A stretch of 64,000 nt of DNA from Aldrovandia affinis (taxonomy: Eukaryota > Chordata > Actinopteri > Notacanthiformes > Halosauridae): NCBI GenBank assembly GCA_029706075.1, contig JAINUG010000114.1, forward strand, positions 682,001 to 746,000, given 5' to 3'. Shown here piece by piece: positions 1 to 64,000 of this stretch (the first letter of the stretch is position 1; each line of letters opens with the position of its first letter). A model generated the notes under the pieces. The model was not told where the DNA came from. It made no database searches and saw nothing but the letters and a program-made list of their open reading frames with translations. Both the position numbers and the translations under genes were made by a program.

Positions 1-1115
1 ATTTCAGCATGGTGGACCCTAACATTGTCCCACACTATCACATAAGTCACTCCATCAGCATGACAGACCTGCTGTAGCTCATCAAGGAAATTCACAAGAA
101 GAGCTGCATTATAGGATCCCATAAGAGGTCTGCGTCCCACCACACCATCGGCCGATATTTCAGCACACATGGTGATGTTGCCCCCACATTGTCCAGGTAC
201 CTGGATGGTTGCCCACTGGCCAATGAAGGTTTGACCTCCCCGTCTTGTTTTGGCCAGCTTGAAGCCTGCCTCGTCTACAAAGAGGAATTTCTGGTGGTTC
301 TATGCAGCATCCAGCTCCACCACCTACAGAATAATGTAGATCAAACTTCAATCTTTCACAACAGGAATCTTGAAACTGAACATACCTGAACATACTCAGT
401 CCGCAGTTGCTTCACCCTATCAGCACCAAGTATATCTGTTTTAGAGACACCTGATGCCTTTTCAGAATGCATGCAATAGTCGGCAGACTTATGGCCTCCA
501 CATTGTTGAACACGTCGTCATTGTCAATTATGTGCTGCTGAATGTCGATCAGGCATATATCACTTCTGGCCCGACCCAAATTGACCACACCCATTTGGCC
601 TTGTCTCAATTCTGCAGGGAAAACAAAGAACACATTCAGTCATAACACCTACTGTGTGTTATGCAGTGGCATGCAATATACAATAATTAGACAATTGAGA
701 GTAATGCACAGTGCATGCTGAAGACTTACCGGTTCTAATGGTGGAATGTTCTGATGATTGAGGCTACGGTTGATCTTCGGAGGTTTGGCTGAATCATTGT
801 AGCTACCTCAGTCATTGTCATACCACAATTTATGACATGGTCCACAATTATTGCTTGGATTTCATTGGACACTCTTTGCTGTTGCTGTCTTGGTGCGTGG
901 CCTTGTCCTCCACCACATCCCCCCCACCTCTCAAACGAGGCCCATGGCCTCCTCTCTGATGAGGCTTAAGCCCTACTCTAAGATGAGGCCAACGGCCACC
1001 TCTCTGAAAGGGTGCTTGTCCCCTGCCATTCCATTGACCACCTCCTCCTCCTCCTCCTCCTTCTCCTCTTCCTCTCACTGCTTGACCTCTATTCTGACAT
1101 GGATCATCTGCCTGC
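1..1115 (-). pseudogene. IS630/Tc1-type DDE transposase relic, cut by the window edge
   Basis: Read on the minus strand, the segments line up in the order expected for a fish IS630/Tc1-superfamily transposase. About 1115-740 has the N-terminal start (spelling KECPMKSKQ-like residues) and helix-turn-helix. 633-430 has a second HTH part ending in KRHQVSLKQIY. 345-1 has the catalytic region, with the first Asp in FLFVDEAGF (near 295) and the second in VIVWDNVRVHHA at the very left edge. The third acidic residue would lie outside the window. There is an in-frame stop just before the FLFVDEAGF block, and the segments lie in different frames, so the copy looks dead, although some frame changes may be small introns. 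A compressed (GGT)n-type stretch near 1045-1075 makes the Gly-rich shadow frame there meaningless. Confidence 0.7.
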
Positions 1116-2608
1116 TCCATGTTGTCGCTATGTTGTTGCAGGTGGATACAAACCCTTTTATACTCTTACCACAATGTGAAATCAATCATCAGTCAAAAGG
1201 GCATCAAAAGGGCTTGCATATATTGTATACTGTCAAATCTGAAAACAATGTCTGGAACAGTGGAACCATAGGAACAGTGTCTGATAAAGGATGATGATGA
1301 AATATTACATCTAAAGATAATGTAATAAAATTGGTTCATGTTCCAAAGTAATTGGTGTCAATAGATTTCTTTATCCTAAAACATTCATGATCTAAACATT
1401 GAATTTTGTTCAACAGTTTCCATAAAACTATGCATTAGGAGTAATGCTACAGTTACTTATCATTTTGAGCAGTTGTATTAATCGATAGTTAGATGCATTG
1501 TAATTAAATGAAAAGACAGTCGTATCATATGTAATGTGTGTATTGCATTTTGAAATGCTAATATTTTATTTTAGGTTTATGTGTATTGTATTCAGGCAAT
1601 TGAAAACAGTGTTGAGTTTTGAAAAATGTGCATTTTGATGATCAGTTTTGAGTTTTGTGTCTACGGTTTTGAAAAATCTTCTGAAATTAGTGCCAAAGTG
1701 ATTGTAAAAAACTGTAATATTAAATTAATTATTGCTCCATCTCACATACAGTATATTATGCTTTTGTCATGTATTTACTGCATTCATACATGTGGTACAC
1801 AGATCCATTAAATTGTATGTGGGTATCTTTTGTTTTTTAAAGGCAAATATTGAAAAGGTTGTCTATTCATGTGTAGATATTACATTTTTAGGCCACAGTA
1901 TTTAAAAAACACATATATCAAGTATCAGTGTAATAAAGTACAATGTGTATTGTAACACTACTTGGAGCAATACTATTTACTGGATATAATATACTACCAC
2001 CATGACAAATGTGGTCAAATGAACACGCGACTGATTCCTCTCTGGAATTGCAACTAATTTAAAGTCAGTCAGATTTACAGCTCCTTATGTGCATGCTGAT
2101 TGACTGCTTTTTATTTCTGTGAAGAAATGTCTTATATGTGCTTTACAAACCACATGAATGGGCTTTAAACCATAATAATAAATGCATACAAACGTGAGAT
2201 GCTGGTGTGCTGTTAGGCAAAGGCATTGTGATTTTCCCTAATTTTTCTGATGTATTTTCTGATAATGATATGGAGTTCTGCCACACTGCATGTGTGTTTA
2301 AAACTGAAACACGTGTACTGAAAGTAAGAGCAGCACATCTTGGAACATAGCAGTTCATTTACAGATTTTTTCCTCCACCTTCTCCTCAGTTCTGAACATG
2401 TTCATAATTAACTTAATTAATTCACTTTTTTTATTGCCCAATGTTTCCCTTGACTTGACAATTTGGAATGCATTGTCATATTTGTAGGTCCATTCCATAG
2501 CTGCAATTAACTGGCAGAGGAGGTTGCAGTAAAAATTGGACATTCCAAATTGGGAGAAGTGAGAAAAATCTGGATAAAAAATTGGTTAAACAACATCAGC
2601 ATCCCAAC
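1116..2608. other. AT-rich intergenic stretch, no feature recognised
   Basis: Open frames here are short and lack codon-like composition, splice context or family resemblance. I see no repeat I can name. The sequence is AT-rich with scattered short T runs. Confidence 0.5.
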
Positions 2609-2612
2609 ATAC

Positions 2613-3123
2613 TGTAGCATCTTTAACTCGTGGGAGCCACTGGAGGGAAAAAGACAACAGTTCCCAGCAGCCTGCAGTCCCACCTGATGACCAGCTGAAG
2701 GCTGTAAAGAAATTGGGACTACTGGCAGCTGAAGGCTATTTGAGGCCTATTTAAAGGACTGTTTTGTGTCACATTGGAAGGGAGTAGGTTGGTGTGTTAG
2801 AGTGGTGGAGCGTGGGTGATAATTGTTTTGGATTGTGTTTGAATTGACTTGGATTGCTTTAAGAACCCTGTTTTGTGTACCGACTTTGGACTGATTGAAG
2901 AACTGTATTCGATCTCGACTTTGGACTACAGACTTAGACAAAGATAAGGATTTTGGACTTTATGTGTTTGGTTTTCGATTACCCCACCCTTCTATGTGGT
3001 TTTTATGAAGATCATTTAATAAAATCATTGTTTTGTTTGAATACTGCCTGCTCCGGGTTATTCAATTTGCCTGTGCCCTCTGAAAAGGTCATTGAGTGTC
3101 CCCCCACCCCAAGGGACACCACA
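2613..3123 (+). mobile_element. Solo-LTR-like repeat, 511 bp
   Basis: The unit begins TGTAGCATC, ends GGGACACCACA and is bracketed by the same 4 bases, ATAC (2609-2612 and 3124-3127). This is what a solo LTR with a 4-bp target duplication looks like. Inside it there is a TATA-like cctatttaaagg near 2746-2757 and an AATAAA-type signal (aataaaatc, near 3018), in the promoter-then-polyA order of an LTR read on the plus strand. The family (Gypsy or BEL) is not determined. A 4-bp match alone could be chance. Confidence 0.45.
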
Positions 3124-3127
3124 ATAC

Positions 3128-3760
3128 CTTATCCAGCATCACCAATACCTTTAAAAATGACTGCAGTGTAATTTATTTTTGCAATGTTTTCTTTATTACT
3201 CTTATATAGTATATAGGCTATACTCTGTTATCCTTCAATAATCACTCCACGTGGATATCTAATATCCAGAACACTCAAAATACATTTAAAGTTTTCTGGA
3301 GTCCACTGTACAGTAGGTGCCTTACTTACACTTTTGAGACTGAAAACAGAGACTCATTTGTCTGAAAACAGTTATACACAAATGAGTAAACTCCTTGTTA
3401 GCCAGGAAGTAATTCTAATAATGCAACAATACCAGGGTAATTCACCTTCCCACACTGCACTGCAATACCCACTTGGAGCTCCTAGTTCCTTTTTGTTTGC
3501 CAACAAGTGGTGGTGAAAGCAAGGTGAAAGAAAAGCATATTTTACATTGATAGTCATAAAGGTACAAAGACTCCATCTGATTAAAGTACTATATGTCCAG
3601 AGTGGCTCTGTGAGAAAATTTAACCGAGGGAAAGTGACATATCAAGCATTTATACATCAGTCTTGTAAGGGCTACTTACTTTGTGTGTGGTTATTATAGT
3701 ATGTCCAACCAATCACTTTCACCAAGGTTAATTTTTAAGTTTATAAGTAAGTTAGACATC
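3128..3760. other. Intergenic, nothing recognised
   Basis: There are only short chance frames. The 5 bases before the next repeat (ACATC, 3756-3760) are a possible target site. Confidence 0.4.
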
Positions 3761-4240
3761 TGTGGAAGGCGTTGGTCTCGGCAGCGGAATCGGGGCCATT
3801 AGTGACCATGCCTACTGGCAGAGCAGCCAGTGCACACACCTGTCTTACATTGTCTAATTGTACCTGTGTGTATAAAACGGCTCTGCTCTCTTAGTAGGTG
3901 TCTGGAACATCGGAGGAGAAGGCTGACGAGAGCGAGAACACTGATCCTGGAGAGTACCACTGAAAAGTTGTGAACGCCTCTGTGTGTGTTGAATGGTTTG
4001 CCGAAAGGCGCTGTTTTATTTTGTTTGTTGTTTTCATACTGTATATTGTTTTGTGACCCGAACCCATGAGGGCGATGACTGAAGATTTTTCCTTGTTTTA
4101 TTTAGCTGCACTGTCTTTCTCTTTCTCTCTCATCCCCGTGCCTGGGGAAAAGTATTATAAATATCCAGTTTCTGGACCAGTTAACTCCATTCCCTGTATT
4201 CTGCTCTCCTCTGGGGTGTATGATAATTGTAAAGCACAGA
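3761..4240 (+). mobile_element. LTR-like repeat, relative of the two copies near 16 and 22 kb
   Basis: It opens with TGTGGAAGGCGTTGGTCTCGG, nearly identical to the openings at 15905 and 21977. It keeps the same order of parts: a TATA-like tataaaacgg near 3871, a GACCCGAA block near 4056, a C/T-rich block with ctggggaaaa, and a closing gacc-aact-actcc motif. The body is otherwise strongly diverged and shorter, so it is probably a sister family. I could not place the 3' end or a matching target duplication. Confidence 0.5.
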
Positions 4241-5766
4241 TTAGATTATTTTAATAACTTAATTCCTCATTTTTACTTCATTCCCTGATTTGGAATGACA
4301 AATCATCTGTCTATTCAGGAGTGTGCAGAGTAACACATGCATCCTCTGAAATGCTTGTAGCCAGTCATGGCATCGTTTTCATCTGCAGTCCATCAGCTGA
4401 GATGCACAGACTTTATGCTTGAGGACTGTGCAGTATGCGCAACTAGTATAGATAGACCACAGGCGCTTCAAGCTATGAGGTTGGAATACCCTGCTTACCC
4501 TCCCTCTCTGGCCACGTCACCCGCAGGACTCCTGGCTCCTGCAGGTTTCCAGCTTAGGAAAACAAGATTTATTTTTTAAATCTGTCTTCCTTTGTTTGTA
4601 AATATTATGTTATCTATTTGCCAAACGGTGTCCTTAATATCTTGTTGATGATGAACTTGGGGGGGAGGGGGGAGGGTAAAAAAGCAAAAACCTTTTTAAA
4701 AACCTGCCTATGTTGCTTCTCATCTAACTTTTCTCTCTCAAGGGAAACATACAGGCCTTGTGCAACTACAGAGGCTTTGTTTTTTAAAGAGAGTGTGACT
4801 CTAGCCTTAAGTGACAAGATACTTTCACTGAGTGTGCACTTTAGCACGACACACCTCTCCTGTTCTATTAGCAACTCCAATGACTTGTTTGCATCAATTA
4901 GTCATGCCTTTACCTATATTACTCTGGTGTCTTTGATTTGCTTTTATGTTAAAGTTGTTCTGTATTTGTCTGATCAGTATTTTCCAGCTTAAAATACTCC
5001 TACAGTTGTTCTATGAGGCAACAAAACCCAGAGGAAGTATTTGGCGGGAAACATTTGTAAAAGCATTTACAAATCTGCACTGTAAGGGCCATTGATTTGG
5101 TGTGTGCTCTGCATGTTCCATGAAACACTAGCCTTGAAGGGTCATTTTCAAAAACTTTTTCTGCAACCAACCACCCACGCTATCCACCCCCAACCTCCCC
5201 TCACATTCACCCATATCAACAACAACACCTTTCCCCCCCAAAACTCATGGACCATACTACATCTAGCATCTTTCAGTTTCATTCACCCCCATTTTCCTCA
5301 GCAACAGGCTCTCCTTACAGCACCTCCTCTGACCAAACATATTGTATTCCCTCACTACATGACAACACATGACAACTGTAATTCTGCCATCCACAGTCAG
5401 CGGCTAATCTGTTTATCATTCTGATATGACTTCATATAATCAAATAATAACTACATTGGTAGTGAAAACAATGATGAAAGAGGTAGTGACCGATTTTTAT
5501 TCTTGTTGCACAGATTTAGTTATTTTGTTCAGACAACCATATCACTTCCATAAATCTGTGCATAAATCTTGATTTCATATAGATAAAATATTCATTAAGG
5601 AATTTTGAAAGCATTAGTGCATTTATCATTCCAATTAGTGAACAGAAAAAGGAATGAGAAGCCCATCTGTAAGACTATACTAGATTCAAATGCACATCTG
5701 ATTTCAATTTCAGAAATCTTCCTTCTGAATTAAAATTGAGTGCAAGCATCTGCAGTGCCATTTGTT
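4241..5766. other. Intergenic, no gene supported
   Basis: Frames of 124 aa (4618-4992) and 110 aa (5092-5424) are open, but they show no family resemblance, no splice context and no shared composition. I treat them as chance. A run of G (4660-4673) and a C/T-rich stretch (5160-5300) are the only compositional features. Confidence 0.4.
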
Positions 5767-7059
<1,293 letters not shown>

Positions 7060-7330
7060 TTTGCCCCTGCACATTTATTCAAATAACTGCATTCAATACC
7101 ATCCATCCATCCATCCATTATATTCCTGGTCAGGGTCGCGGGGGGCTGGAGATCCCAGCAGTGTAGAACACCCTGGACAGGAACAACAATCGCAGGGCAC
7201 ACACACCATTCACTCACACACTTCCTTCAAAATGACCTTTGGACAAGTACCCGAAACCCACGCGGACACGGGAGAACATTAATCATTTGCCCCTGCACAT
7301 TTATTCAAATAACCCTGCATTCAATACCAT
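7060..7330 (+). repeat. Teleost CCAT-headed dispersed repeat flanked by a ~43-bp direct duplication
   Basis: Positions 7103-7285 hold a common fish dispersed repeat: (CCAT)n, then a tcctggtcagggtcgcgg block, ggacaggaac, cgcagggcacac, and a closing gtacccgaaacccacg then acacggg-agaaca block. On both sides lies the same 43-45 bp unit, opening tttgcccctgcac and closing attcaatacc (7060-7102 and 7286-7330). The two flanks differ only by a small insertion (aactgc versus aaccctgc). This is an insertion with an unusually long target duplication. Confidence 0.75.
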
Positions 7331-7382
7331 GACTATCATATTGGGTAGCCTGAGTGGTTATTACTGTATATGGTATTATCGA

Positions 7383-9080
7383 GTGAGTGACAAGTGAAAC
7401 AAACATTCTGATCCTGGCAGCTCCTGTGGTGTTGCCACATTATACAGATGTGCTCATTGTGCTGGCTGAGGTCTTCACCACAATATTCAACCTCTCACTG
7501 ACCCTGTCTATAGTCCCGGCATGCTTCAAGACCACCTCTATCATCCCTGTCCCCAAGAAATCATCACCTACATGTCTGAATGACTACCGACCCATAGCAC
7601 TCACCCCCATTGCCATGAAGTGCTTTGAGAGACTGGTTCTGGCCCACATCAAAGTCTCTATCCCCCCCACACTCGACCCACATCAGTTCGCGTACCGTCC
7701 CAAAAGGTCTACAGAGGACGCCATTGCCTCTGCCCTGCACTTTGCCCTGACCCACCTGGAACTTAACAACAGATGCTGTTTATAGCTTACAGCTCCGCCT
7801 TCAACACTATCATCCCCTTCAAGCTGACCTCCAAACTCCTCTCCCTTGGCCTAACCCCGGCCCTCTGTAACTGGACACTGGACTTCCTGACCAACAGACC
7901 GCAGTCTGTTAGGTTAGGTAAGCATACCTCCTCCACCCTGACCCTCAGCACAGGTGCCCCCCAAGGCTGTGTTCTGAGCCCCCTCCTCTACTCTCTCTTT
8001 ACATATGACTGCCTGCCAATCTACCCTTCAAACCTCATAGTAAAGTTTGCTGACGACACCACAGTTGTAGGCCGTATAATCAACAATGACAAGACGGCCT
8101 ACAGGGACGAGATTCAGCACCTAACATCATGGTGCACCTCCAACAATCTCGTCCTTAATGTGCAAAAGACGAAGGAGCTGATCGTGGACTTCAGGAGATC
8201 CAAAAGCTGCAGCCACTCCCCCATATACATCAATGGGCCCGAGGTGGAATGTGTCCCCAGTTTTAAATTTCTTGGAGTCCACATCAGCGAGGACCTCTCC
8301 TGGGCATCAAACACCCATTCCCTTGTGAAGAAGGCCCAACAACGCCTGCATTTCCTGAGGAGGCTGAGGTGCGTCCGCCTATCGCCCCATATACTCATCA
8401 ACTTCTACCGCTGCACCACAGAGAGTATCCTGACCAACTGCATCTCAGTGTGGTACGGTAACTGTACATCAGCAGACCGGAAAACTCTGCAGCGGGACGT
8501 CAAGATGGCCCAGCGCATCACCGGTACCCAGCTTCCAGCCATAAATGACATTTATCATAAATATTGCCTGCGCAGAGGTCTCAGCATCAGCAGAGATCCC
8601 AACCACGGACTGTTCTCCCTCCTGCGCTCTGGGAGGCGCTATAGGAGCCTCAGAGCCCATACTACCAGGCTCAGAAACAGCTTCTTCCCTCAAGCTCTCA
8701 CCCTCCTGAACCTGGCCATCCACTGACTTTTTGCACTGTCATGCCAACGTTACATGTCTTTTTGCACTGTCATGTCAATGTTACATGCCTTTTTGCACTG
8801 TTTGTCAATGTTCATGCCTTTTTAATGTTACACATGTCTTTTGCACTGTCATGTCAATGTTACATGCCTTCTTGCACTGTCATGTCAATGTTACATGCCT
8901 TTTTGCACTTTGTATGCCCTTTTGCACTATGTTTATCATGTTTGTCATGTGTATTATGTATTATGTGTATTTTGCACTGTTGGTGAAGCTGCAGCCCTCT
9001 TTTCATTTTACTATGTGCTTGCACATTGTTTGAATGACAATACAATTGAATTGAATTGAATTGAATTGAATTGAATTGAA
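7383..9080 (+). mobile_element. 5'-truncated L2/CR1-group LINE, reverse-transcriptase pseudogene
   Basis: The RT palm starts in one frame (7387-7785, with [22 protein letters not shown] and [14 protein letters not shown]). It continues in another frame (7773-8726) with [25 protein letters not shown], the catalytic FADDTTVVG and the thumb/C-terminal block ending [11 protein letters not shown]. One frameshift near 7780, with loss of a few residues, joins them. The endonuclease domain is missing, so the copy is 5' truncated and dead. The 3' end carries a degenerate short tandem repeat and a TTGAA-type tail (9044-9080), the usual tail of this fish family. Assignment to the L2/CR1 group rests on remembered motif style. 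Confidence 0.88.
8728..8925 (+). repeat. Degenerate ~30-bp tandem repeat in the LINE 3' UTR
   Basis: The unit, roughly tttttgcactgtcatgtcaa followed by tgttacatgcc, recurs six to seven times with small deletions, directly after the RT stop codon. It expands the 3' UTR of the L2-group LINE. Confidence 0.85.
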
Positions 9081-9400
9081 TACAGCTTCAAATTGAAAGG
9101 AGTTTGGTTTTCTGTAAACATACAATATCAATATTGAAAACAGTAGTCAGTATAAAAAGGACAGCCAGCACAAGACCCCATTGTTGAAAACAATTCATTC
9201 AAGGTTAAAGATTCAACTGTTTCTGTTGAACTTATTAATCACATTACGGAATGAACACAGCTGTCCTACTGTTTCTTTCACCGTTATGCCTTTGAGAGTT
9301 TTTTTCGCAAGGTGTTCCATTTTCAAATGCATCCCGAGATTGATGCTTGCTTGGGCTGGGACCAAGTCTGGGATGTGATTTTGGTAAACAAGTTCTGGGA

Positions 9401-10017
9401 AGTTTTAGAACACCCCCATTTTCCAGTTTTTACAGAAATGTAAGCAGTTCAAGTAAATAACCTGAAATGGTACAAAGGTAAGCGGTAAACTGCCAGAGGT
9501 TAAAAAAAAGTTTAAGTTACCAAAAACTGAAAAATAATGTACATTTCAGAGTTATAAAAAAGGGCCCTTTTCAGGGAACAAGTAATGGGTTAACGTGGGT
9601 TAACAGTCACTCTGTGCAAGTCACCGACTCTGGATCCAGCAAAAGAGCCCCAGACCATCACACTTCCTCCTCCATGTTTGACAGTTGGTGTTACACACTG
9701 AGGAACCATCCTTTTGCCTACTCGACGGCCTACAAAAACCTTGGTCCATAAGACCTTCTTCCAGTCTTCAGTAGTCCACTGGCGGTGCTTCATGGCCTAG
9801 GCAAGCCTCTTTTTCTTATTTTTCCATCTTAGCAATGGCTTTCTTACTGCCACTTGACCTGTCAAACCTGCAGCTCAAAGTCTTCTCCTCAGTTTTTAAC
9901 CTCTGGCAGTTTATCGCTTACCTTTGTACCATTTCAGGTTATTCACTGGGCTTGAACTGCTTAAATTTCAGTAAAAACTGTAAAATGGGGGTGTTATAAA
10001 ACTTTTGACCGGTAGTG
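9401..10017 (-). mobile_element. Tc1-like element with internal deletion
   Basis: Long inverted repeats frame the unit. 9401-9510 (agttttagaacacccccat..., aacctgaaatggtacaaagg, aaactgccagaggtt) is the reverse complement of 9893-10017 (aacctctggcagttta..., cctttgtaccatttcaggtt, ttttgaccggtagtg). A TA follows the right end (10018-10019). On the minus strand 9793-9590 keeps a transposase piece with KKVLWTKVF, PTVKHGGGSVMVWGSF and GSRVGDLHRV, the Tc1 block around the second catalytic Asp. Most of the transposase is gone. The left terminal dozen bases are eroded. Confidence 0.85.
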
Positions 10018-10019
10018 TA

Positions 10020-10867
10020 TATTGCAAACTTTGGCTGTATGATATTGCTAATGTTTATATCGGTAATAGCAATCGGAATACGAAAAATCGTTCACTACTA
10101 CTCGTAGCTCGTGCTGGACATATTTTTGCAGCGACAAGCTACATAAAAGCACAGATGCAAACACAAAGATAAATATTGCTCATGTTTTCATTTTTATACA
10201 ATTGAAAAAATGTAGGCTACAGATATAAGAAATATGAGGTGTTAAATGTGATCTTGGTAAATTGCAATTCATTGTAGTCACTGTATGGTAGGCTACCTCC
10301 TGCGCTCGCTGCCCCCGACATGACTCCCAAACACAGAGGAAGAGGTAAGAAAATTGTAGCTAATGTTATGGGGAAACTATAACTGTGCTAGCCCAAAGGC
10401 ACTTACTCACTTCCTCTTTAAATATTTCAGACCTGCCTCACTTTTGAGATATTGCATTTGTTTTTTGTGCCAAGAAGTACTCAGTGTAGTAAAGGAGTGT
10501 TCTAGTGTTCTTCTAGAAATACTTTTTAATACTTTTTAATATTTTAAATGCTGCTAAGGGTTTGTCCATTGGAAATATTTATGTTGTGGATAATGCAGGC
10601 GTCGGCTTGGATTCATGTTTTCAGTTTCAGTTAGAGAGGCTCCACTCCAGTTCATTCAAACTGTAGTGGAGGAACACACCCAATTAACACATCTGTCAAC
10701 AAAACAAGTCAACCACAATAAGAGAAAGAACAGTGAATTGCAGTAGAATCTTCCTAATAATATGGTCTGTGCCAGGCAATGCAGTGACCTCTGCTGGAGA
10801 AAATATGTATATCACTTGTTATTGAATGGTCAGAAGTGTGAATGGTTAATTAATGATTAGGGAGCAG
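10020..10867. other. Intergenic, nothing recognised
   Basis: AT-rich, with no exon-like frame and no repeat I can name. Confidence 0.4.
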
Positions 10868-11452
10868 GGGCCTCATTTATAAAATGTTGCGTAGAAACCA
10901 TCCTATATTTGATCTAAGATCATTTCTGAAATGTGCGTAAGTGTGATTCAGAGAGACTGAACGTACGCACAAAAAAACGTGCGTACGCCAGTCCCCCAGA
11001 TGTGAAATCTATAAATCGCAAATGATCTTGAAATTGTGCGCAGGTGAATGGTTTTAGATCTCCGCCTTGTAAACGCCCCCTAATTAATATTATTAGCATA
11101 TAAAGGAGCTCGAATCCAAACACAGAAAAATAATTTTAGCGAGGCCGAAATCGAGGTCCTGTTGGCGGAGGTGCCGATGCGTGCAGGGACGCTGTTTGGG
11201 AGTCTTTACAGTAGCTTTACCAGTAAAACCAAGTACGTGGCATGTTAGTCTGTAGCCCAGGCTGTGAACGAGGTGCGGGGGCAGCAAAGGTCCCTGAAGG
11301 ACGTAAAGAAAAAGTTGTCTGATTTAAAACTGAGGTCAAAATCTCTAATAACTCGTTCCCTTCTTATTGCGCGGTTGGCACTTCATCTTCGAGAAGTGAC
11401 AATGCTACCATTCTTCCTCTTGAAAACCACTGCATTATTGGACATTTTATAG
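10868..11452 (+). pseudogene. Myb/SANT-like (NAIF1/Harbinger-associated) DNA-binding gene fragment
   Basis: Read in one frame from about 11138, the sequence gives NFSEAEIEVLLAEV, then RAGTLFGSLYSSF, then (after an in-frame TAG at about 11247) QAVNEVRGQQRSLKDVKKKL-SDLK. This is the Myb/SANT-like DNA-binding domain found in NAIF1-like proteins and in the accessory gene of PIF/Harbinger elements. Upstream, 10868-11100 is a typical fish transposon end rich in ACGTACGC-type stretches (gaacgtacgcac, gtgcgtacgcc). The stop codon and the missing second half make it a pseudogene. Confidence 0.65.
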
Positions 11453-11689
11453 CCTACAGATTGACCGAAATGTTTTACACGCGTGGAACTATAATATGTA
11501 TTAAATACATTTCAAGGATGTGTCAATTGTGCTAATATGGGTAGTTTGGGGAAAACCAATGTGTGTTTTTGTTTTGTTTTCCACAAGTAGCCTAGCTTAT
11601 GTTGTTTTAATTTATTAATACATTTATTGTGCAAACCATTACGTATAGCCTAAGCAATGTGTTCAATCTGGTAATACTACTACTACTAG

Positions 11690-11732
11690 GCTACTACTAC
11701 TACTACTACTACTAATAATAATAATAATAATA
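11690..11732. repeat. ACT/ATA trinucleotide microsatellite
   Basis: An imperfect ACT repeat runs directly into an AAT repeat. Confidence 0.85.
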
Positions 11733-11799
11733 ATTGACTAACAATTAGGCAGCAGACGACATGTTGGCGCTGTTAGATTTCCGAATACATTTTACATTA

Positions 11800-12030
11800 C
11801 ATTTACATTTTAAGCATTTAGCCGACGCTCTTATCCAGAGCGATTTACAATATGTACATTAATACATGGTAGGAACAATCATAGTACGCGCAAGAGATCA
11901 ATATTTTTTTTATGGAGTAAGCAGGGGTATATAGTGTTGAGCAAGTAGGCAGTGGTGATGACAATTAGCTAGATGTACAGAATTCAATGGTAGTGGAGTC
12001 TGAAAAGGTGGGTTTTGAGTCTCTTGTGTA
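11800..12030 (+). repeat. Teleost dispersed repeat with the GCATTTAGCCGACGCTCTTATCC head
   Basis: It has the widespread fish consensus tttagc-gacgctcttatccagagcgatttaca. The rest (agtacgcgcaagagatcaat, gttgagcaagtaggcagtgg, gtggagtctgaaaaggt) recurs, in the same order, at 41995-42360. The two copies therefore belong to one longer dispersed family whose class I cannot fix. Confidence 0.75.
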
Positions 12031-13437
12031 GATTTTATATTATATTATATTAGATATTATATTATTATATATTATTTAATTAAATCTCGCTTGAAGGAAA
12101 ATACATGTTCACTTCATCACACGAGGGCAAGGGCAGTCTAAACGCACATAAAGAAAGTATTTTCCTACGACCGATTATTGCTCCTATGCGTTTTATAAGG
12201 ATTGTTTAATCTATACATTAACTCATAAGAAACATACATTTTCCTGTCGCTTGTTCCTCAAGTTATACTTGATCTCATCCATCATTCTCATGTTTCATTA
12301 TCCTGCACGGTGGTGGTTATACATTCTGATGCGTTGTTACAGCAGGAGGCTTTGTTTTTAACAAGTTGTCAACTGTCAAAGCAGATCTGGATGTGTCTTC
12401 CAACTTTGTAATTAGAGCTGGGCATTCACATCTACCTCATAGCTCCAGTAAATACCCATGTGTAAAATATAAATGAAATATTGTGAGCTGCCCTCTAGTA
12501 AGGTGCCTACTAAGCAAATAAATAGTAAAAAAATGTAATTCATTTGAAAAAAAGCTCTGTGCAAGTGCATCATTTTGTTACACGTTTCCCCAAGGCTTAC
12601 AAAATGCTTGGGCAAAATACTTAAGTCAAAATTTACATTTTGGTAATGCTTCCTGTTCTTTATTTAGGTAACTCTTGACTTATTGCTTTAATTTGATCAA
12701 ATGTGATACTTATTGGTCCCAGTCTGTACAAGTGTGTAGTTTTTTTTGTTGTTTATTTTTTGCTGCAACATGTCCAATACCCAAAGATGGCCACCAAATG
12801 TATGTTTCGTTTTGACAGCAATACCTCATTCATATAACATTTGGCAGACTTATAAGGCACAATCTGTAGATGTGAGCTAACTACTTGTTATAGCTATTGA
12901 AGGCCTGCTACACACAGTCATGCCACACAAAAATACATTTGGTGTGATTGTTTTGTAGATGAGTGTGAAATGCTTTTTGTCACCACATAGGTCATAAATA
13001 AACCCCACCTGTTATGGCTGTTATGTTTTCCACAAGTTAGTCAGTTCACAATATTCACATCATCATCAAATGTGATTGGCTATATCCCACCCAATTTAAA
13101 AGCTAGTGTTGTACAGATATGCATATGTTTTCTAGGAATACATCTACCCGTGTTCACTCATTCAACTAATAGCCTATTTGCCCCACAGTTCTCAAGCATT
13201 GTCTTACGATGTAGGCTACTCTTGACAAAAACTCCAAGAGACGTTAGCATTATCTTTATCCTAATTTGCTGTGACCCATTCTAGACCAGAACATTTCCTT
13301 ATGTCTACCTATTGCTTAGAAAGTTGTATGATACGGGCTTACTCAAGAGTCTACATCATCAATAGTGACCACCAGTAAATTGTGTGTGGCTTAATATCAA
13401 TGTCATTATACCCAGAACGCAAACGCAGCTTACATAC
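12031..13437. other. Intergenic / downstream of the 13.4-kb exon, no exon recognised
   Basis: No further exon of the minus-strand gene is visible here, so its intron probably runs beyond the left window edge or its remaining exons are too short to see. A TATTA-rich microsatellite-like patch lies near 12036-12080. Confidence 0.35.
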
Positions 13438-13818
13438 CTGCTGTTTAATAATGGATGGCCGGGGTATGTGTGGGAAACTACTGGCCAAATCAAGAATCCC
13501 GTCCTGTAGGTACTCTTCGTAATGGCAGCTAATGGACATTTGTGAGGTGTGGTCTCCGTTGGCATATGCTTCCCCGTGACCGTTGGAGTTGGAGTTGGTG
13601 CCATTAAGAACCTTCTTGGCAAGCTCCGGGACGCAGTTTGTTGCGTGCTGCCCCTTTGATATGGGGAGGTCCTTCGGTCCTGGCTGCACAATGACAGCCG
13701 CCACTGCCGGAGCATCCACATCTGCCCTGTCCTCCGACGTTGGTGATGAGGCGGAGTCGGCGACATCTGTGGGGCTTCCGAAACAGTGCTGCAGGGCAGC
13801 ACACGGGAAACCGTGCAT
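13438..13818 (-). CDS. First coding exon of an unidentified gene (127 codons)
   Basis: The exon starts at an ATG (minus, 13818) and stays open for exactly 127 codons to a strong donor, cagcag|gtatgt, in phase 0. The protein is Ala/Asp/Ser-rich and looks disordered (ADSASSPTSEDRADVDAP). It then has a Gly/Asn/Ser stretch (NGTNSNSNGHGEAYANGD) and a more ordered, conserved-looking end (EEYLQDGILDLASS, then HIPRPSIIKQQ). Local GC is much higher than in the surrounding DNA, which fits a promoter-proximal exon. I do not recognise the family. By synteny (in tetrapods FAM107B lies next to CDNF on the same strand) it could be the N-terminal exon of a long fam107b form, but I cannot confirm this by sequence. 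The start codon is chosen as the first ATG of the coding-looking frame. Confidence 0.5.
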
Positions 13819-15469
13819 GCTAACCGAAACGCAGTGCCGCAGTTATACGATACTGTCACGGGTAAAACTAAGCACAGACCTTAAATTTTGTGATATTGTG
13901 TAAATAGTTGATCAATAAAAGCAGTGAAGTTATTTGTATTTTATTTTGTGATTGTCTCAAGATATCCACAGTCAACAGCCTACACACCATTTGTCTGTCC
14001 GAAGCGGTGTAACCATTATTATAATTAACGCCAAATGCAACCGGGCGAGGTGAAGCCAGTTTAACGTAATCCCGTTCTTGGTTGCTGAACTTCTGGATCC
14101 GTCACTCAGGTGTGCAGTAGTCCTCGTTAAACAGGCTCCTTCTCCCAACTGAAGCCGACGTGTCTGGCAAAATTCTGGGTGCCGCGCGGCCGTGGGGTGT
14201 CCAGTTACCTGCACAGAAATTCCACGGCAAAGGACCTGGCACATAGTTCAGAACCTGCTGGTGACTGAATATGAAAACCCGCGGGCCTCAGATTACCAGC
14301 AGCAGTGTAAAGGATAGGCCATGGACTGTAGCTGATTAGGAAGCATTTGGGTTCAGCCATGGCATCACTCTCAATAATGAAACAAAAATTTAACAAGGCC
14401 AATTGTTCTCCAGTTACTCATTTTTAAATATTCATATCCTAAAATAGACAGAGCATTTAACAGCCGTCCATTCAGTCTGTTCTGACACACCCAGCCAATT
14501 CAGAACAGCTCATTCATATTTCATTGTGCATATGATTGACAGAACTAAATGCACACTTGATGATGAGCATCTTGGCCCCTTCTTTTGGGGTTCAATATGT
14601 ATATTATTTTGGGGAGTCTGAAACCTCACCTGATTCATAAACTGATCGATAGAGAGATAGAGATAGAGAAATTCATAAACTTCACTGACACTTTTATATC
14701 CAGTTTGTTTGAACCTTTATCTTTTTGATGAACACAACTAAAAAGCATTGATGGAAATAGATGGCAGTGTTTTCTGAAAACATGAGGTAGTTTTGTAGTT
14801 GACATTCTAAATTGGCCTGTTGAATGGATTGATTACACATACAAATTGAACAAAGCCTTGCTTATGAAATATTGATTTGCTCTTTTGTTTGAGGATGTAA
14901 ACAGTTCTATAGTTTCCACATGCTTCCCAGGATTATTTTGGCACCATATGCATGTAGTTTTCATTGGATAGTGTAGATAGAGGGACAAAGTGCAATGAGA
15001 TGGTGACGTTTCATTCAAAGTGTACACTGTACAATGTATATTCCTAAAACCTTCACAGAGCATGTATAATGCCTTCACTATCACAGTGTAATATCTTTAT
15101 AAATATTTCATGAGCATTTGTGCAGCAATTTTGGGCAGAGGATTGACCCTTATTTCAAGTGACATCATGTGTTATGTCACAATTTAGAATTATATTTTAC
15201 ATTGTTATGTTATCTTTATAAATCATTGAATGTGCTCAGAATACAAATATATACTATATGTTAATGAAGGCATTATATATCCTTAGGCAATTAGTTAATG
15301 CAATGTCTGACCCATATAATTAATTATTTGAGAACTGCATGGGAGATTCAAGGGAGATCATTTTGTTGGGCAGATGATAGCCTTCTTCAATTTATACCAG
15401 TTTAAGAAATTGACTCCTACTACTTTTCATTGGAATTAATCCTACTAATTTTCATGCTACCAGCCACAT
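13819..15469. other. Probable upstream region of the 13.8-kb exon, then intergenic
   Basis: 13820-14300 is GC-richer and may hold a promoter or 5' UTR. The frames on both strands there are not family-like. 14300-15469 is AT-rich with nothing recognised. Confidence 0.35.
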
Positions 15470-15892
15470 CAATATGTACCCTTCTCGTGTTAAACTGCTG
15501 AAGCTAAGCAGGTGTGTGTACTTGGATGGGAGAACTGCTAGGAAAACCAAGTTGCTTCTGGAATAGGTGTTGGAGGGCTAATAGAGGGCACTCTTCCCTC
15601 TGGATAAAATAGAAATCCACTGCCCCAGCATAGTGATGGGGACACTGTACTCTAGAAGGTGCTGTCCTTTGTATGATATGTTAAACTGAGGTCCTGACTC
15701 ACTATGGATATTAAAAATGATGGCACCTTTCGAAAGAGTAGGTTGTTAACTCTGGTGTAACTGACTTCCTATATCTATTTGCCAACACAATCCCTTCCAT
15801 TCCCCACCCAATTTGATTCCCTAGGTCATCACTGCAAAAGTGAATTTAATTCTAATTTGGCCTACCTGGTTAAATAAAATAAATTAATAAAC
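15470..15892 (+). mobile_element. SINE3-type (5S rRNA-derived) SINE
   Basis: The head keeps the 5S rRNA internal-promoter style: ctgaagctaagcaggtgtg, then tacttggatgggagaactgc. The body carries the expected ttaaactgaggtcctgactc block. The tail is ttggcctacctggttaaataaa, followed by an A-rich end. This is the layout of 5S-headed SINE3 elements of fish. The 5S part is mutated and is not a functional 5S gene. Confidence 0.85.
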
Positions 15893-15904
15893 AGTGTAAG
15901 CTAC

Positions 15905-17025
15905 TGTGGAGGACGTCGGTCTCGGCCATGTGGGAGTGGCATGGTTGCCTGTCTTGTTTCATGTGGTAGAGGCCTTTGGAGCAGTGAGACTTTCCGGGGG
16001 CAGGTTTGGCACTCTCACAGGGTGTGAGAGTGAACTGTCGCCCGGAAGGGAGCTCCAAAGGCCATAATTGGTTTAATTATGATTTAATTATTTAATTGGT
16101 GTCAATCAGTCAATTTATATGGAAGTCAATTGGCTGATTGGGTGTCTGTGTGAGAATGTGAGTTGAGTGATTGTGATTGGGTGATTGCCTCACAAGTCCC
16201 ACCTGAACTAAGCCTATTTAAGAGCAGGTGGGGCGAGTGGGGAATCAGTCAGTTTTGTCTTGATGTGTGTGTGTGAGTGCGTGTGCACGTATGTTGTGGA
16301 ATGTTGGATGTTTAATGTTTGTGGAGTTTTGTGTGCGTTTGTCGAAGGTGACTGAGTAGAGTGCTTCCTGTGTGAGTGGGGAAGAGGGAGAGGGGGTGCA
16401 CTAAGAGTGTCCGCCTCTCTCCCTCGGTGTGATTATGGAGGAGCGAGAGGGTGCCCTGGAAGAGGGTCCGCCTCTCGCCCTCGGTTTTAATAAGAGAGCT
16501 CGCACTCGACAGTGAAGAGTGTTTCTGAGCAACAGCCCAAGAACTCACTGAAAGAGTGGAGTGTCTTGGGGCTGGTTGCCAGAACTCTCACTGTGGGGAG
16601 TGGCGAGTGTCTCTGGATGAATGAGTAAGAGAACTCAAACTGAAAAGTTCGAGTGTCTCAGTATGAATGGGTGTGAAGCACTTGAAAGGTCACTGAATAG
16701 GTGTGTGCCTGAGGGGGTTCCAGGGGAACTCCGGAGGAAGAGGCGCGGTGTCCTGTAAGTTTGGTTATTTTAACTTGTTATTTTAGTTTGTTGTTTTTAC
16801 CCAAAAGCTTCGCGGCAAGTAGGGTGAATATTTTGTGTCTGTGTTTGTGTTGGTCTTTGTTATATGTTAACCTGCTACTCCCACTGTCTCTCTCCCATGT
16901 CTGGGGGGAGAGACAGAAAAAATAAATAAAAATGAAATAAAATCCGGTCCGTAGACCGACAAACTCCACTCCGTGTCTCCTGGCTGCTCTGTTCCCATTC
17001 AGGGTTTGTCACGTGGCGTGTGACG
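15905..17025 (+). mobile_element. Solo-LTR-like element, copy 1 (1121 bp)
   Basis: It begins TGTGGAGGACGTCGG and ends GCGTGTGACG, with a perfect 5-bp target duplication GCTAC (15900-15904 and 17026-17030). A second copy lies at 21977. It contains a promoter-like ctatttaagagcagg near 16214, a C/T-rich block with tctggggggagagacag, and an A-rich aataaataaaa run (near 16920) that could serve as a polyA signal. Relative to copy 2 it has an extra internal GA/CT-rich duplication of about 70 bp (16375-16480; gagagggtgc... twice). It sits directly behind the SINE3. Confidence 0.75.
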
Positions 17026-17030
17026 GCTAC

Positions 17031-18306
17031 ATTCCATAATCTTGTTCCTATGGCCTGATGGTTGTATTCAATTTTTAAATGAGATTCTATAAAATTGACA
17101 AGATTCACCTCAACAAGAGAGTAAGATTACACTTCATTTCCATGTTTACTTCGGTTTGACTTTTTTCTTAGAGCATCAAAAATGTATCAGTTCTCATAAG
17201 ATTTTAGATAAATAAAATGTTTACTGATTCATATTTTCAGCTACTTCCAATATGGAAAAATATGCTTATGATGTATCACATTGCAAAACAAATTGTGTTC
17301 AACAAAAGGGAAACAAGCTAATTGTATAATTCTTCAAAGATAAATCAAATGTCATGAAAATGTTGAAACAGATTATGAAAAAATATGGATTCTGTGAGGA
17401 ACTTATTAGAAAAGCTCAAAGTACTATAGTTTTGTTAAATATCCCACAAAACATATTACACAAGATTTTGTTTGTGAAGAAATATACTGACTTGAATTGT
17501 CAACTGTAGAGTTTAGTAAGGACAGTACTTAGTATATGTGCAAATTAGAGGGGAATCGGAATGAATTATATGTATGAGTTTATTTTATTGGACTTGATAA
17601 AAGTCCCTAATGGCAAAATCAATGGAAAAATAATGAAAAACACAACTCTTTGGCATGTGACCATTTTGGCAGTATTCAGCTGATTTTTTTAATTTTTTCT
17701 TCCACAGGATTACTGTAGCTCCCCCAGGTGGGTGTACAACTTATGCAATGCTGTGCAATAACTTAATAACCACATGGAATACAATTATAGAACTCCAATG
17801 AAACAGTAAACAATGGTTGAGTAAATTACATTAATATAATTGACAAATATGTGCCTCTCTGACATACAGTACAGAGAAGTACATAATATTACACAAAATA
17901 TTGAATGTTCATAAAAACAGTATGTCTATCATAAACCATTATTCTGAATTGACCCTGAGATAGTGTGAGTGTTTTTATTACAATATATGTAATAAAATCT
18001 ATTTAATATTAAGTCCTTTACAAATATGCTTAAGAAAGTATATTTGCTGGACAAGGGAAGAGGGAACTATAAAGTGCTAAAATGATCTCTGCTATAATGA
18101 CAACATATGTGTCCAGGTACTTCAAATTAGAAAATAAATGATGAGATTTGAAGAGAATATGTTTGTGCACTTTGTACATAGCATTAATGTCCATATTTTA
18201 GGAAAAACATAATAAGTTAAATGCTTACAATAGCTTAATACTTTTCATTGCAGGGGGCTTCAATATAAATAAGATCACTTTGGGCAATGGAGAATATCAA
18301 CTTGTC
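17031..18306. other. Downstream of cdnf; AT-rich, nothing recognised
   Basis: This stretch is probably cdnf 3' UTR at its right end, then intergenic. No frame or repeat is supported. Confidence 0.4.
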
Positions 18307-21300
18307 TCACAAGTCTGTTGGTTCATGTCCATGGTTTTTTGTGTGCTTTGGCGCTACCTCCTGGATGAGGCTCACAAAGTCGCTTTTCTCAATGCAGGCT
18401 CTGCATACCTCTCCCCATGAGTTGAGGATGTTCTTCAGCTCTGTAACCCTCAGTTTGACCAGGGCCATCATGCTCAAGTCTATAGTCTGCTTCTCTGAAA
18501 ACCCCCAGATAATTAAGGTACAAGTCAGACGCACAGATAGAGGAAGTGAGCATCACTCCAAGCCAGTGTGAGAGCCAAAAGCTCTCACCTTCATAAAACT
18601 CTTAATGTGAAAGAGACACAGAATCACAGCCTGTATATGCACAGCGTAACTTCCAGAGCCTTCTTTAATACACATTTCTTCAAAAAAGCCAGATCACTCA
18701 CTCAACTAAGTCCCTCTAAGACTAACCACAACTGCAAGGTCCAACTCTCACCCCCAAGGTTCAATCACCAGGTGGGACAATGCTGTTGCACCCTTGAGCA
18801 AGATACTTAACCTGAACTGCTTCAATAAATTCAACTGTATAAATGGATTGGATGTACCAAATGGAAAACTGTAATTCGCTCTGGAAAAGAGCGTCTGCTA
18901 AGTCATGTCAATATATAAGTCATGTAAGTTGGTTAGTTTGTGGCAGACTGGGAAAGTACCTGAACCTTACCATATCTCAGCTCACAGATCTGGCTGTCCT
19001 TCTTCTGAAGCCTTTCGCAAATCTTTCCCACGGGCACATGGGAGCTCATAGGGCGGGTCACCTCCAAGGTAATCCTTGTAGCCGCATCCCTGGTGGCTCC
19101 CAAATAGTAACACTTAGAGGGAGTGGAAAGATGGTAGGACGTGGTTAAAGGCAAGGACAATCCACAGCACAGAACAGCACCATATGCCACAACAAAACTA
19201 CCAATCAGTGTAACTGTCATTTCAGTCACTTTGTTCTGTATTTAACCAGGAAGTCTCTAATTTAAATGGTAATCTCTTTTGTAAGAGAGGCTTGGCAAGA
19301 CAGTGGCAGGAGTTTACAATATCAACAATTCGATAATACAGTTACAAATGAGTAAACTGGGCTTAGAAACTCATTATACCCTGAAACGAGGGGAACCTAT
19401 CTTGAATTGTTTCAGTCCAGCTATAGTGTATGCATGTCAAATGTAAGCTATGTGAGTCTCCCATGGTAAAGGTGTCTGCAATCAAAAAAGCATTGGATTA
19501 AATATTTCAATAGATGTGGTCACTTCCCTATAATAGTATCTGCAACTTTTTCACTGAATGATATATATTTAATGCTTCTAAACAATAGGGCAGGGTTACT
19601 CAAATCTGGTCCACAAATCCAAATTCAGCCCTGGCTTTCCCTTCTCTCAGGTAGTTAATTGAATAATTAGTGCCATTTATTGGCCAGAGTGTCTTCCCAC
19701 CGATCTCCCTGGTAAAGGGAGTGTGGAAAAACAACAGCACTCGACCCACAAGGACCGTGATTTTAGTAAAGGCCTAAATATACTTCACAGCACGCGTACG
19801 CGTATGCACACCCAAAACGAGCAGCATGTTTAAAAGCTATATCCACGAGGGGGCAGGTCAGAACTGTGGGGCCGAAATTAAGTTGTTTCTGGCCAGCATA
19901 CTTTGACAACTACTTTCTGCACTACAAGGTTGTTTTAATGCAGGGTTTCTCAAACTTTTTTACACCACGACTCCATTTCATGGGTGGGAAAAAATCGCGA
20001 CCCCATACATAAATGATAGTGCAATTACAACGCTGAAAAACTTTAGTCCAGAAACATATATTGGTGGTCTATTTCCAAAATAGTAGCAAATGCATTCACA
20101 GGTTACATCTTTATGAAAAACAAATAAAACAGACTTAATAGTAGCAAATACAGTACATTCACAGGCTATATCTTAAGGAAAAATAAAACGGACTGCTTAG
20201 CCTACTTAATGGTATGGATGTGCTTGGAGTGTTGAACACAGTTCATCGATGCGTGGCTGCGCTGGGCTGAGAAAGAGGCGGAGATCCCCTTCAACTCTCA
20301 GACGCGATCTATATTTATTTTTAATTAAAGTTAATGCCGAAAACTTTTTGTTTCCTCTGAAAGAAATCTAGCGGCGTTGCTTGTAATGCGCTGTTTAGTT
20401 TGCAAGTGGCGTTGCATTTTACATGGCTTAAAGCTCTCGTTAGCTAGAACTTCCCCACACACGAAAAATGTAAAGAAATGCTTATGGTTAAAAAAAAAAT
20501 ACATTTATTTGTATTTGTATTTTTTTGGCGACCCCCGTTGTTTTAATGTATTTCTTGAGAAGACAGCAGAAACAGCGGCAACGGCGCCAACATGTACATC
20601 GGGATGTAACCATGTATTGTCTTTTTTTAAAGTGAATTGTGAAATAAGCTAAACTAAACTAAACAACGGAGATGGTATAGATGGTATTAGACCATTACAT
20701 GTATCCCGATGGATAGTATGTTTCTCTCATTCTACCGATGAGAGAAATTTACCACGAAAAGCATCATCAGTATTTCTGTATGTCTGCCAGGACATTTGAT
20801 GACTTGCTTCGTCGGGTGTCCCCGCTCATTACACATCAAAACACGCAAAGTGAGCCAGCTTGCCATCACCCTCTGCTTTCTTCCCTGCCCCCACGATTTA
20901 TGAAGGTATCGCACCTCGTGTACGTATAATGTTAATCCCCAAGGACGTGCACAAGGCACACATCCACAACCACAGTATACGCGTGGCAGCCATTCTGCAT
21001 AGGAGTATTTAAAGTTTAGGCCTTAACCCTACAATAGGGGAAGGGTTCAACACCAATCAGTCTGCAGTCTACAGTGAACAGTGTTTCTCAGCAGAAAATA
21101 GGTGTGCTGCTGAGAATGGTTTACACTCACCAGTCTGCCCTCTTTGCCCCCGGCCTCCTCGCATGCCCTCTGTAACCCAGCCTCCACGCTGGCAGGGGAC
21201 AGTTCTTCATGCCTGGTCTTTAAGCCCTGGTACAGCCTCTCCAGGAACCCAACACACACTAGGAAAGGAATATTTGCTATCATGTCATGCTGCCTTGGAA

Positions 21301-24300
21301 GTACTTTTCAACCAATGTTTGGAAACGAATCCCATAATAGCAAACACAGTCAAGACAAAAATGTGTTCAGCTTGATTAGACAATAGATCTGTACGGTTCA
21401 ATTTTTCATTTAAAAAATGTTTTAATAGTGGGAGGGGGAATCATCACTATTGTTATTATTATTTATACATTCCAGTGGGAGTCACATGGTACTCAAGCAC
21501 AGTAGTACACAAGCACAAGTCCAGCAAAGCATTTGATCACAGTGAGACAAAAGAGGTGGGGACAAAAAAAAAATACTATTGGGGAAGCAACATACAGCAT
21601 CACTATAAGTGTTGTGAGGGGAAGTGAGTGGCCATCATGTTCTACCAAAGAACACTTCAAGCCAACAGCTGAGTAACTATAGATATATATATCTTCATGA
21701 TGATAATATCAGAAAATGTAACATTTTATATGTGTATATGCATACATAGAATGGGTGTAAAAGTATTCACTCCCTTTTTTCACATTTTTTTTCTTGTTAT
21801 TTGAATGTTCTTTGGTCTTCATGATGAAGCTCTAGTTTGGAAATGTGTTAATCAACTGTGGAACCCGTCACAGACAGGTGTATTTAATTTAAAATCATTT
21901 GAAACATCTTAATTGGTGGACTCCAATCAAATAATAATGTGACCTCTGAAGACAATTGATTGCACCAGAGGTGTCTTGTGGAGGGCGTTGGTCTCGGCCA
22001 CGTGGGAGTGGCATGGTTGCCTGTGATTTTACATGTTGTGGAGGCCTTTGGTGCAGGGAGACTTTACGGGGGCAGGTTTGGCACTCTCACAAGGTGTGAG
22101 AGTGAACTGTCGCCCGGAAGGTTGCTCCAAAGGCCATAATTGATTTAATTATTATTTCATTGGTGTCAATCAGGCAATTGATGTGGAAGTCAATTGACTG
22201 ATTGGGTTTGTGTGTGAGAATGTGAATTGTTGAGTGATTGGGTGATTGCCTCACGAATCCCACCTGAGCCAGGCAGAAAGTAAGCCTATTTAAGAGCAGG
22301 TGGGGCGAGTGGGGAGTCAGTCAGTCGGTCGGTCAGTCGGTCAGTCGGTCAGTCATCCAAGCTTCTGGGAGGCGGAGTCTGTGTAGAGTATGTTGAGTTC
22401 TGTGCACGTTTGTCTAAAGTGACTGAGTAGAGTGCTTCCTGTGTGAGTGGGAAAGAGAGCGAGAGGGTGCCCTGAAAGAGGGTCTGCTTCTCGCCCTCAG
22501 TGTGATTGGTAGAGAACTTGCACTCGGGCAGTGGAGAGTGTCTCTGGACAATAGCCCGGGAACTCTCACTGAAAGAGTGGAGAGTGTCTCGGTATGTTTG
22601 GGGTAAAAGAGAACTCGGACTGGAAAGTTTGAGTGTCTCTGCGTGCATGGGTTTGGGAAGCACTTGAAAGGTCACTGGATATGTGTGTGACTGGGGAGGT
22701 TCCAGGGGAACTCCGGATGAAGAGGCGCGGTGTCCCGTAAGTTTTGATTATTTTAGTTAGTTGTTTTTACCCGAAAGCTTCGCGGCGAGTAGGGTGAAGA
22801 TTTTGTTTTATGTTAACCTGCTCTCCCACTGTTTCCCATGTCTGGGGGGAGAGACAGAAAAAAATAAAAATTCAGTCCATAGACCGACAAACTCCACTCC
22901 ATCTCCAGACTGCTCTGTTCCCATCCAGGGATTGTCACGTGTGACATGTGTCTTCGCAAAAGGGGTGAATATTTAATATACCCACTGTATACATTATATA
23001 CTGGTAACTGTCAAAATAAAGAAAACACTTGAGTAAAGTATGGGTCCTGGCAGCTCTGTTATGGTGTGTGGTGCATTTTCCTTGCATGGATTGGGTCCAC
23101 TCAACCCCTTAGAGGGCAAGGTAAACGTCAATAAATATAGTCATTTTGAGTGATCCCCTTCATCATATAGTGAAGTATTTATATCCTGATGGGAATGATC
23201 TCCTCCAGGATGTAATGTAATATGCCATTTAGCAGACGCTTTTATCCAAAGCGACTTACAGTAGTGAATGCATAAAAAAATAAAAAAAAATCTGTATTTG
23301 TGGTCCGAGTGGGGATTGAACCCACAACCTAAGCGTTGCCAATGCCATGCTCTCTCAACGTCAATGAATGGTTTTATGACCATGAAAATGATGTAAATCA
23401 TATGCCATGGCCGTCTTAGTCACCAGACCTAATTGAACACTTATGGAGATTCTGGAGTGCCGCCTGAGACGGGGTTTCCCACCACAATTAAAAAACACCT
23501 AATTATGGAATATTATTCCTCATGTAATTGTTTTGCATTCCTCAAATACAGTTCCAGTTGTAGAATCTGTCAAGGCGTATTGAAGCTGTTCTGTTGGTGT
23601 GTTGTAACCCACCGCCCCGATAAGACACTTTGTTGGTGTTTCCTTTATTTTTGCAGTTCCCTGTATATACATACAGTGCCCCATCTATACCCAGTCTCAA
23701 AAATGTCACTTTTTGTTGCCTTACAACCTGAAATTAAACCATATTAAATTTTAAATTAAATTAAACTTTTATTTACCCTACAATTTCCAAGTGAAAAAAA
23801 TTCTCAAAATCTCAACATTAATAAAAAATAAAAAAACTACAATAACTTCATTGATAAGTTTACACCCCGCTTATGATACCAATTGTAAACTAGCTCAGGG
23901 GTAACCAATCATCTTCCAGTTCACACACCAAGCTAATTGGCCTCCGCCTGCGTTCAATTGTAGTGATTCTGATTACTTCAGAATAAAATCAGCTGTTCCT
24001 AGAGGATTGCACTGCTGGGTAGTGTATTTCAGAGTAAAGATGGTGGATCCATAAGCAACAAGGAGCTTTCAAAATAACTCTGGGATAAAGTTGTGGAAAG
24101 GTACATATCAGAAAATGGGTATAGAAATATTTAAAAGTCCTTAAATATCCTTTGCAGTGTGGCCAAGACCATAACTAAGAAGTGGAACCACCAGGACCGT
24201 GCCTAGTTCAGGCTGTCTGTCCAAGCTGGATGACCAAGCAAGAAGGAGACTAATCAGAGAGGCCACCAAGAGGTCAATATCAACTATGAAGAAGCTACAG

Positions 24301-26686
24301 AACTTTCTGGCAAAGAATGGTCAATATGTGCATGTGTCAACAAAACAGAAAGCTCTCCACAATTCTGGTCTGTATGGTATGGTGGCAAGAAGGAAGCCAC
24401 TATGCACAGTCCACATTCAGTCCTGTAAAAAAAACACTCTGAAGCCACGTGGCAAAAAGTGTTGTGGTCAGATGAAACCAAGATATACATTTTTGACCTA
24501 AATGCAAAACATTACGTTTGGCAAAAAACCAATACAGCACATCATCCAAAGAACTGTAAGAAATGGTGGTGGCAGCATTCTGTTATCGGGGTGTTTCTTG
24601 TCAGCAGGGACTGGGGCACTTGTCAGGATATAAGGGAAAATAGTTGGAGGGAGATACAGAATGATTATTTTTTCCTTTTTGGGGGGAATTTTTGTTTCAG
24701 ATTTTTATCCCATTTTCTCCCAATTTGGTAGCCAATTAGACCCACTATTTAAGTAAATCCCCCCTAGTAATGTGAGTTCGCTGCCATAGTCCTGCAACCG
24801 GTAGCAACACGTGACCTAACACCTCTTCCGAGACGGCACTCGCCCAAGTATCAACCGTAACCCAGTATACTGCAGGGCCACTCTTATGCGCAGCGAATCT
24901 CATGTCGGCTTCCCTCCCCCCTCCCTGGGGTGGACAGCCAATCGCCGCCCCCGGTGGCGCTCCCAGCCAGAGCCGACTCTGGCGAGACGGGGAATTGAAC
25001 CCCGGTCTCCGTGGCCAGCGTCGGACGTTGTAACCACTGGGCCACGCGGGAGGCCGAGATACAGACATTCTTGAGGAAAACCTGCTGCCTTCTACAAGAA
25101 AGTTGAAATTGAGAAGGAGTTTCACCTTTCAGTCTGACAATGACCCAAAGCACACAGATGAAGCAACAGTGGAGTGGCAAAAAAACAAAAAGGTGAATGT
25201 CCTTGAGTGACCTAGTCAGTGTCCTGACCTAAATCCTATTGAAAACCTATAGAAGGACTTGAAGTGCAGTCCATCGATGGTCCCCCATGCAATGACTGCG
25301 CTTGAATAGTTCTGTAAGGAAGAATGGGGAGATGTTGCCCAATATAGGTGTGCAAAGATGGTAGACATATCCAAACAGACTCGTGTATGTATATACTGTG
25401 TGTGTGTGACCTTATCCCTCCTATTATGTTTGAGATTAATTTGATCCCAAACAGTTTCACATTACTAAAAATCTCTTCTTTATACAAAGGTGGTGCTCAG
25501 GGTCAATTTGACCCCACATTCTGTAAGTGGATTGAACTTGTGAAAAAATGTCTTTCACGCCACTTTGACCTTGACGGTAAAGTAGACAAGAAAGTATCAG
25601 AAACAGAGTGCAAAAGAGGATCCTGTTTATCATCTGATTAAAATTAGTATTCAGGATCACAAACCAAAAATGAAGGGACATCATCTTTCTCAGCCACTAC
25701 CTACAAGAGTGGAGATGTTTATGTACAAAAATAGCTAAATAGTATCATCCCCATCATGTGCATAGTGGTATTAATAGGTTATATAGGTAATAAGCCTATA
25801 GTACTGTAAATGTTTGTACATTGATTCAAAATATTATTACTATTGTAATGTTTGTGAATGCAAAAGTAAAACAATACAATAGTAATGTTATTAAACTCAC
25901 ATATCAAGTATGTTCCTTTTCTTATGAAAACAAGATCAAAACACATTAGTGAAAAGCTTGCAAATAGCACACATCTCTACCAGATGGACAGAATGTAGCC
26001 TACAGTTTAATCAAAATGAGTAGTACACTGCAAGTTTTGTAATAATGAATGAGTGTTGTAGTATAAAGTAAATGTGTTCTAAAAAGACCAAAAAAATCGC
26101 ATATCTTCTTATTTTTGTAATTATACAAGAAAAACACAAGGATCATTTAGAACACATTTTTTTGGTATAAAATATGTTTGTATGACTGTTTTATTGCTGG
26201 GGTCAATTTGACCCCGAACACAGCAGATGTTATTACATTTAAACATAATAGGAGGGTTCAGTAACATGTACATTTACGTATTTTTACAGTAGACATAGCA
26301 ATGCGTTTGTGTGTTTGTGTGCATATGTTTTAGCAATGCGTCACACAATTCACTGATATGAAGGGCAACAAGATCATAATCAGCATATCAGTAGCCTATG
26401 GGTAAATTGTCTTGCGAATTGCCGAAGAGATTTATACACCTTGGTTCAAGACCAGAGAACCTCGAACACTGCCCAGTCTCCATGCACATGCATTTTCCTG
26501 TCAATACAGTATTATCCCAATTTAAACAGCATTCCCCAGACTACGCAAGCAGCTATTTTTACACGCAATCTTTCACGCGCACTGCAATTCGGGCAATCTC
26601 GTCTCACCTTCGCAATCACCCGCATTGGCAATGTCAAGGACAATGCAAAGAAATATAACAACAGTTAGAACACTTGAACATGGCAT
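18307..26686 (-). CDS. cdnf: Cerebral dopamine neurotrophic factor, 4 exons, 178 aa
   Basis: Coding exons: 26608-26686, 21131-21258, 18971-19112 and 18307-18494 (stop 18307-18309). All junctions have GT/AG and the phases agree; the sum is 537 nt. CDNF/MANF proteins are secreted or ER-held survival factors with an N-terminal saposin-like domain and a C-terminal SAP-like domain. Exon 1 gives a hydrophobic signal peptide ([16 protein letters not shown]) and then GDCE. Exon 2 starts with [10 protein letters not shown]. Exon 3 holds [25 protein letters not shown] and DSQICELRY. Exon 4 holds [20 protein letters not shown] and [15 protein letters not shown]. All eight family cysteines are present, including the CRAC (CXXC) pair. 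The C-terminus is PTDL, an ER-retention-like tetrapeptide (human CDNF ends KTEL). Length is close to human (187 aa). Introns carry a SINE, a Harbinger with a nested hAT, and several Tc1/LTR/piggyBac elements. It shares its promoter interval with hspa14. Confidence 0.95.
18755..18925 (+). mobile_element. tRNA-derived SINE, 5'-truncated, in cdnf intron 3
   Basis: It matches the downstream part of the SINE at 36831: gttcaatcaccaggtgggac, cccttgagcaagatacttaa, tataaatggattgga and ctctggaaaagagcgtctgc, in the same order. The tRNA-like head is missing. Confidence 0.75.
19237..19310 (-). repeat. Repeat tail with the CCTGGTTAAATA motif (minus)
   Basis: On the minus strand this reads tctcttacaaaagagatt... 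then ttcctggttaaataca. Related short copies are at 59850-59962 (plus) and 31355-31400 (minus). It lies in cdnf intron 2. Confidence 0.55.
19770..21023 (+). mobile_element. PIF/Harbinger element with a relic transposase, split by a nested hAT
   Basis: Terminal inverted repeats AGGCCTAAA (19770) and TTTAGGCCT (ending 21023) are flanked by the 3-bp target duplication TAA (19767-19769 and 21024-21026), as expected for PIF/Harbinger (TWA). On the plus strand 20738-20860 keeps a nuclease N-terminus: [20 protein letters not shown], then PLITHQ. The catalytic part is deleted. The subterminal regions share ACGCGTACGCGT-like stretches. It lies in cdnf intron 2. Confidence 0.8.
19941..20540 (+). mobile_element. 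Non-autonomous hAT element nested in the Harbinger copy
   Basis: It starts CAGGGTTTCTCAAACTTTTT, a hAT terminus common in fish, and ends in ggcgacccccgttg. The target TTTTAATG (8 bp, the hAT duplication length) is present at 19933-19940 and 20541-20548; counting adjacent bases the direct repeat is 11 bp. No transposase frame is visible. Confidence 0.7.
21755..21976 (+). mobile_element. Tc1/mariner-type end fragment, interrupted by the LTR at 21977
   Basis: It carries the familiar outer region of fish Tc1-type elements (gggtgtaaaagtattcactc, then gaccctgaa-like and caattgattgcaccagaggt). The same motif resumes after the LTR at 22948 with gtgtcttcgcaaaaggggtg. Confidence 0.6.
21977..22947 (+). 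mobile_element. Solo-LTR-like element, copy 2 (971 bp)
   Basis: It opens TGTGGAGGGCGTTGGTCTCG and closes ATTGTCACGTGTGACA(T). The host bases GTGTCT occur on both sides (21971-21976 and 22948-22953), so the target duplication is 5-6 bp. It is collinear with copy 1 at 15905, including tatttaagagcaggtggggc and cccgaaagcttcgcggcgag. It differs by a private (GTCAGTCG)n expansion at 22316-22354 and lacks copy 1's internal duplication. It lies in cdnf intron 1. Confidence 0.75.
23001..23662. mobile_element. Tc1/mariner deletion element with a nested SINE
   Basis: The inverted ends are ctggtaactgtcaaaataaa (23001) and tttatttttgcagttccctg (ending 23662). A late transposase piece survives around 23395-23470 (protein sense near CCAGACCTAATTGAACACTT, the SPDL-IEHLW motif). 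A tRNA-derived SINE is nested at 23224-23375. Confidence 0.65.
23224..23375 (-). mobile_element. tRNA-derived SINE (minus), nested
   Basis: The plus-strand head reads gccatttagcagacgctttt then atccaaagcgacttacagta. The other end, read on the minus strand, is tRNA-like with agcatggcattggcaacgct and a B-box style gtgggttcaatcccc. A sister copy is at 30517-30662. The A-box half is degraded here. Confidence 0.7.
23670..25400 (+). pseudogene. Tc1-like transposase relic split by a SINE
   Basis: Plus-strand frames spell successive Tc1 blocks: [18 protein letters not shown] (HTH), [13 protein letters not shown], the first catalytic Asp in [35 protein letters not shown], then after the [17 protein letters not shown] (second Asp) and CPDLNPIEN (third acidic residue) before KDLKC. 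Stops and frame changes occur at several points, so it is dead. The SINE at 24661-25055 interrupts it exactly at the IQND/EIQT junction. Confidence 0.88.
24661..25055 (-). mobile_element. tRNA-derived SINE (minus) with a 10-bp target duplication
   Basis: The 395-bp insert is flanked by GAGATACAGA at 24651-24660 and 25056-25065. Read on the minus strand it begins ggcctcccgcgtggcccagt (A-box region tggcccagtgg). The B-box follows at about 25000 (ggggttcaattccccg), then a GC-rich body. It ends in a T-rich stretch at the low-coordinate side. It is a tRNA-headed SINE, not a tRNA gene. Confidence 0.9.
25416..26256. mobile_element. piggyBac-like non-autonomous element
   Basis: A 16-bp perfect terminal inverted repeat, CCCTCCTATTATGTTT, starts at 25416, and its complement AAACATAATAGGAGGG ends at 26256. 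CCCT/CCCY termini suggest piggyBac. A second subterminal repeat (gggtcaatttgacccc, itself palindromic) occurs near both ends (25500 and 26200). The expected TTAA duplication is not intact (TTAT on the left, TTCA on the right). No transposase frame is visible. It lies in cdnf intron 1. Confidence 0.6.
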
Positions 26687-27009
26687 GTCTAATGTTTGTC
26701 AAGACGTTAAAGTAAAAGAAACACTGCAAACTTGCGAGGGTGTGGAAATATGGTCGATTCTAAAGTTGTATTGGTTAAAACTTAAACTGTTATCTATTGG
26801 TTGGTTTAATTAATACGTCATGGGGTGCATGTTCTATTGGACATTTCTGTTATAACCCAATTTGTGATTTGTCAAACCACCACCTGATTCCAAATGTACG
26901 TGTTTTCTATTGGGTAACAGGAAAAGGTGGGTTTTTTTTATTGGACATCACCCTGCAATGCATTTCACACAGTTTCCGATAGTCCTTACACTTACAACGC
27001 AAAAGAAGC
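26687..27009. promoter_or_regulatory. Bidirectional cdnf/hspa14 promoter with six CCAAT boxes
   Basis: Only 323 bp separate the two start codons, which point away from each other. The interval has ATTGG at 26770, 26796, 26836, 26909 and 26940 and CCAAT at 26857, and a TACGTCA (CRE/ATF-like, 26814-26820). No clear TATA box is seen. Multiple NF-Y type CCAAT boxes in a short head-to-head interval are typical of bidirectional promoters and of chaperone genes. Sharing is inferred; I did not find a perfect ERSE (CCAAT-N9-CCACG). Confidence 0.8.
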
Positions 27010-30000
27010 ATGGCTGCCATAGGAGTGCACTTCGGACACACATGTGCCTGTGTGGCGATTTTCAAGGTAATTCTCCGCTTTGTTGATGCGAATGTTAGCT
27101 ACCGAGCTAAAATGTGGTAAACGGTTGTTACCTATGTGTAATGTTTTTCTTCGGCTACAAAATGGCACATTTAGCCTAGATAGCAACTATATAGCACACA
27201 TCCAGCTAACAGTAGCTAACAGAAAGGTACAATATACAAGGAGGATTGCGCCAGGCAGCGTTTAAACACTGTGTCCAAATGTTGTGTGCCATGTAAGTGC
27301 TTGCTAAGGTATTGGTAAGGTAAACCATTACTTGAAAACTATAGTAAATTAAACTGTATTTTCTTTCTTTAGGATGGGAGAGCCGATGTTGTGGCAAATG
27401 ATGCTGGGGACCGAGTCACACCCGTAGTTGTCGCATACAGAGACACAGAACAGGTAACGTTACAAGCTAACGTTAGCTACGAAACTCAAATGGCTGTCTT
27501 TGTAACGTTATCGGCAGTCAAATCATTGTCAGTTAATGTCATGTATTTCAGGTTGTTGGAATAGCAGCGAAGCAAGGCAGAATAAGGAATGCAGCCAACA
27601 CTGTGGTCAAAGTGAAACAGATTCTGGGAAGAAGGTGAAGTGTGTGTGTGTGTGCGCCCTCGGCCCCTTCATGTCATTGCACCTCAGTAGATATGCAAAC
27701 AATGTACAACTTACAGTATAAGTAAATATACAATACTAAATACTGCTTCTAACATTTTGCAGCTCGCTCTCTGGTGACGTATTCCATCTTTTGCACTTTT
27801 GTATTTATATTTTCCTCTTTATAGTTTTGATGACCCAGAAGTTGAGAAACACTTAGCTGAAAGTAAATGCCCGGTAAGTAGACCTAAGATGCAGTTAAAA
27901 TATTCTGTATGATAATTTGTGAAATTCTAATTTGACATGTTTTGTGTATTATGAACAAGGTTATCAACAAGGATAATAAGCCAAGGTATGAAATTGACAC
28001 CGGAGACACGACCAAAATCGTATCACCCGAAGAAGTGGCAAAATTAGTCTTCCACAAAATGAAAGGTAAGCCTGACTGCAACCAGTTTATAAATTGTACT
28101 AAGCAATTCAAAAGCTAATGTTGGAGGCTAATCTGTTCATATGTATTAAACAATAATCAATTGGTAAGATAAATAGTTTGTAGGTTATATTTTCTCTAAT
28201 TTGTTGACTTTTTATAGGTTTTTTCTCTCACACTTGTCTTTTGCCATTTTCAGAAACAGCTCAGTCAGCTTTGGGTTCTGACGTAACAGATGCTGTCATT
28301 ACTGTGCCTTTCGAATTTGGAGAGATGCAAAAGAATGCACTGAGGTAAGCTACAAACAATATTCTACATATGCCTCTTAAAATGATATAATATAATATAT
28401 TATAATATACAACTGAATATAGTGTTAGAAACCTAAGAGACTGAATATATGGCATAAACACTGCCCCTTCCCTTAGACAAGCAGCAGAAGGAGCTGGCTT
28501 CAATGTGCTGAGATTGATTCATGAGCCATCAGCAGCCCTGCTTGCCTATGGCATTGGCCAGGACACGGCCACTGGAAAGAGGTAAAAGTTGCAGAAAACC
28601 TTTTTTCTTTCTTTCTCATCTACAGGTGTATGCATCCCCTGTCCACAGATTGTGTAACAATGTGTCACAGACAGTCACCGCACGCAGCAAGTCCGTCATC
28701 CATTGAATGACTCAATACCAAAGGCCATGTTACATGAATAGAACTGAAAGCCATTTTTGACTAACCTAATGGAGGACATTCACATTTAATGTCCATGTGA
28801 TTGGCTTGTCATTGCCTGTTGATCAATCACTTGTATTTACTGCTACTCCTTCATCATTACATGTAACAGTGGCTAATTATTTATTTGTGAAAGTCAGTGA
28901 TCTTGCTTCCCCCCCCCCAGCCACGTGCTGGTGTACAAGCTTGGGGGTACGTCCCTCACGGTGACAGTAATGGAGGTGAACAGTGGGCTGTACCGAGTGC
29001 TGGCCACACACACTGACCATAGCACCGGGGGAGAGAGCTTCACGCAGGCCCTAGCCCAGCATCTCGCATCAGAGTTTAAAAGGTGAGAAAGCAATGTGTG
29101 CATGACCACAACTTTTAAGTACAGATAGTTTAAGGAAAGATTTTAAAAATGGATACACTTATGATATATCACAAAAACAGATGGACGGATGTTTTGCTTC
29201 GATGTAGTGCAGAGACACATTACACATTGTATTGAGCACGCCTGTATCCTCTGATTGTAGATCACCAGTGATCCTTGCACTCAGATGTTTATCACTGTGA
29301 CTGTAGGTCCTTTAAGCATGATGTCACGGGAAACCCCAGAGCCATGATGAAACTGATGAACAGTGCAGATGGTGCCAAGCACATCCTGTCCACTCTGAGT
29401 AGCTCCAACTGCTTTGTGGACTCGCTGTACGATGGGATGGACTTTGACTGCAGTGTGTCCAGGTGAGTTGGTGGTTTATAACATAGTGTGTCATATATAT
29501 CCATGTGGTGAACATAATGCCTTTGCTTAACAGTATTTGGACCATTAATGATCCTCTGACGCTTTGTTGGTCTCTTTTTCAGGGCAAGGTTTGAACTTCT
29601 ATGCTCCTCTCTCTTCAGTAAGAGCATACAGCCAATCAAAGCTCTCCTGGAGCAGGTCGGCCTCTCGAGCTGTGATATCAGTAAGGTGAAGTGAAATCTC
29701 AACTGTGGGGACTTTTGGGGAGTCATGAAAAACTGTAAAATGATGGTGTGCAACTCATCTCAAGCTGCCACCAACGTGCAGAACCCAGCAAGTCATGCAC
29801 AGCAGCCATTTTTGCATAATAACACTGTATAAATCAGATGAGTACACTACCGTATGTACTGTTCAAGAATACGTCCGTCTACCTTAACAGGTGGTGCTGT
29901 GCGGGGGCTCTGCCCGGATCCCCAAGCTGCAGCAGATGATCCAGGATCTCTTCCCTGACGTGGAGCTCCTCAGTTCCATCACCACCGACGAGGTCATCCC

Positions 30001-33000
30001 CGTGGGTGCTGCTATTGAGGCAGGGATCCTGTTGGGCAGGGATAGCTCCTCCCTGGAGGAAGATTGCATCACGGTGGACTGCTGTGCCAGGGACATCCTG
30101 GTGAAGGTAAGAAGAGAGATGGCCACACTCATGATGTCATGTGATATCAACCTAACAGAGCCTGTCCCTCAAGTACTTTTATGAAGAGAACGGACAAAAA
30201 AACCTTTCTAAACATTTGTTCAGCTTTCAAGGCTACATTGACCGTTAAGTCATATGGTGAACCTGGTATTGAGTTAGCTAGTTGTCTGAGAACAGTTGCT
30301 CAGCATTCTTGACTTGAATTGTCTTCAAAAATAGTTAGTAACAGTTTGAAATACCTCAAAAAGATCGAATTACCATTTATGAATATGGACTATTATATAA
30401 GGTGTGCTTTTGTCAGACGATGGTAGTTTTGCACAGCTTCCTTTTGGAAGGACACTCATGTGCTAAGAGCAAACACTCTTTGGTGGTAATAATAATAATA
30501 ATATATAATAATAATATATGGCATTTAGCAGACGCTTTTATCCAAAGCGACTTACAGTAGTGAATGCGTACATTTTTTCAGTGTATGTGGTCCCAGTGGG
30601 AAATGAACCCACAACCTAAGCATTGCCAACGCCGTGCTCTACCAACTGAGCCACACAGAACCTGGTACTTTAAAGTGCGTCAAAAATTCACGATTGTATT
30701 GCTTTATCAACCGTTGCTCTTAAGTTTTCAACTGAAACTCTGTTCACTGTCGCACATTGACTTCCTTTTACATCCTGGTCTGTGCTTCTGCTAAGTGGAC
30801 CATTTACCACCCAGCCAAGGGTTTCCATAGCATACGGTCTGTTATTTTGAATATTAATAACTTGCCATGGCTCTAATACTTTGGAAGCATTTATTCCAAT
30901 GAGTAATCCAATCTCTGCATTGATGGGAAGTGTAGCCTCATTCAGATAGGACCATCTTCTAATGTCAGCTTGCGAGGGCATGTCTTCTGGAGTAACAGGA
31001 ATCTTACTTTGGGTATATACTTCTGGAAGTTCCATGAAAGTGGTAGTCTCAAGTAGGGCTGTCCCCGACTAAAACAAATCTTGGTCGACCAGCAGTCGTA
31101 CTTTTTTTCCTATATGCACACTGCGCTTGTCTCATGTTTTATAACTTTCTTAAGTGAATGACACAAATGAGTAACAATAGGCTTTATGGAGCCGGAGTTC
31201 AAGATTACCTGAAAGAAAGAAAAAACGTCTCCGTTCCGAGCCTCCTCTTCATGCTTGCAGATTCTGCCGTTGCGGTATGGCCACATAATAGGCTGATGCT
31301 TTTACTTGACCACAACCATAACACATTCTAATGCGTAGGCTATGTTTTATTTAATTAACCAGGTTGGTCTCATTGGGATTTAAAATCTCTTTTGCAAAAA
31401 AATAGGCTAAAAACCAAACGATCACACATAGCCTAGTGTCTTAAATTGTAGCCTAAAGCTGAACATAAAGTGGCTATAGCCTATCCAAAATAACTTGAGT
31501 CGGAGACCATCCCATGGCCTACTTCCCCAGTCGTTTCATGTTATGGCACAGGAACAGTAGCTTGTCTACATTTTTTTGGCAAAAGGCTGCTCCTCGTTTT
31601 ATTAATGATAAACCCTGCCTTGGAAAATGCGCTTGCCAAGTTCCACTTTTTTTGGATCGTCCGCAAATAAAATGAAATTCCCAAATCCATCTTTTTTCTA
31701 TGACATGATGTTCTTCGGTTATATCGAAATTAGTAATTAAAGTATGCCTATATCACTAATCTTAACTGTAGGCAAATCTTAGGCTACAATTAAAATGCAC
31801 ATTCACGTGCCTAAAACAAGAAGGATACAATATAGGCTACATGAAAGGGGGTGTTACGCATGTTAGTTATAAATGTATAAACCATACAATTAGCAAAACA
31901 CATTTATTATAAAATGTTACTTTTATTAGTTTTGCAGAATTATTCACAACATTACTATTACCTTAACTGCCTAATATAATTTAAAGAGAACATGTATAGG
32001 CCTAGCTATGTTAAGAGTGAAGGACTGTCATTGCCATACTCGCAGCATCCAGAATGGATTATTTTACTGACAAGCACGCCGAACTGTGGCGCGAATCTAG
32101 GCGTCTCATGCTGCGTGGAGAATATTTTTTTAAATGTAAAAAAAATGTGCTCGACCAAAACAAATCTCGGTCGACCAACAGCCAATCGACCAGTCGACTA
32201 AATGGGGTCAGCTCTAGTCTCAAGCCCACATACCTCCAGTCCATGTATTCTAAAATTTACAACTGGTTTATCCTGTCCCATTGTCTTTAACAGAATATCT
32301 TGTTCTTGTTCCCCTGACATGAAGCTTTTCCATTAGCTTCTCGATGCAAAAGGTTACTGAACTGCCCAAATCCAAGAATGCATGTGTTTGAGGTGTGTTT
32401 GATTTCAACAGGCAAAATGGCAAGACTGCAATTGTTGTTGCTGGCCCCAGTGTAGAAAGAGAAATCATAGCACTGCATTAGGTCTCATCACTGGTCTCTC
32501 CAGCAGACCTTTCCCTTTTAACAGTTTTCCTCTTTGATATGAACATGTAGCAAACTGGGCTGCTTTTTCTGACATATTGCAAATCATTATTTTCTTTCAG
32601 TCTCTGCTTGTGTGTCCTCCAGTTAAACACCAAAAACAAACCCCTTTAGTTCTGAGAAACTCCATCTTTTGTTTGTGGGGTTTTACTTTCAATTTTTTAC
32701 ACAATTCCATTGTGTGGTCTCCTGAACAGAACAAGCATGGCTTTAGAAGTACAGCTTTGTTATTGATATCCTGTGTCTTTTCGGATGGGTATTCACTTTC
32801 ACAGGCTCAACAGGCACTGCTGATATAGCAGTGGCAAAGTTGCTCCTGCTTCCTGGCTTGAGCTTAGGCAGGGGTCTTGTATCAAAAGGCTTGTTTCCTG
32901 GAATCTTACCAGGGATGGTATCATGAATATCACCAAATACTGGATCTGATGCAATTTTAGCCTACAATTTTTTTTTGATGCAATTTTAGCTGTTAACAAA

Positions 33001-34277
33001 ATTAATTAGGCCATTGAAGTTTGCTCTGTGATCGGTTCGCACTTGGATTTCACATGCAATTTGTGTCTTAAATGGAATGGTAGTTTAGAGATGATTGTTC
33101 TCATATTTGTGGGAATATTTGTCTCTTGCATGTATTCAATGTCTGCCATTGCTTTACAGCATCCTCTTAAGAATAGTGCATAAGCATGCAAAGCTTTACA
33201 GTCCTCTGCTTGGATGATGCAAGGAAGTCCAGAGGGTCGTACACAGAACAGATGAGAGAAAGTATACCTATTCTGGTGGGAGGATATGTTTTTGTCACTA
33301 CTCTGAATGACAAAGTGTGTGGTTCCACATCCCAGCTTTACTCCTAGTGCCTTGTCAACTGGCAAGTTATCTCAGTCCAGGTCAAGCTCTTTAACTTCTT
33401 TAGCTTTTTCCTGAAGCCAAGACTGCCCGGTTGTTGCTTGTCCATTTTCTTAGCCTAAAACCTCCTTTTGCACAGATCGCTCAGGTCTTGAAGAAGCAAT
33501 GGCCTAGTTTTCTGAGGATACAGCTTTAAGAAGATCATAAACATAAAATCACTTGTTTTTATGGGTACTTTGTGTTCACAGGCCATCAATGTTATTAATT
33601 ATCTCCCCTATAGGAAGCAGATGACTCTGGAGCAGAAGTGTACACAGTGCTGTTCCCATCCGGGACACCTCTCCCAGCGCGGCGGCAGCAAACTCTGCAG
33701 GGCCCCGGGAGCCTATCCTCCATCTGTCTGGAGCTGTACCAGTCATTGGGCCACAACAGCATCCTCCAGGAGAAAGTGGCACAGGTAGGGCTCTGCTACA
33801 GAGCTCCCATCCACAATTAACACCATACTTTTTACATTCACACCCAGTATTGGAGAACTGATATTTGTTTAATATTCAGTATTTTATATACAATATATTT
33901 TGCCAAGGAAAACATTACACTAACACTGTACACCTTACACTGAATCTTGTGATTAGTCTCATTCCCTCAGTCATCTTTGTTTTACAGATTGTCCTCAATA
34001 ACCTTGAACCAAAAGAGCAAAACCATGACATTGTTACAGTTGTTACAATGAAAAGGTAGGGTGCTTTTTTCCTTCCTATTCTGTTGAATTATTGACAAGT
34101 GGTGAGATGCAGATTGCTGTTAAGGAATTATTTCCCCCCCCCTCCCCCTCCTAAACCTTAACCAAGATTAATTTCTGGTGTTTGCTTGATTTGTACAGGG
34201 ATGGATCCTTACATGTTACTTGTACGGAGCAAGGAAGTGGCAAGTCTGAAGCGGTCACCGTAGCAGTTGCATCTTGA
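27010..34277 (+). CDS. hspa14: Heat shock 70 kDa protein 14 (Hsp70L1), 14 exons, 508 aa
   Basis: Exons: 27010-27066, 27373-27453, 27552-27634, 27825-27873, 27960-28065, 28254-28344, 28477-28581, 28921-29082, 29307-29462, 29583-29685, 29891-30106, 33614-33784, 33988-34055, 34199-34277 (TGA). Every junction is GT/AG and all phases agree (1527 nt). HSPA14 is the cytosolic atypical Hsp70 that pairs with DNAJC2 on ribosomes (mammalian RAC) to help nascent-chain folding. The protein runs from [19 protein letters not shown] through [75 protein letters not shown] and [14 protein letters not shown] to a short beta substrate domain without the alpha-helical lid, as in human (509 aa). A polyA signal attaaa is at 34478-34483. 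Intron 11 (3.5 kb) is swollen by a SINE and a BEL/Pao fragment holding a hAT. The gene converges on dclre1c. Confidence 0.97.
30517..30662 (-). mobile_element. tRNA-derived SINE (minus) in hspa14 intron 11
   Basis: On the minus strand the head reads tgtggctcagttggtagagc (A-box) and ttgtgggttcatttcccact (B-box). The other end is ggcatttagcagacgctttt. It is the same family as 23224-23375, with a better preserved tRNA part. An AAT-rich microsatellite precedes it (30487-30518). Confidence 0.85.
30690..33480 (-). mobile_element. BEL/Pao LTR-retroelement fragment, split by a hAT
   Basis: In minus-strand order, 33365-33006 holds a gag/A17-type segment ([32 protein letters not shown]). 32999-32480 holds a decayed linker. 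32478-32225 holds the aspartic-protease region ([12 protein letters not shown] in place of the usual D-S-G-S). 31053-30690 holds the domain that follows it ([22 protein letters not shown]). These are BEL/Pao landmarks. Protease and following domain are in one frame across the position of the nested hAT, so the reading frame was intact there when the hAT inserted. RT, integrase and both LTRs are missing; the gag part has stops and shifts. It is inactive and lies antisense in hspa14 intron 11. Confidence 0.85.
31054..32216. mobile_element. Non-autonomous hAT element, 1163 bp, with a perfect 8-bp duplication
   Basis: The target GTCTCAAG is duplicated at 31046-31053 and 32217-32224. The ends are TAGGGCTG and CAGCTCTA, which are inverted repeats with one mismatch. 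Next to each end lies a cluster of GGTCGACC-type palindromes (ttggtcgaccagcag near 31082; ctcggtcgaccaacagc then cgaccagtcgact near 32167-32200). No transposase frame survives. It interrupts the BEL/Pao fragment. Confidence 0.88.
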
Positions 34278-35411
34278 ACCATCACTGGATTCATATTCAT
34301 TTCAGCCATGGTGGCTCAAGCTTCACATGGCCTGCAAACATGTTTTGTATGTTCATATGCGTACTATATATTCCAGAACTCAACAGCCTGTCTTTTGTAA
34401 TATTTTAGGTGTTAATGTAAAAAGGTTGGAATGCCACACAGAATTTACTCAATTTCAAATTGAAGCTGTATTTCAAAATTAAATATTGTGAATGAATATC
34501 ATAAGCACTTGATTTTTATGGGTTGGGGGTATACAAGACACATTTTACCTATTGGTGGGTTTGTTTTCACTTTGCTGTGTAGAACGCAGCCATAGAGGTT
34601 TCCAATGAGAACATAAAGTTACAACTATTTATGGCAAGCTCTCTACCAGGAGACATTCTAGAATTCTCTCATTGTTTGATGCTCTGCGAGGTATAACACC
34701 TGAGAAAGCTAGTGCATTGAAACCTCTTTTTGAATCTTTTTGTATGTTTTCTAATCCTGAGTGATCTTGTTGCATGAAACCACACCCATCTTTGGGTTTT
34801 GTGGAGGTTTAAGAAGGGGGTCAGGACAACCAGCTGCAATCCATACCACTTTGTTGTGTAGACAAGAATGCATGTGAAAACACCTGCATGTCACCAACTG
34901 ACATGTTTTATGCCTGTTACTCTGCATAAGAAATGTGAAATTCATTTCAAGTGAAAAGTTGTTTTAAAAAAGTAGTTTATTCAATATTATCTTCCACTGT
35001 ATGAAAATACCAGCTCTTAGAAACAAAAATGTTGCCTAGACAAGCCCAGCATTGTATAAATATAGGAAAACATTATACAAAAGACATTTATTTACACAAA
35101 TTTAGTCATGCATTGGTTATCATAATACACTTTCTAGAATAATTGTTTAAAATGTATAACTGAGGAAATTCCATTGCTTTTATTTTATTCACATACCTAG
35201 TCTGTCTACAGCTACCAAGCAAGACACATGGTAAAGAAGTACAACTTAAAGGCCCCACCAGAGTTGATATGGAAATAAATATTTGGTTCAACAAGAGGTA
35301 GATGGGTACAGGATATCAAATAATTGTCTGTGTTAAATGGGAGACTTGGGACAAGACAAATCACCCACAGGCCAAATACTGAACTGTACCTAGCAAAGCA
35401 GGGCTGGTTGT
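34278..35411. other. Tail-to-tail 3' UTRs of hspa14 and dclre1c
   Basis: This convergent interval of about 1.1 kb contains the hspa14 polyA signal (34478-34483) and, on the minus strand, an AATAAA candidate at 35087-35092 for dclre1c. No SET-domain or chromodomain exon (suv39h2) is visible. Confidence 0.6.
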
Positions 35412-38400
35412 TTAGACAGCTCCCTGACTACCCCTCTTGAACACTACGTCTTCTCCCGCAGCCAGCTTCTTGCACGAATCCTTCAGGTCCTCCAATTTAG
35501 GGGCTTGGGAGTCGAGCATCGAGGTTATCGAAATCGGGGGACATCTGGGACTGGCCCGCAGTGGGCAGTCATTGAGGCTGTGGTTACTTTGATGGCTAGC
35601 CTCGTGAGCGTCACTCTGCTGGTTCTTCAATAGCTCTGCTCTACTATCCTCTAAGGGGAGGAGTGTGGTGCCTATCTGGCTCAGACCGTCAGTTCCCGGG
35701 TCTGAGATGTGGGTGGACTGGGAGGAGATGTAGGTGGAGTCGTCGTCTGAGTCGCTGAACAGGTTTGGGGACCGTGGCCCTGGCGTCTCCGCCGACAGTG
35801 CCTGGCTATTCTGGCTGCTCTCCAGCTCTGAACCCTCGTCTGTCAGGACCGGGTCGGCAGTGAAGAATGCCTCCCACGTGGGAGGCTCAGGTTTGGGACT
35901 AGCCACGCCTGCCAGTTTGTGCTGGTCCTCACTTCCTTCAGCTGGCTCCCTCTTCGGGCTGCAGGCTGGATTTTGGCTGTTGCAAGATTTTGTGGCGTGG
36001 TCATTAGAGGGGTTCTCTGTGGCCTTCTGCAGCTCTATGGGCTCCTCGTCCTCCTCATCATCTTCATCATCATCATTTGATTCAGTGCAGTCAATGTAGT
36101 TCCTATTCTGCGGAGCAGGATGAAGCTCTAGACCGAAGTGCTCCTGGCAGTTAGGGGGTGCTCTGTCCTCTGAGCTCAGAGGCTTGAGGCTTGTCGGCAG
36201 TGGTTTTCCAGGCAGTTTCCTTCTCCAGGGTGTCAACACTTCCTCTTCAAACAGCTCATCCTCACTGTCGGAGTCTGAGTTCAGGAAACATTGGTAAAAA
36301 CATACCGAGGTCAACTTTAAATAGTCCAATAATGTTAGATAAAATTGGCACAAACAAATTAATTACTAACAGGCAAATCAAGGAGTCCTAACTGCCTATG
36401 CATAGATGGCAGTGCTATCAGGGTGAGATCCAGATGAGCTTTTCAGTATCTTGAAGGGGTATATGCTGGGAAGTGGCCCCTTACTCAGTTGTACACCTAC
36501 TGTCACACTCAAATGATCTCATCCACTGTACAATTCAAATTTATTTGCATAAGAAAAACATCTCAACTGTCAAAGCAGATATTCTTAATAAACCACAATG
36601 ATATTATCTTTTCAACATGGCATACAAACACTCCTATTCCACACCTATTGTTTTGTTTTCTATTTTAGCCCTTTTTAGAGTCCCCAATGGTTTGTAGATG
36701 ATCACTCCCCTTCTGGAATGTTCTCTACACATGGGCTTCAATCTGAAAAGAAAAAAGTACAGTACATAAAATGGGGTAAAGAAACAATGGGTAATTGACA
36801 CATCATGCAATTGCCTTTAACCTGCAGGATTGGCAGTGTAGTGTAATGGTTAGGGTACTGGACTTGTAACTCAGAGGTTGCTGGTTCAATTCCCTGGTGG
36901 GGCACTGCTGTTGTACCCTTGAGCATGGTACTTAACCTGAGTTGCTTCAGTAAAATATCCAGCTGTATAAATTGATTGTATGTAAAGAAATGTAAACTGT
37001 AAGTCACTCTGGATAAGAGTGTCTGCTAAAATGTAAAATGTGCAATACTTACATTTCTTTGACATCGTCTAATGTTCTGCCAAGTGGGATAACATTGGGA
37101 TATATGTTCACAGGGCAGATGTAGGTCAGGAAATCTTTAATCTATAAAAACAGATCAAACTAACATAAATAGTATGTATACAAATAGTATTGAGGACATA
37201 ACTGTAATCTTTATAATTGAATGGCACTGATTCCAATTCAATTTATGGATGCTATGGATTACGAATGATGTGACTTTTGGACAGCAATATGATTTCAGCA
37301 AATTTAAACATCACTCAGACCATTTCTTTGGAGCACTGTGCCCACTGTGAATTATTTGTGGAAATTCCTTGCAAAGGGTGCTGCAGCATACATCATTTGA
37401 CTGAAAGGCTGAATAATGGAAGCTTCCTCACCTCAGAATAGGATGAATGAAAAGAGAAACAGGCTCTGTAGGAACTTCTTCCTATTCTGAAGAGAGATCC
37501 CACATCAGGTGAATTACCTTCCAACAATTTGGGGAAATCAAACCATTTGTTCATTCGTCTTTTCTCCAGGATTGCAGTCTGCACTACCCATTTACTGTAC
37601 AAACATTAGGCAATTTCATGTTTGTGTCCGTGAATCCATGTGAGGCAGGAAATGTAGAACTGAGGCAACCAATAGTTCAACACAAGTTATTTTACACAGC
37701 ACTCCATTCCTGTTCAATTAAAAGGCAACTCCAGCGAGAATCCCTCAGTGCTTTCTATGGATTCTCTGATCTGCGCTCGCATTCCCAACAGTACAAAGAG
37801 TGCTGTTAGACGGCAGCCTCCTCACTTGACGATGACGTTGGTCTTCTGCATTCTATCTCCGAACCACATGGTGGAGGGTTTGATGCTGATGATGTGCAAT
37901 GGGGTACCATTAGGGGCTGTAGAGCCACATGGCAGTCTGCTGCCTCTCAAGAACTCCTCATCCTGGCCAATCACAGGGAACAATTAAGAGCCAGCATGAA
38001 TAAGAGCCCACCAACTTGCAAACATGTAAAATGTTGTATTTTGGCTGAAAATATACTATGCAATATCATTTCTGGTCATTTGTAGGCACAAGTGAAATTG
38101 AAGGGATGGAAGGGTATGTAATAGCCAATGTGTAAGCACATATCAAACTTGAAGGAATGGGCATTGACAACTAGTATACAGTACCTTGGGATGTCTACAA
38201 GCATGAATCTGTGTCATTCTATTGGTTGTCACATGACACAGGATCTCTGGCATCCTTTTGAACATGTCCATGTTATTCACATGGATCTGAAAATGGTCAA
38301 CAATAGGAAACTGAAATCCCACTATCTTATATATCGCAACACAGGTGAAACATTCATTATGCAGTGAAGGGTGAGGCCGAAGACTGGACCAGTATGAATT

Positions 38401-41286
38401 GACATTCTCTTTTTTTAAACAATTTTTTACACGTTTATTTTTAGAAGCAGCACGTTTGCACCATGAGTAATCTTTAATGGAATTAATGATATTCCACAGC
38501 ATGTAATGTTTGCATTTTTATTTAAATACAAAGTACATTTTTGACCCAAAAATAGCTATTGACTTGTAGTTTCTAAACAGCAGCCACACTCATCTGAAAC
38601 AAGGTTCAGCTGAACTGCTAAGCAGACAGCAGACTCACCTGCCTGCTGAACTCCTCGCTGAGGTTAGTGAAGAGGTACTCATAGCCGTACGCAGCCTTAC
38701 AGTTCATCCACACCACATGGTACGGACTGAGGGCGATCCAGTTTCTAATCAGTTTCCTTATTCCATTCAAACAGGCCTCCTGCAATGATACAAGATACAG
38801 GAATGTAAAAACTGATGCCAGTCAGTTAAAAAAATATCTATATATTTTTTTTAGATACACGTGATATAAACAATCACATACTGTAGAATATATGGCACAA
38901 CTGGGGTGGTGGCCTGCAAACTGATTTTAGCCACAAAGTAAGTTCCCCAACATATGTAGCTTGTCTCATTGGCTCATTTAGCAATGCCTTTGATATAATA
39001 TAGCTGGTAACTGAAAATACACTAGCTATGGGTGGTGATGAAAGGTTTAAAATTGAGTACTAATCCAAGCTATGTTATATTAGAGAATGTATATATACAT
39101 ATATATATATTGTACACTGCCCGTCCAAAAAAAAGTCACACACTAATATTTCGTTGGACCGCCTTTAGCTTTGATTACGGCACGCATTTGCGACCACTCT
39201 TTTCCGACCACATTTCTTCCTCGAAGATGATGGTTCACCACTATCCTTCCAGGTTTTAATAATGCGTTGGACAGTTCTTAACCCAATTTTAGTAGTTTCA
39301 GCAATCTCCTTAGTTGTTTTCTTTGCTTGATGCAGGCCAATAATTTGACCCTTCGAAACAGATGAACATCTTTTCCACGACCACAGGATAGGTCTTCCGA
39401 CATGGTTGTTTAAGAAATAAGAAGCTACTCACTGCATCAGTTAGGGTTAAATAACTTGTTGCCAGCTAAAACATATTAATCACTCCAGTAATTATCCAAT
39501 GGAAGGCTCTTACCTATTTGCTTAGTTAAATCCAGGTGGTGACTTTTTTTGGCCAGTCAGTGTATATATACATATAAAATATACAGTGACAGAGTGATTG
39601 TGAGATGACTCACCCTGCTTGGGATCTGGAAGAAACTGGGGTCACAAAATGTTGTATCCACATAAACGCTCTGAATGTCTTTCACCCTAGAATCAAAGAA
39701 TGTTTACAGAGTGTACAGTACAGCACATTATGGTTTTGGCAGTTATTACATTAAATGGCTATGTTAGACCATATTTCTTCAGGCACTTTACCTGCCCCCT
39801 GAGTGCAGGAACTCCATACGGGCCACCTCCCCTTTCGCCAATCTGAAATCTCCAGTGTAGAGCACTGTCCCTTGGTTTCCCTCTATAAGAAACCTGTCAT
39901 ACCACATAGCACAGATAAAATTTATAAAAATTGAGCCGAACAAGATCCAGACATTTGTTTCCAGGCAGATTTTTTTACAGTGGTTGACAAAGGTATAAGT
40001 TCCAAAGATGTGATATTTCCCACAATTATGAATGTACTTTCTCTTGTATTTTTACTTTAGCAAAAATTTTTTTTGGAGCATTGGAATTTCAAATGTATAA
40101 AATGTTATAAATGGCAATTGTGCACATACATGACTGATCCTGGACAGTGGCCAGCAGGAAGCAGTGTCACCACAATGTCTTCTTTCTATAACCAATACAA
40201 ACACAATTGACTTGCTCAGAACACTAATTAAATGTGCTTTTATTGGTATTTGCGAGGATGTCTTGCAAATTACCTCCCCTGACATTTCGTCCACCAGTGA
40301 GATTTGAGTTGGATTGTCCACTTCAAGGGCAACCTGTAGTGCCACCATCATCAACATTGTGAATACACAACAACACATAGAAAATCAAACTGTATTATGT
40401 CAACTGTACCAGGATCTATAAGTCATATCCTTTTCAGGATGAGTTGTTACTTACAATATGATCTTCCCAGAAGTGATATTTTGGATTGTTTAGTAAAAGT
40501 TCTTTCGTCACAGGTGAGCAGTACAATTTGACGGTTAAGCTAAAACAGATTCAAAATAATAAATAATTAGTTAGCAACACAATGAAAACATTTACTACAA
40601 AGTATTAGCTCATGAATTTCTGTGCTGTCCATATACTGACTAGCAGACTTTAAGGACGCCACGAATCTTCCGGCCCCACTTCCATGTTTCCTTGCGAACA
40701 ATAATAAATCGTTGTCATCTAGCCGACTTATCCAGCTAGCTAACGTTACTCTTTTTAATAGATGGCTAACTTGGGACATTTGCGCTGTATCTACTCTTTG
40801 CAACTAGCCAGTTTACCTACATTTTCACACCAGGCAGTGACCAACGTTAACCATTACCTAACATACTGTCATACATACTTTACCTGAACTTGAGTTTCCT
40901 TTTAAGCAAAGGTCCTTTCAGTCCTTTCATATGATCTGTGGGAAACAAAGCAGTCAACTAGCTATGGTTACAAAGAAAGACAAGCAAACTAGCGAGCTAA
41001 CGTTAGCGACAACTAACCTTAGCTGACTAACTACATAACAAACTAGCCTGCTTCAAGCCGAATTAACGTTACTTATATTGGTAGCTAGACTGCCATTTTG
41101 AGTAGTTTGTTAAGGTTAGCTGCTTAGCATACACGGCTAGCTAGATAGATCGTAAAACAATACAATGCTAGCTTTACCTTTATGACAATGAGACAAAAAA
41201 TAGGCTCTGGCATGTAAATTATCACGATCGAATCGGTCCAAAGATATGGTGGAATATTCCTTCATGCGACCTCCGAATGAGCTCAT
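35412..41286 (-). CDS. dclre1c: Artemis nuclease (DNA cross-link repair 1C), 14 exons, 673 aa
   Basis: Exons (minus order): 41178-41286, 40884-40935, 40455-40539, 40274-40333, 40130-40185, 39792-39893, 39614-39686, 38639-38779, 38185-38286, 37826-37962, 37432-37486, 37053-37141, 36645-36742, 35412-36274; 2022 nt, phases consistent. Artemis is the nuclear metallo-beta-lactamase/beta-CASP nuclease that opens hairpins in V(D)J recombination and trims ends in NHEJ. The catalytic residues fall at the human positions: H33, H35, D37 and H38 (HCHKDH, split by intron 1), H115 (AGHCPGS), D136 (YTGDF), D165 (VDTTFCD) and H319 (FSFHSS). The last exon encodes the disordered acidic C-terminus. It has WEAFF (W520, F523, F524), which corresponds to the human ligase IV-binding W..FF motif, and [16 protein letters not shown]. 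Human is 692 aa. Introns contain a SINE and a Tc1-type MITE. Confidence 0.97.
36831..37040 (+). mobile_element. tRNA-derived SINE in dclre1c intron 12
   Basis: The head has tgtagtgtaatggttagggt (A-box) and gttgctggttcaattccctg (B-box). The body is cccttgagcatggtacttaa, and the tail is tctggataagagtgtctgct then aaaatg. Partial relatives are at 18755-18925, 42710-42780 and 52405-52500. Confidence 0.85.
39115..39562. mobile_element. Tc1/mariner MITE in dclre1c intron 7
   Basis: The ends CACTGCCCGTCC-AAAAAAAAGTCAC and (complement) GTGACTTTTTTTGGCCAGTCAGTG are imperfect inverted repeats, and TA flanks both sides (39113-39114 and 39563-39564). The inside keeps remnants of a transposase N-terminus on the minus strand (gcctgcatcaagcaaagaaa, HTH-like) but no open frame. 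Confidence 0.75.
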
Positions 41287-41994
41287 TTTACCAATATGAT
41301 TTGTTGTTTAAATAGGGTTTACAACGACATACGCAGCTAGACACTACCGTGTCACATAACTAGCTCAGTGTTGCTACCGGCTATGTACCACACTGAAAAG
41401 AATCTGCCTCGATTTACGTTAAGTATTTCATCAGTGTGAAGCTATGTCGTCACCTGACTGAAGTGCTAGCTCAGGGTACGCTGCACAGCACTAGCATATT
41501 TGCTGGTAGTGTCAGCTATTAGTCCAACGTTGTCATTTCTCGAGCAAAACGTATTCCACGATGTTTAAGGTTCCATTCACTGGAGTTAACCACATAATCT
41601 AACAAAGCATGTTTCTGAGGAGTTTAGAGAAAGTAAACGCCAAAGTCGCACATTTATTTATCTAAAAGAATGTTTTATCTCAGCAATTCATTATGCGTAG
41701 TACAGTCTACAATAAGATTTCCTTAGTTACATCCATCGTTTTTCCTTACCCTGTCGGGTTAAAATGTGTATTGTGAAAATGAAAGTATGACAACTTTTAG
41801 CGTCCATTATAATTGAACCAATACATATTTGTAAGAGGAAACATTAGGCTACTGATAATAAAGAGAACCATACATTTAGTAAGACACAGTGACACAGAAC
41901 ATGCACAATTTACGTTAGCACAAAGATGTAATAAAGTAAATCTGATGTCAGGAGGAAAACGGGGGATTCAGCCCATATTGGCTAAGCCCATAAT
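41287..41994. other. dclre1c upstream region
   Basis: This is the promoter-side interval; no TATA box was identified. AACGTT-containing motifs cluster here and in intron 1. No exon of the next gene was recognised. Confidence 0.4.
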
Positions 41995-42620
41995 TTTAAG
42001 CATTTAGCAGACGCTCTTATCCAGAGCGACTTACAAAATGTGCATTAATACATGGTAAGAACAATCATAGTGCGCGCAAGAAATCAGTGCAGTAGGCTAA
42101 TACAGCGATAGACATCGTTGTTGGCAGCTGCATACCATACCTGTAACACTGGCAAGAAAAAGGTTAGTATAAAATATATATATATAGTATGCCATTTAGC
42201 AGACGATTTTATCCAAAGCCACTTACAGTAGTGAAGACAAAAAAATGTTGAGGAGTAAGCAATACAAAAAGTTATATACAAAAAGTATTGAACAAGTAGG
42301 CAGTGGTGATGATAATTGGCTAGATGCACAGAATTCAGTGGTAGTGGAGTCTGAAAAGGTCGGAAGATCGCAAGTGATTCCGCGGTCCTGGCCGTTTGCA
42401 GAAGGTAATTCCACCACCGAGGGGTCAGGACAGAGAAGAGGCGAGACCGTGAGAAGCGGCTGCCGGGCGTTCAGAGGAATGGGACAGTCAGTTCGCCAGA
42501 GGAGACGGAGCGGAGGGGTCTGGCTGGGCTGTAGGGTGTGATGAGTGTCTCGAGGTAAAAGGGGGAGAAGTTCCTCTAGCCGTTTGATAAGCCAGCACCA
42601 GTGATTTGAATATGATATGT
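41995..42620 (+). repeat. Teleost dispersed repeat, two overlapping copies/segments
   Basis: It starts gcatttagcagacgctctta (41999), then gtgcgcgcaagaaatcagtg. A second gccatttagcagacgatttt head starts at 42190. It then continues with aacaagtaggcagtggtgat, gtggagtctgaaaaggtcgg and a GC-rich block (tcctggccgtttgcagaagg; gggctgtagggtgtgatgag) that extends the family seen at 11800-12030. The open frame at 42245-42541 is part of this repeat, not a gene. Confidence 0.7.
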
Positions 42621-43438
42621 GCATCAGTGCAAATGTGGGCTCAAATGATCTGATGATCTCTGACTTGTAGCATATAAACATTTGCAATCAGAAGACTGGC
42701 ATCTCTGTCAGGTCACTTCTGTTGTACACTTGAGCAAGGTATTTTACCTGATTTGCTTTTGGCAAATGTATTAAAGGATAATAGCCAACATATGTAAAAG
42801 GGATGGGCTAGGACAGAGTCATCAGAGGACCACCACAGAACCAATGAGAAAAAATATTTATGGGCCCCTGACAGCAGGTAGAGGAAGGTGCATCTACTGC
42901 ACATTCTAGAATGAGCTTGAACATAAGACTGTCTTTGTGATGCCAGCTCTGTCTACACTGATATCACATTGTGATATCATAAAGGATGAAATCTAGATAA
43001 ATATTGAAAACACTTGAAAACTCTCATCGTGACAGTGTTTTGCAATCTATCCAAGAATTTGATTTGACATCTCCTTTCATTCTGAAATATGTCATAAAGC
43101 ACGATGTTTTCATCTGGAAGAACTGAGGTAAAGTAGCTTGACATCCAGACATGTGTTCCATCCATATTTTTTACCTTTCATCTTTTTAAATAATATTTGG
43201 CAGATTCTTATTGGAAAGGATAGCTAAACTTTCATTAGAAATATGAGTGTATTCATTCTAAAAAACTGGGTAGGAGTGCTATATTAAGGCCATCTACCAA
43301 TTTATCCTGGACCCTTTTTATTTGGAATAAAAGTATGTAACATATTGAGATTTCTTCCCACTGGGGAGTTTTCTCTTCCCACAGGAGAGGTTTTGCAATA
43401 CTTTCTGCTTTTTGGGGGTTCAGGCCTGGTCATTTCTG
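42621..43438. other. Intergenic, only a SINE scrap
   Basis: 42710-42780 is a scrap of the 36831-type SINE (tacacttgagcaaggtattt). The missing first exon(s) of the 43.6-47.4 kb gene might lie here, but I could not identify one. Confidence 0.35.
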
Positions 43439-43513
43439 CTCACTGTAAAGCGTCTTTGTGACAGTTCTCTGTAAAAAGCACTATACAAATAAAATTGAAT
43501 TGAATTGAACTGA
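43439..43513 (+). repeat. LINE 3' tail (AAAGCGTCTTTGTGAC ... TTGAA-n)
   Basis: It matches the common fish tail pattern tgtaaagcgtctttgtgac, then gtaaaaagcactatacaaat, then aaattgaattgaattgaa. Only the last ~75 bp are present. Confidence 0.65.
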
Positions 43514-43618
43514 ACATGTACTGGGACACATTCCCAATAAAGGCATTGGGTTGTACAGTAGATCTGTGAAATTATGAATGTTTTGACTCAGATTTGTGCC
43601 TGACATCTTGCCCCTCAG

Positions 43619-45186
43619 CACTATCCAAACTGGTCCAATGTGCCACTACCTCTGGGAACACAATACATTCAGCCGCCACAATTTCCACTATCGCCAGGCT
43701 CCGCCTACTTTATGTCACCTGCATATAACGGCGGCCTCTTCATTCCTCCTGAGTACGACAGCAGCTTATCACCATTCCACATGGTAAACCTCAAAACGAC
43801 CTATTTTGTCATGTACTGTATCTATTGTGAAGAAACACTAAAGATTTGAAGTAACTGAGAACAGACAGGAGGGTGTGTGCTTGTGTATTAGAGAAAGAGA
43901 TGTGCAACATATGAGGGAGTGGTTCTTTATTGCTGCAACTCTACCTGTCTGCTTTGTGGTTCTGACCTTTACCCTCTGCCTCTTTGCTTCCCTACTAGTT
44001 TCCAGCAGGGCTTGCTACAAGCATGTACAGACCACCTTAACCTCAGGTGGCAGACCAATTTAACAGTAGAGTCCTAAATACTAGATATAATTCATAGAGT
44101 AGTGGTTGAATGGAGGGGAGCCCAAGGGCATTCATTCATATTGGATAGAAAATTGTCCAGATAAAAGGATCTGTTTAGATCCCTTTCACATCAAGCAGAA
44201 ATACGATATCTGATATGGTAAAAACTTAAATCTGAATGGGCGAACACTGCTTTTTTATTACTGCATTTGACCGTCTTTTCCACTTTGTGAATGCAATTTA
44301 TATACAGTACATTTTCAAGTTCTGAAAGGAAAACAAAGTAAAATTTGATGTGGTATCACATGCGGTATCTCAATGTGAAAAGGGTATAAGTCTATGAAGG
44401 ACACTGCTGTGCTTCACAAGCATCAGGTAACACTTCCTTGTCTCCCCCTATACATTGAGGATGCCTTTTCAGATGGGTATAAGACATGTCTGATCAGTCA
44501 CAAATGTGCTGTACTAGTTCTGTATCAGTAGGGGCTTTCTCTGTGGATGTCGCTTCGTTGCCTTTGACACTGGAAAATAGAATTCCTGCTCGGTCTCTCT
44601 CTCAGCCTGTGATCCTCTCACCTTTACTTTCTCTTGGAGAAGGATACCTCTTCTTCACTATTAACATCAGCAGAAATCTTTACTTTCTTCTGTTACTATG
44701 GTTAATAATCACAACCTAGTATGTGGATGTGTTATTAAAGCTGAAACAAAAATTGTGTGTATGAAAGAGTGAGTGTTTTAACTGAAGAAGATCAACTGAC
44801 ATCTCTCCTTTTTGCTCCTGTGTAGTCTTATTGCCCAAGCTGGTCCTGCATTCTGGGCAGCTCGCTGTGCCCCATGGAATACTTCCCATTTGGGCCAGGC
44901 TCCGCCTGCTGCTTCCCTCCTGAATACAACAGCAACATTTTCATCCCTCCTGGATACAACAGCTGGCCATCACACATGGTATATATACATATATATATGG
45001 ATCTAGCTTCACCCTCACACACATGCACATAGATACAGAGTTATACAGTTATATGCACATACAACCACACACACAAAGGAAGGGAATGTTTTTCTAGGGT
45101 TGTCTATCTCTCTACTGTCCACTTCAGAGAAACAGAATATCATAAGGCTGATTTGTTTCATAACTCCTGTGTGTGTGTGTGTGTGT

Positions 45187-45232
<46 letters not shown>

Positions 45233-47398
45233 ATGTGTGCTTGTGTGATCTGCAATGGAAATTGAAGAAGTCCCAGGGTCTTCTTGCAGAGTGTATAAGG
45301 CTGTGTAGGTCCTCTCTCCTGGTTCAGAGACACTGAAGAAAGGGGTTAAATTTCCAGCTCTGCCATTCTTTAGGCTTCCTCTCTCAGGTTAAATTCTATA
45401 GTTAAAGATCCGCTGTCTCTACTCTTCCTTTACAGAATCACCAATGGAGTCATTTTCCTACAGTTCAACAGGATCTGGCGTATGGCGGAATGCCTATAGA
45501 CCAACAGGATCTGGTGTATGGTAAAATGCCTGACCACAGCCCTGCTAACCCTGAAACCAACATTACTGACTATTGCTTCACTGACAGTAGCAGCATAGAC
45601 ACAGGTGAGTGAACGAATACAGCACAGGGAAAATTCAGACCCAATGCAGTAGGTTTTTAGCTCTGCTGGATCTCGCTCTGCAGCTTGAATTGGAACTTGA
45701 TGTAGACAACATTTAATTTGTATATTTCTGTGTTCTCATCCACTCTTGTGTATTGTTTTTGAATGGGCAGAGATGTCTTACTTGGCTTTGACTGCAGAGA
45801 ACATGAATGATAGCCTCACTTGTCAGGCTCATAACTATGAGCCTGACTACTTTTTTATTCCTATGTGGGATAACTGCCAAACTTCTGCAGATGTGCTTTG
45901 CTAATAAACCGATGGTCAGTTACTACACCTGGCGTATTGTGTAGATGGGACTCCAATTGGAGGCGGCGATTTAAAACTGGAACATTCTCTGGTGGTGTTT
46001 CGTAAAAGATTGCAGAAAGCCTAGGCCAGAAAAGTTAACAAAACTGTCAAAACTGTCAAGAGATTGAGCATCTGGAGTTGAGATGACAGCCACATGAATT
46101 TCCTGTGTTTCTGTTGGTAACACCCCTGCCCCCCTGTCCACAGTGGAGTGTGAGTCAGGGTGTGCCCCCCAACACTGCCCAGCCATGTCCAACATCAGGG
46201 AGGAGCAGCTGAATATCATTGAGGAAAATCAGCATGCCAACGATATGAGCGTCAGTAGGGGGGATGATATCCATACAGTTTTAAAATGTAGTTTCATTTT
46301 GGCAATAGAATGGCTATGCTGTTTCCCAATGAGCAAGTATTGTGCAGCTGTAGTAATTTAATACAGTACTAAACCTTCATTGTTGAATCACTTGGCCTCA
46401 TTTGACAAGGTGGCTGTGTTCTTACTCTATTACTGAAAGCAGGTTTATCAGGCCCCAACAGAACTTTGAAGGGATGGGAGGAGCTATATGTGATGGGAGG
46501 TGGCAGTAGGACGTAGGCAGGGCCAGGGAAAGTCTGGCAATGTGGTATTGAGGTGGTCGGATGGTATGGGCTTGATAGGAGCTATGTTCTCATGATCTGC
46601 AGAAAGTGGACCTTGTTCCTAGAAAATATTTGGAGAAGCCTGGCAGGATGCAGACATTGTCCAAGGAGTCCACTCATCAACAGAACGGAGAAGTCATTAT
46701 CTGGGAGACAGCTGTGCCAAAGGTGACTTCACCCTTCACATGTTTTCAAGCCGTCCACTCGGGGCTGTGCCTCAGACATTTAACTCAGGAGTGAGACGGC
46801 TCCACACGTACATTTGCACATATCCAGTGCGACTTAAACAGCTTATATTTTTTACCTACAATCCATTGGGATGATTGTTGTCAATATGATTGCTGCGTCT
46901 TATTTTGTCAAATGTTATTTACGTTTCTATTAATAATGACTGATTTCATTCATCATATCTCCTTCTGTTTAACAGCATCTGGCTGGGGCATTGAATGGAA
47001 AAGAAGGGCGATATTTGAAGTTTGTGAAGCGGCGCTGTGGTGGAATGGTCTACATCTCCACACATCCTCATACCCAAGACTATATGATCTGTAACATAAT
47101 GGGTGAGTCTCCTCTACTTTGTACTCCCTGACAATGACTGGTCTGAGGAGGGTGAAGTGGTGGGTGGGTACTGCTGTCATTTATTACTTCTAGTGTTTCT
47201 TTAATTTTATTTTTTGTATCAGGCACAAAGAACCAAGTGAACAAAGCACTGGAGTTGATAAGGGCAAAGGTGAAATATCATGACCTGAAAAACATCTACT
47301 CCCCTCCTCTCGTGACATTTGGGCCGCCTCTGAGTGAAGCCCAGACCCCAAAGACAGGTCATCATGGACACATCTTATCATGGGTGAAGCCTGTGTAA
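43619..47398 (+). CDS. Unnamed gene: duplicated Tyr/Pro-rich exons plus an AKAP1-type KH domain (5' end not found)
   Basis: Exons read by phase: 43619-43783, 44826-44978, 45436-45604, [45771-45904 alternative], 46144-46250, 46603-46722, 46976-47102, 47223-47398 (TAA). Joining without the alternative exon gives a continuous frame. The first two exons are diverged duplicates (NWSNVPLPLG..., FIPPEYDSS; SWSCILGSS..., FIPPGYNSW), rich in Tyr, Pro and Phe. The third carries a 12-residue repeat, QQDLAYGGMP / QQDLVYGKMP. The last three give VIIWETAVPK then HLAGALNGKEGRYLKFVKR, MVYISTHPHTQDYMICNIMG and TKNQVNKALELIRAKV. This is the KH domain style of AKAP1, with the GxxG loop kept as GKEG. It ends about 40 codons later, without the Tudor domain that follows KH in AKAP1. 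An RNA-binding role is an inference. A polyA signal is at 47686-47691. The acceptor at 43619 implies at least one more upstream exon. Confidence 0.72.
45167..45230. repeat. (GT)n microsatellite
   Basis: A 64-bp GT run with one AT interruption at about 45191, inside an intron of the KH-domain gene. Confidence 0.95.
45771..45904 (+). CDS. Alternative terminal exon of the KH-domain gene
   Basis: The acceptor gggcag follows a pyrimidine-poor intron, and the exon enters in the same phase as the exon at 46144, so the two are interchangeable after 45604. It encodes EMSYLALTAENMNDSL and EPDYFFIPMWDN and stops at 45902-45904. The stop overlaps an AATAAA (45903-45908). Use of this exon would give a short isoform lacking KH. 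It could also be a relict exon that is skipped. Confidence 0.5.
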
Positions 47399-48580
47399 GT
47401 CAGATGATGAGGTCAGCAGGGAGGAGGACCCCGACGGAGCTGTTCTATGTGATGCCTGAGAGAAAGGAGAGCCTAAAGCAACCAGGGGTTTCAGGAAGCT
47501 CCACAGGGTTGTGATGTGAAAGACATTTTGTTTTACTCTGTCAGGGATAACATTGGTTTGCTGTGTATTTATGTTTAACTGCCCTGTACATACAATTGAC
47601 ATACATAGCATTCCTTTTGTATTGTGATTTAATATGAAATGGAAATTTGAATGAATTACTCTAAGGAGGCTTGACTTGATTAATTAATAAATCAAGAAAC
47701 TGAACTCATTGTTGATGTACTGAATAGAATTTGCCCATCTGAATCCGCTGGTCAATGGAGATACATTTTCTTCATGATTAGTGAAGAACGGTCTTTGTAA
47801 ATCACTGCCATTTGATTTAATTGTGAAATCTATGCTACTGGAAATATTTTCATTGCAACTGTAAACCAAGGCAATATCAAACTCATTGCAGCAGGACTTC
47901 AGTGTACCTTCAAAAAAAGTTTACTTTTCTAGAACATAAAGGAGATGGAATTTACTATATAAGAGTACCATGAACCATGGGAGACAAAAATAAATAAATC
48001 AAAAAGGTCAAACAGGACATATAATTCAAAATACATGTGTCACATATCAGAAATAGAAGCATCCATTTCAAATAAATTATATGTTGTATCAGGACCAATA
48101 TATTACAATCTCAAAACTATTTCCGATGTTAAAAAAAGCAATGTTACTCACATACACAAGGCACATACTCTAATACTATATCAGTCAATACACACTTGCT
48201 AAAATTAGCCAGCCTACCTAATTATGAACATCAAATGGAGTACTCAAAATACCACATTATCTAAATATCTAAATTCAATACTCGTGGTTCTTGCTGGCTC
48301 TGTCATTATTGGCTTCTGTGTACTGTTTTGTGGATCGAAGGTGGAAGAGCCACACGCAGATCTCATGTTTATCTAAAAGCTGAACGGTAAGCGATCAGCC
48401 ACTAAATCTGAAAACAGACTAGGGAGCGGGGAAACAAAAAAAAACCTTGGGACAAAACTGCACGGGAATAAACTCAACAGAAACAGCCCAATAAGGGCGA
48501 ACGCTTCTCACCGAGGTGCGTGGAAAATAAATGGCTATCGAGACTTTAGCTCTGGGGAACAATAGCCCTGACAAACAAAG
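47399..48580. other. 3' UTR and intergenic, nothing recognised
   Basis: No Tudor-domain exon or other coding exon is found downstream of the KH gene stop. AT-rich. Confidence 0.45.
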
Positions 48581-48790
48581 AATAAATCTCAAAAGGGAAC
48601 CACCGAAGTGGTGAGCTTAAAATCCTTCGTGTGGAGATGATTCGTCTCCCTAAAAGGCTACCACAGAGTGGTGATGCTAAACCTTTATTTTAAGATAAAT
48701 AAATTAGAACCTGCTCTCTTTAACTGAGAGAACCACAGGGTGGTAAGCTAAACCTTTTTTAGTGAAAAAGACATGTATGTATAATTCAGT
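48581..48790. repeat. Three spaced ACCAC...GTGGT hairpins
   Basis: Short hairpins recur with a common right flank: aaccaccgaagtggtgagc (48599), taccacagagtggtgatgct (48659) and aaccacagggtggtaagct (48730); the last two are followed by aaacctttt. Other local stems are ggagatgattcgtctcc and ctctctttaactgagag. The class is unknown; it may be part of an LTR or SINE. Confidence 0.6.
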
Positions 48791-49630
48791 ATGCCAGTGT
48801 GTTTGAGGTATTGCTTTCTGGAGGGTGGGGGATGGGAAATGGGAAACACTGAGGTTCAGGGATTTGGGTTGTACACTTTTTTTCTCCTTTTTATATTCTG
48901 TACAGCATGTGTGGGAATTGTCTTTATTAATGAATGTTAATATAATTATAATGCTGTAATAGTGCTCTGCTCATTCGGCTATTCTCTTATGGCTGTGGCT
49001 TTACAGCAAAATAATTATAGAAATCTTTGTTTTTCCATGTTTTTTTCCCCTTTGCTGTTTGTGGAAATGCCCGGAGGGATGTGTTTACTTAAGATTTTTC
49101 TTTTTAATCTTTTAAAAAATCGTGTAACAATTAGTTTGACACAGAAGCGTTTGCATGAGGGAAACAGAGACCTTAAATAAGGGACGGAATTAACACTGAT
49201 AGCTCTCAGCTGAAAGTAATCAGAAAACTCACCGACACAAGACCATGCAAGGTAAAACCGTGACTCTAAAGATGAAAAAAACTGCAAAATTAGAAACATA
49301 GAAACAGAATAACAAATGCTTTAAAATAGTGAGTTTTTTGTTTGTGTGGGCTCAGAATGCTTGCTGTAAGTTGGATTTTCACTTAATGGAATATTTTTTC
49401 TCCTTTCTGGTAATTATAGTTATTGCAAAAATATCACGCTTCTTCTAGTTACTGGAGAAATGTATTATATTCTACAAAGAGTTCAATACTTTCATGGCTG
49501 AACAAAATAAGAGTTATTCAAACAAAAACTGAAAATTTGAGGGTTATTTTATTACATTTTGCAGGAATATAAAACCTTCACCTTTGCACAAATTAACATT
49601 TTATACTTTCTGACTACATAATATGTTGTA
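48791..49630. other. Intergenic, nothing recognised
   Basis: T-rich and A-rich sequence without supported frames or repeats. Confidence 0.4.
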
Positions 49631-50200
49631 CAGTGGAACCTCAGCCCGCGAACGCCCCTACTCACGAACAAATCGGCCCACGAACACACTTTCCGAACAA
49701 ATTTTCACTCGGCCCGCGAACAAGCCCTCGGTGCACAAACGCACAAACACACAAACTCGCGGGCTTCTCGCCGTAGCGCGTCGTGGATAGCGTCAGTTGT
49801 GCTTAGTACTCAGCGTTGTTTACATCGTTCGTCGTTGTGTTCTCCTTTGATACACGTTCTTTTTGTGCTATTTCCATAACATTTGCCCTCATTATGGCTC
49901 CCAAGAAAGTGAAAAGTGCTACTGATAGTGGTGTTAAGAAGCCTAAACGTATTACAGTAGAAACAAAGAAGGAAATAATAGCTAAACGTGTGGTGTTCGT
50001 GTTTCCGATCTCGCCAAGCAGTACGACATGGCTAAATCGATGATCTGTACTATCCTAAAGAACAAAGATGCGCTAAAGGCGGCTGATGTGGGGCTGGAGA
50101 ACGGATTAATTGGATTTACATTAATTTCAATGGGAAAAAAAAATTCGGTTCGCGAACGGAGTCAACGAACGAATTAAGTTTGTGGGCCGAGGTGCCACTG
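49631..50200 (+). mobile_element. pogo/Tigger deletion element, 570 bp
   Basis: The terminal inverted repeats CAGTGGAACCTCAGCCCGCG and (complement) GGGCCGAGGTGCCACTG are flanked by TA on both sides. The inside starts a CENP-B-type HTH transposase at the ATG 49894: MAPKKVKSA, KKPKRITVETKKEIIAK, then a frameshift, then VSDLAKQYDMAKSMICTILK. The DDE core is deleted. Internal GTTCG/CGAAC repeats are typical of this subfamily. Confidence 0.88.
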
Positions 50201-50437
50201 TATTAGCTAGTTATACTACTGCTTCACAGTTAGACCTAAAAATATTCTTGCCTAATATTCCATGGTAGCTAGTTAGCCAATTAGGCCATTGGATTAAAAT
50301 AAACGTAGATTGTTAATTTTACTCATTATCCTCTTATGTAGCCAGAGCCGAGCTCTTAACTATGTACAATTTATCAAATAATGTTACTTAATTCAACATT
50401 AACAATTACAATCAGGCAGCATAAATAAGATTAAATA

Positions 50438-51131
50438 TTAAATGGATAGATTACACAAGGCAAACCATTTTGTTCTCAATCGCCAACAGCATTGTTTATT
50501 TTCCTTCACTGTTGATTTCAGGTACTTTTGAATGTGTTTCAATAAAGAAAACAACCTTTCTCCAGAGAAATTTGCAATCGGTAATGCCAGATACATGCCA
50601 AGGCATATTTCCACATTGGGGTATGCATCTCCAAGGTGTAGCTCTCTGAGCTTCTTATACATACCCATCACTGATTATACATGCCCATCACCCTTTACCA
50701 TTGAGCTGAACTAGCAAAACTTATTCTCAAGATCATGGCGCCCATTGGTTCCCATTCAATGGGCACTTCTCGGGTGCCCATTGAATGAACTTTTGTAAGA
50801 AAATCAAAATTTTCCTCCACTTTTTTGTAGGCGTTGTTGCATCATCACAGTTCCTGTTATAGGCAGTCACAGATTACATAATGCGTGTCAATCAGGAATG
50901 CATCCCGTCCTGAGCGTCCCACATCTCGCTTAACATTATTTTCCTTGCTCGACTTCTTTGGCTGTCTGCCTTGTAGCCCTCAGTTGTTGTAAGAGTTTTG
51001 GCCTCTGCTTCGTAGGCTTCACATTCGATGCCGGGCCAGGGCTCAAGAGGAACTTTTGCAAAGCCACACTGTCGTTTTCTTTCTTCCTCTTCATTTTTTT
51101 TTAAAATTTTTTTTGCTGCACCCGAAAGCAT
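50438..51131 (-). pseudogene. hAT transposase, internally deleted
   Basis: On the minus strand, 51131-50892 is an N-terminus (MLSGAAKKILKKNEEEERKR). 50671-50438 is the hATC dimerisation block (YPNVEICLGMYLALPIANFS, GERLFSLLKHIQKYLKS). The zinc finger and most of the RNase H-like core between them are gone. The ends of the element were not determined. Confidence 0.8.
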
Positions 51132-51589
51132 TGCTAAAAGGACACTGCTAACATAGCAAGCATGATCTGCACTGAACTGGAAATACTTTCCTCACACATT
51201 GCAAGGTGCTTAAGTTGTGTATGACTTTCATAAATAACAAATTGAAATAATGTTTTAGATTGGATTTTTATCCGAAAATATTTTAAAATATTTAGATTTT
51301 AATAAAAATTGTAATCCTTCTGTCTGGGCCCCACTGTACCTAGTTTGCCTATGCTTAGATCCGGCTGTGAGCATAAGTAGACACTGCAGCAAAAGACAGG
51401 TCACTCTACGGTTGAAGTACGCGCCGAACAACGCTGCCTGGCATGGGGACGTGGCGCTTGCCAGCCAATCAGATGATTTTGACCAATCCAGAGCCAATCT
51501 TTGGATTGTATATTACGGATGCGCAAAGCTGTGTCTGTAATTTGATTGGTCAATTCCTTCGTTTTTTTAACTTACCGGAAGCGGAGCAG
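51132..51589. other. Outer hAT sequence and intergenic
   Basis: tgtctgggccccactgtacc near 51320 looks like more of the same hAT. Nothing else was recognised. Confidence 0.35.
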
Positions 51590-51671
51590 TAGAAGGGTTA
51601 CATCCGGTGATGTGTTGTGGGTGTGGCTACAGACCTTTGATAGGGTTTTTTGTGCTGGGTACAAAGACCGG
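51590..51671 (+). promoter_or_regulatory. Candidate calu promoter and 5' untranslated exon
   Basis: An ETS-like cttaccggaagcgg and a catccggt box precede a short GC-rich stretch ending in a strong donor, gaccgg|gtaagt (51671/51672). The calu start exon at 58863 has a splice acceptor in front of its 5' UTR, so an upstream non-coding exon must exist, and this is the best-looking candidate. It would imply a 7.2-kb first intron. The link is inference only. Confidence 0.35.
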
Positions 51672-53117
51672 GTAAGTAACTACATAGCTTATATGCAGCC
51701 AATTATGTTATAACTATTTATCTAAACAGCTACGTATATGTACGTTTATCGCTTTTTTTTTTTTTTTTTTAATCTTTGTTTTATCACATTGCAATTGATC
51801 AATCTAGCTCTATCTGGCTGTAAAGATGGCTATGACCATTGTATAAAACCGCTAGATAACGTTCGTTGCCTTCCGTCTATACTATAGCTATCCAATTCCA
51901 CCAATTGTGTTAACCATTATTTCTAATAGCAACGTCTTAAGTAATTAGCTTTCTAAACAGGTAATATGTGATTACGGTTGTCTTGTAACTTAGCTAGCTA
52001 TCCAGATTCGTTATGAAAACTGTGTAGCTAACCAGACAATGTATGGTAGCTAGCTAGCTAACGTTAGCAATCATACTTCGATTCAGCGTACCCTTTTACT
52101 GTAAGTAATGTCGGATGTAACTGTCTATGCTAACATATGCTAGCTACATATATTGTATTTTGGCTACTTTTTTGCACCAAACTGCACTGCCAGTGTCTCA
52201 GAAGAAAGTCAACTTGGCATGCAGATTAAGACCGACAATGAGGCTTGGTTTCGAATGACCAAGATTCCCGATTCTGGGACAGTAGATGCTTCAGACATTC
52301 ATATTTGTCTGTGTGCCTTCGGTCTGTGTGGGGACAACCGGAATAAACTAGCCTAGTTTCAACGTCAAGTTCATCAACTAAACCACGTATTAGCATCAGC
52401 GTGGTGTAACGTAGTGGATGAAGGTGTAGAGATGGCAGATTTGGTTCCCAAGTGGGGCACTGTTGTTGTGTTTATGATACTGTAATGTAAGTGTGATGGG
52501 ATTTATAACTGTCTTAAACATTTAGCCCCCAAACAACTTCCGACAGCGTATTTTAATCATATAGAAATGTACGGAGCTTTTCAGTGAAAATTTGGCTGCA
52601 GTGTTATTAAAAAGGAAACGGGTTGGAGCCGGGTTGAGCACTTGCACTGATATGGAAGCCGGGTTGAGCACTTGCACTGATATGGAAGCCCTTAGTTAAA
52701 ATAAAATAAAATTGCATGTGTAATCATTGACATTTTGTCTGGTGTTGGTTGTCTCTTAGTGTCGTATAATTATGTGTGTGAGTCCTTTTGTCTGGCTATT
52801 AGCATGGCCTTTGGAATCAAAAGCTTGAAGAACTTCCACTTTCCATCTATTTCTGATTTAGATTATGTTGTTGGATTGAAAATAAACATCTGGTGCTATA
52901 TTTAAATACCCTGAAGCTTATCACATCTGGTTGTCTCATCATGTTATAGTCCTATGAGAGCAGCAGGTAGCGCTGAGTCTTCCTTTACCTCAGCGTACTC
53001 CAGCTCTGGTCTTACAGATTTACCATCCTGTTTGTTTTCTATATCCCTCTAAATGAGTGACATATATTCCCAAACAAGTCAGTGATTCTGTGCCCATAAC
53101 CCACATAACGAGCGAAC
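51672..53117. other. Probable calu intron 1 / intergenic; no exon recognised
   Basis: Contains a poly-T run (51752-51771), a 36831-type SINE scrap (52405-52500) and the 30-bp duplication listed separately. Confidence 0.4.
52627..52690. repeat. Exact 30-bp tandem duplication
   Basis: The unit agccgggttgagcacttgca then ctgatatgga occurs twice back to back (52627-52656 and 52657-52686), with 4 more bases of a third unit. Confidence 0.95.
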
Positions 53118-56100
53118 ATGTTTTATGTGACCCAGCCCTTATTAAAATGTAGCCTGACCTCCATGGTGGTCTTCTCTGGAATTCTGCCAGTACCACGTGC
53201 TAGCAAAGGCAAGCAGAATTTTATATGGAGATTTAACACGTGGCTACAAACCTGGTGCAGGAAAGAGGGGTACAGGTTTATGGGGCACTGGGACTCCTTT
53301 TGGAACAGGGGTGACCTGTACAAGTGGGACGGGTTACACTTGAACCGGAGGGGTACAGATGCATTGGGCCAGCGTATGCTTAGGGTAGCGGAGGAATATT
53401 TAAACTAGGGACTGGGGGGGCAGGGAGGGAAATTAGTAGTAGTAGTATTATTTATTTATTTTTATTTATTTCATTTATATAGCACCTTTCATACCACAGT
53501 AACTCAAAGTGCTTTACATACATAGTCACAGATACATACAAAAGCAAATATATAATGAGTATAAAATACACTACGGATTTAAAAACAAATCCAACACATT
53601 ACAAAACAAAAGAATATTACAAGTATAAATTAGTCGCTAGGATAGGCGAGACAAAATAAATGTGTTTTAAGATCTCGTTTAAAAGTGACCACATTCTCAG
53701 CCATTCTCAAGCTCTCTGGGAGTGTATTCCAGAGCCTGGGGGCATAAAAACTAAAAGCTGCCTCTCCCTGTCTCTTTGTCCTGACTCTTGGAACCACCAG
53801 GAGTTCTCTGTCAGAGGACCTCAGAGATCTACTTGGAAAATATCTCACCAGCATATCCGAGATATATCTAGGCGCACAACCATGCAGTGATTTATAGACT
53901 ATTAAGAGGATTTTATAATCTATTCTGGAGTTGACCGGTAGCCAGTGCAGTGATTTCAAAACTGGTTTGATGTGTGTTCTTCGTCTCGTCTTTGTAAGGA
54001 CTCGTGCTGCAGCATTCTGTATCAGCTGCAGCTTATAAATTGGTTTCTGATTTGATAGACCAGCCAAGATGGTGTTGGAATAGTCTAACCTGCTAGAAAT
54101 TAATGCATGTATCACTCTTTCAGTATCCACCTGCGAGAGGAAGGGTTGCACCTTGGCGATGTTTTTCAGGTGATAAAACGATACTTTTGTTATATTTTTT
54201 ATATGAGTCTCGAAATCCAAGTCAGAGTCTATTATTACACCTACATTTCTGGCCTGGCACTTGGGTTTAAGATCCAGTGTATTTAGGTGTGCAGAGCTTC
54301 TCTCGCTTAGCTTTATCACCTATGATCAAAATTTCAGTTTTGTCCTGGTTTAATTGTAGAAAGTTTTGTGACATCCATACATTTATATCAGCAATGCATT
54401 GTATAAGGCAGTCAGCAGGACTATAATCGTTGGGTGTCATGGAAACATAAAGTTGTGTGTCGTCAGCGTAGCTATGGTAATTAACATTGTGTTGCTTTAT
54501 GACATTGCCAAGGGGCAGCATATATAAACTGAAAAGTAACGGTCCTAAAATCGACCCCTGAGGGACCCCACAGCTCATCCGATGTTTTTTGGAGCTGTGG
54601 TCACCTAGGCTGACAAAATATTCCCGTTCAGTCAGATAGGTCCTGAACCAGTTAAGGACTGGACCTGAGAGGCCAACCCAGTTTTCAAGTCTGTCAATGG
54701 GAATATCATGATCCACGGTATCAAACGCAGCACTTAGATCTAGCAGAGCAAGAATCGAAAGCTTTCCAGAGTCATTGTTCATTCTCAGATCATTCACAAC
54801 TTTGACTAATGCTGTCTCTGTACTATGATGAGAGCGGAATCCAGATTGAAATATATCAAATGTGCAATTTGCCTCTAGAAAAACATTTAGCTGTTTGAGT
54901 ACGGTCTTTTCCAGAATTTTGCTTATGAATGGGAGATTCGAAATTGGTCTATAATTGCTTAAAACTGAAGAGTCTAAATTGCTTTTCTTCAAAAGGGGTC
55001 TCACCAGAGCAATTTTAAGAGGCGATGGGAAAATGCCTGTCTGTAGAGAACAATTTACGATGTTCAAGATGTCCTCCGACATGGATAGGGAGGTACAGAC
55101 TGCCCAGATGGAAGATACCAGGGTGGAGTATAATACATCTGAGGATATAATTAATAAAGATTTTTTAGATCATAATGTGAATAGAGGTGGTCCAGGTATA
55201 AACTCATTCGTTTCTTGTGAGGACATCTGGATTAGATTATTGGGAGATCATGAGAAGGGCCTTAATATAGGAGTATGCTATAGACCTCCAGCTTCAGACA
55301 GTAACATAAATAGTACGCTCTTTGGTAACAAAACAAATCTGTGCTGAAGGAGAGACGATAATAATGGGCGACTTCAATTACCCCTCTATTAATTGGGAGA
55401 TAGTGACAGGTCAGGGCAAATGTGAAGAGGAGTTTTTAGATATGGTCAATGACTGCTTTTTGGTACAGTCTGTTACTCAGCCTACGAGAGGGAGATCAAT
55501 ACTGGATCTGGTTTTGTGTAACAATCCTGATGGAATTTGCAGCACAGAGGTAGGAGAACCAATAGGGGCAAGTGACCACAGTGCAGTTATTTTTGATATT
55601 TTTTGGCAAGTTAAGACAGCCTCCTCTAACTCTCGAATTTTTAATTTTAGACGAGCTGACTTCAATAAAATGAGAGAGAATTTAAGTAATATAGATTGGG
55701 TAGAACTTCTAGATTGCAGAACTGTGAACTGTGTGAAAAATGGACTATAATAATAGACTATATTTAAAAGGGTTATTGTAGATGTACAGTGTAAATCTAA
55801 AATGACCTATTTTTTCCAATAGGATGAAAAAACAGTCTCCGCAGTGGATGACTAAATCTTTACAGGAGATTTTGAGGCAAAAGAAACGACTACAGAGTAT
55901 ATAAAAAGGATAACTCAGAGAGAAACAAGTTAGATTATTGTAATATGCGGGCTAAGGCTAAAAAGGAAATAACTTTGTTGAGAGCTTTACTAGAGAAGAG
56001 GTTATAAATATGCCTAAATGTATAGACAAGGTACAGAATGTGTTGGAGGACTTTGAGATAAGGGACGTAGAAATACTACAAAAACTACAAAAACATAAGA

Positions 56101-57620
56101 CAAATAAGGCAGCAGGCCCGGATGGTATATATCCCAGAGTACTCAAAGAACTGGGGAAAATGATATATAAACCATTGACAGATATTTTCATTCAATCCAT
56201 AATCACTGGAGAAATACCAGATGACTGGAAGCAGGGTAGTATAATTCCAATATATAAGAAGGGGGACCGTACTGAACCAGGGAACTATAGGCCTGTCAGT
56301 TTAACTTGCATCGCATGTAAAATGCTGCAATGTATTATAAGGGATAAGTTGGAATCATTCTTGAAAAATAATAGTATTTTAAGGGAGAGCCAACATGGAT
56401 TTCTCAAAGGGAGGTCATGCCTAACAAACCTGGACTTTTTCGAAGAGGCTACAAAGTGTGTTGACCTGAACCAGGCTTATGATATTATATATTTGGACTT
56501 TCAGAAAGCATTTGACAAGGTACCACATGAGAGGCTCATTGCGAAAATGAATTCAGTAGGAATTGCAGGAGTGGGTTCATAATTGGCTGCAAGGGCGAAT
56601 ACAAAGAGTAACAGTAGGTGGGGCCGTATCTGACCTCGGTGCTGTGGGCAGTGGTGTCCCGCAGGGATCAGTGCTGGGACCTCTGCTCTTCCTTATTTAC
56701 ATAAATGATCTTGACATGGACATTAGTAGCAAAATAGTAAAATTTGCAGATGATACTAAACTTGGGGGTTTGGCAAACAGTTTGGAATCGACTAAAGTCA
56801 TCCAAGGTGACTTAAACAAAATCCAAAAATGGGCAGATACATGGCAGATGACATTCAATATTGCTAAATGTAAAGTTATGCATGTGGGAAATAAAAACAT
56901 TAGACAGGAGTATTTTATGGGAGGAGAAAAGTTAGTAGGTGTTCAATTTGAAAAGGATTTAGGAATTGTAGTTGATCAAAGGCTATCTGCATCAAAGCAG
57001 TGTGCTACAGCAGTGAAAAAATCCAACAGGATGCTGGGATACATAGCAAAAAGTATTGAGTATAAATCAAAGGAGGTTATATTAATGTTATATAACGCCT
57101 TTGTCAGACCGCACTTATAATACTGTGTGCAGTTTTGGGCACCGCACTACAAGAAAGATATTGAAGCTCTTGAAAAAGTCCAAAGAAGGGCAACTAAACT
57201 GATACCTGGTATGAAAGGTAAAAGTTATGATGATAGACTTAAGGCACTCAATCTATTTAAACTTAGCAAATGCAGACTTAGGGGGGATTTGATTGAGGTT
57301 TTTAAATTCCTAAAAGGGATTAACAAAGTAAAATACCAAAGATTTTTTAAGATAAGTGGGGTCAGCAGAACAAGAGGCCACAGGTGGAAATTAGTTAAAG
57401 GCAAATTCCGCACAGATATTAGGAAGTTTTTCTTTACACAGAGAGTTGTCAATGCCTGGAACAGCTTGCCAGGTCAGGTAGTAGAGGCAGAAACGCTCGG
57501 GCTATTCAAGGCCAGGCTAGATGTAGTACTAGATGTTCTTTAGATTAGGACATGATGAGCCAAGATGGGCCGAATGGCCCGTTCTCATCATTATGTATTC
57601 TTATGTTCTTATGTTCTTAT
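53118..57620 (+). mobile_element. CR1-type LINE, two ORFs, interrupted by a reverse LINE
   Basis: 53118-53408 is the end of an ORF1 with an SGNH-esterase-like block (VVFSGILPVPRAS, WDGLHLNRRGTDALGQRML), typical of CR1-clade ORF1. After the nested insert, 55083-55750 is an AP endonuclease (GVCYRPPASD, IMGDFNYPSINW, GASDHSAVIFD). 56010-57120 is the RT (AAGPDGIYPRVLKELG, YLDFQKAFDKVPHERL, SGVPQGSVLGPLLF, catalytic FADDTKLGG). 57127-57543 is the C-terminal block (KVQRRATKLIPGMK, AWNSLPGQVVEA). It ends with gggccgaatggcccgttctc and a short TTATGTTC-type tail. There are frameshifts (near 55330, 55750-56000, 56570) and a stop at 57118, so it is inactive. Confidence 0.88.
53430..55082 (-). mobile_element. 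L2-type LINE (minus) nested in the CR1 LINE
   Basis: Minus-strand frames 55082-54267 and 54319-53630 give an RT with SNYRPISNLPFISKILEK, LDLSAAFDTVDH, GVPQGSILGPLLFSLYMLP, catalytic YADDTQLY and FLQLNQDKTEILIIG. The C-terminal block is RLDYSNTILAGLS, LHWLPVNSRIDYKILL and APRLWNTLPESLR. One frame change at about 54290 separates the two halves. The 3' end (53434-53530) is the fish tail tgtaaagcactttgagttac then tatataaatgaaataaat, read on minus. The endonuclease is missing (5' truncated). Confidence 0.88.
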
Positions 57621-58862
57621 ATGTTCAAAAGTTTTGAACATGTCTTACAAACTGTATCACTGTAACTAGTGTACTGCAAGTAACAGGTTCAGTGTTTAAT
57701 TTAAGTTGTGTGAGTCAATGGAAATTGTATTACAGACAATAACGTTTTTTTTCATGTGTCATCTTGCTATCTACCTCAACCCCTCTCATGACCCCCAGTT
57801 TTTGGAAATACTGCTCGAAATGACCTGTTTCAGGAAAAGGAGTGGGAACTTGAACTTAACTTGTTTAAGAGAATTAAGGTGATTGATGCTTCAATATTGA
57901 TTGTGATTAAAATTCTGTCAGTACAGAAGTAAGCAAACTTCAAAGATGGTTTACCATTACTCAGGCACGTAACATTATTATTTTTTTTGATTTTTTTTTT
58001 TTTTTTTTTTCTTCCCCCCCCCCTCTCTCCCCTAGTTGAGTAGTAGCCTGTGCTTTGTGTAAAGAGACATAGCCTGCTGTTAACACACATTTAATCTGAG
58101 AGCAAAGAGGCATACATTCTCGACCACACTATTCTAATTCACTATAACACCTCCAGCTCTCAAATCATTCAGACCACTTAGACATAGTCTTTACACTTCT
58201 CCATCTCAGCAAACGTGTAATATCTACATATGTATTCAGTGTGAACAACAGTACAGGAAATCTCCTAAAAATCCAGGTTTGCACATGTTGCATATTTTCC
58301 TTAATAGTAAGAATTTGACACAAATTCACATCACATGTAATTTTGAGTAATATGTAATGATGGAAGAGTTGGGCTTCATCAACCCCAGAATGCATGGATA
58401 TCTGGACTCACTGTGTATGGTGAGTGATTTAAACCAATCATAATGTTTTGCTGTGGAGAGTACAGCCATTTGATCAGTTCATGCAAGTTAATGATTGACA
58501 CCTCATTGCAGCCCCAAACAGTATGGAGTTTGTGAATCTTCAATCTCGCGTCACTGGAATTATGCCCCTTGGGTCCATCATTTAGTGAAGAGGCCACATT
58601 CCCATGATGAGCCAATGTGGTCATTTCTGGCCAGACTAGATCCCCCTCCTGGGATTATCTGACCATTGAGGCAGAGGAGTTAAGGAGCAAATTTATGCCA
58701 CCATTATGGACACACTGTCCTGTTTAACTCTGAACTGCAAACTGGTGTTCCAGGCTGAATTTAGAGAGGCCAGTATTTGAGTATAACCTCAGGTAAGACT
58801 TTAACATAAAACATGTGCATATGAATACTAGCCTTCTCTTTAATAATGCCCCCTGTCCCCAG
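57621..58862. other. Intergenic / calu intron with a polypyrimidine tract
   Basis: A T-run followed by a C-run covers 57975-58034. Otherwise there is nothing recognised up to the calu exon acceptor at 58861-58862. Confidence 0.5.
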
Positions 58863-58878
58863 GTAAAAGAGTCTGAAG

Positions 58879-61564
58879 ATGGAGCTCAGGCCATTTGCAA
58901 TGTGTGTCGCACTGTGTGCCGTCTACGCTACTAGCAAGCCCATGGAAAAGAAGGACCGCATCCATCATGACCCACAGCTGAGCGACAAAGAGCACAATGA
59001 TGGCGAAAACTTTGACTACGACCACGAGGCCTTTCTGGGTCAGGAGGAAGCCAAGACCTTCGACCAGCTTACCCCTGAGGAGAGCAAGGAGCGACTGGGG
59101 TAGGAGGCTGATCTGAGATCTGCCTTACAGAGTGGGCAGACAGAGCAATAAAGCTGTAAAAATGTATATGCAGGTAGTGGCCAAAAAGGTGGAAATAGCA
59201 ATATGATACAACTATGGTATCCTGCTCTTGAGTGTTCTTGACGAACCATTCTTGATGAAACTATGCTTATGCCCTAAGTTTGCAGTCAATTGATTTAGAG
59301 TTCCTCGCCTGTTTAGCCTTGCACGTCAAACTAATGCAGACATCACAATCTATGAGTACTTCCAACCACAATTGCCTTTTGTTAATGATGTGAGTTCCAT
59401 GCCGACATCACCTTTGACACTGTTCCTCATGAAACATCAGCAGGATGAGCGGTCTTCATCTCTGAAGTCCCTGCCAAGTGTGCCCCAACAATCACCCCTC
59501 TACCAAAGTCACTGCAGTCTTGTCTTCTAGTCATAATTATAGGCAACCAGGCCTGGTCAGCATTTTTTACATGACCCTAAGCATGCTAGGTTGTTAATTG
59601 CTTAACAAACTCCGGAACAACACCTGTGTGGAAGCACTTGCTTTCAATATACTTTATTTCCCTCATTTACCGAAGTGTTTCCACCTTTTTGGCCACTAGC
59701 TGTATGTACACTTAACATTAAAATGTGTGCGTGCATGTGTGAACGTTGGCCTCAGTGTGTAGCAGTAGCAGCCCCTGTGTGAAGGACATGACAGTTTGCT
59801 TACATTATCCACCATTGTCTGTGTATTGTTGTATGTACTGTTGATTGTTGTATTGTCTGCAACTATTATGTAGGCCTACTGCTGCTACCCTGGCCAGGTC
59901 TCTCTTGAAAAAGAGATTTCAATCTCAAAGATACTTCCTGGTTAAATAAAGATTTAAATAAAAAAACTATACAAATCTGTCTTAATCTAGCATCTGCCTT
60001 TCCTGACTGTCTGTTCCTTCCCTCCACAGAAAGATTGTTGAAAAGATTGATGAAGACAAAGATGGGTTTATCACAACAGAAGAGATGAAGAAGTGGATCA
60101 GGTTTGCGCAGAAGCGTTGGATTTACTACGATGTGGACCAGCAGTGGAGGGCACATGACCTTAATGAAGACGGATTGGTTACATGGGAGGAGTACAAAAA
60201 TGCCACGTATGGCTACATCTTAGGTAGGTCTATCTGGCCCCATCTTGCTCCCTCTCTTTAATGTAACTGATTCTCCTGTGATTGTCACCTCATTTTATTC
60301 TGTAATGTGACTGAACGGTCCTCTTCTCTCAGATGACCCTGATCCCGAAGATGGCTTCAACTACAAGCAAATGATGTCCAGAGATGAGAGGCGCTTCAAA
60401 ATGGCCGACAAAGATGGAGACCTCATCGCCAACAGGGAGGAGTTCACCGCCTTCCTGCATCCAGAGGAGTATGATTACATGAAGGATATTGTAGTGGTGG
60501 TACGTCCGCATTTGCCAGAAACCTCCTGAGAGATCATAAAAGAACTGTTACACCGGGGAAACCTGCAGAACCTGAGTTTGGAGCTAAAAATAAGCACATG
60601 AACCACAGCTCTGGAGCTCTGAAAAGAGTCTGTGGCTGAAATCTGTCAGGACACACTGATCTGTGGGTCCCTTGTTAGGAGCTTCAGTATTTTTCACAGA
60701 TTTTAATGATCTGGAACATTACAGTGTACTGTGTCAATGCTCATCATATGTCAGGTATCTGAACAATGTCATGAAGGTGAAGGGTCTTTCTGCTGTTCTC
60801 TATTTTCTTAACAGGAAACTATGGAAGACATCGACAAGAATGGAGACGGCCTCATAGATTTGGAAGAGTACATTGGTAGGTTTGCAAGGGAATGCAGTGA
60901 ATGTGACTGTGTATATGACTTGAATTTGAAACATTTTGTTTGGAAACTCAGTGTGTCTGTGGATGGGGGTGTTTGTCTCTGGAAACTGGACACATGACTG
61001 GCAACCTGGGTGCATGTCTCTGGATGCAAGCACATGTCTGGATGCGGTCACTAGTCTGTGGACCTCTGTATGTGTCTGTGGATGCAAGTGGCTTGTGCTT
61101 GTATTTACTATGGTGTTTCGGCTCCTCGATCCCTCCCAGGGGACATGTACAATCACGAGGGCGACCCCGAGGAGCCGGAGTGGGTCAAGATTGAACGCGA
61201 GCAGTTCATTGAGTTCCGAGACAAGAACAAAGATGGAAAGATGGACAAGGACGAGACCAGGGACTGGATCCTGCCCTCGGATTACGACCATGCGGAAGCA
61301 GAAGCCAAACACCTGGTGTACGAGTCAGACTCTGATCAGGTCAGTCCCTAGGTCTAAGTTTGGTAGCCTTGTAAAAAAACAATCTATTTTTGCACCAATG
61401 TCTAAAGGCATGATTATAGTCATGTTTGATTTCTCATTTTGGTTTCATTCTGATTTCAGGATGGCCAACTCACCAAAGAAGAAATAATCAACAAATATGA
61501 CTTGTTTGTTGGAAGCCAAGCAACGGATTTTGGAGAGGCCCTCGTACGGCATGAGGAATTTTAA
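58879..61564 (+). CDS. calu: Calumenin, 6 coding exons, 315 aa
   Basis: Coding exons: 58879-59099, 60030-60223, 60333-60499, 60815-60875, 61140-61339, 61460-61564 (TAA 61562-61564); 948 nt, all GT/AG and in phase. Calumenin is a CREC-family Ca-binding protein of the ER and secretory pathway. The first exon gives a signal peptide ([19 protein letters not shown]) and a His/Asp-rich linker ([23 protein letters not shown]). Six EF-hand loops follow in order: [60 protein letters not shown] and [12 protein letters not shown]. The N-glycosylation site NAT in KNATYGY is kept. The C-terminus HEEF is the ER-retention signal (human HDEF). Length equals human (315). The start exon carries 16 bases of 5' UTR behind an acceptor (CCCCAG), so an upstream non-coding exon exists. 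A polyA signal is at 62548-62553. Teleosts have calua and calub; I cannot tell which this is. Confidence 0.96.
59850..59965 (+). repeat. Repeat tail with the CCTGGTTAAATAAAG motif in calu intron
   Basis: It reads gccaggtctctcttgaaaaa, gagatttcaatctcaaagat, ttcctggttaaataaagatt and then an A-rich end. Minus copies of the same tail lie near 19237 and 31355. Confidence 0.6.
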
Positions 61565-63547
61565 ACCATTCTAGATAGGAACAATTTTTAATCTTGACTA
61601 GCTAATCAGTAATTTATTTTGTTTGACTTCCTGTACCATCGCGACTGCTATACAAGGACTTCCATTTTTTGTGTTTGTTTTTTGTGGAAAAGCTGCAAGT
61701 TGTATTTTTGTTTTTTGTTGCTGAATGTCTACAATGCATTTTTGTTATTCTTGGTTGGTCTGATTTTGAACAATGTATTTTTTTCTTATGTTGGACTGAA
61801 AGAGACAGTCTATGCATATACTATTTGTAATGCACTGGTTCTCATGGAGAGTTCCTGAATGCAGCGGCTGTGAGGCACTGGACACATTAGTACTCAGATC
61901 AAAAACGTATGATGCGTCAGAGCTGTTCTGCACTAAGACTGAGGGGAGCATTTCATTGATGAAAGCAAGAGAAGCTAGTTTAGTTTCTCCTATGTGACAG
62001 AATACGTGGGACTTTGTTGATTCTTTGACAATAGTTTATTTTTAATGTACAATTTTCAAAGTTTGTGGTCATTCTATTTTGTGTTTTTATGTTTTGACAA
62101 TGATGCGAAACACAGAACCCTGGAGGAATGGGATGATGGCCAGCTTCCACCATCAACACTTTCTTCTTCTGTGCCTTTTATGGTTTTTTATTTTGAAGAG
62201 TATGTTTAGGATTTTAGTATGTTTAGTATTTTAATTTATGGGATCAAATGAAGGGCAAGATCCAGTTGGATTCCATTCTGGGGTAAACGTAACACTTCTA
62301 AGCAGTGTAGAGTAGCTACAGACATTGATCACTTAACGGATGCACAGGTTTCCACTTTTTGTGTTATGAAAAACTGTAGGCCTTTTTGTTCACCTTCAGT
62401 CTCCACATCCAGTCTCATTGTCAATAGTTACTTACTATACATAAATTGAAATGCACTGTAAGAATTATACTTTATGATTTATATGCAGAATACCTTAACA
62501 CTAAGGGTTTAAATCTTAGTCTGTGGCAACTGGACTGCCTGTTTCTCAATAAAAAATCAAATTTGAGTAACTAATGATTTTAGTTCATTTATACAATACA
62601 CTATAATATACTATTTTTAAAATATGTTTTCTTTAATAATAGGTTACCTGAAGACCAGAGGAATATTAACACAGACAATCAGTGCCTCGGTGTCTTATGT
62701 GGGATGTACTGTTGTGAGAACTGAAACATGATTCTGTAGATGCTCCCATAAATGGCCAAGTAATTTCCCCTTGTGTTATGACTAGGGCCTGGAAAAATTC
62801 ATCGATTGTTATCTTACAAATCCACCAAGAAAGGCTATTTAAATGTTTATTTGAAGAGGTGGTAAATGTTGACATAAAATATAAATTGGCAGCTGTGGAT
62901 GTCACTGAAAAAAGTCCAGTGCTCTAAAATTCGAAGTTAAATGTAATCGTTATCATTTGGTTTACTGTATCTTATTTCATGTGTGAAAGCCTGCTCTTAA
63001 GATACATATCTCGGTATCGACAGAATTCGTAACAAGTAGATCAATTAAATCATGTCGGTTCACTGCTATTTCATCTTGTTTCACTCCCTCTTGCCCGTGA
63101 TAGTGCACCCAATTTCGATGCAAGAATAATTGTCTTTATATATTATATATATTTATATATATTTTTTCCTTTCAATACGATGTACGACGCATCCAAATAT
63201 TTTTTTTTTTTTAGCGAATTCGCCCGACTACATAAACAATGAATCCACCAACGGCTAGGTTGATGTCCGAAAATAATGTCAGTTTATGTACCCACAAGTA
63301 GCATACTCGAAATTGAATGCCAAAATTACTACTAGTAATTTCTAACCAAGTCTCTCAGCCGTGTAGTTCATTTGGAAGTTAAACTTGTTGTATTAATCAT
63401 TTTAGTTGATACCATCTTTCCAGGTAGAAGCACACAGTTTCAAAACATTCACAAGAATAGTTTTGGTGCCGTGACCTAAATTGTAGTAGTACAGTAGTCT
63501 AATTTCAGCATGCTTCTAATATTACATATAATATTTTATTAAAATAT
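61565..63547 (+). other. calu 3' UTR (to about 62570) and downstream intergenic
   Basis: The 3' UTR is about 1 kb, T-rich, and ends near the AATAAA at 62548-62553. From there to 63547 is AT-rich sequence with a TATAT-rich patch near 63137-63165 and nothing recognised. Confidence 0.55.
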
Positions 63548-63956
63548 TGTAGCGGTGAACGCCACGGAATCAAGAGTCATGAGACTTTGCTATTCCATTT
63601 TAAGTACCACTTCTTTATTACAATAAAGCGTGTAGCACAGGGAAGTACAAAGCACAAGCACAGATTCACACGGGGCACACTCACAACCGATTCGCACACA
63701 ATGATGGTTGGTCGGCACATACACATTCACACATCATTTTCAACAGGGTAAAAGGAGCTTTCTTCCCAGACATGTGGTACTTTACATCAGAACGTGTAAC
63801 ATAGCTAGCTAGTAATCTTACGCTTAGCTGGCCGCAAGGGCCTCTGGGACATGTTACAGTTTCCTCGGTTACTATTAACCACCTAGCATGCTAACCCCTT
63901 CGTACAATGATGGTCAGCTAGCATTTCCATAGCTAGGCTAGCTGACCCCCATTACA
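63548..63956 (-). mobile_element. LTR of a retroelement that continues past the right edge
   Basis: The unit runs TGTAGCGGTGAAC... to ...GACCCCCATTACA, with TG/CA ends on both strands. Read on the minus strand, the bases just before its TG (tttaaacggggtag, from 63970 down to 63957) look like a polypurine tract, so this would be a 3' LTR in minus orientation with its internal region beyond 64000. The other flank is outside the window, so no target duplication can be tested. Confidence 0.5.
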
Positions 63957-64000
63957 CTACCCCGTTTAAAAAAAACGTGTCCTCATTTCATCTAACCTGG

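Follow-up and report, generated by a model that had tools for sequence, protein, structure and literature searches.

A probable akap1 paralogue with a KH domain and duplicated Tyr/Pro-rich exons next to Artemis in Aldrovandia affinis

The window analyzed here comprises 64,000 nucleotides of the Aldrovandia affinis assembly GCA_029706075.1 (contig JAINUG010000114.1, hereafter C158, positions 682001-746000), and all positions below are counted from its first letter. Its forward strand carries at 43104/43619-47398 a spliced gene that we call the KH gene. As the earlier note had stated, this gene lies beside Artemis (dclre1c): the start of the Artemis coding frame is found on the minus strand at 41176-41286 (exon end approximate), head to head with the KH gene, and 37 aa of it match Protein artemis in phmmer with E=1.7e-15. 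Between the two genes, at 41998-42250, two short interspersed repeat-like stretches sharing a 'tttagcagacg..ttatcca' motif were noticed by eye, and the true first exon of the KH gene may possibly be hidden there. Further upstream, a frame at 29888-30181 (+) resembles by eye the end of the HSP70-like HSPA14, consistent with the HSPA14-Artemis neighborhood of vertebrates. Downstream of the KH gene, frames with calumenin-like EF-hand features were seen by eye at 58867-61348 (+). Long LINE-type reverse-transcriptase-like frames were also recognized by eye at 7387-8726 (+), 53630-55169 (-) and 55310-57543 (+), and a frame at 49893-50177 (+) begins with MAPKKVKSATDSGVKKPKRITVETKKEIIAKR, presumably resembling the start of a Tigger/jerky-type transposase. 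Base composition gave no clear signal, and the KH gene protein had no match in the viral contigs searched.

Our analysis revealed seven exons within 43619-47398, with GT-AG at every internal border and phases (0-0, 0-0, 0-1, 1-0, 0-0, 0-1 and 1-end) that fit a single frame. The first two are Tyr/Pro-rich units, both of phase 0-0, located at 43619-43783 (unit 1, 55 codons) and 44826-44978 (unit 2, 51 codons). In the spliced frame they are followed by a linker exon at 45436-45604 (phase 0 in, 1 out) and an acidic linker exon at 46144-46250 (phase 1 in, 0 out). The exon at 46603-46722 holds further linker and the start of the KH domain, as judged from the Pfam KH_1 match, and ends in ...VIIWETAVPK| at an intron position shared with akap1. 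The KH core with its NGKEG loop occupies 46976-47102, and the last exon (47223-47398) supplies the last KH helix, an NIYSPPL tail, SW, VKPV and the stop codon, with an AATAAA polyadenylation-type signal 3' of it at 47686-47691 (+). Donors were scored with a simple matrix built from consensus frequencies; the donor after 46250 (AGC|GTCAGT) reaches 1.44, compared with 3.93-12.33 for the other six. For the first coding exon, the region 41.3-43.6 kb was searched for ATG-to-donor stretches shorter than 240 nt, with a donor score >5 and phase 0. The best of the four candidates obtained, at 43104-43127 (+; MFSSGRTE, phase 0 out), is an unproven candidate for the true first exon, and its addition gives 1041 nt and 346 aa without stop or frameshift. 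Judged from this frame, the KH gene looks like a real, split and apparently working protein-coding gene.

The earlier note had described eight phase-matched exons. Its phase-consistent open frame and GT-AG borders hold, while the count has to be corrected to seven. The additional exon was probably 45771-45904, which is superfluous for phase and whose sole in-phase GT (45822, GTCAGG) is poor. The likeness of this stretch to the exons at 43619-43783 and 44826-44978 was at chance level, being reached by 471 and 832 of 2000 shuffles, respectively.

That the two Tyr/Pro-rich exons arose by duplication, as had been proposed, is borne out by their alignment score of 101, which none of 2000 shuffles reached. 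Constraint on them is mild, with dN of 0.44, dS of 0.88 and pN below pS in 973 of 1000 codon bootstraps. Among the 106 residues that they encode, 20 are F, Y or W, 20 are Pro, four are D or E and none is K or R. This agrees with the aromatic/proline-rich character ascribed to the N-terminal exons and, in composition, corresponds to a sticker-like make-up. A protein search of the same genome with E up to 10 found no relatives of the front end: the 11 matches of the whole protein comprised seven of its own exons, two akap1 pieces and two weak matches, the latter falling outside the front end.

The KH domain forms the C-terminal third of the protein. KH_1 was the sole Pfam family listed for the KH gene at E up to 10 (E=1.4e-6), and its 28.4 bits exceed the gathering score of 21.5 bits. 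The same assembly (1.22 Gb, 2576 contigs) was then used for genome searches, which were run exon by exon with the best candidates alone being scored. The best and only clear non-self match was the KH domain of akap1 on contig C1782, with 51% identity over the KH core and E=5.9e-8. The C1782 gene is a conventional akap1, with a front exon that has a hydrophobic start, KH exons and then Tudor exons. In the reverse search from akap1, the KH gene was the best other gene (E=2.7e-9), the next one having E=7.1e-4. Furthermore, both genes carry the KH introns at the same two places and in the same phases (VPK|H in phase 0 and G| in phase 1), and the exon between them measures 127 nt in each. In a KH tree the two were grouped at 100/99 with end branches of 0.39 (KH gene) and 0.34 (akap1), both flagged by the program as long and resting on few columns; the tree held 40 of 81 rows, those with fewer than 58 letters having been left out. 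The attribution to an AKAP1-type KH thus stands on the Pfam match, the reciprocal akap1 match, the shared introns and the tree. We consider it very probable, from these sequence comparisons, that the KH gene is a paralogue of akap1.

The two sequences share 54 of 102 aligned residues, with dN of 0.37 and dS of 1.61. This dS is near saturation. Over the 102 aligned codons pN was lower than pS in all 1000 bootstraps. Moreover, dN is below half of dS (0.80), an expectation that assumes equal time on both sides and a KH gene side free of constraint, and the constraint is therefore not wholly on the akap1 side. The KH domain of the KH gene is under constraint. In the genome search, no likeness to akap1 was found for the protein outside the KH region. 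A likeness just before the KH domain (SSIDTVECESGC vs NSMDSVDSGC) is weak, being matched by 36 of 1000 shuffles, and intron positions there differ. In the fish akap1 itself (L021 2806-2950), the KH exon end and its donor are, by eye, tandemly repeated inside the intron: one additional copy is complete (about 55-60 bases) and another is partial. A copy was matched in the akap1 search.

Comparison with known systems places the KH gene closest to AKAP1 (S-AKAP84, AKAP121, AKAP149; MDI in Drosophila). In addition to KH sequence and KH intron positions and phases, the two share the IIWE...VPK lead-in and the N[IL]YxPP tail after the KH domain. However, the KH gene differs by another front end, by an Asn before GxxG and by the lack of a Tudor match and of an akap1-type mitochondrial start, and no large middle region was found in it. 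Its solved-structure matches were mostly general KH domains, with that of hnRNP K first (E=2.4e-6); this likeness is that of KH domains in general, and the akap1 KH of the same genome is far closer. Like AKAP1, TDRKH belongs to the broad class of proteins that combine KH and Tudor. A search with the fish akap1 matched solved TDRKH chains, while the 22 solved sequences that the KH gene matched at E up to 10 include none. The front end of Bucky ball/Velo1 is aromatic and Pro-rich, of the same general kind as that of the KH gene. On synteny, identity with Bucky ball was rejected: the neighbors of buc are kbtbd2-avl9 or rnf31/rnf152 (PMC5080839), whereas here the neighbor is Artemis. Among the titles and abstract openings listed in literature searches, none described an akap1-like gene that is KH-only or duplicated in teleosts. 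Automatically annotated fish records may already hold the KH gene under an akap1-like name.

With regard to the Tudor domain, whose absence had been noted before, the akap1 Tudor as a query gave 18 matches in the genome, and a search with Pfam TUDOR (E up to 0.001) found 29; C158 has none of either set. The akap1 Tudor itself was among the 29, and the search is therefore able to detect that kind of domain; a very diverged Tudor exon could escape the exon-by-exon procedure, in which the best candidates were scored. The KH tail exon of akap1 ends in ...SW|GTAAGC. The KH gene reads ...SW followed by GTGAAG (donor score 3.84) and appears to read through this place, ending after V-K-P-V, so that its stop lies four codons past the position of the akap1 donor, which suggests a route for the loss of Tudor. 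The mitochondrial start of akap1 is likewise without a counterpart on C158, in line with the earlier note. The first 190 aa of akap1 gave two matches, akap1 itself and one of E=1.78 on another contig, and none on C158, and the highest 19-residue hydropathy is 0.62 in the KH gene vs 1.23 in akap1. Judged with the candidate first exon, the protein would thus have no N-terminal anchor of the akap1 mitochondrial type.

The residue directly before the GxxG loop is an Asn (LNGKEG), in a codon read from one assembly, and the loop itself (GKEG) is intact. KH type I domains typically have a hydrophobic residue at this position. Asn was present there in none of the 96 other KH pieces of the genome, 92 of which carry I, V, M or L. 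The genome yielded 105 KH_1 matches, with the split KH gene not among them. In the first 80 rows, for which the akap1 piece was replaced by its spliced form, the pre-loop residue is I in 55, V in 10, M in seven, L in four, T in two, A in one and C in one, and never N; a few of these rows are degenerate KH domains that lack a complete GxxG. The sole C (L081) resembles intron read-in. Of the remaining 25 matches, 16 cover the position, all with Ile by eye, and nine start past it. By alignment of the loop, the Asn corresponds to Ile304 of FMRP, the fragile X protein, which is altered in I304N; the FXR1 KH has been modeled on an FMRP template with the loop I(N)GKNG spanning I304-G308 (PMC3428290). 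In mouse brain, FMRP with I304N no longer binds RNA or associates with polyribosomes (PMC2779495). Changes of this type are reported to deprive other KH domains of RNA binding as well (PMC2779495, PMC3428290), to unfold some of them and to leave others folded, with residual RNA binding in some reports (PMC2779495). An Asn at this position therefore implies that the usual RNA grip is gone or that other changes compensate. The RNA binding of the KH gene may survive, considering the intact GKEG loop and a net basic KH domain (12 K/R vs 5 D/E).

How the protein may work can be read in several ways. The earlier note had proposed a working RNA-binding condensate protein, in which the Tyr/Pro-rich front drives assembly and the KH domain binds RNA. 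An aromatic and Pro-rich front end without K/R, the intact loop and the basic KH domain would suit such a protein, as would the finding that mRNA binding by AKAP1 needs its KH (PMC12650760). However, the pre-loop Asn, seen in none of the 96 other KH pieces, speaks against it, and mRNA recruitment by AKAP1 needs both KH and Tudor (PMC12650760), the latter not having been found for the KH gene. The Asn thus somewhat weakens the RNA-granule idea, a granule or germline role is conjectural, and we regard a condensate protein of this type as rather unlikely.

It is improbable that the locus is a decaying gene or pseudogene derived from an akap1 duplicate, with the loss of Tudor and anchor, the weak donor and the Asn as steps of decay. 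The donor after 46250 and the mild constraint on the front exons would fit decay, but 1041 nt are free of stops and frameshifts, the KH dN lies below half of dS when equal time is assumed, and the KH branch (0.39) has about the length of that of akap1 (0.34). It is very improbable that the locus is an akap1 copy with its Tudor exons located farther 3' or hidden in an assembly gap: akap1, complete with Tudor, resides on a different contig, C158 has no match to the akap1 Tudor or Pfam TUDOR, and AATAAA follows the stop at 47686. In favor of such a copy, a GTAAGT (47395-47400) overlaps the stop codon, and the position of the akap1 donor is occupied by TGG|GTGAAG.

Built on the computed coding frame, akap1 kinship, KH constraint, missing Tudor match, exon duplication and Asn, the explanation that we favor, with somewhat better than even confidence, is an akap1 paralogue reduced to KH and acting as a soluble adaptor with a weakened RNA grip. 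According to this explanation, the paralogue would have kept the KH exons with both KH introns and lost the Tudor exons, probably via decay of the donor after the Ser-Trp codons, after which the frame would run four codons into the former intron and stop. An unrelated front end, Tyr/Pro-rich and devoid of Lys and Arg, is built from a duplicated 0-0 phase exon and may provide weak multivalent contacts. The product would most likely be a soluble adaptor, in which the folded KH domain binds to itself or to partners while its classical RNA grip is weakened by the pre-loop Asn. A self- or partner-binding role is preferred because the KH-Tudor region of AKAP1 self-associates in an RNA-dependent manner, according to a title cited in PMC7072574 (Rogne et al., 2006), and because the Asn is of the I304N type. 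The mechanistic part, namely the route of Tudor loss, the adaptor function and the RNA grip, is put forward tentatively and with less than even confidence.

AKAP1 brings mRNAs to mitochondria, for which both KH and Tudor are needed (PMC12650760). In human AKAP1, mRNA is no longer recruited when the GDDG loop is mutated or Tudor is missing, whereas recruitment proceeds without the PKA helix (PMC12650760). What is new here is the pre-loop Asn in an akap1-type KH of a fish. It is conceivable, though we hold it doubtful, that the KH gene is a vertebrate AKAP1 paralogue whose KH domain was maintained by selection while a natural counterpart of fragile X I304N became fixed in it, so that KH has turned from RNA binding to protein- or self-binding and is coupled to a new, duplicating Tyr/Pro-rich assembly region. 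If true, a KH-only, off-membrane relative of AKAP1 with a changed RNA-pocket residue would show how a scaffold can be rebuilt, and the RNA role of an AKAP1-type KH could be separated from its other roles. The KH gene would then offer a natural test of what a KH fold does without an RNA grip.
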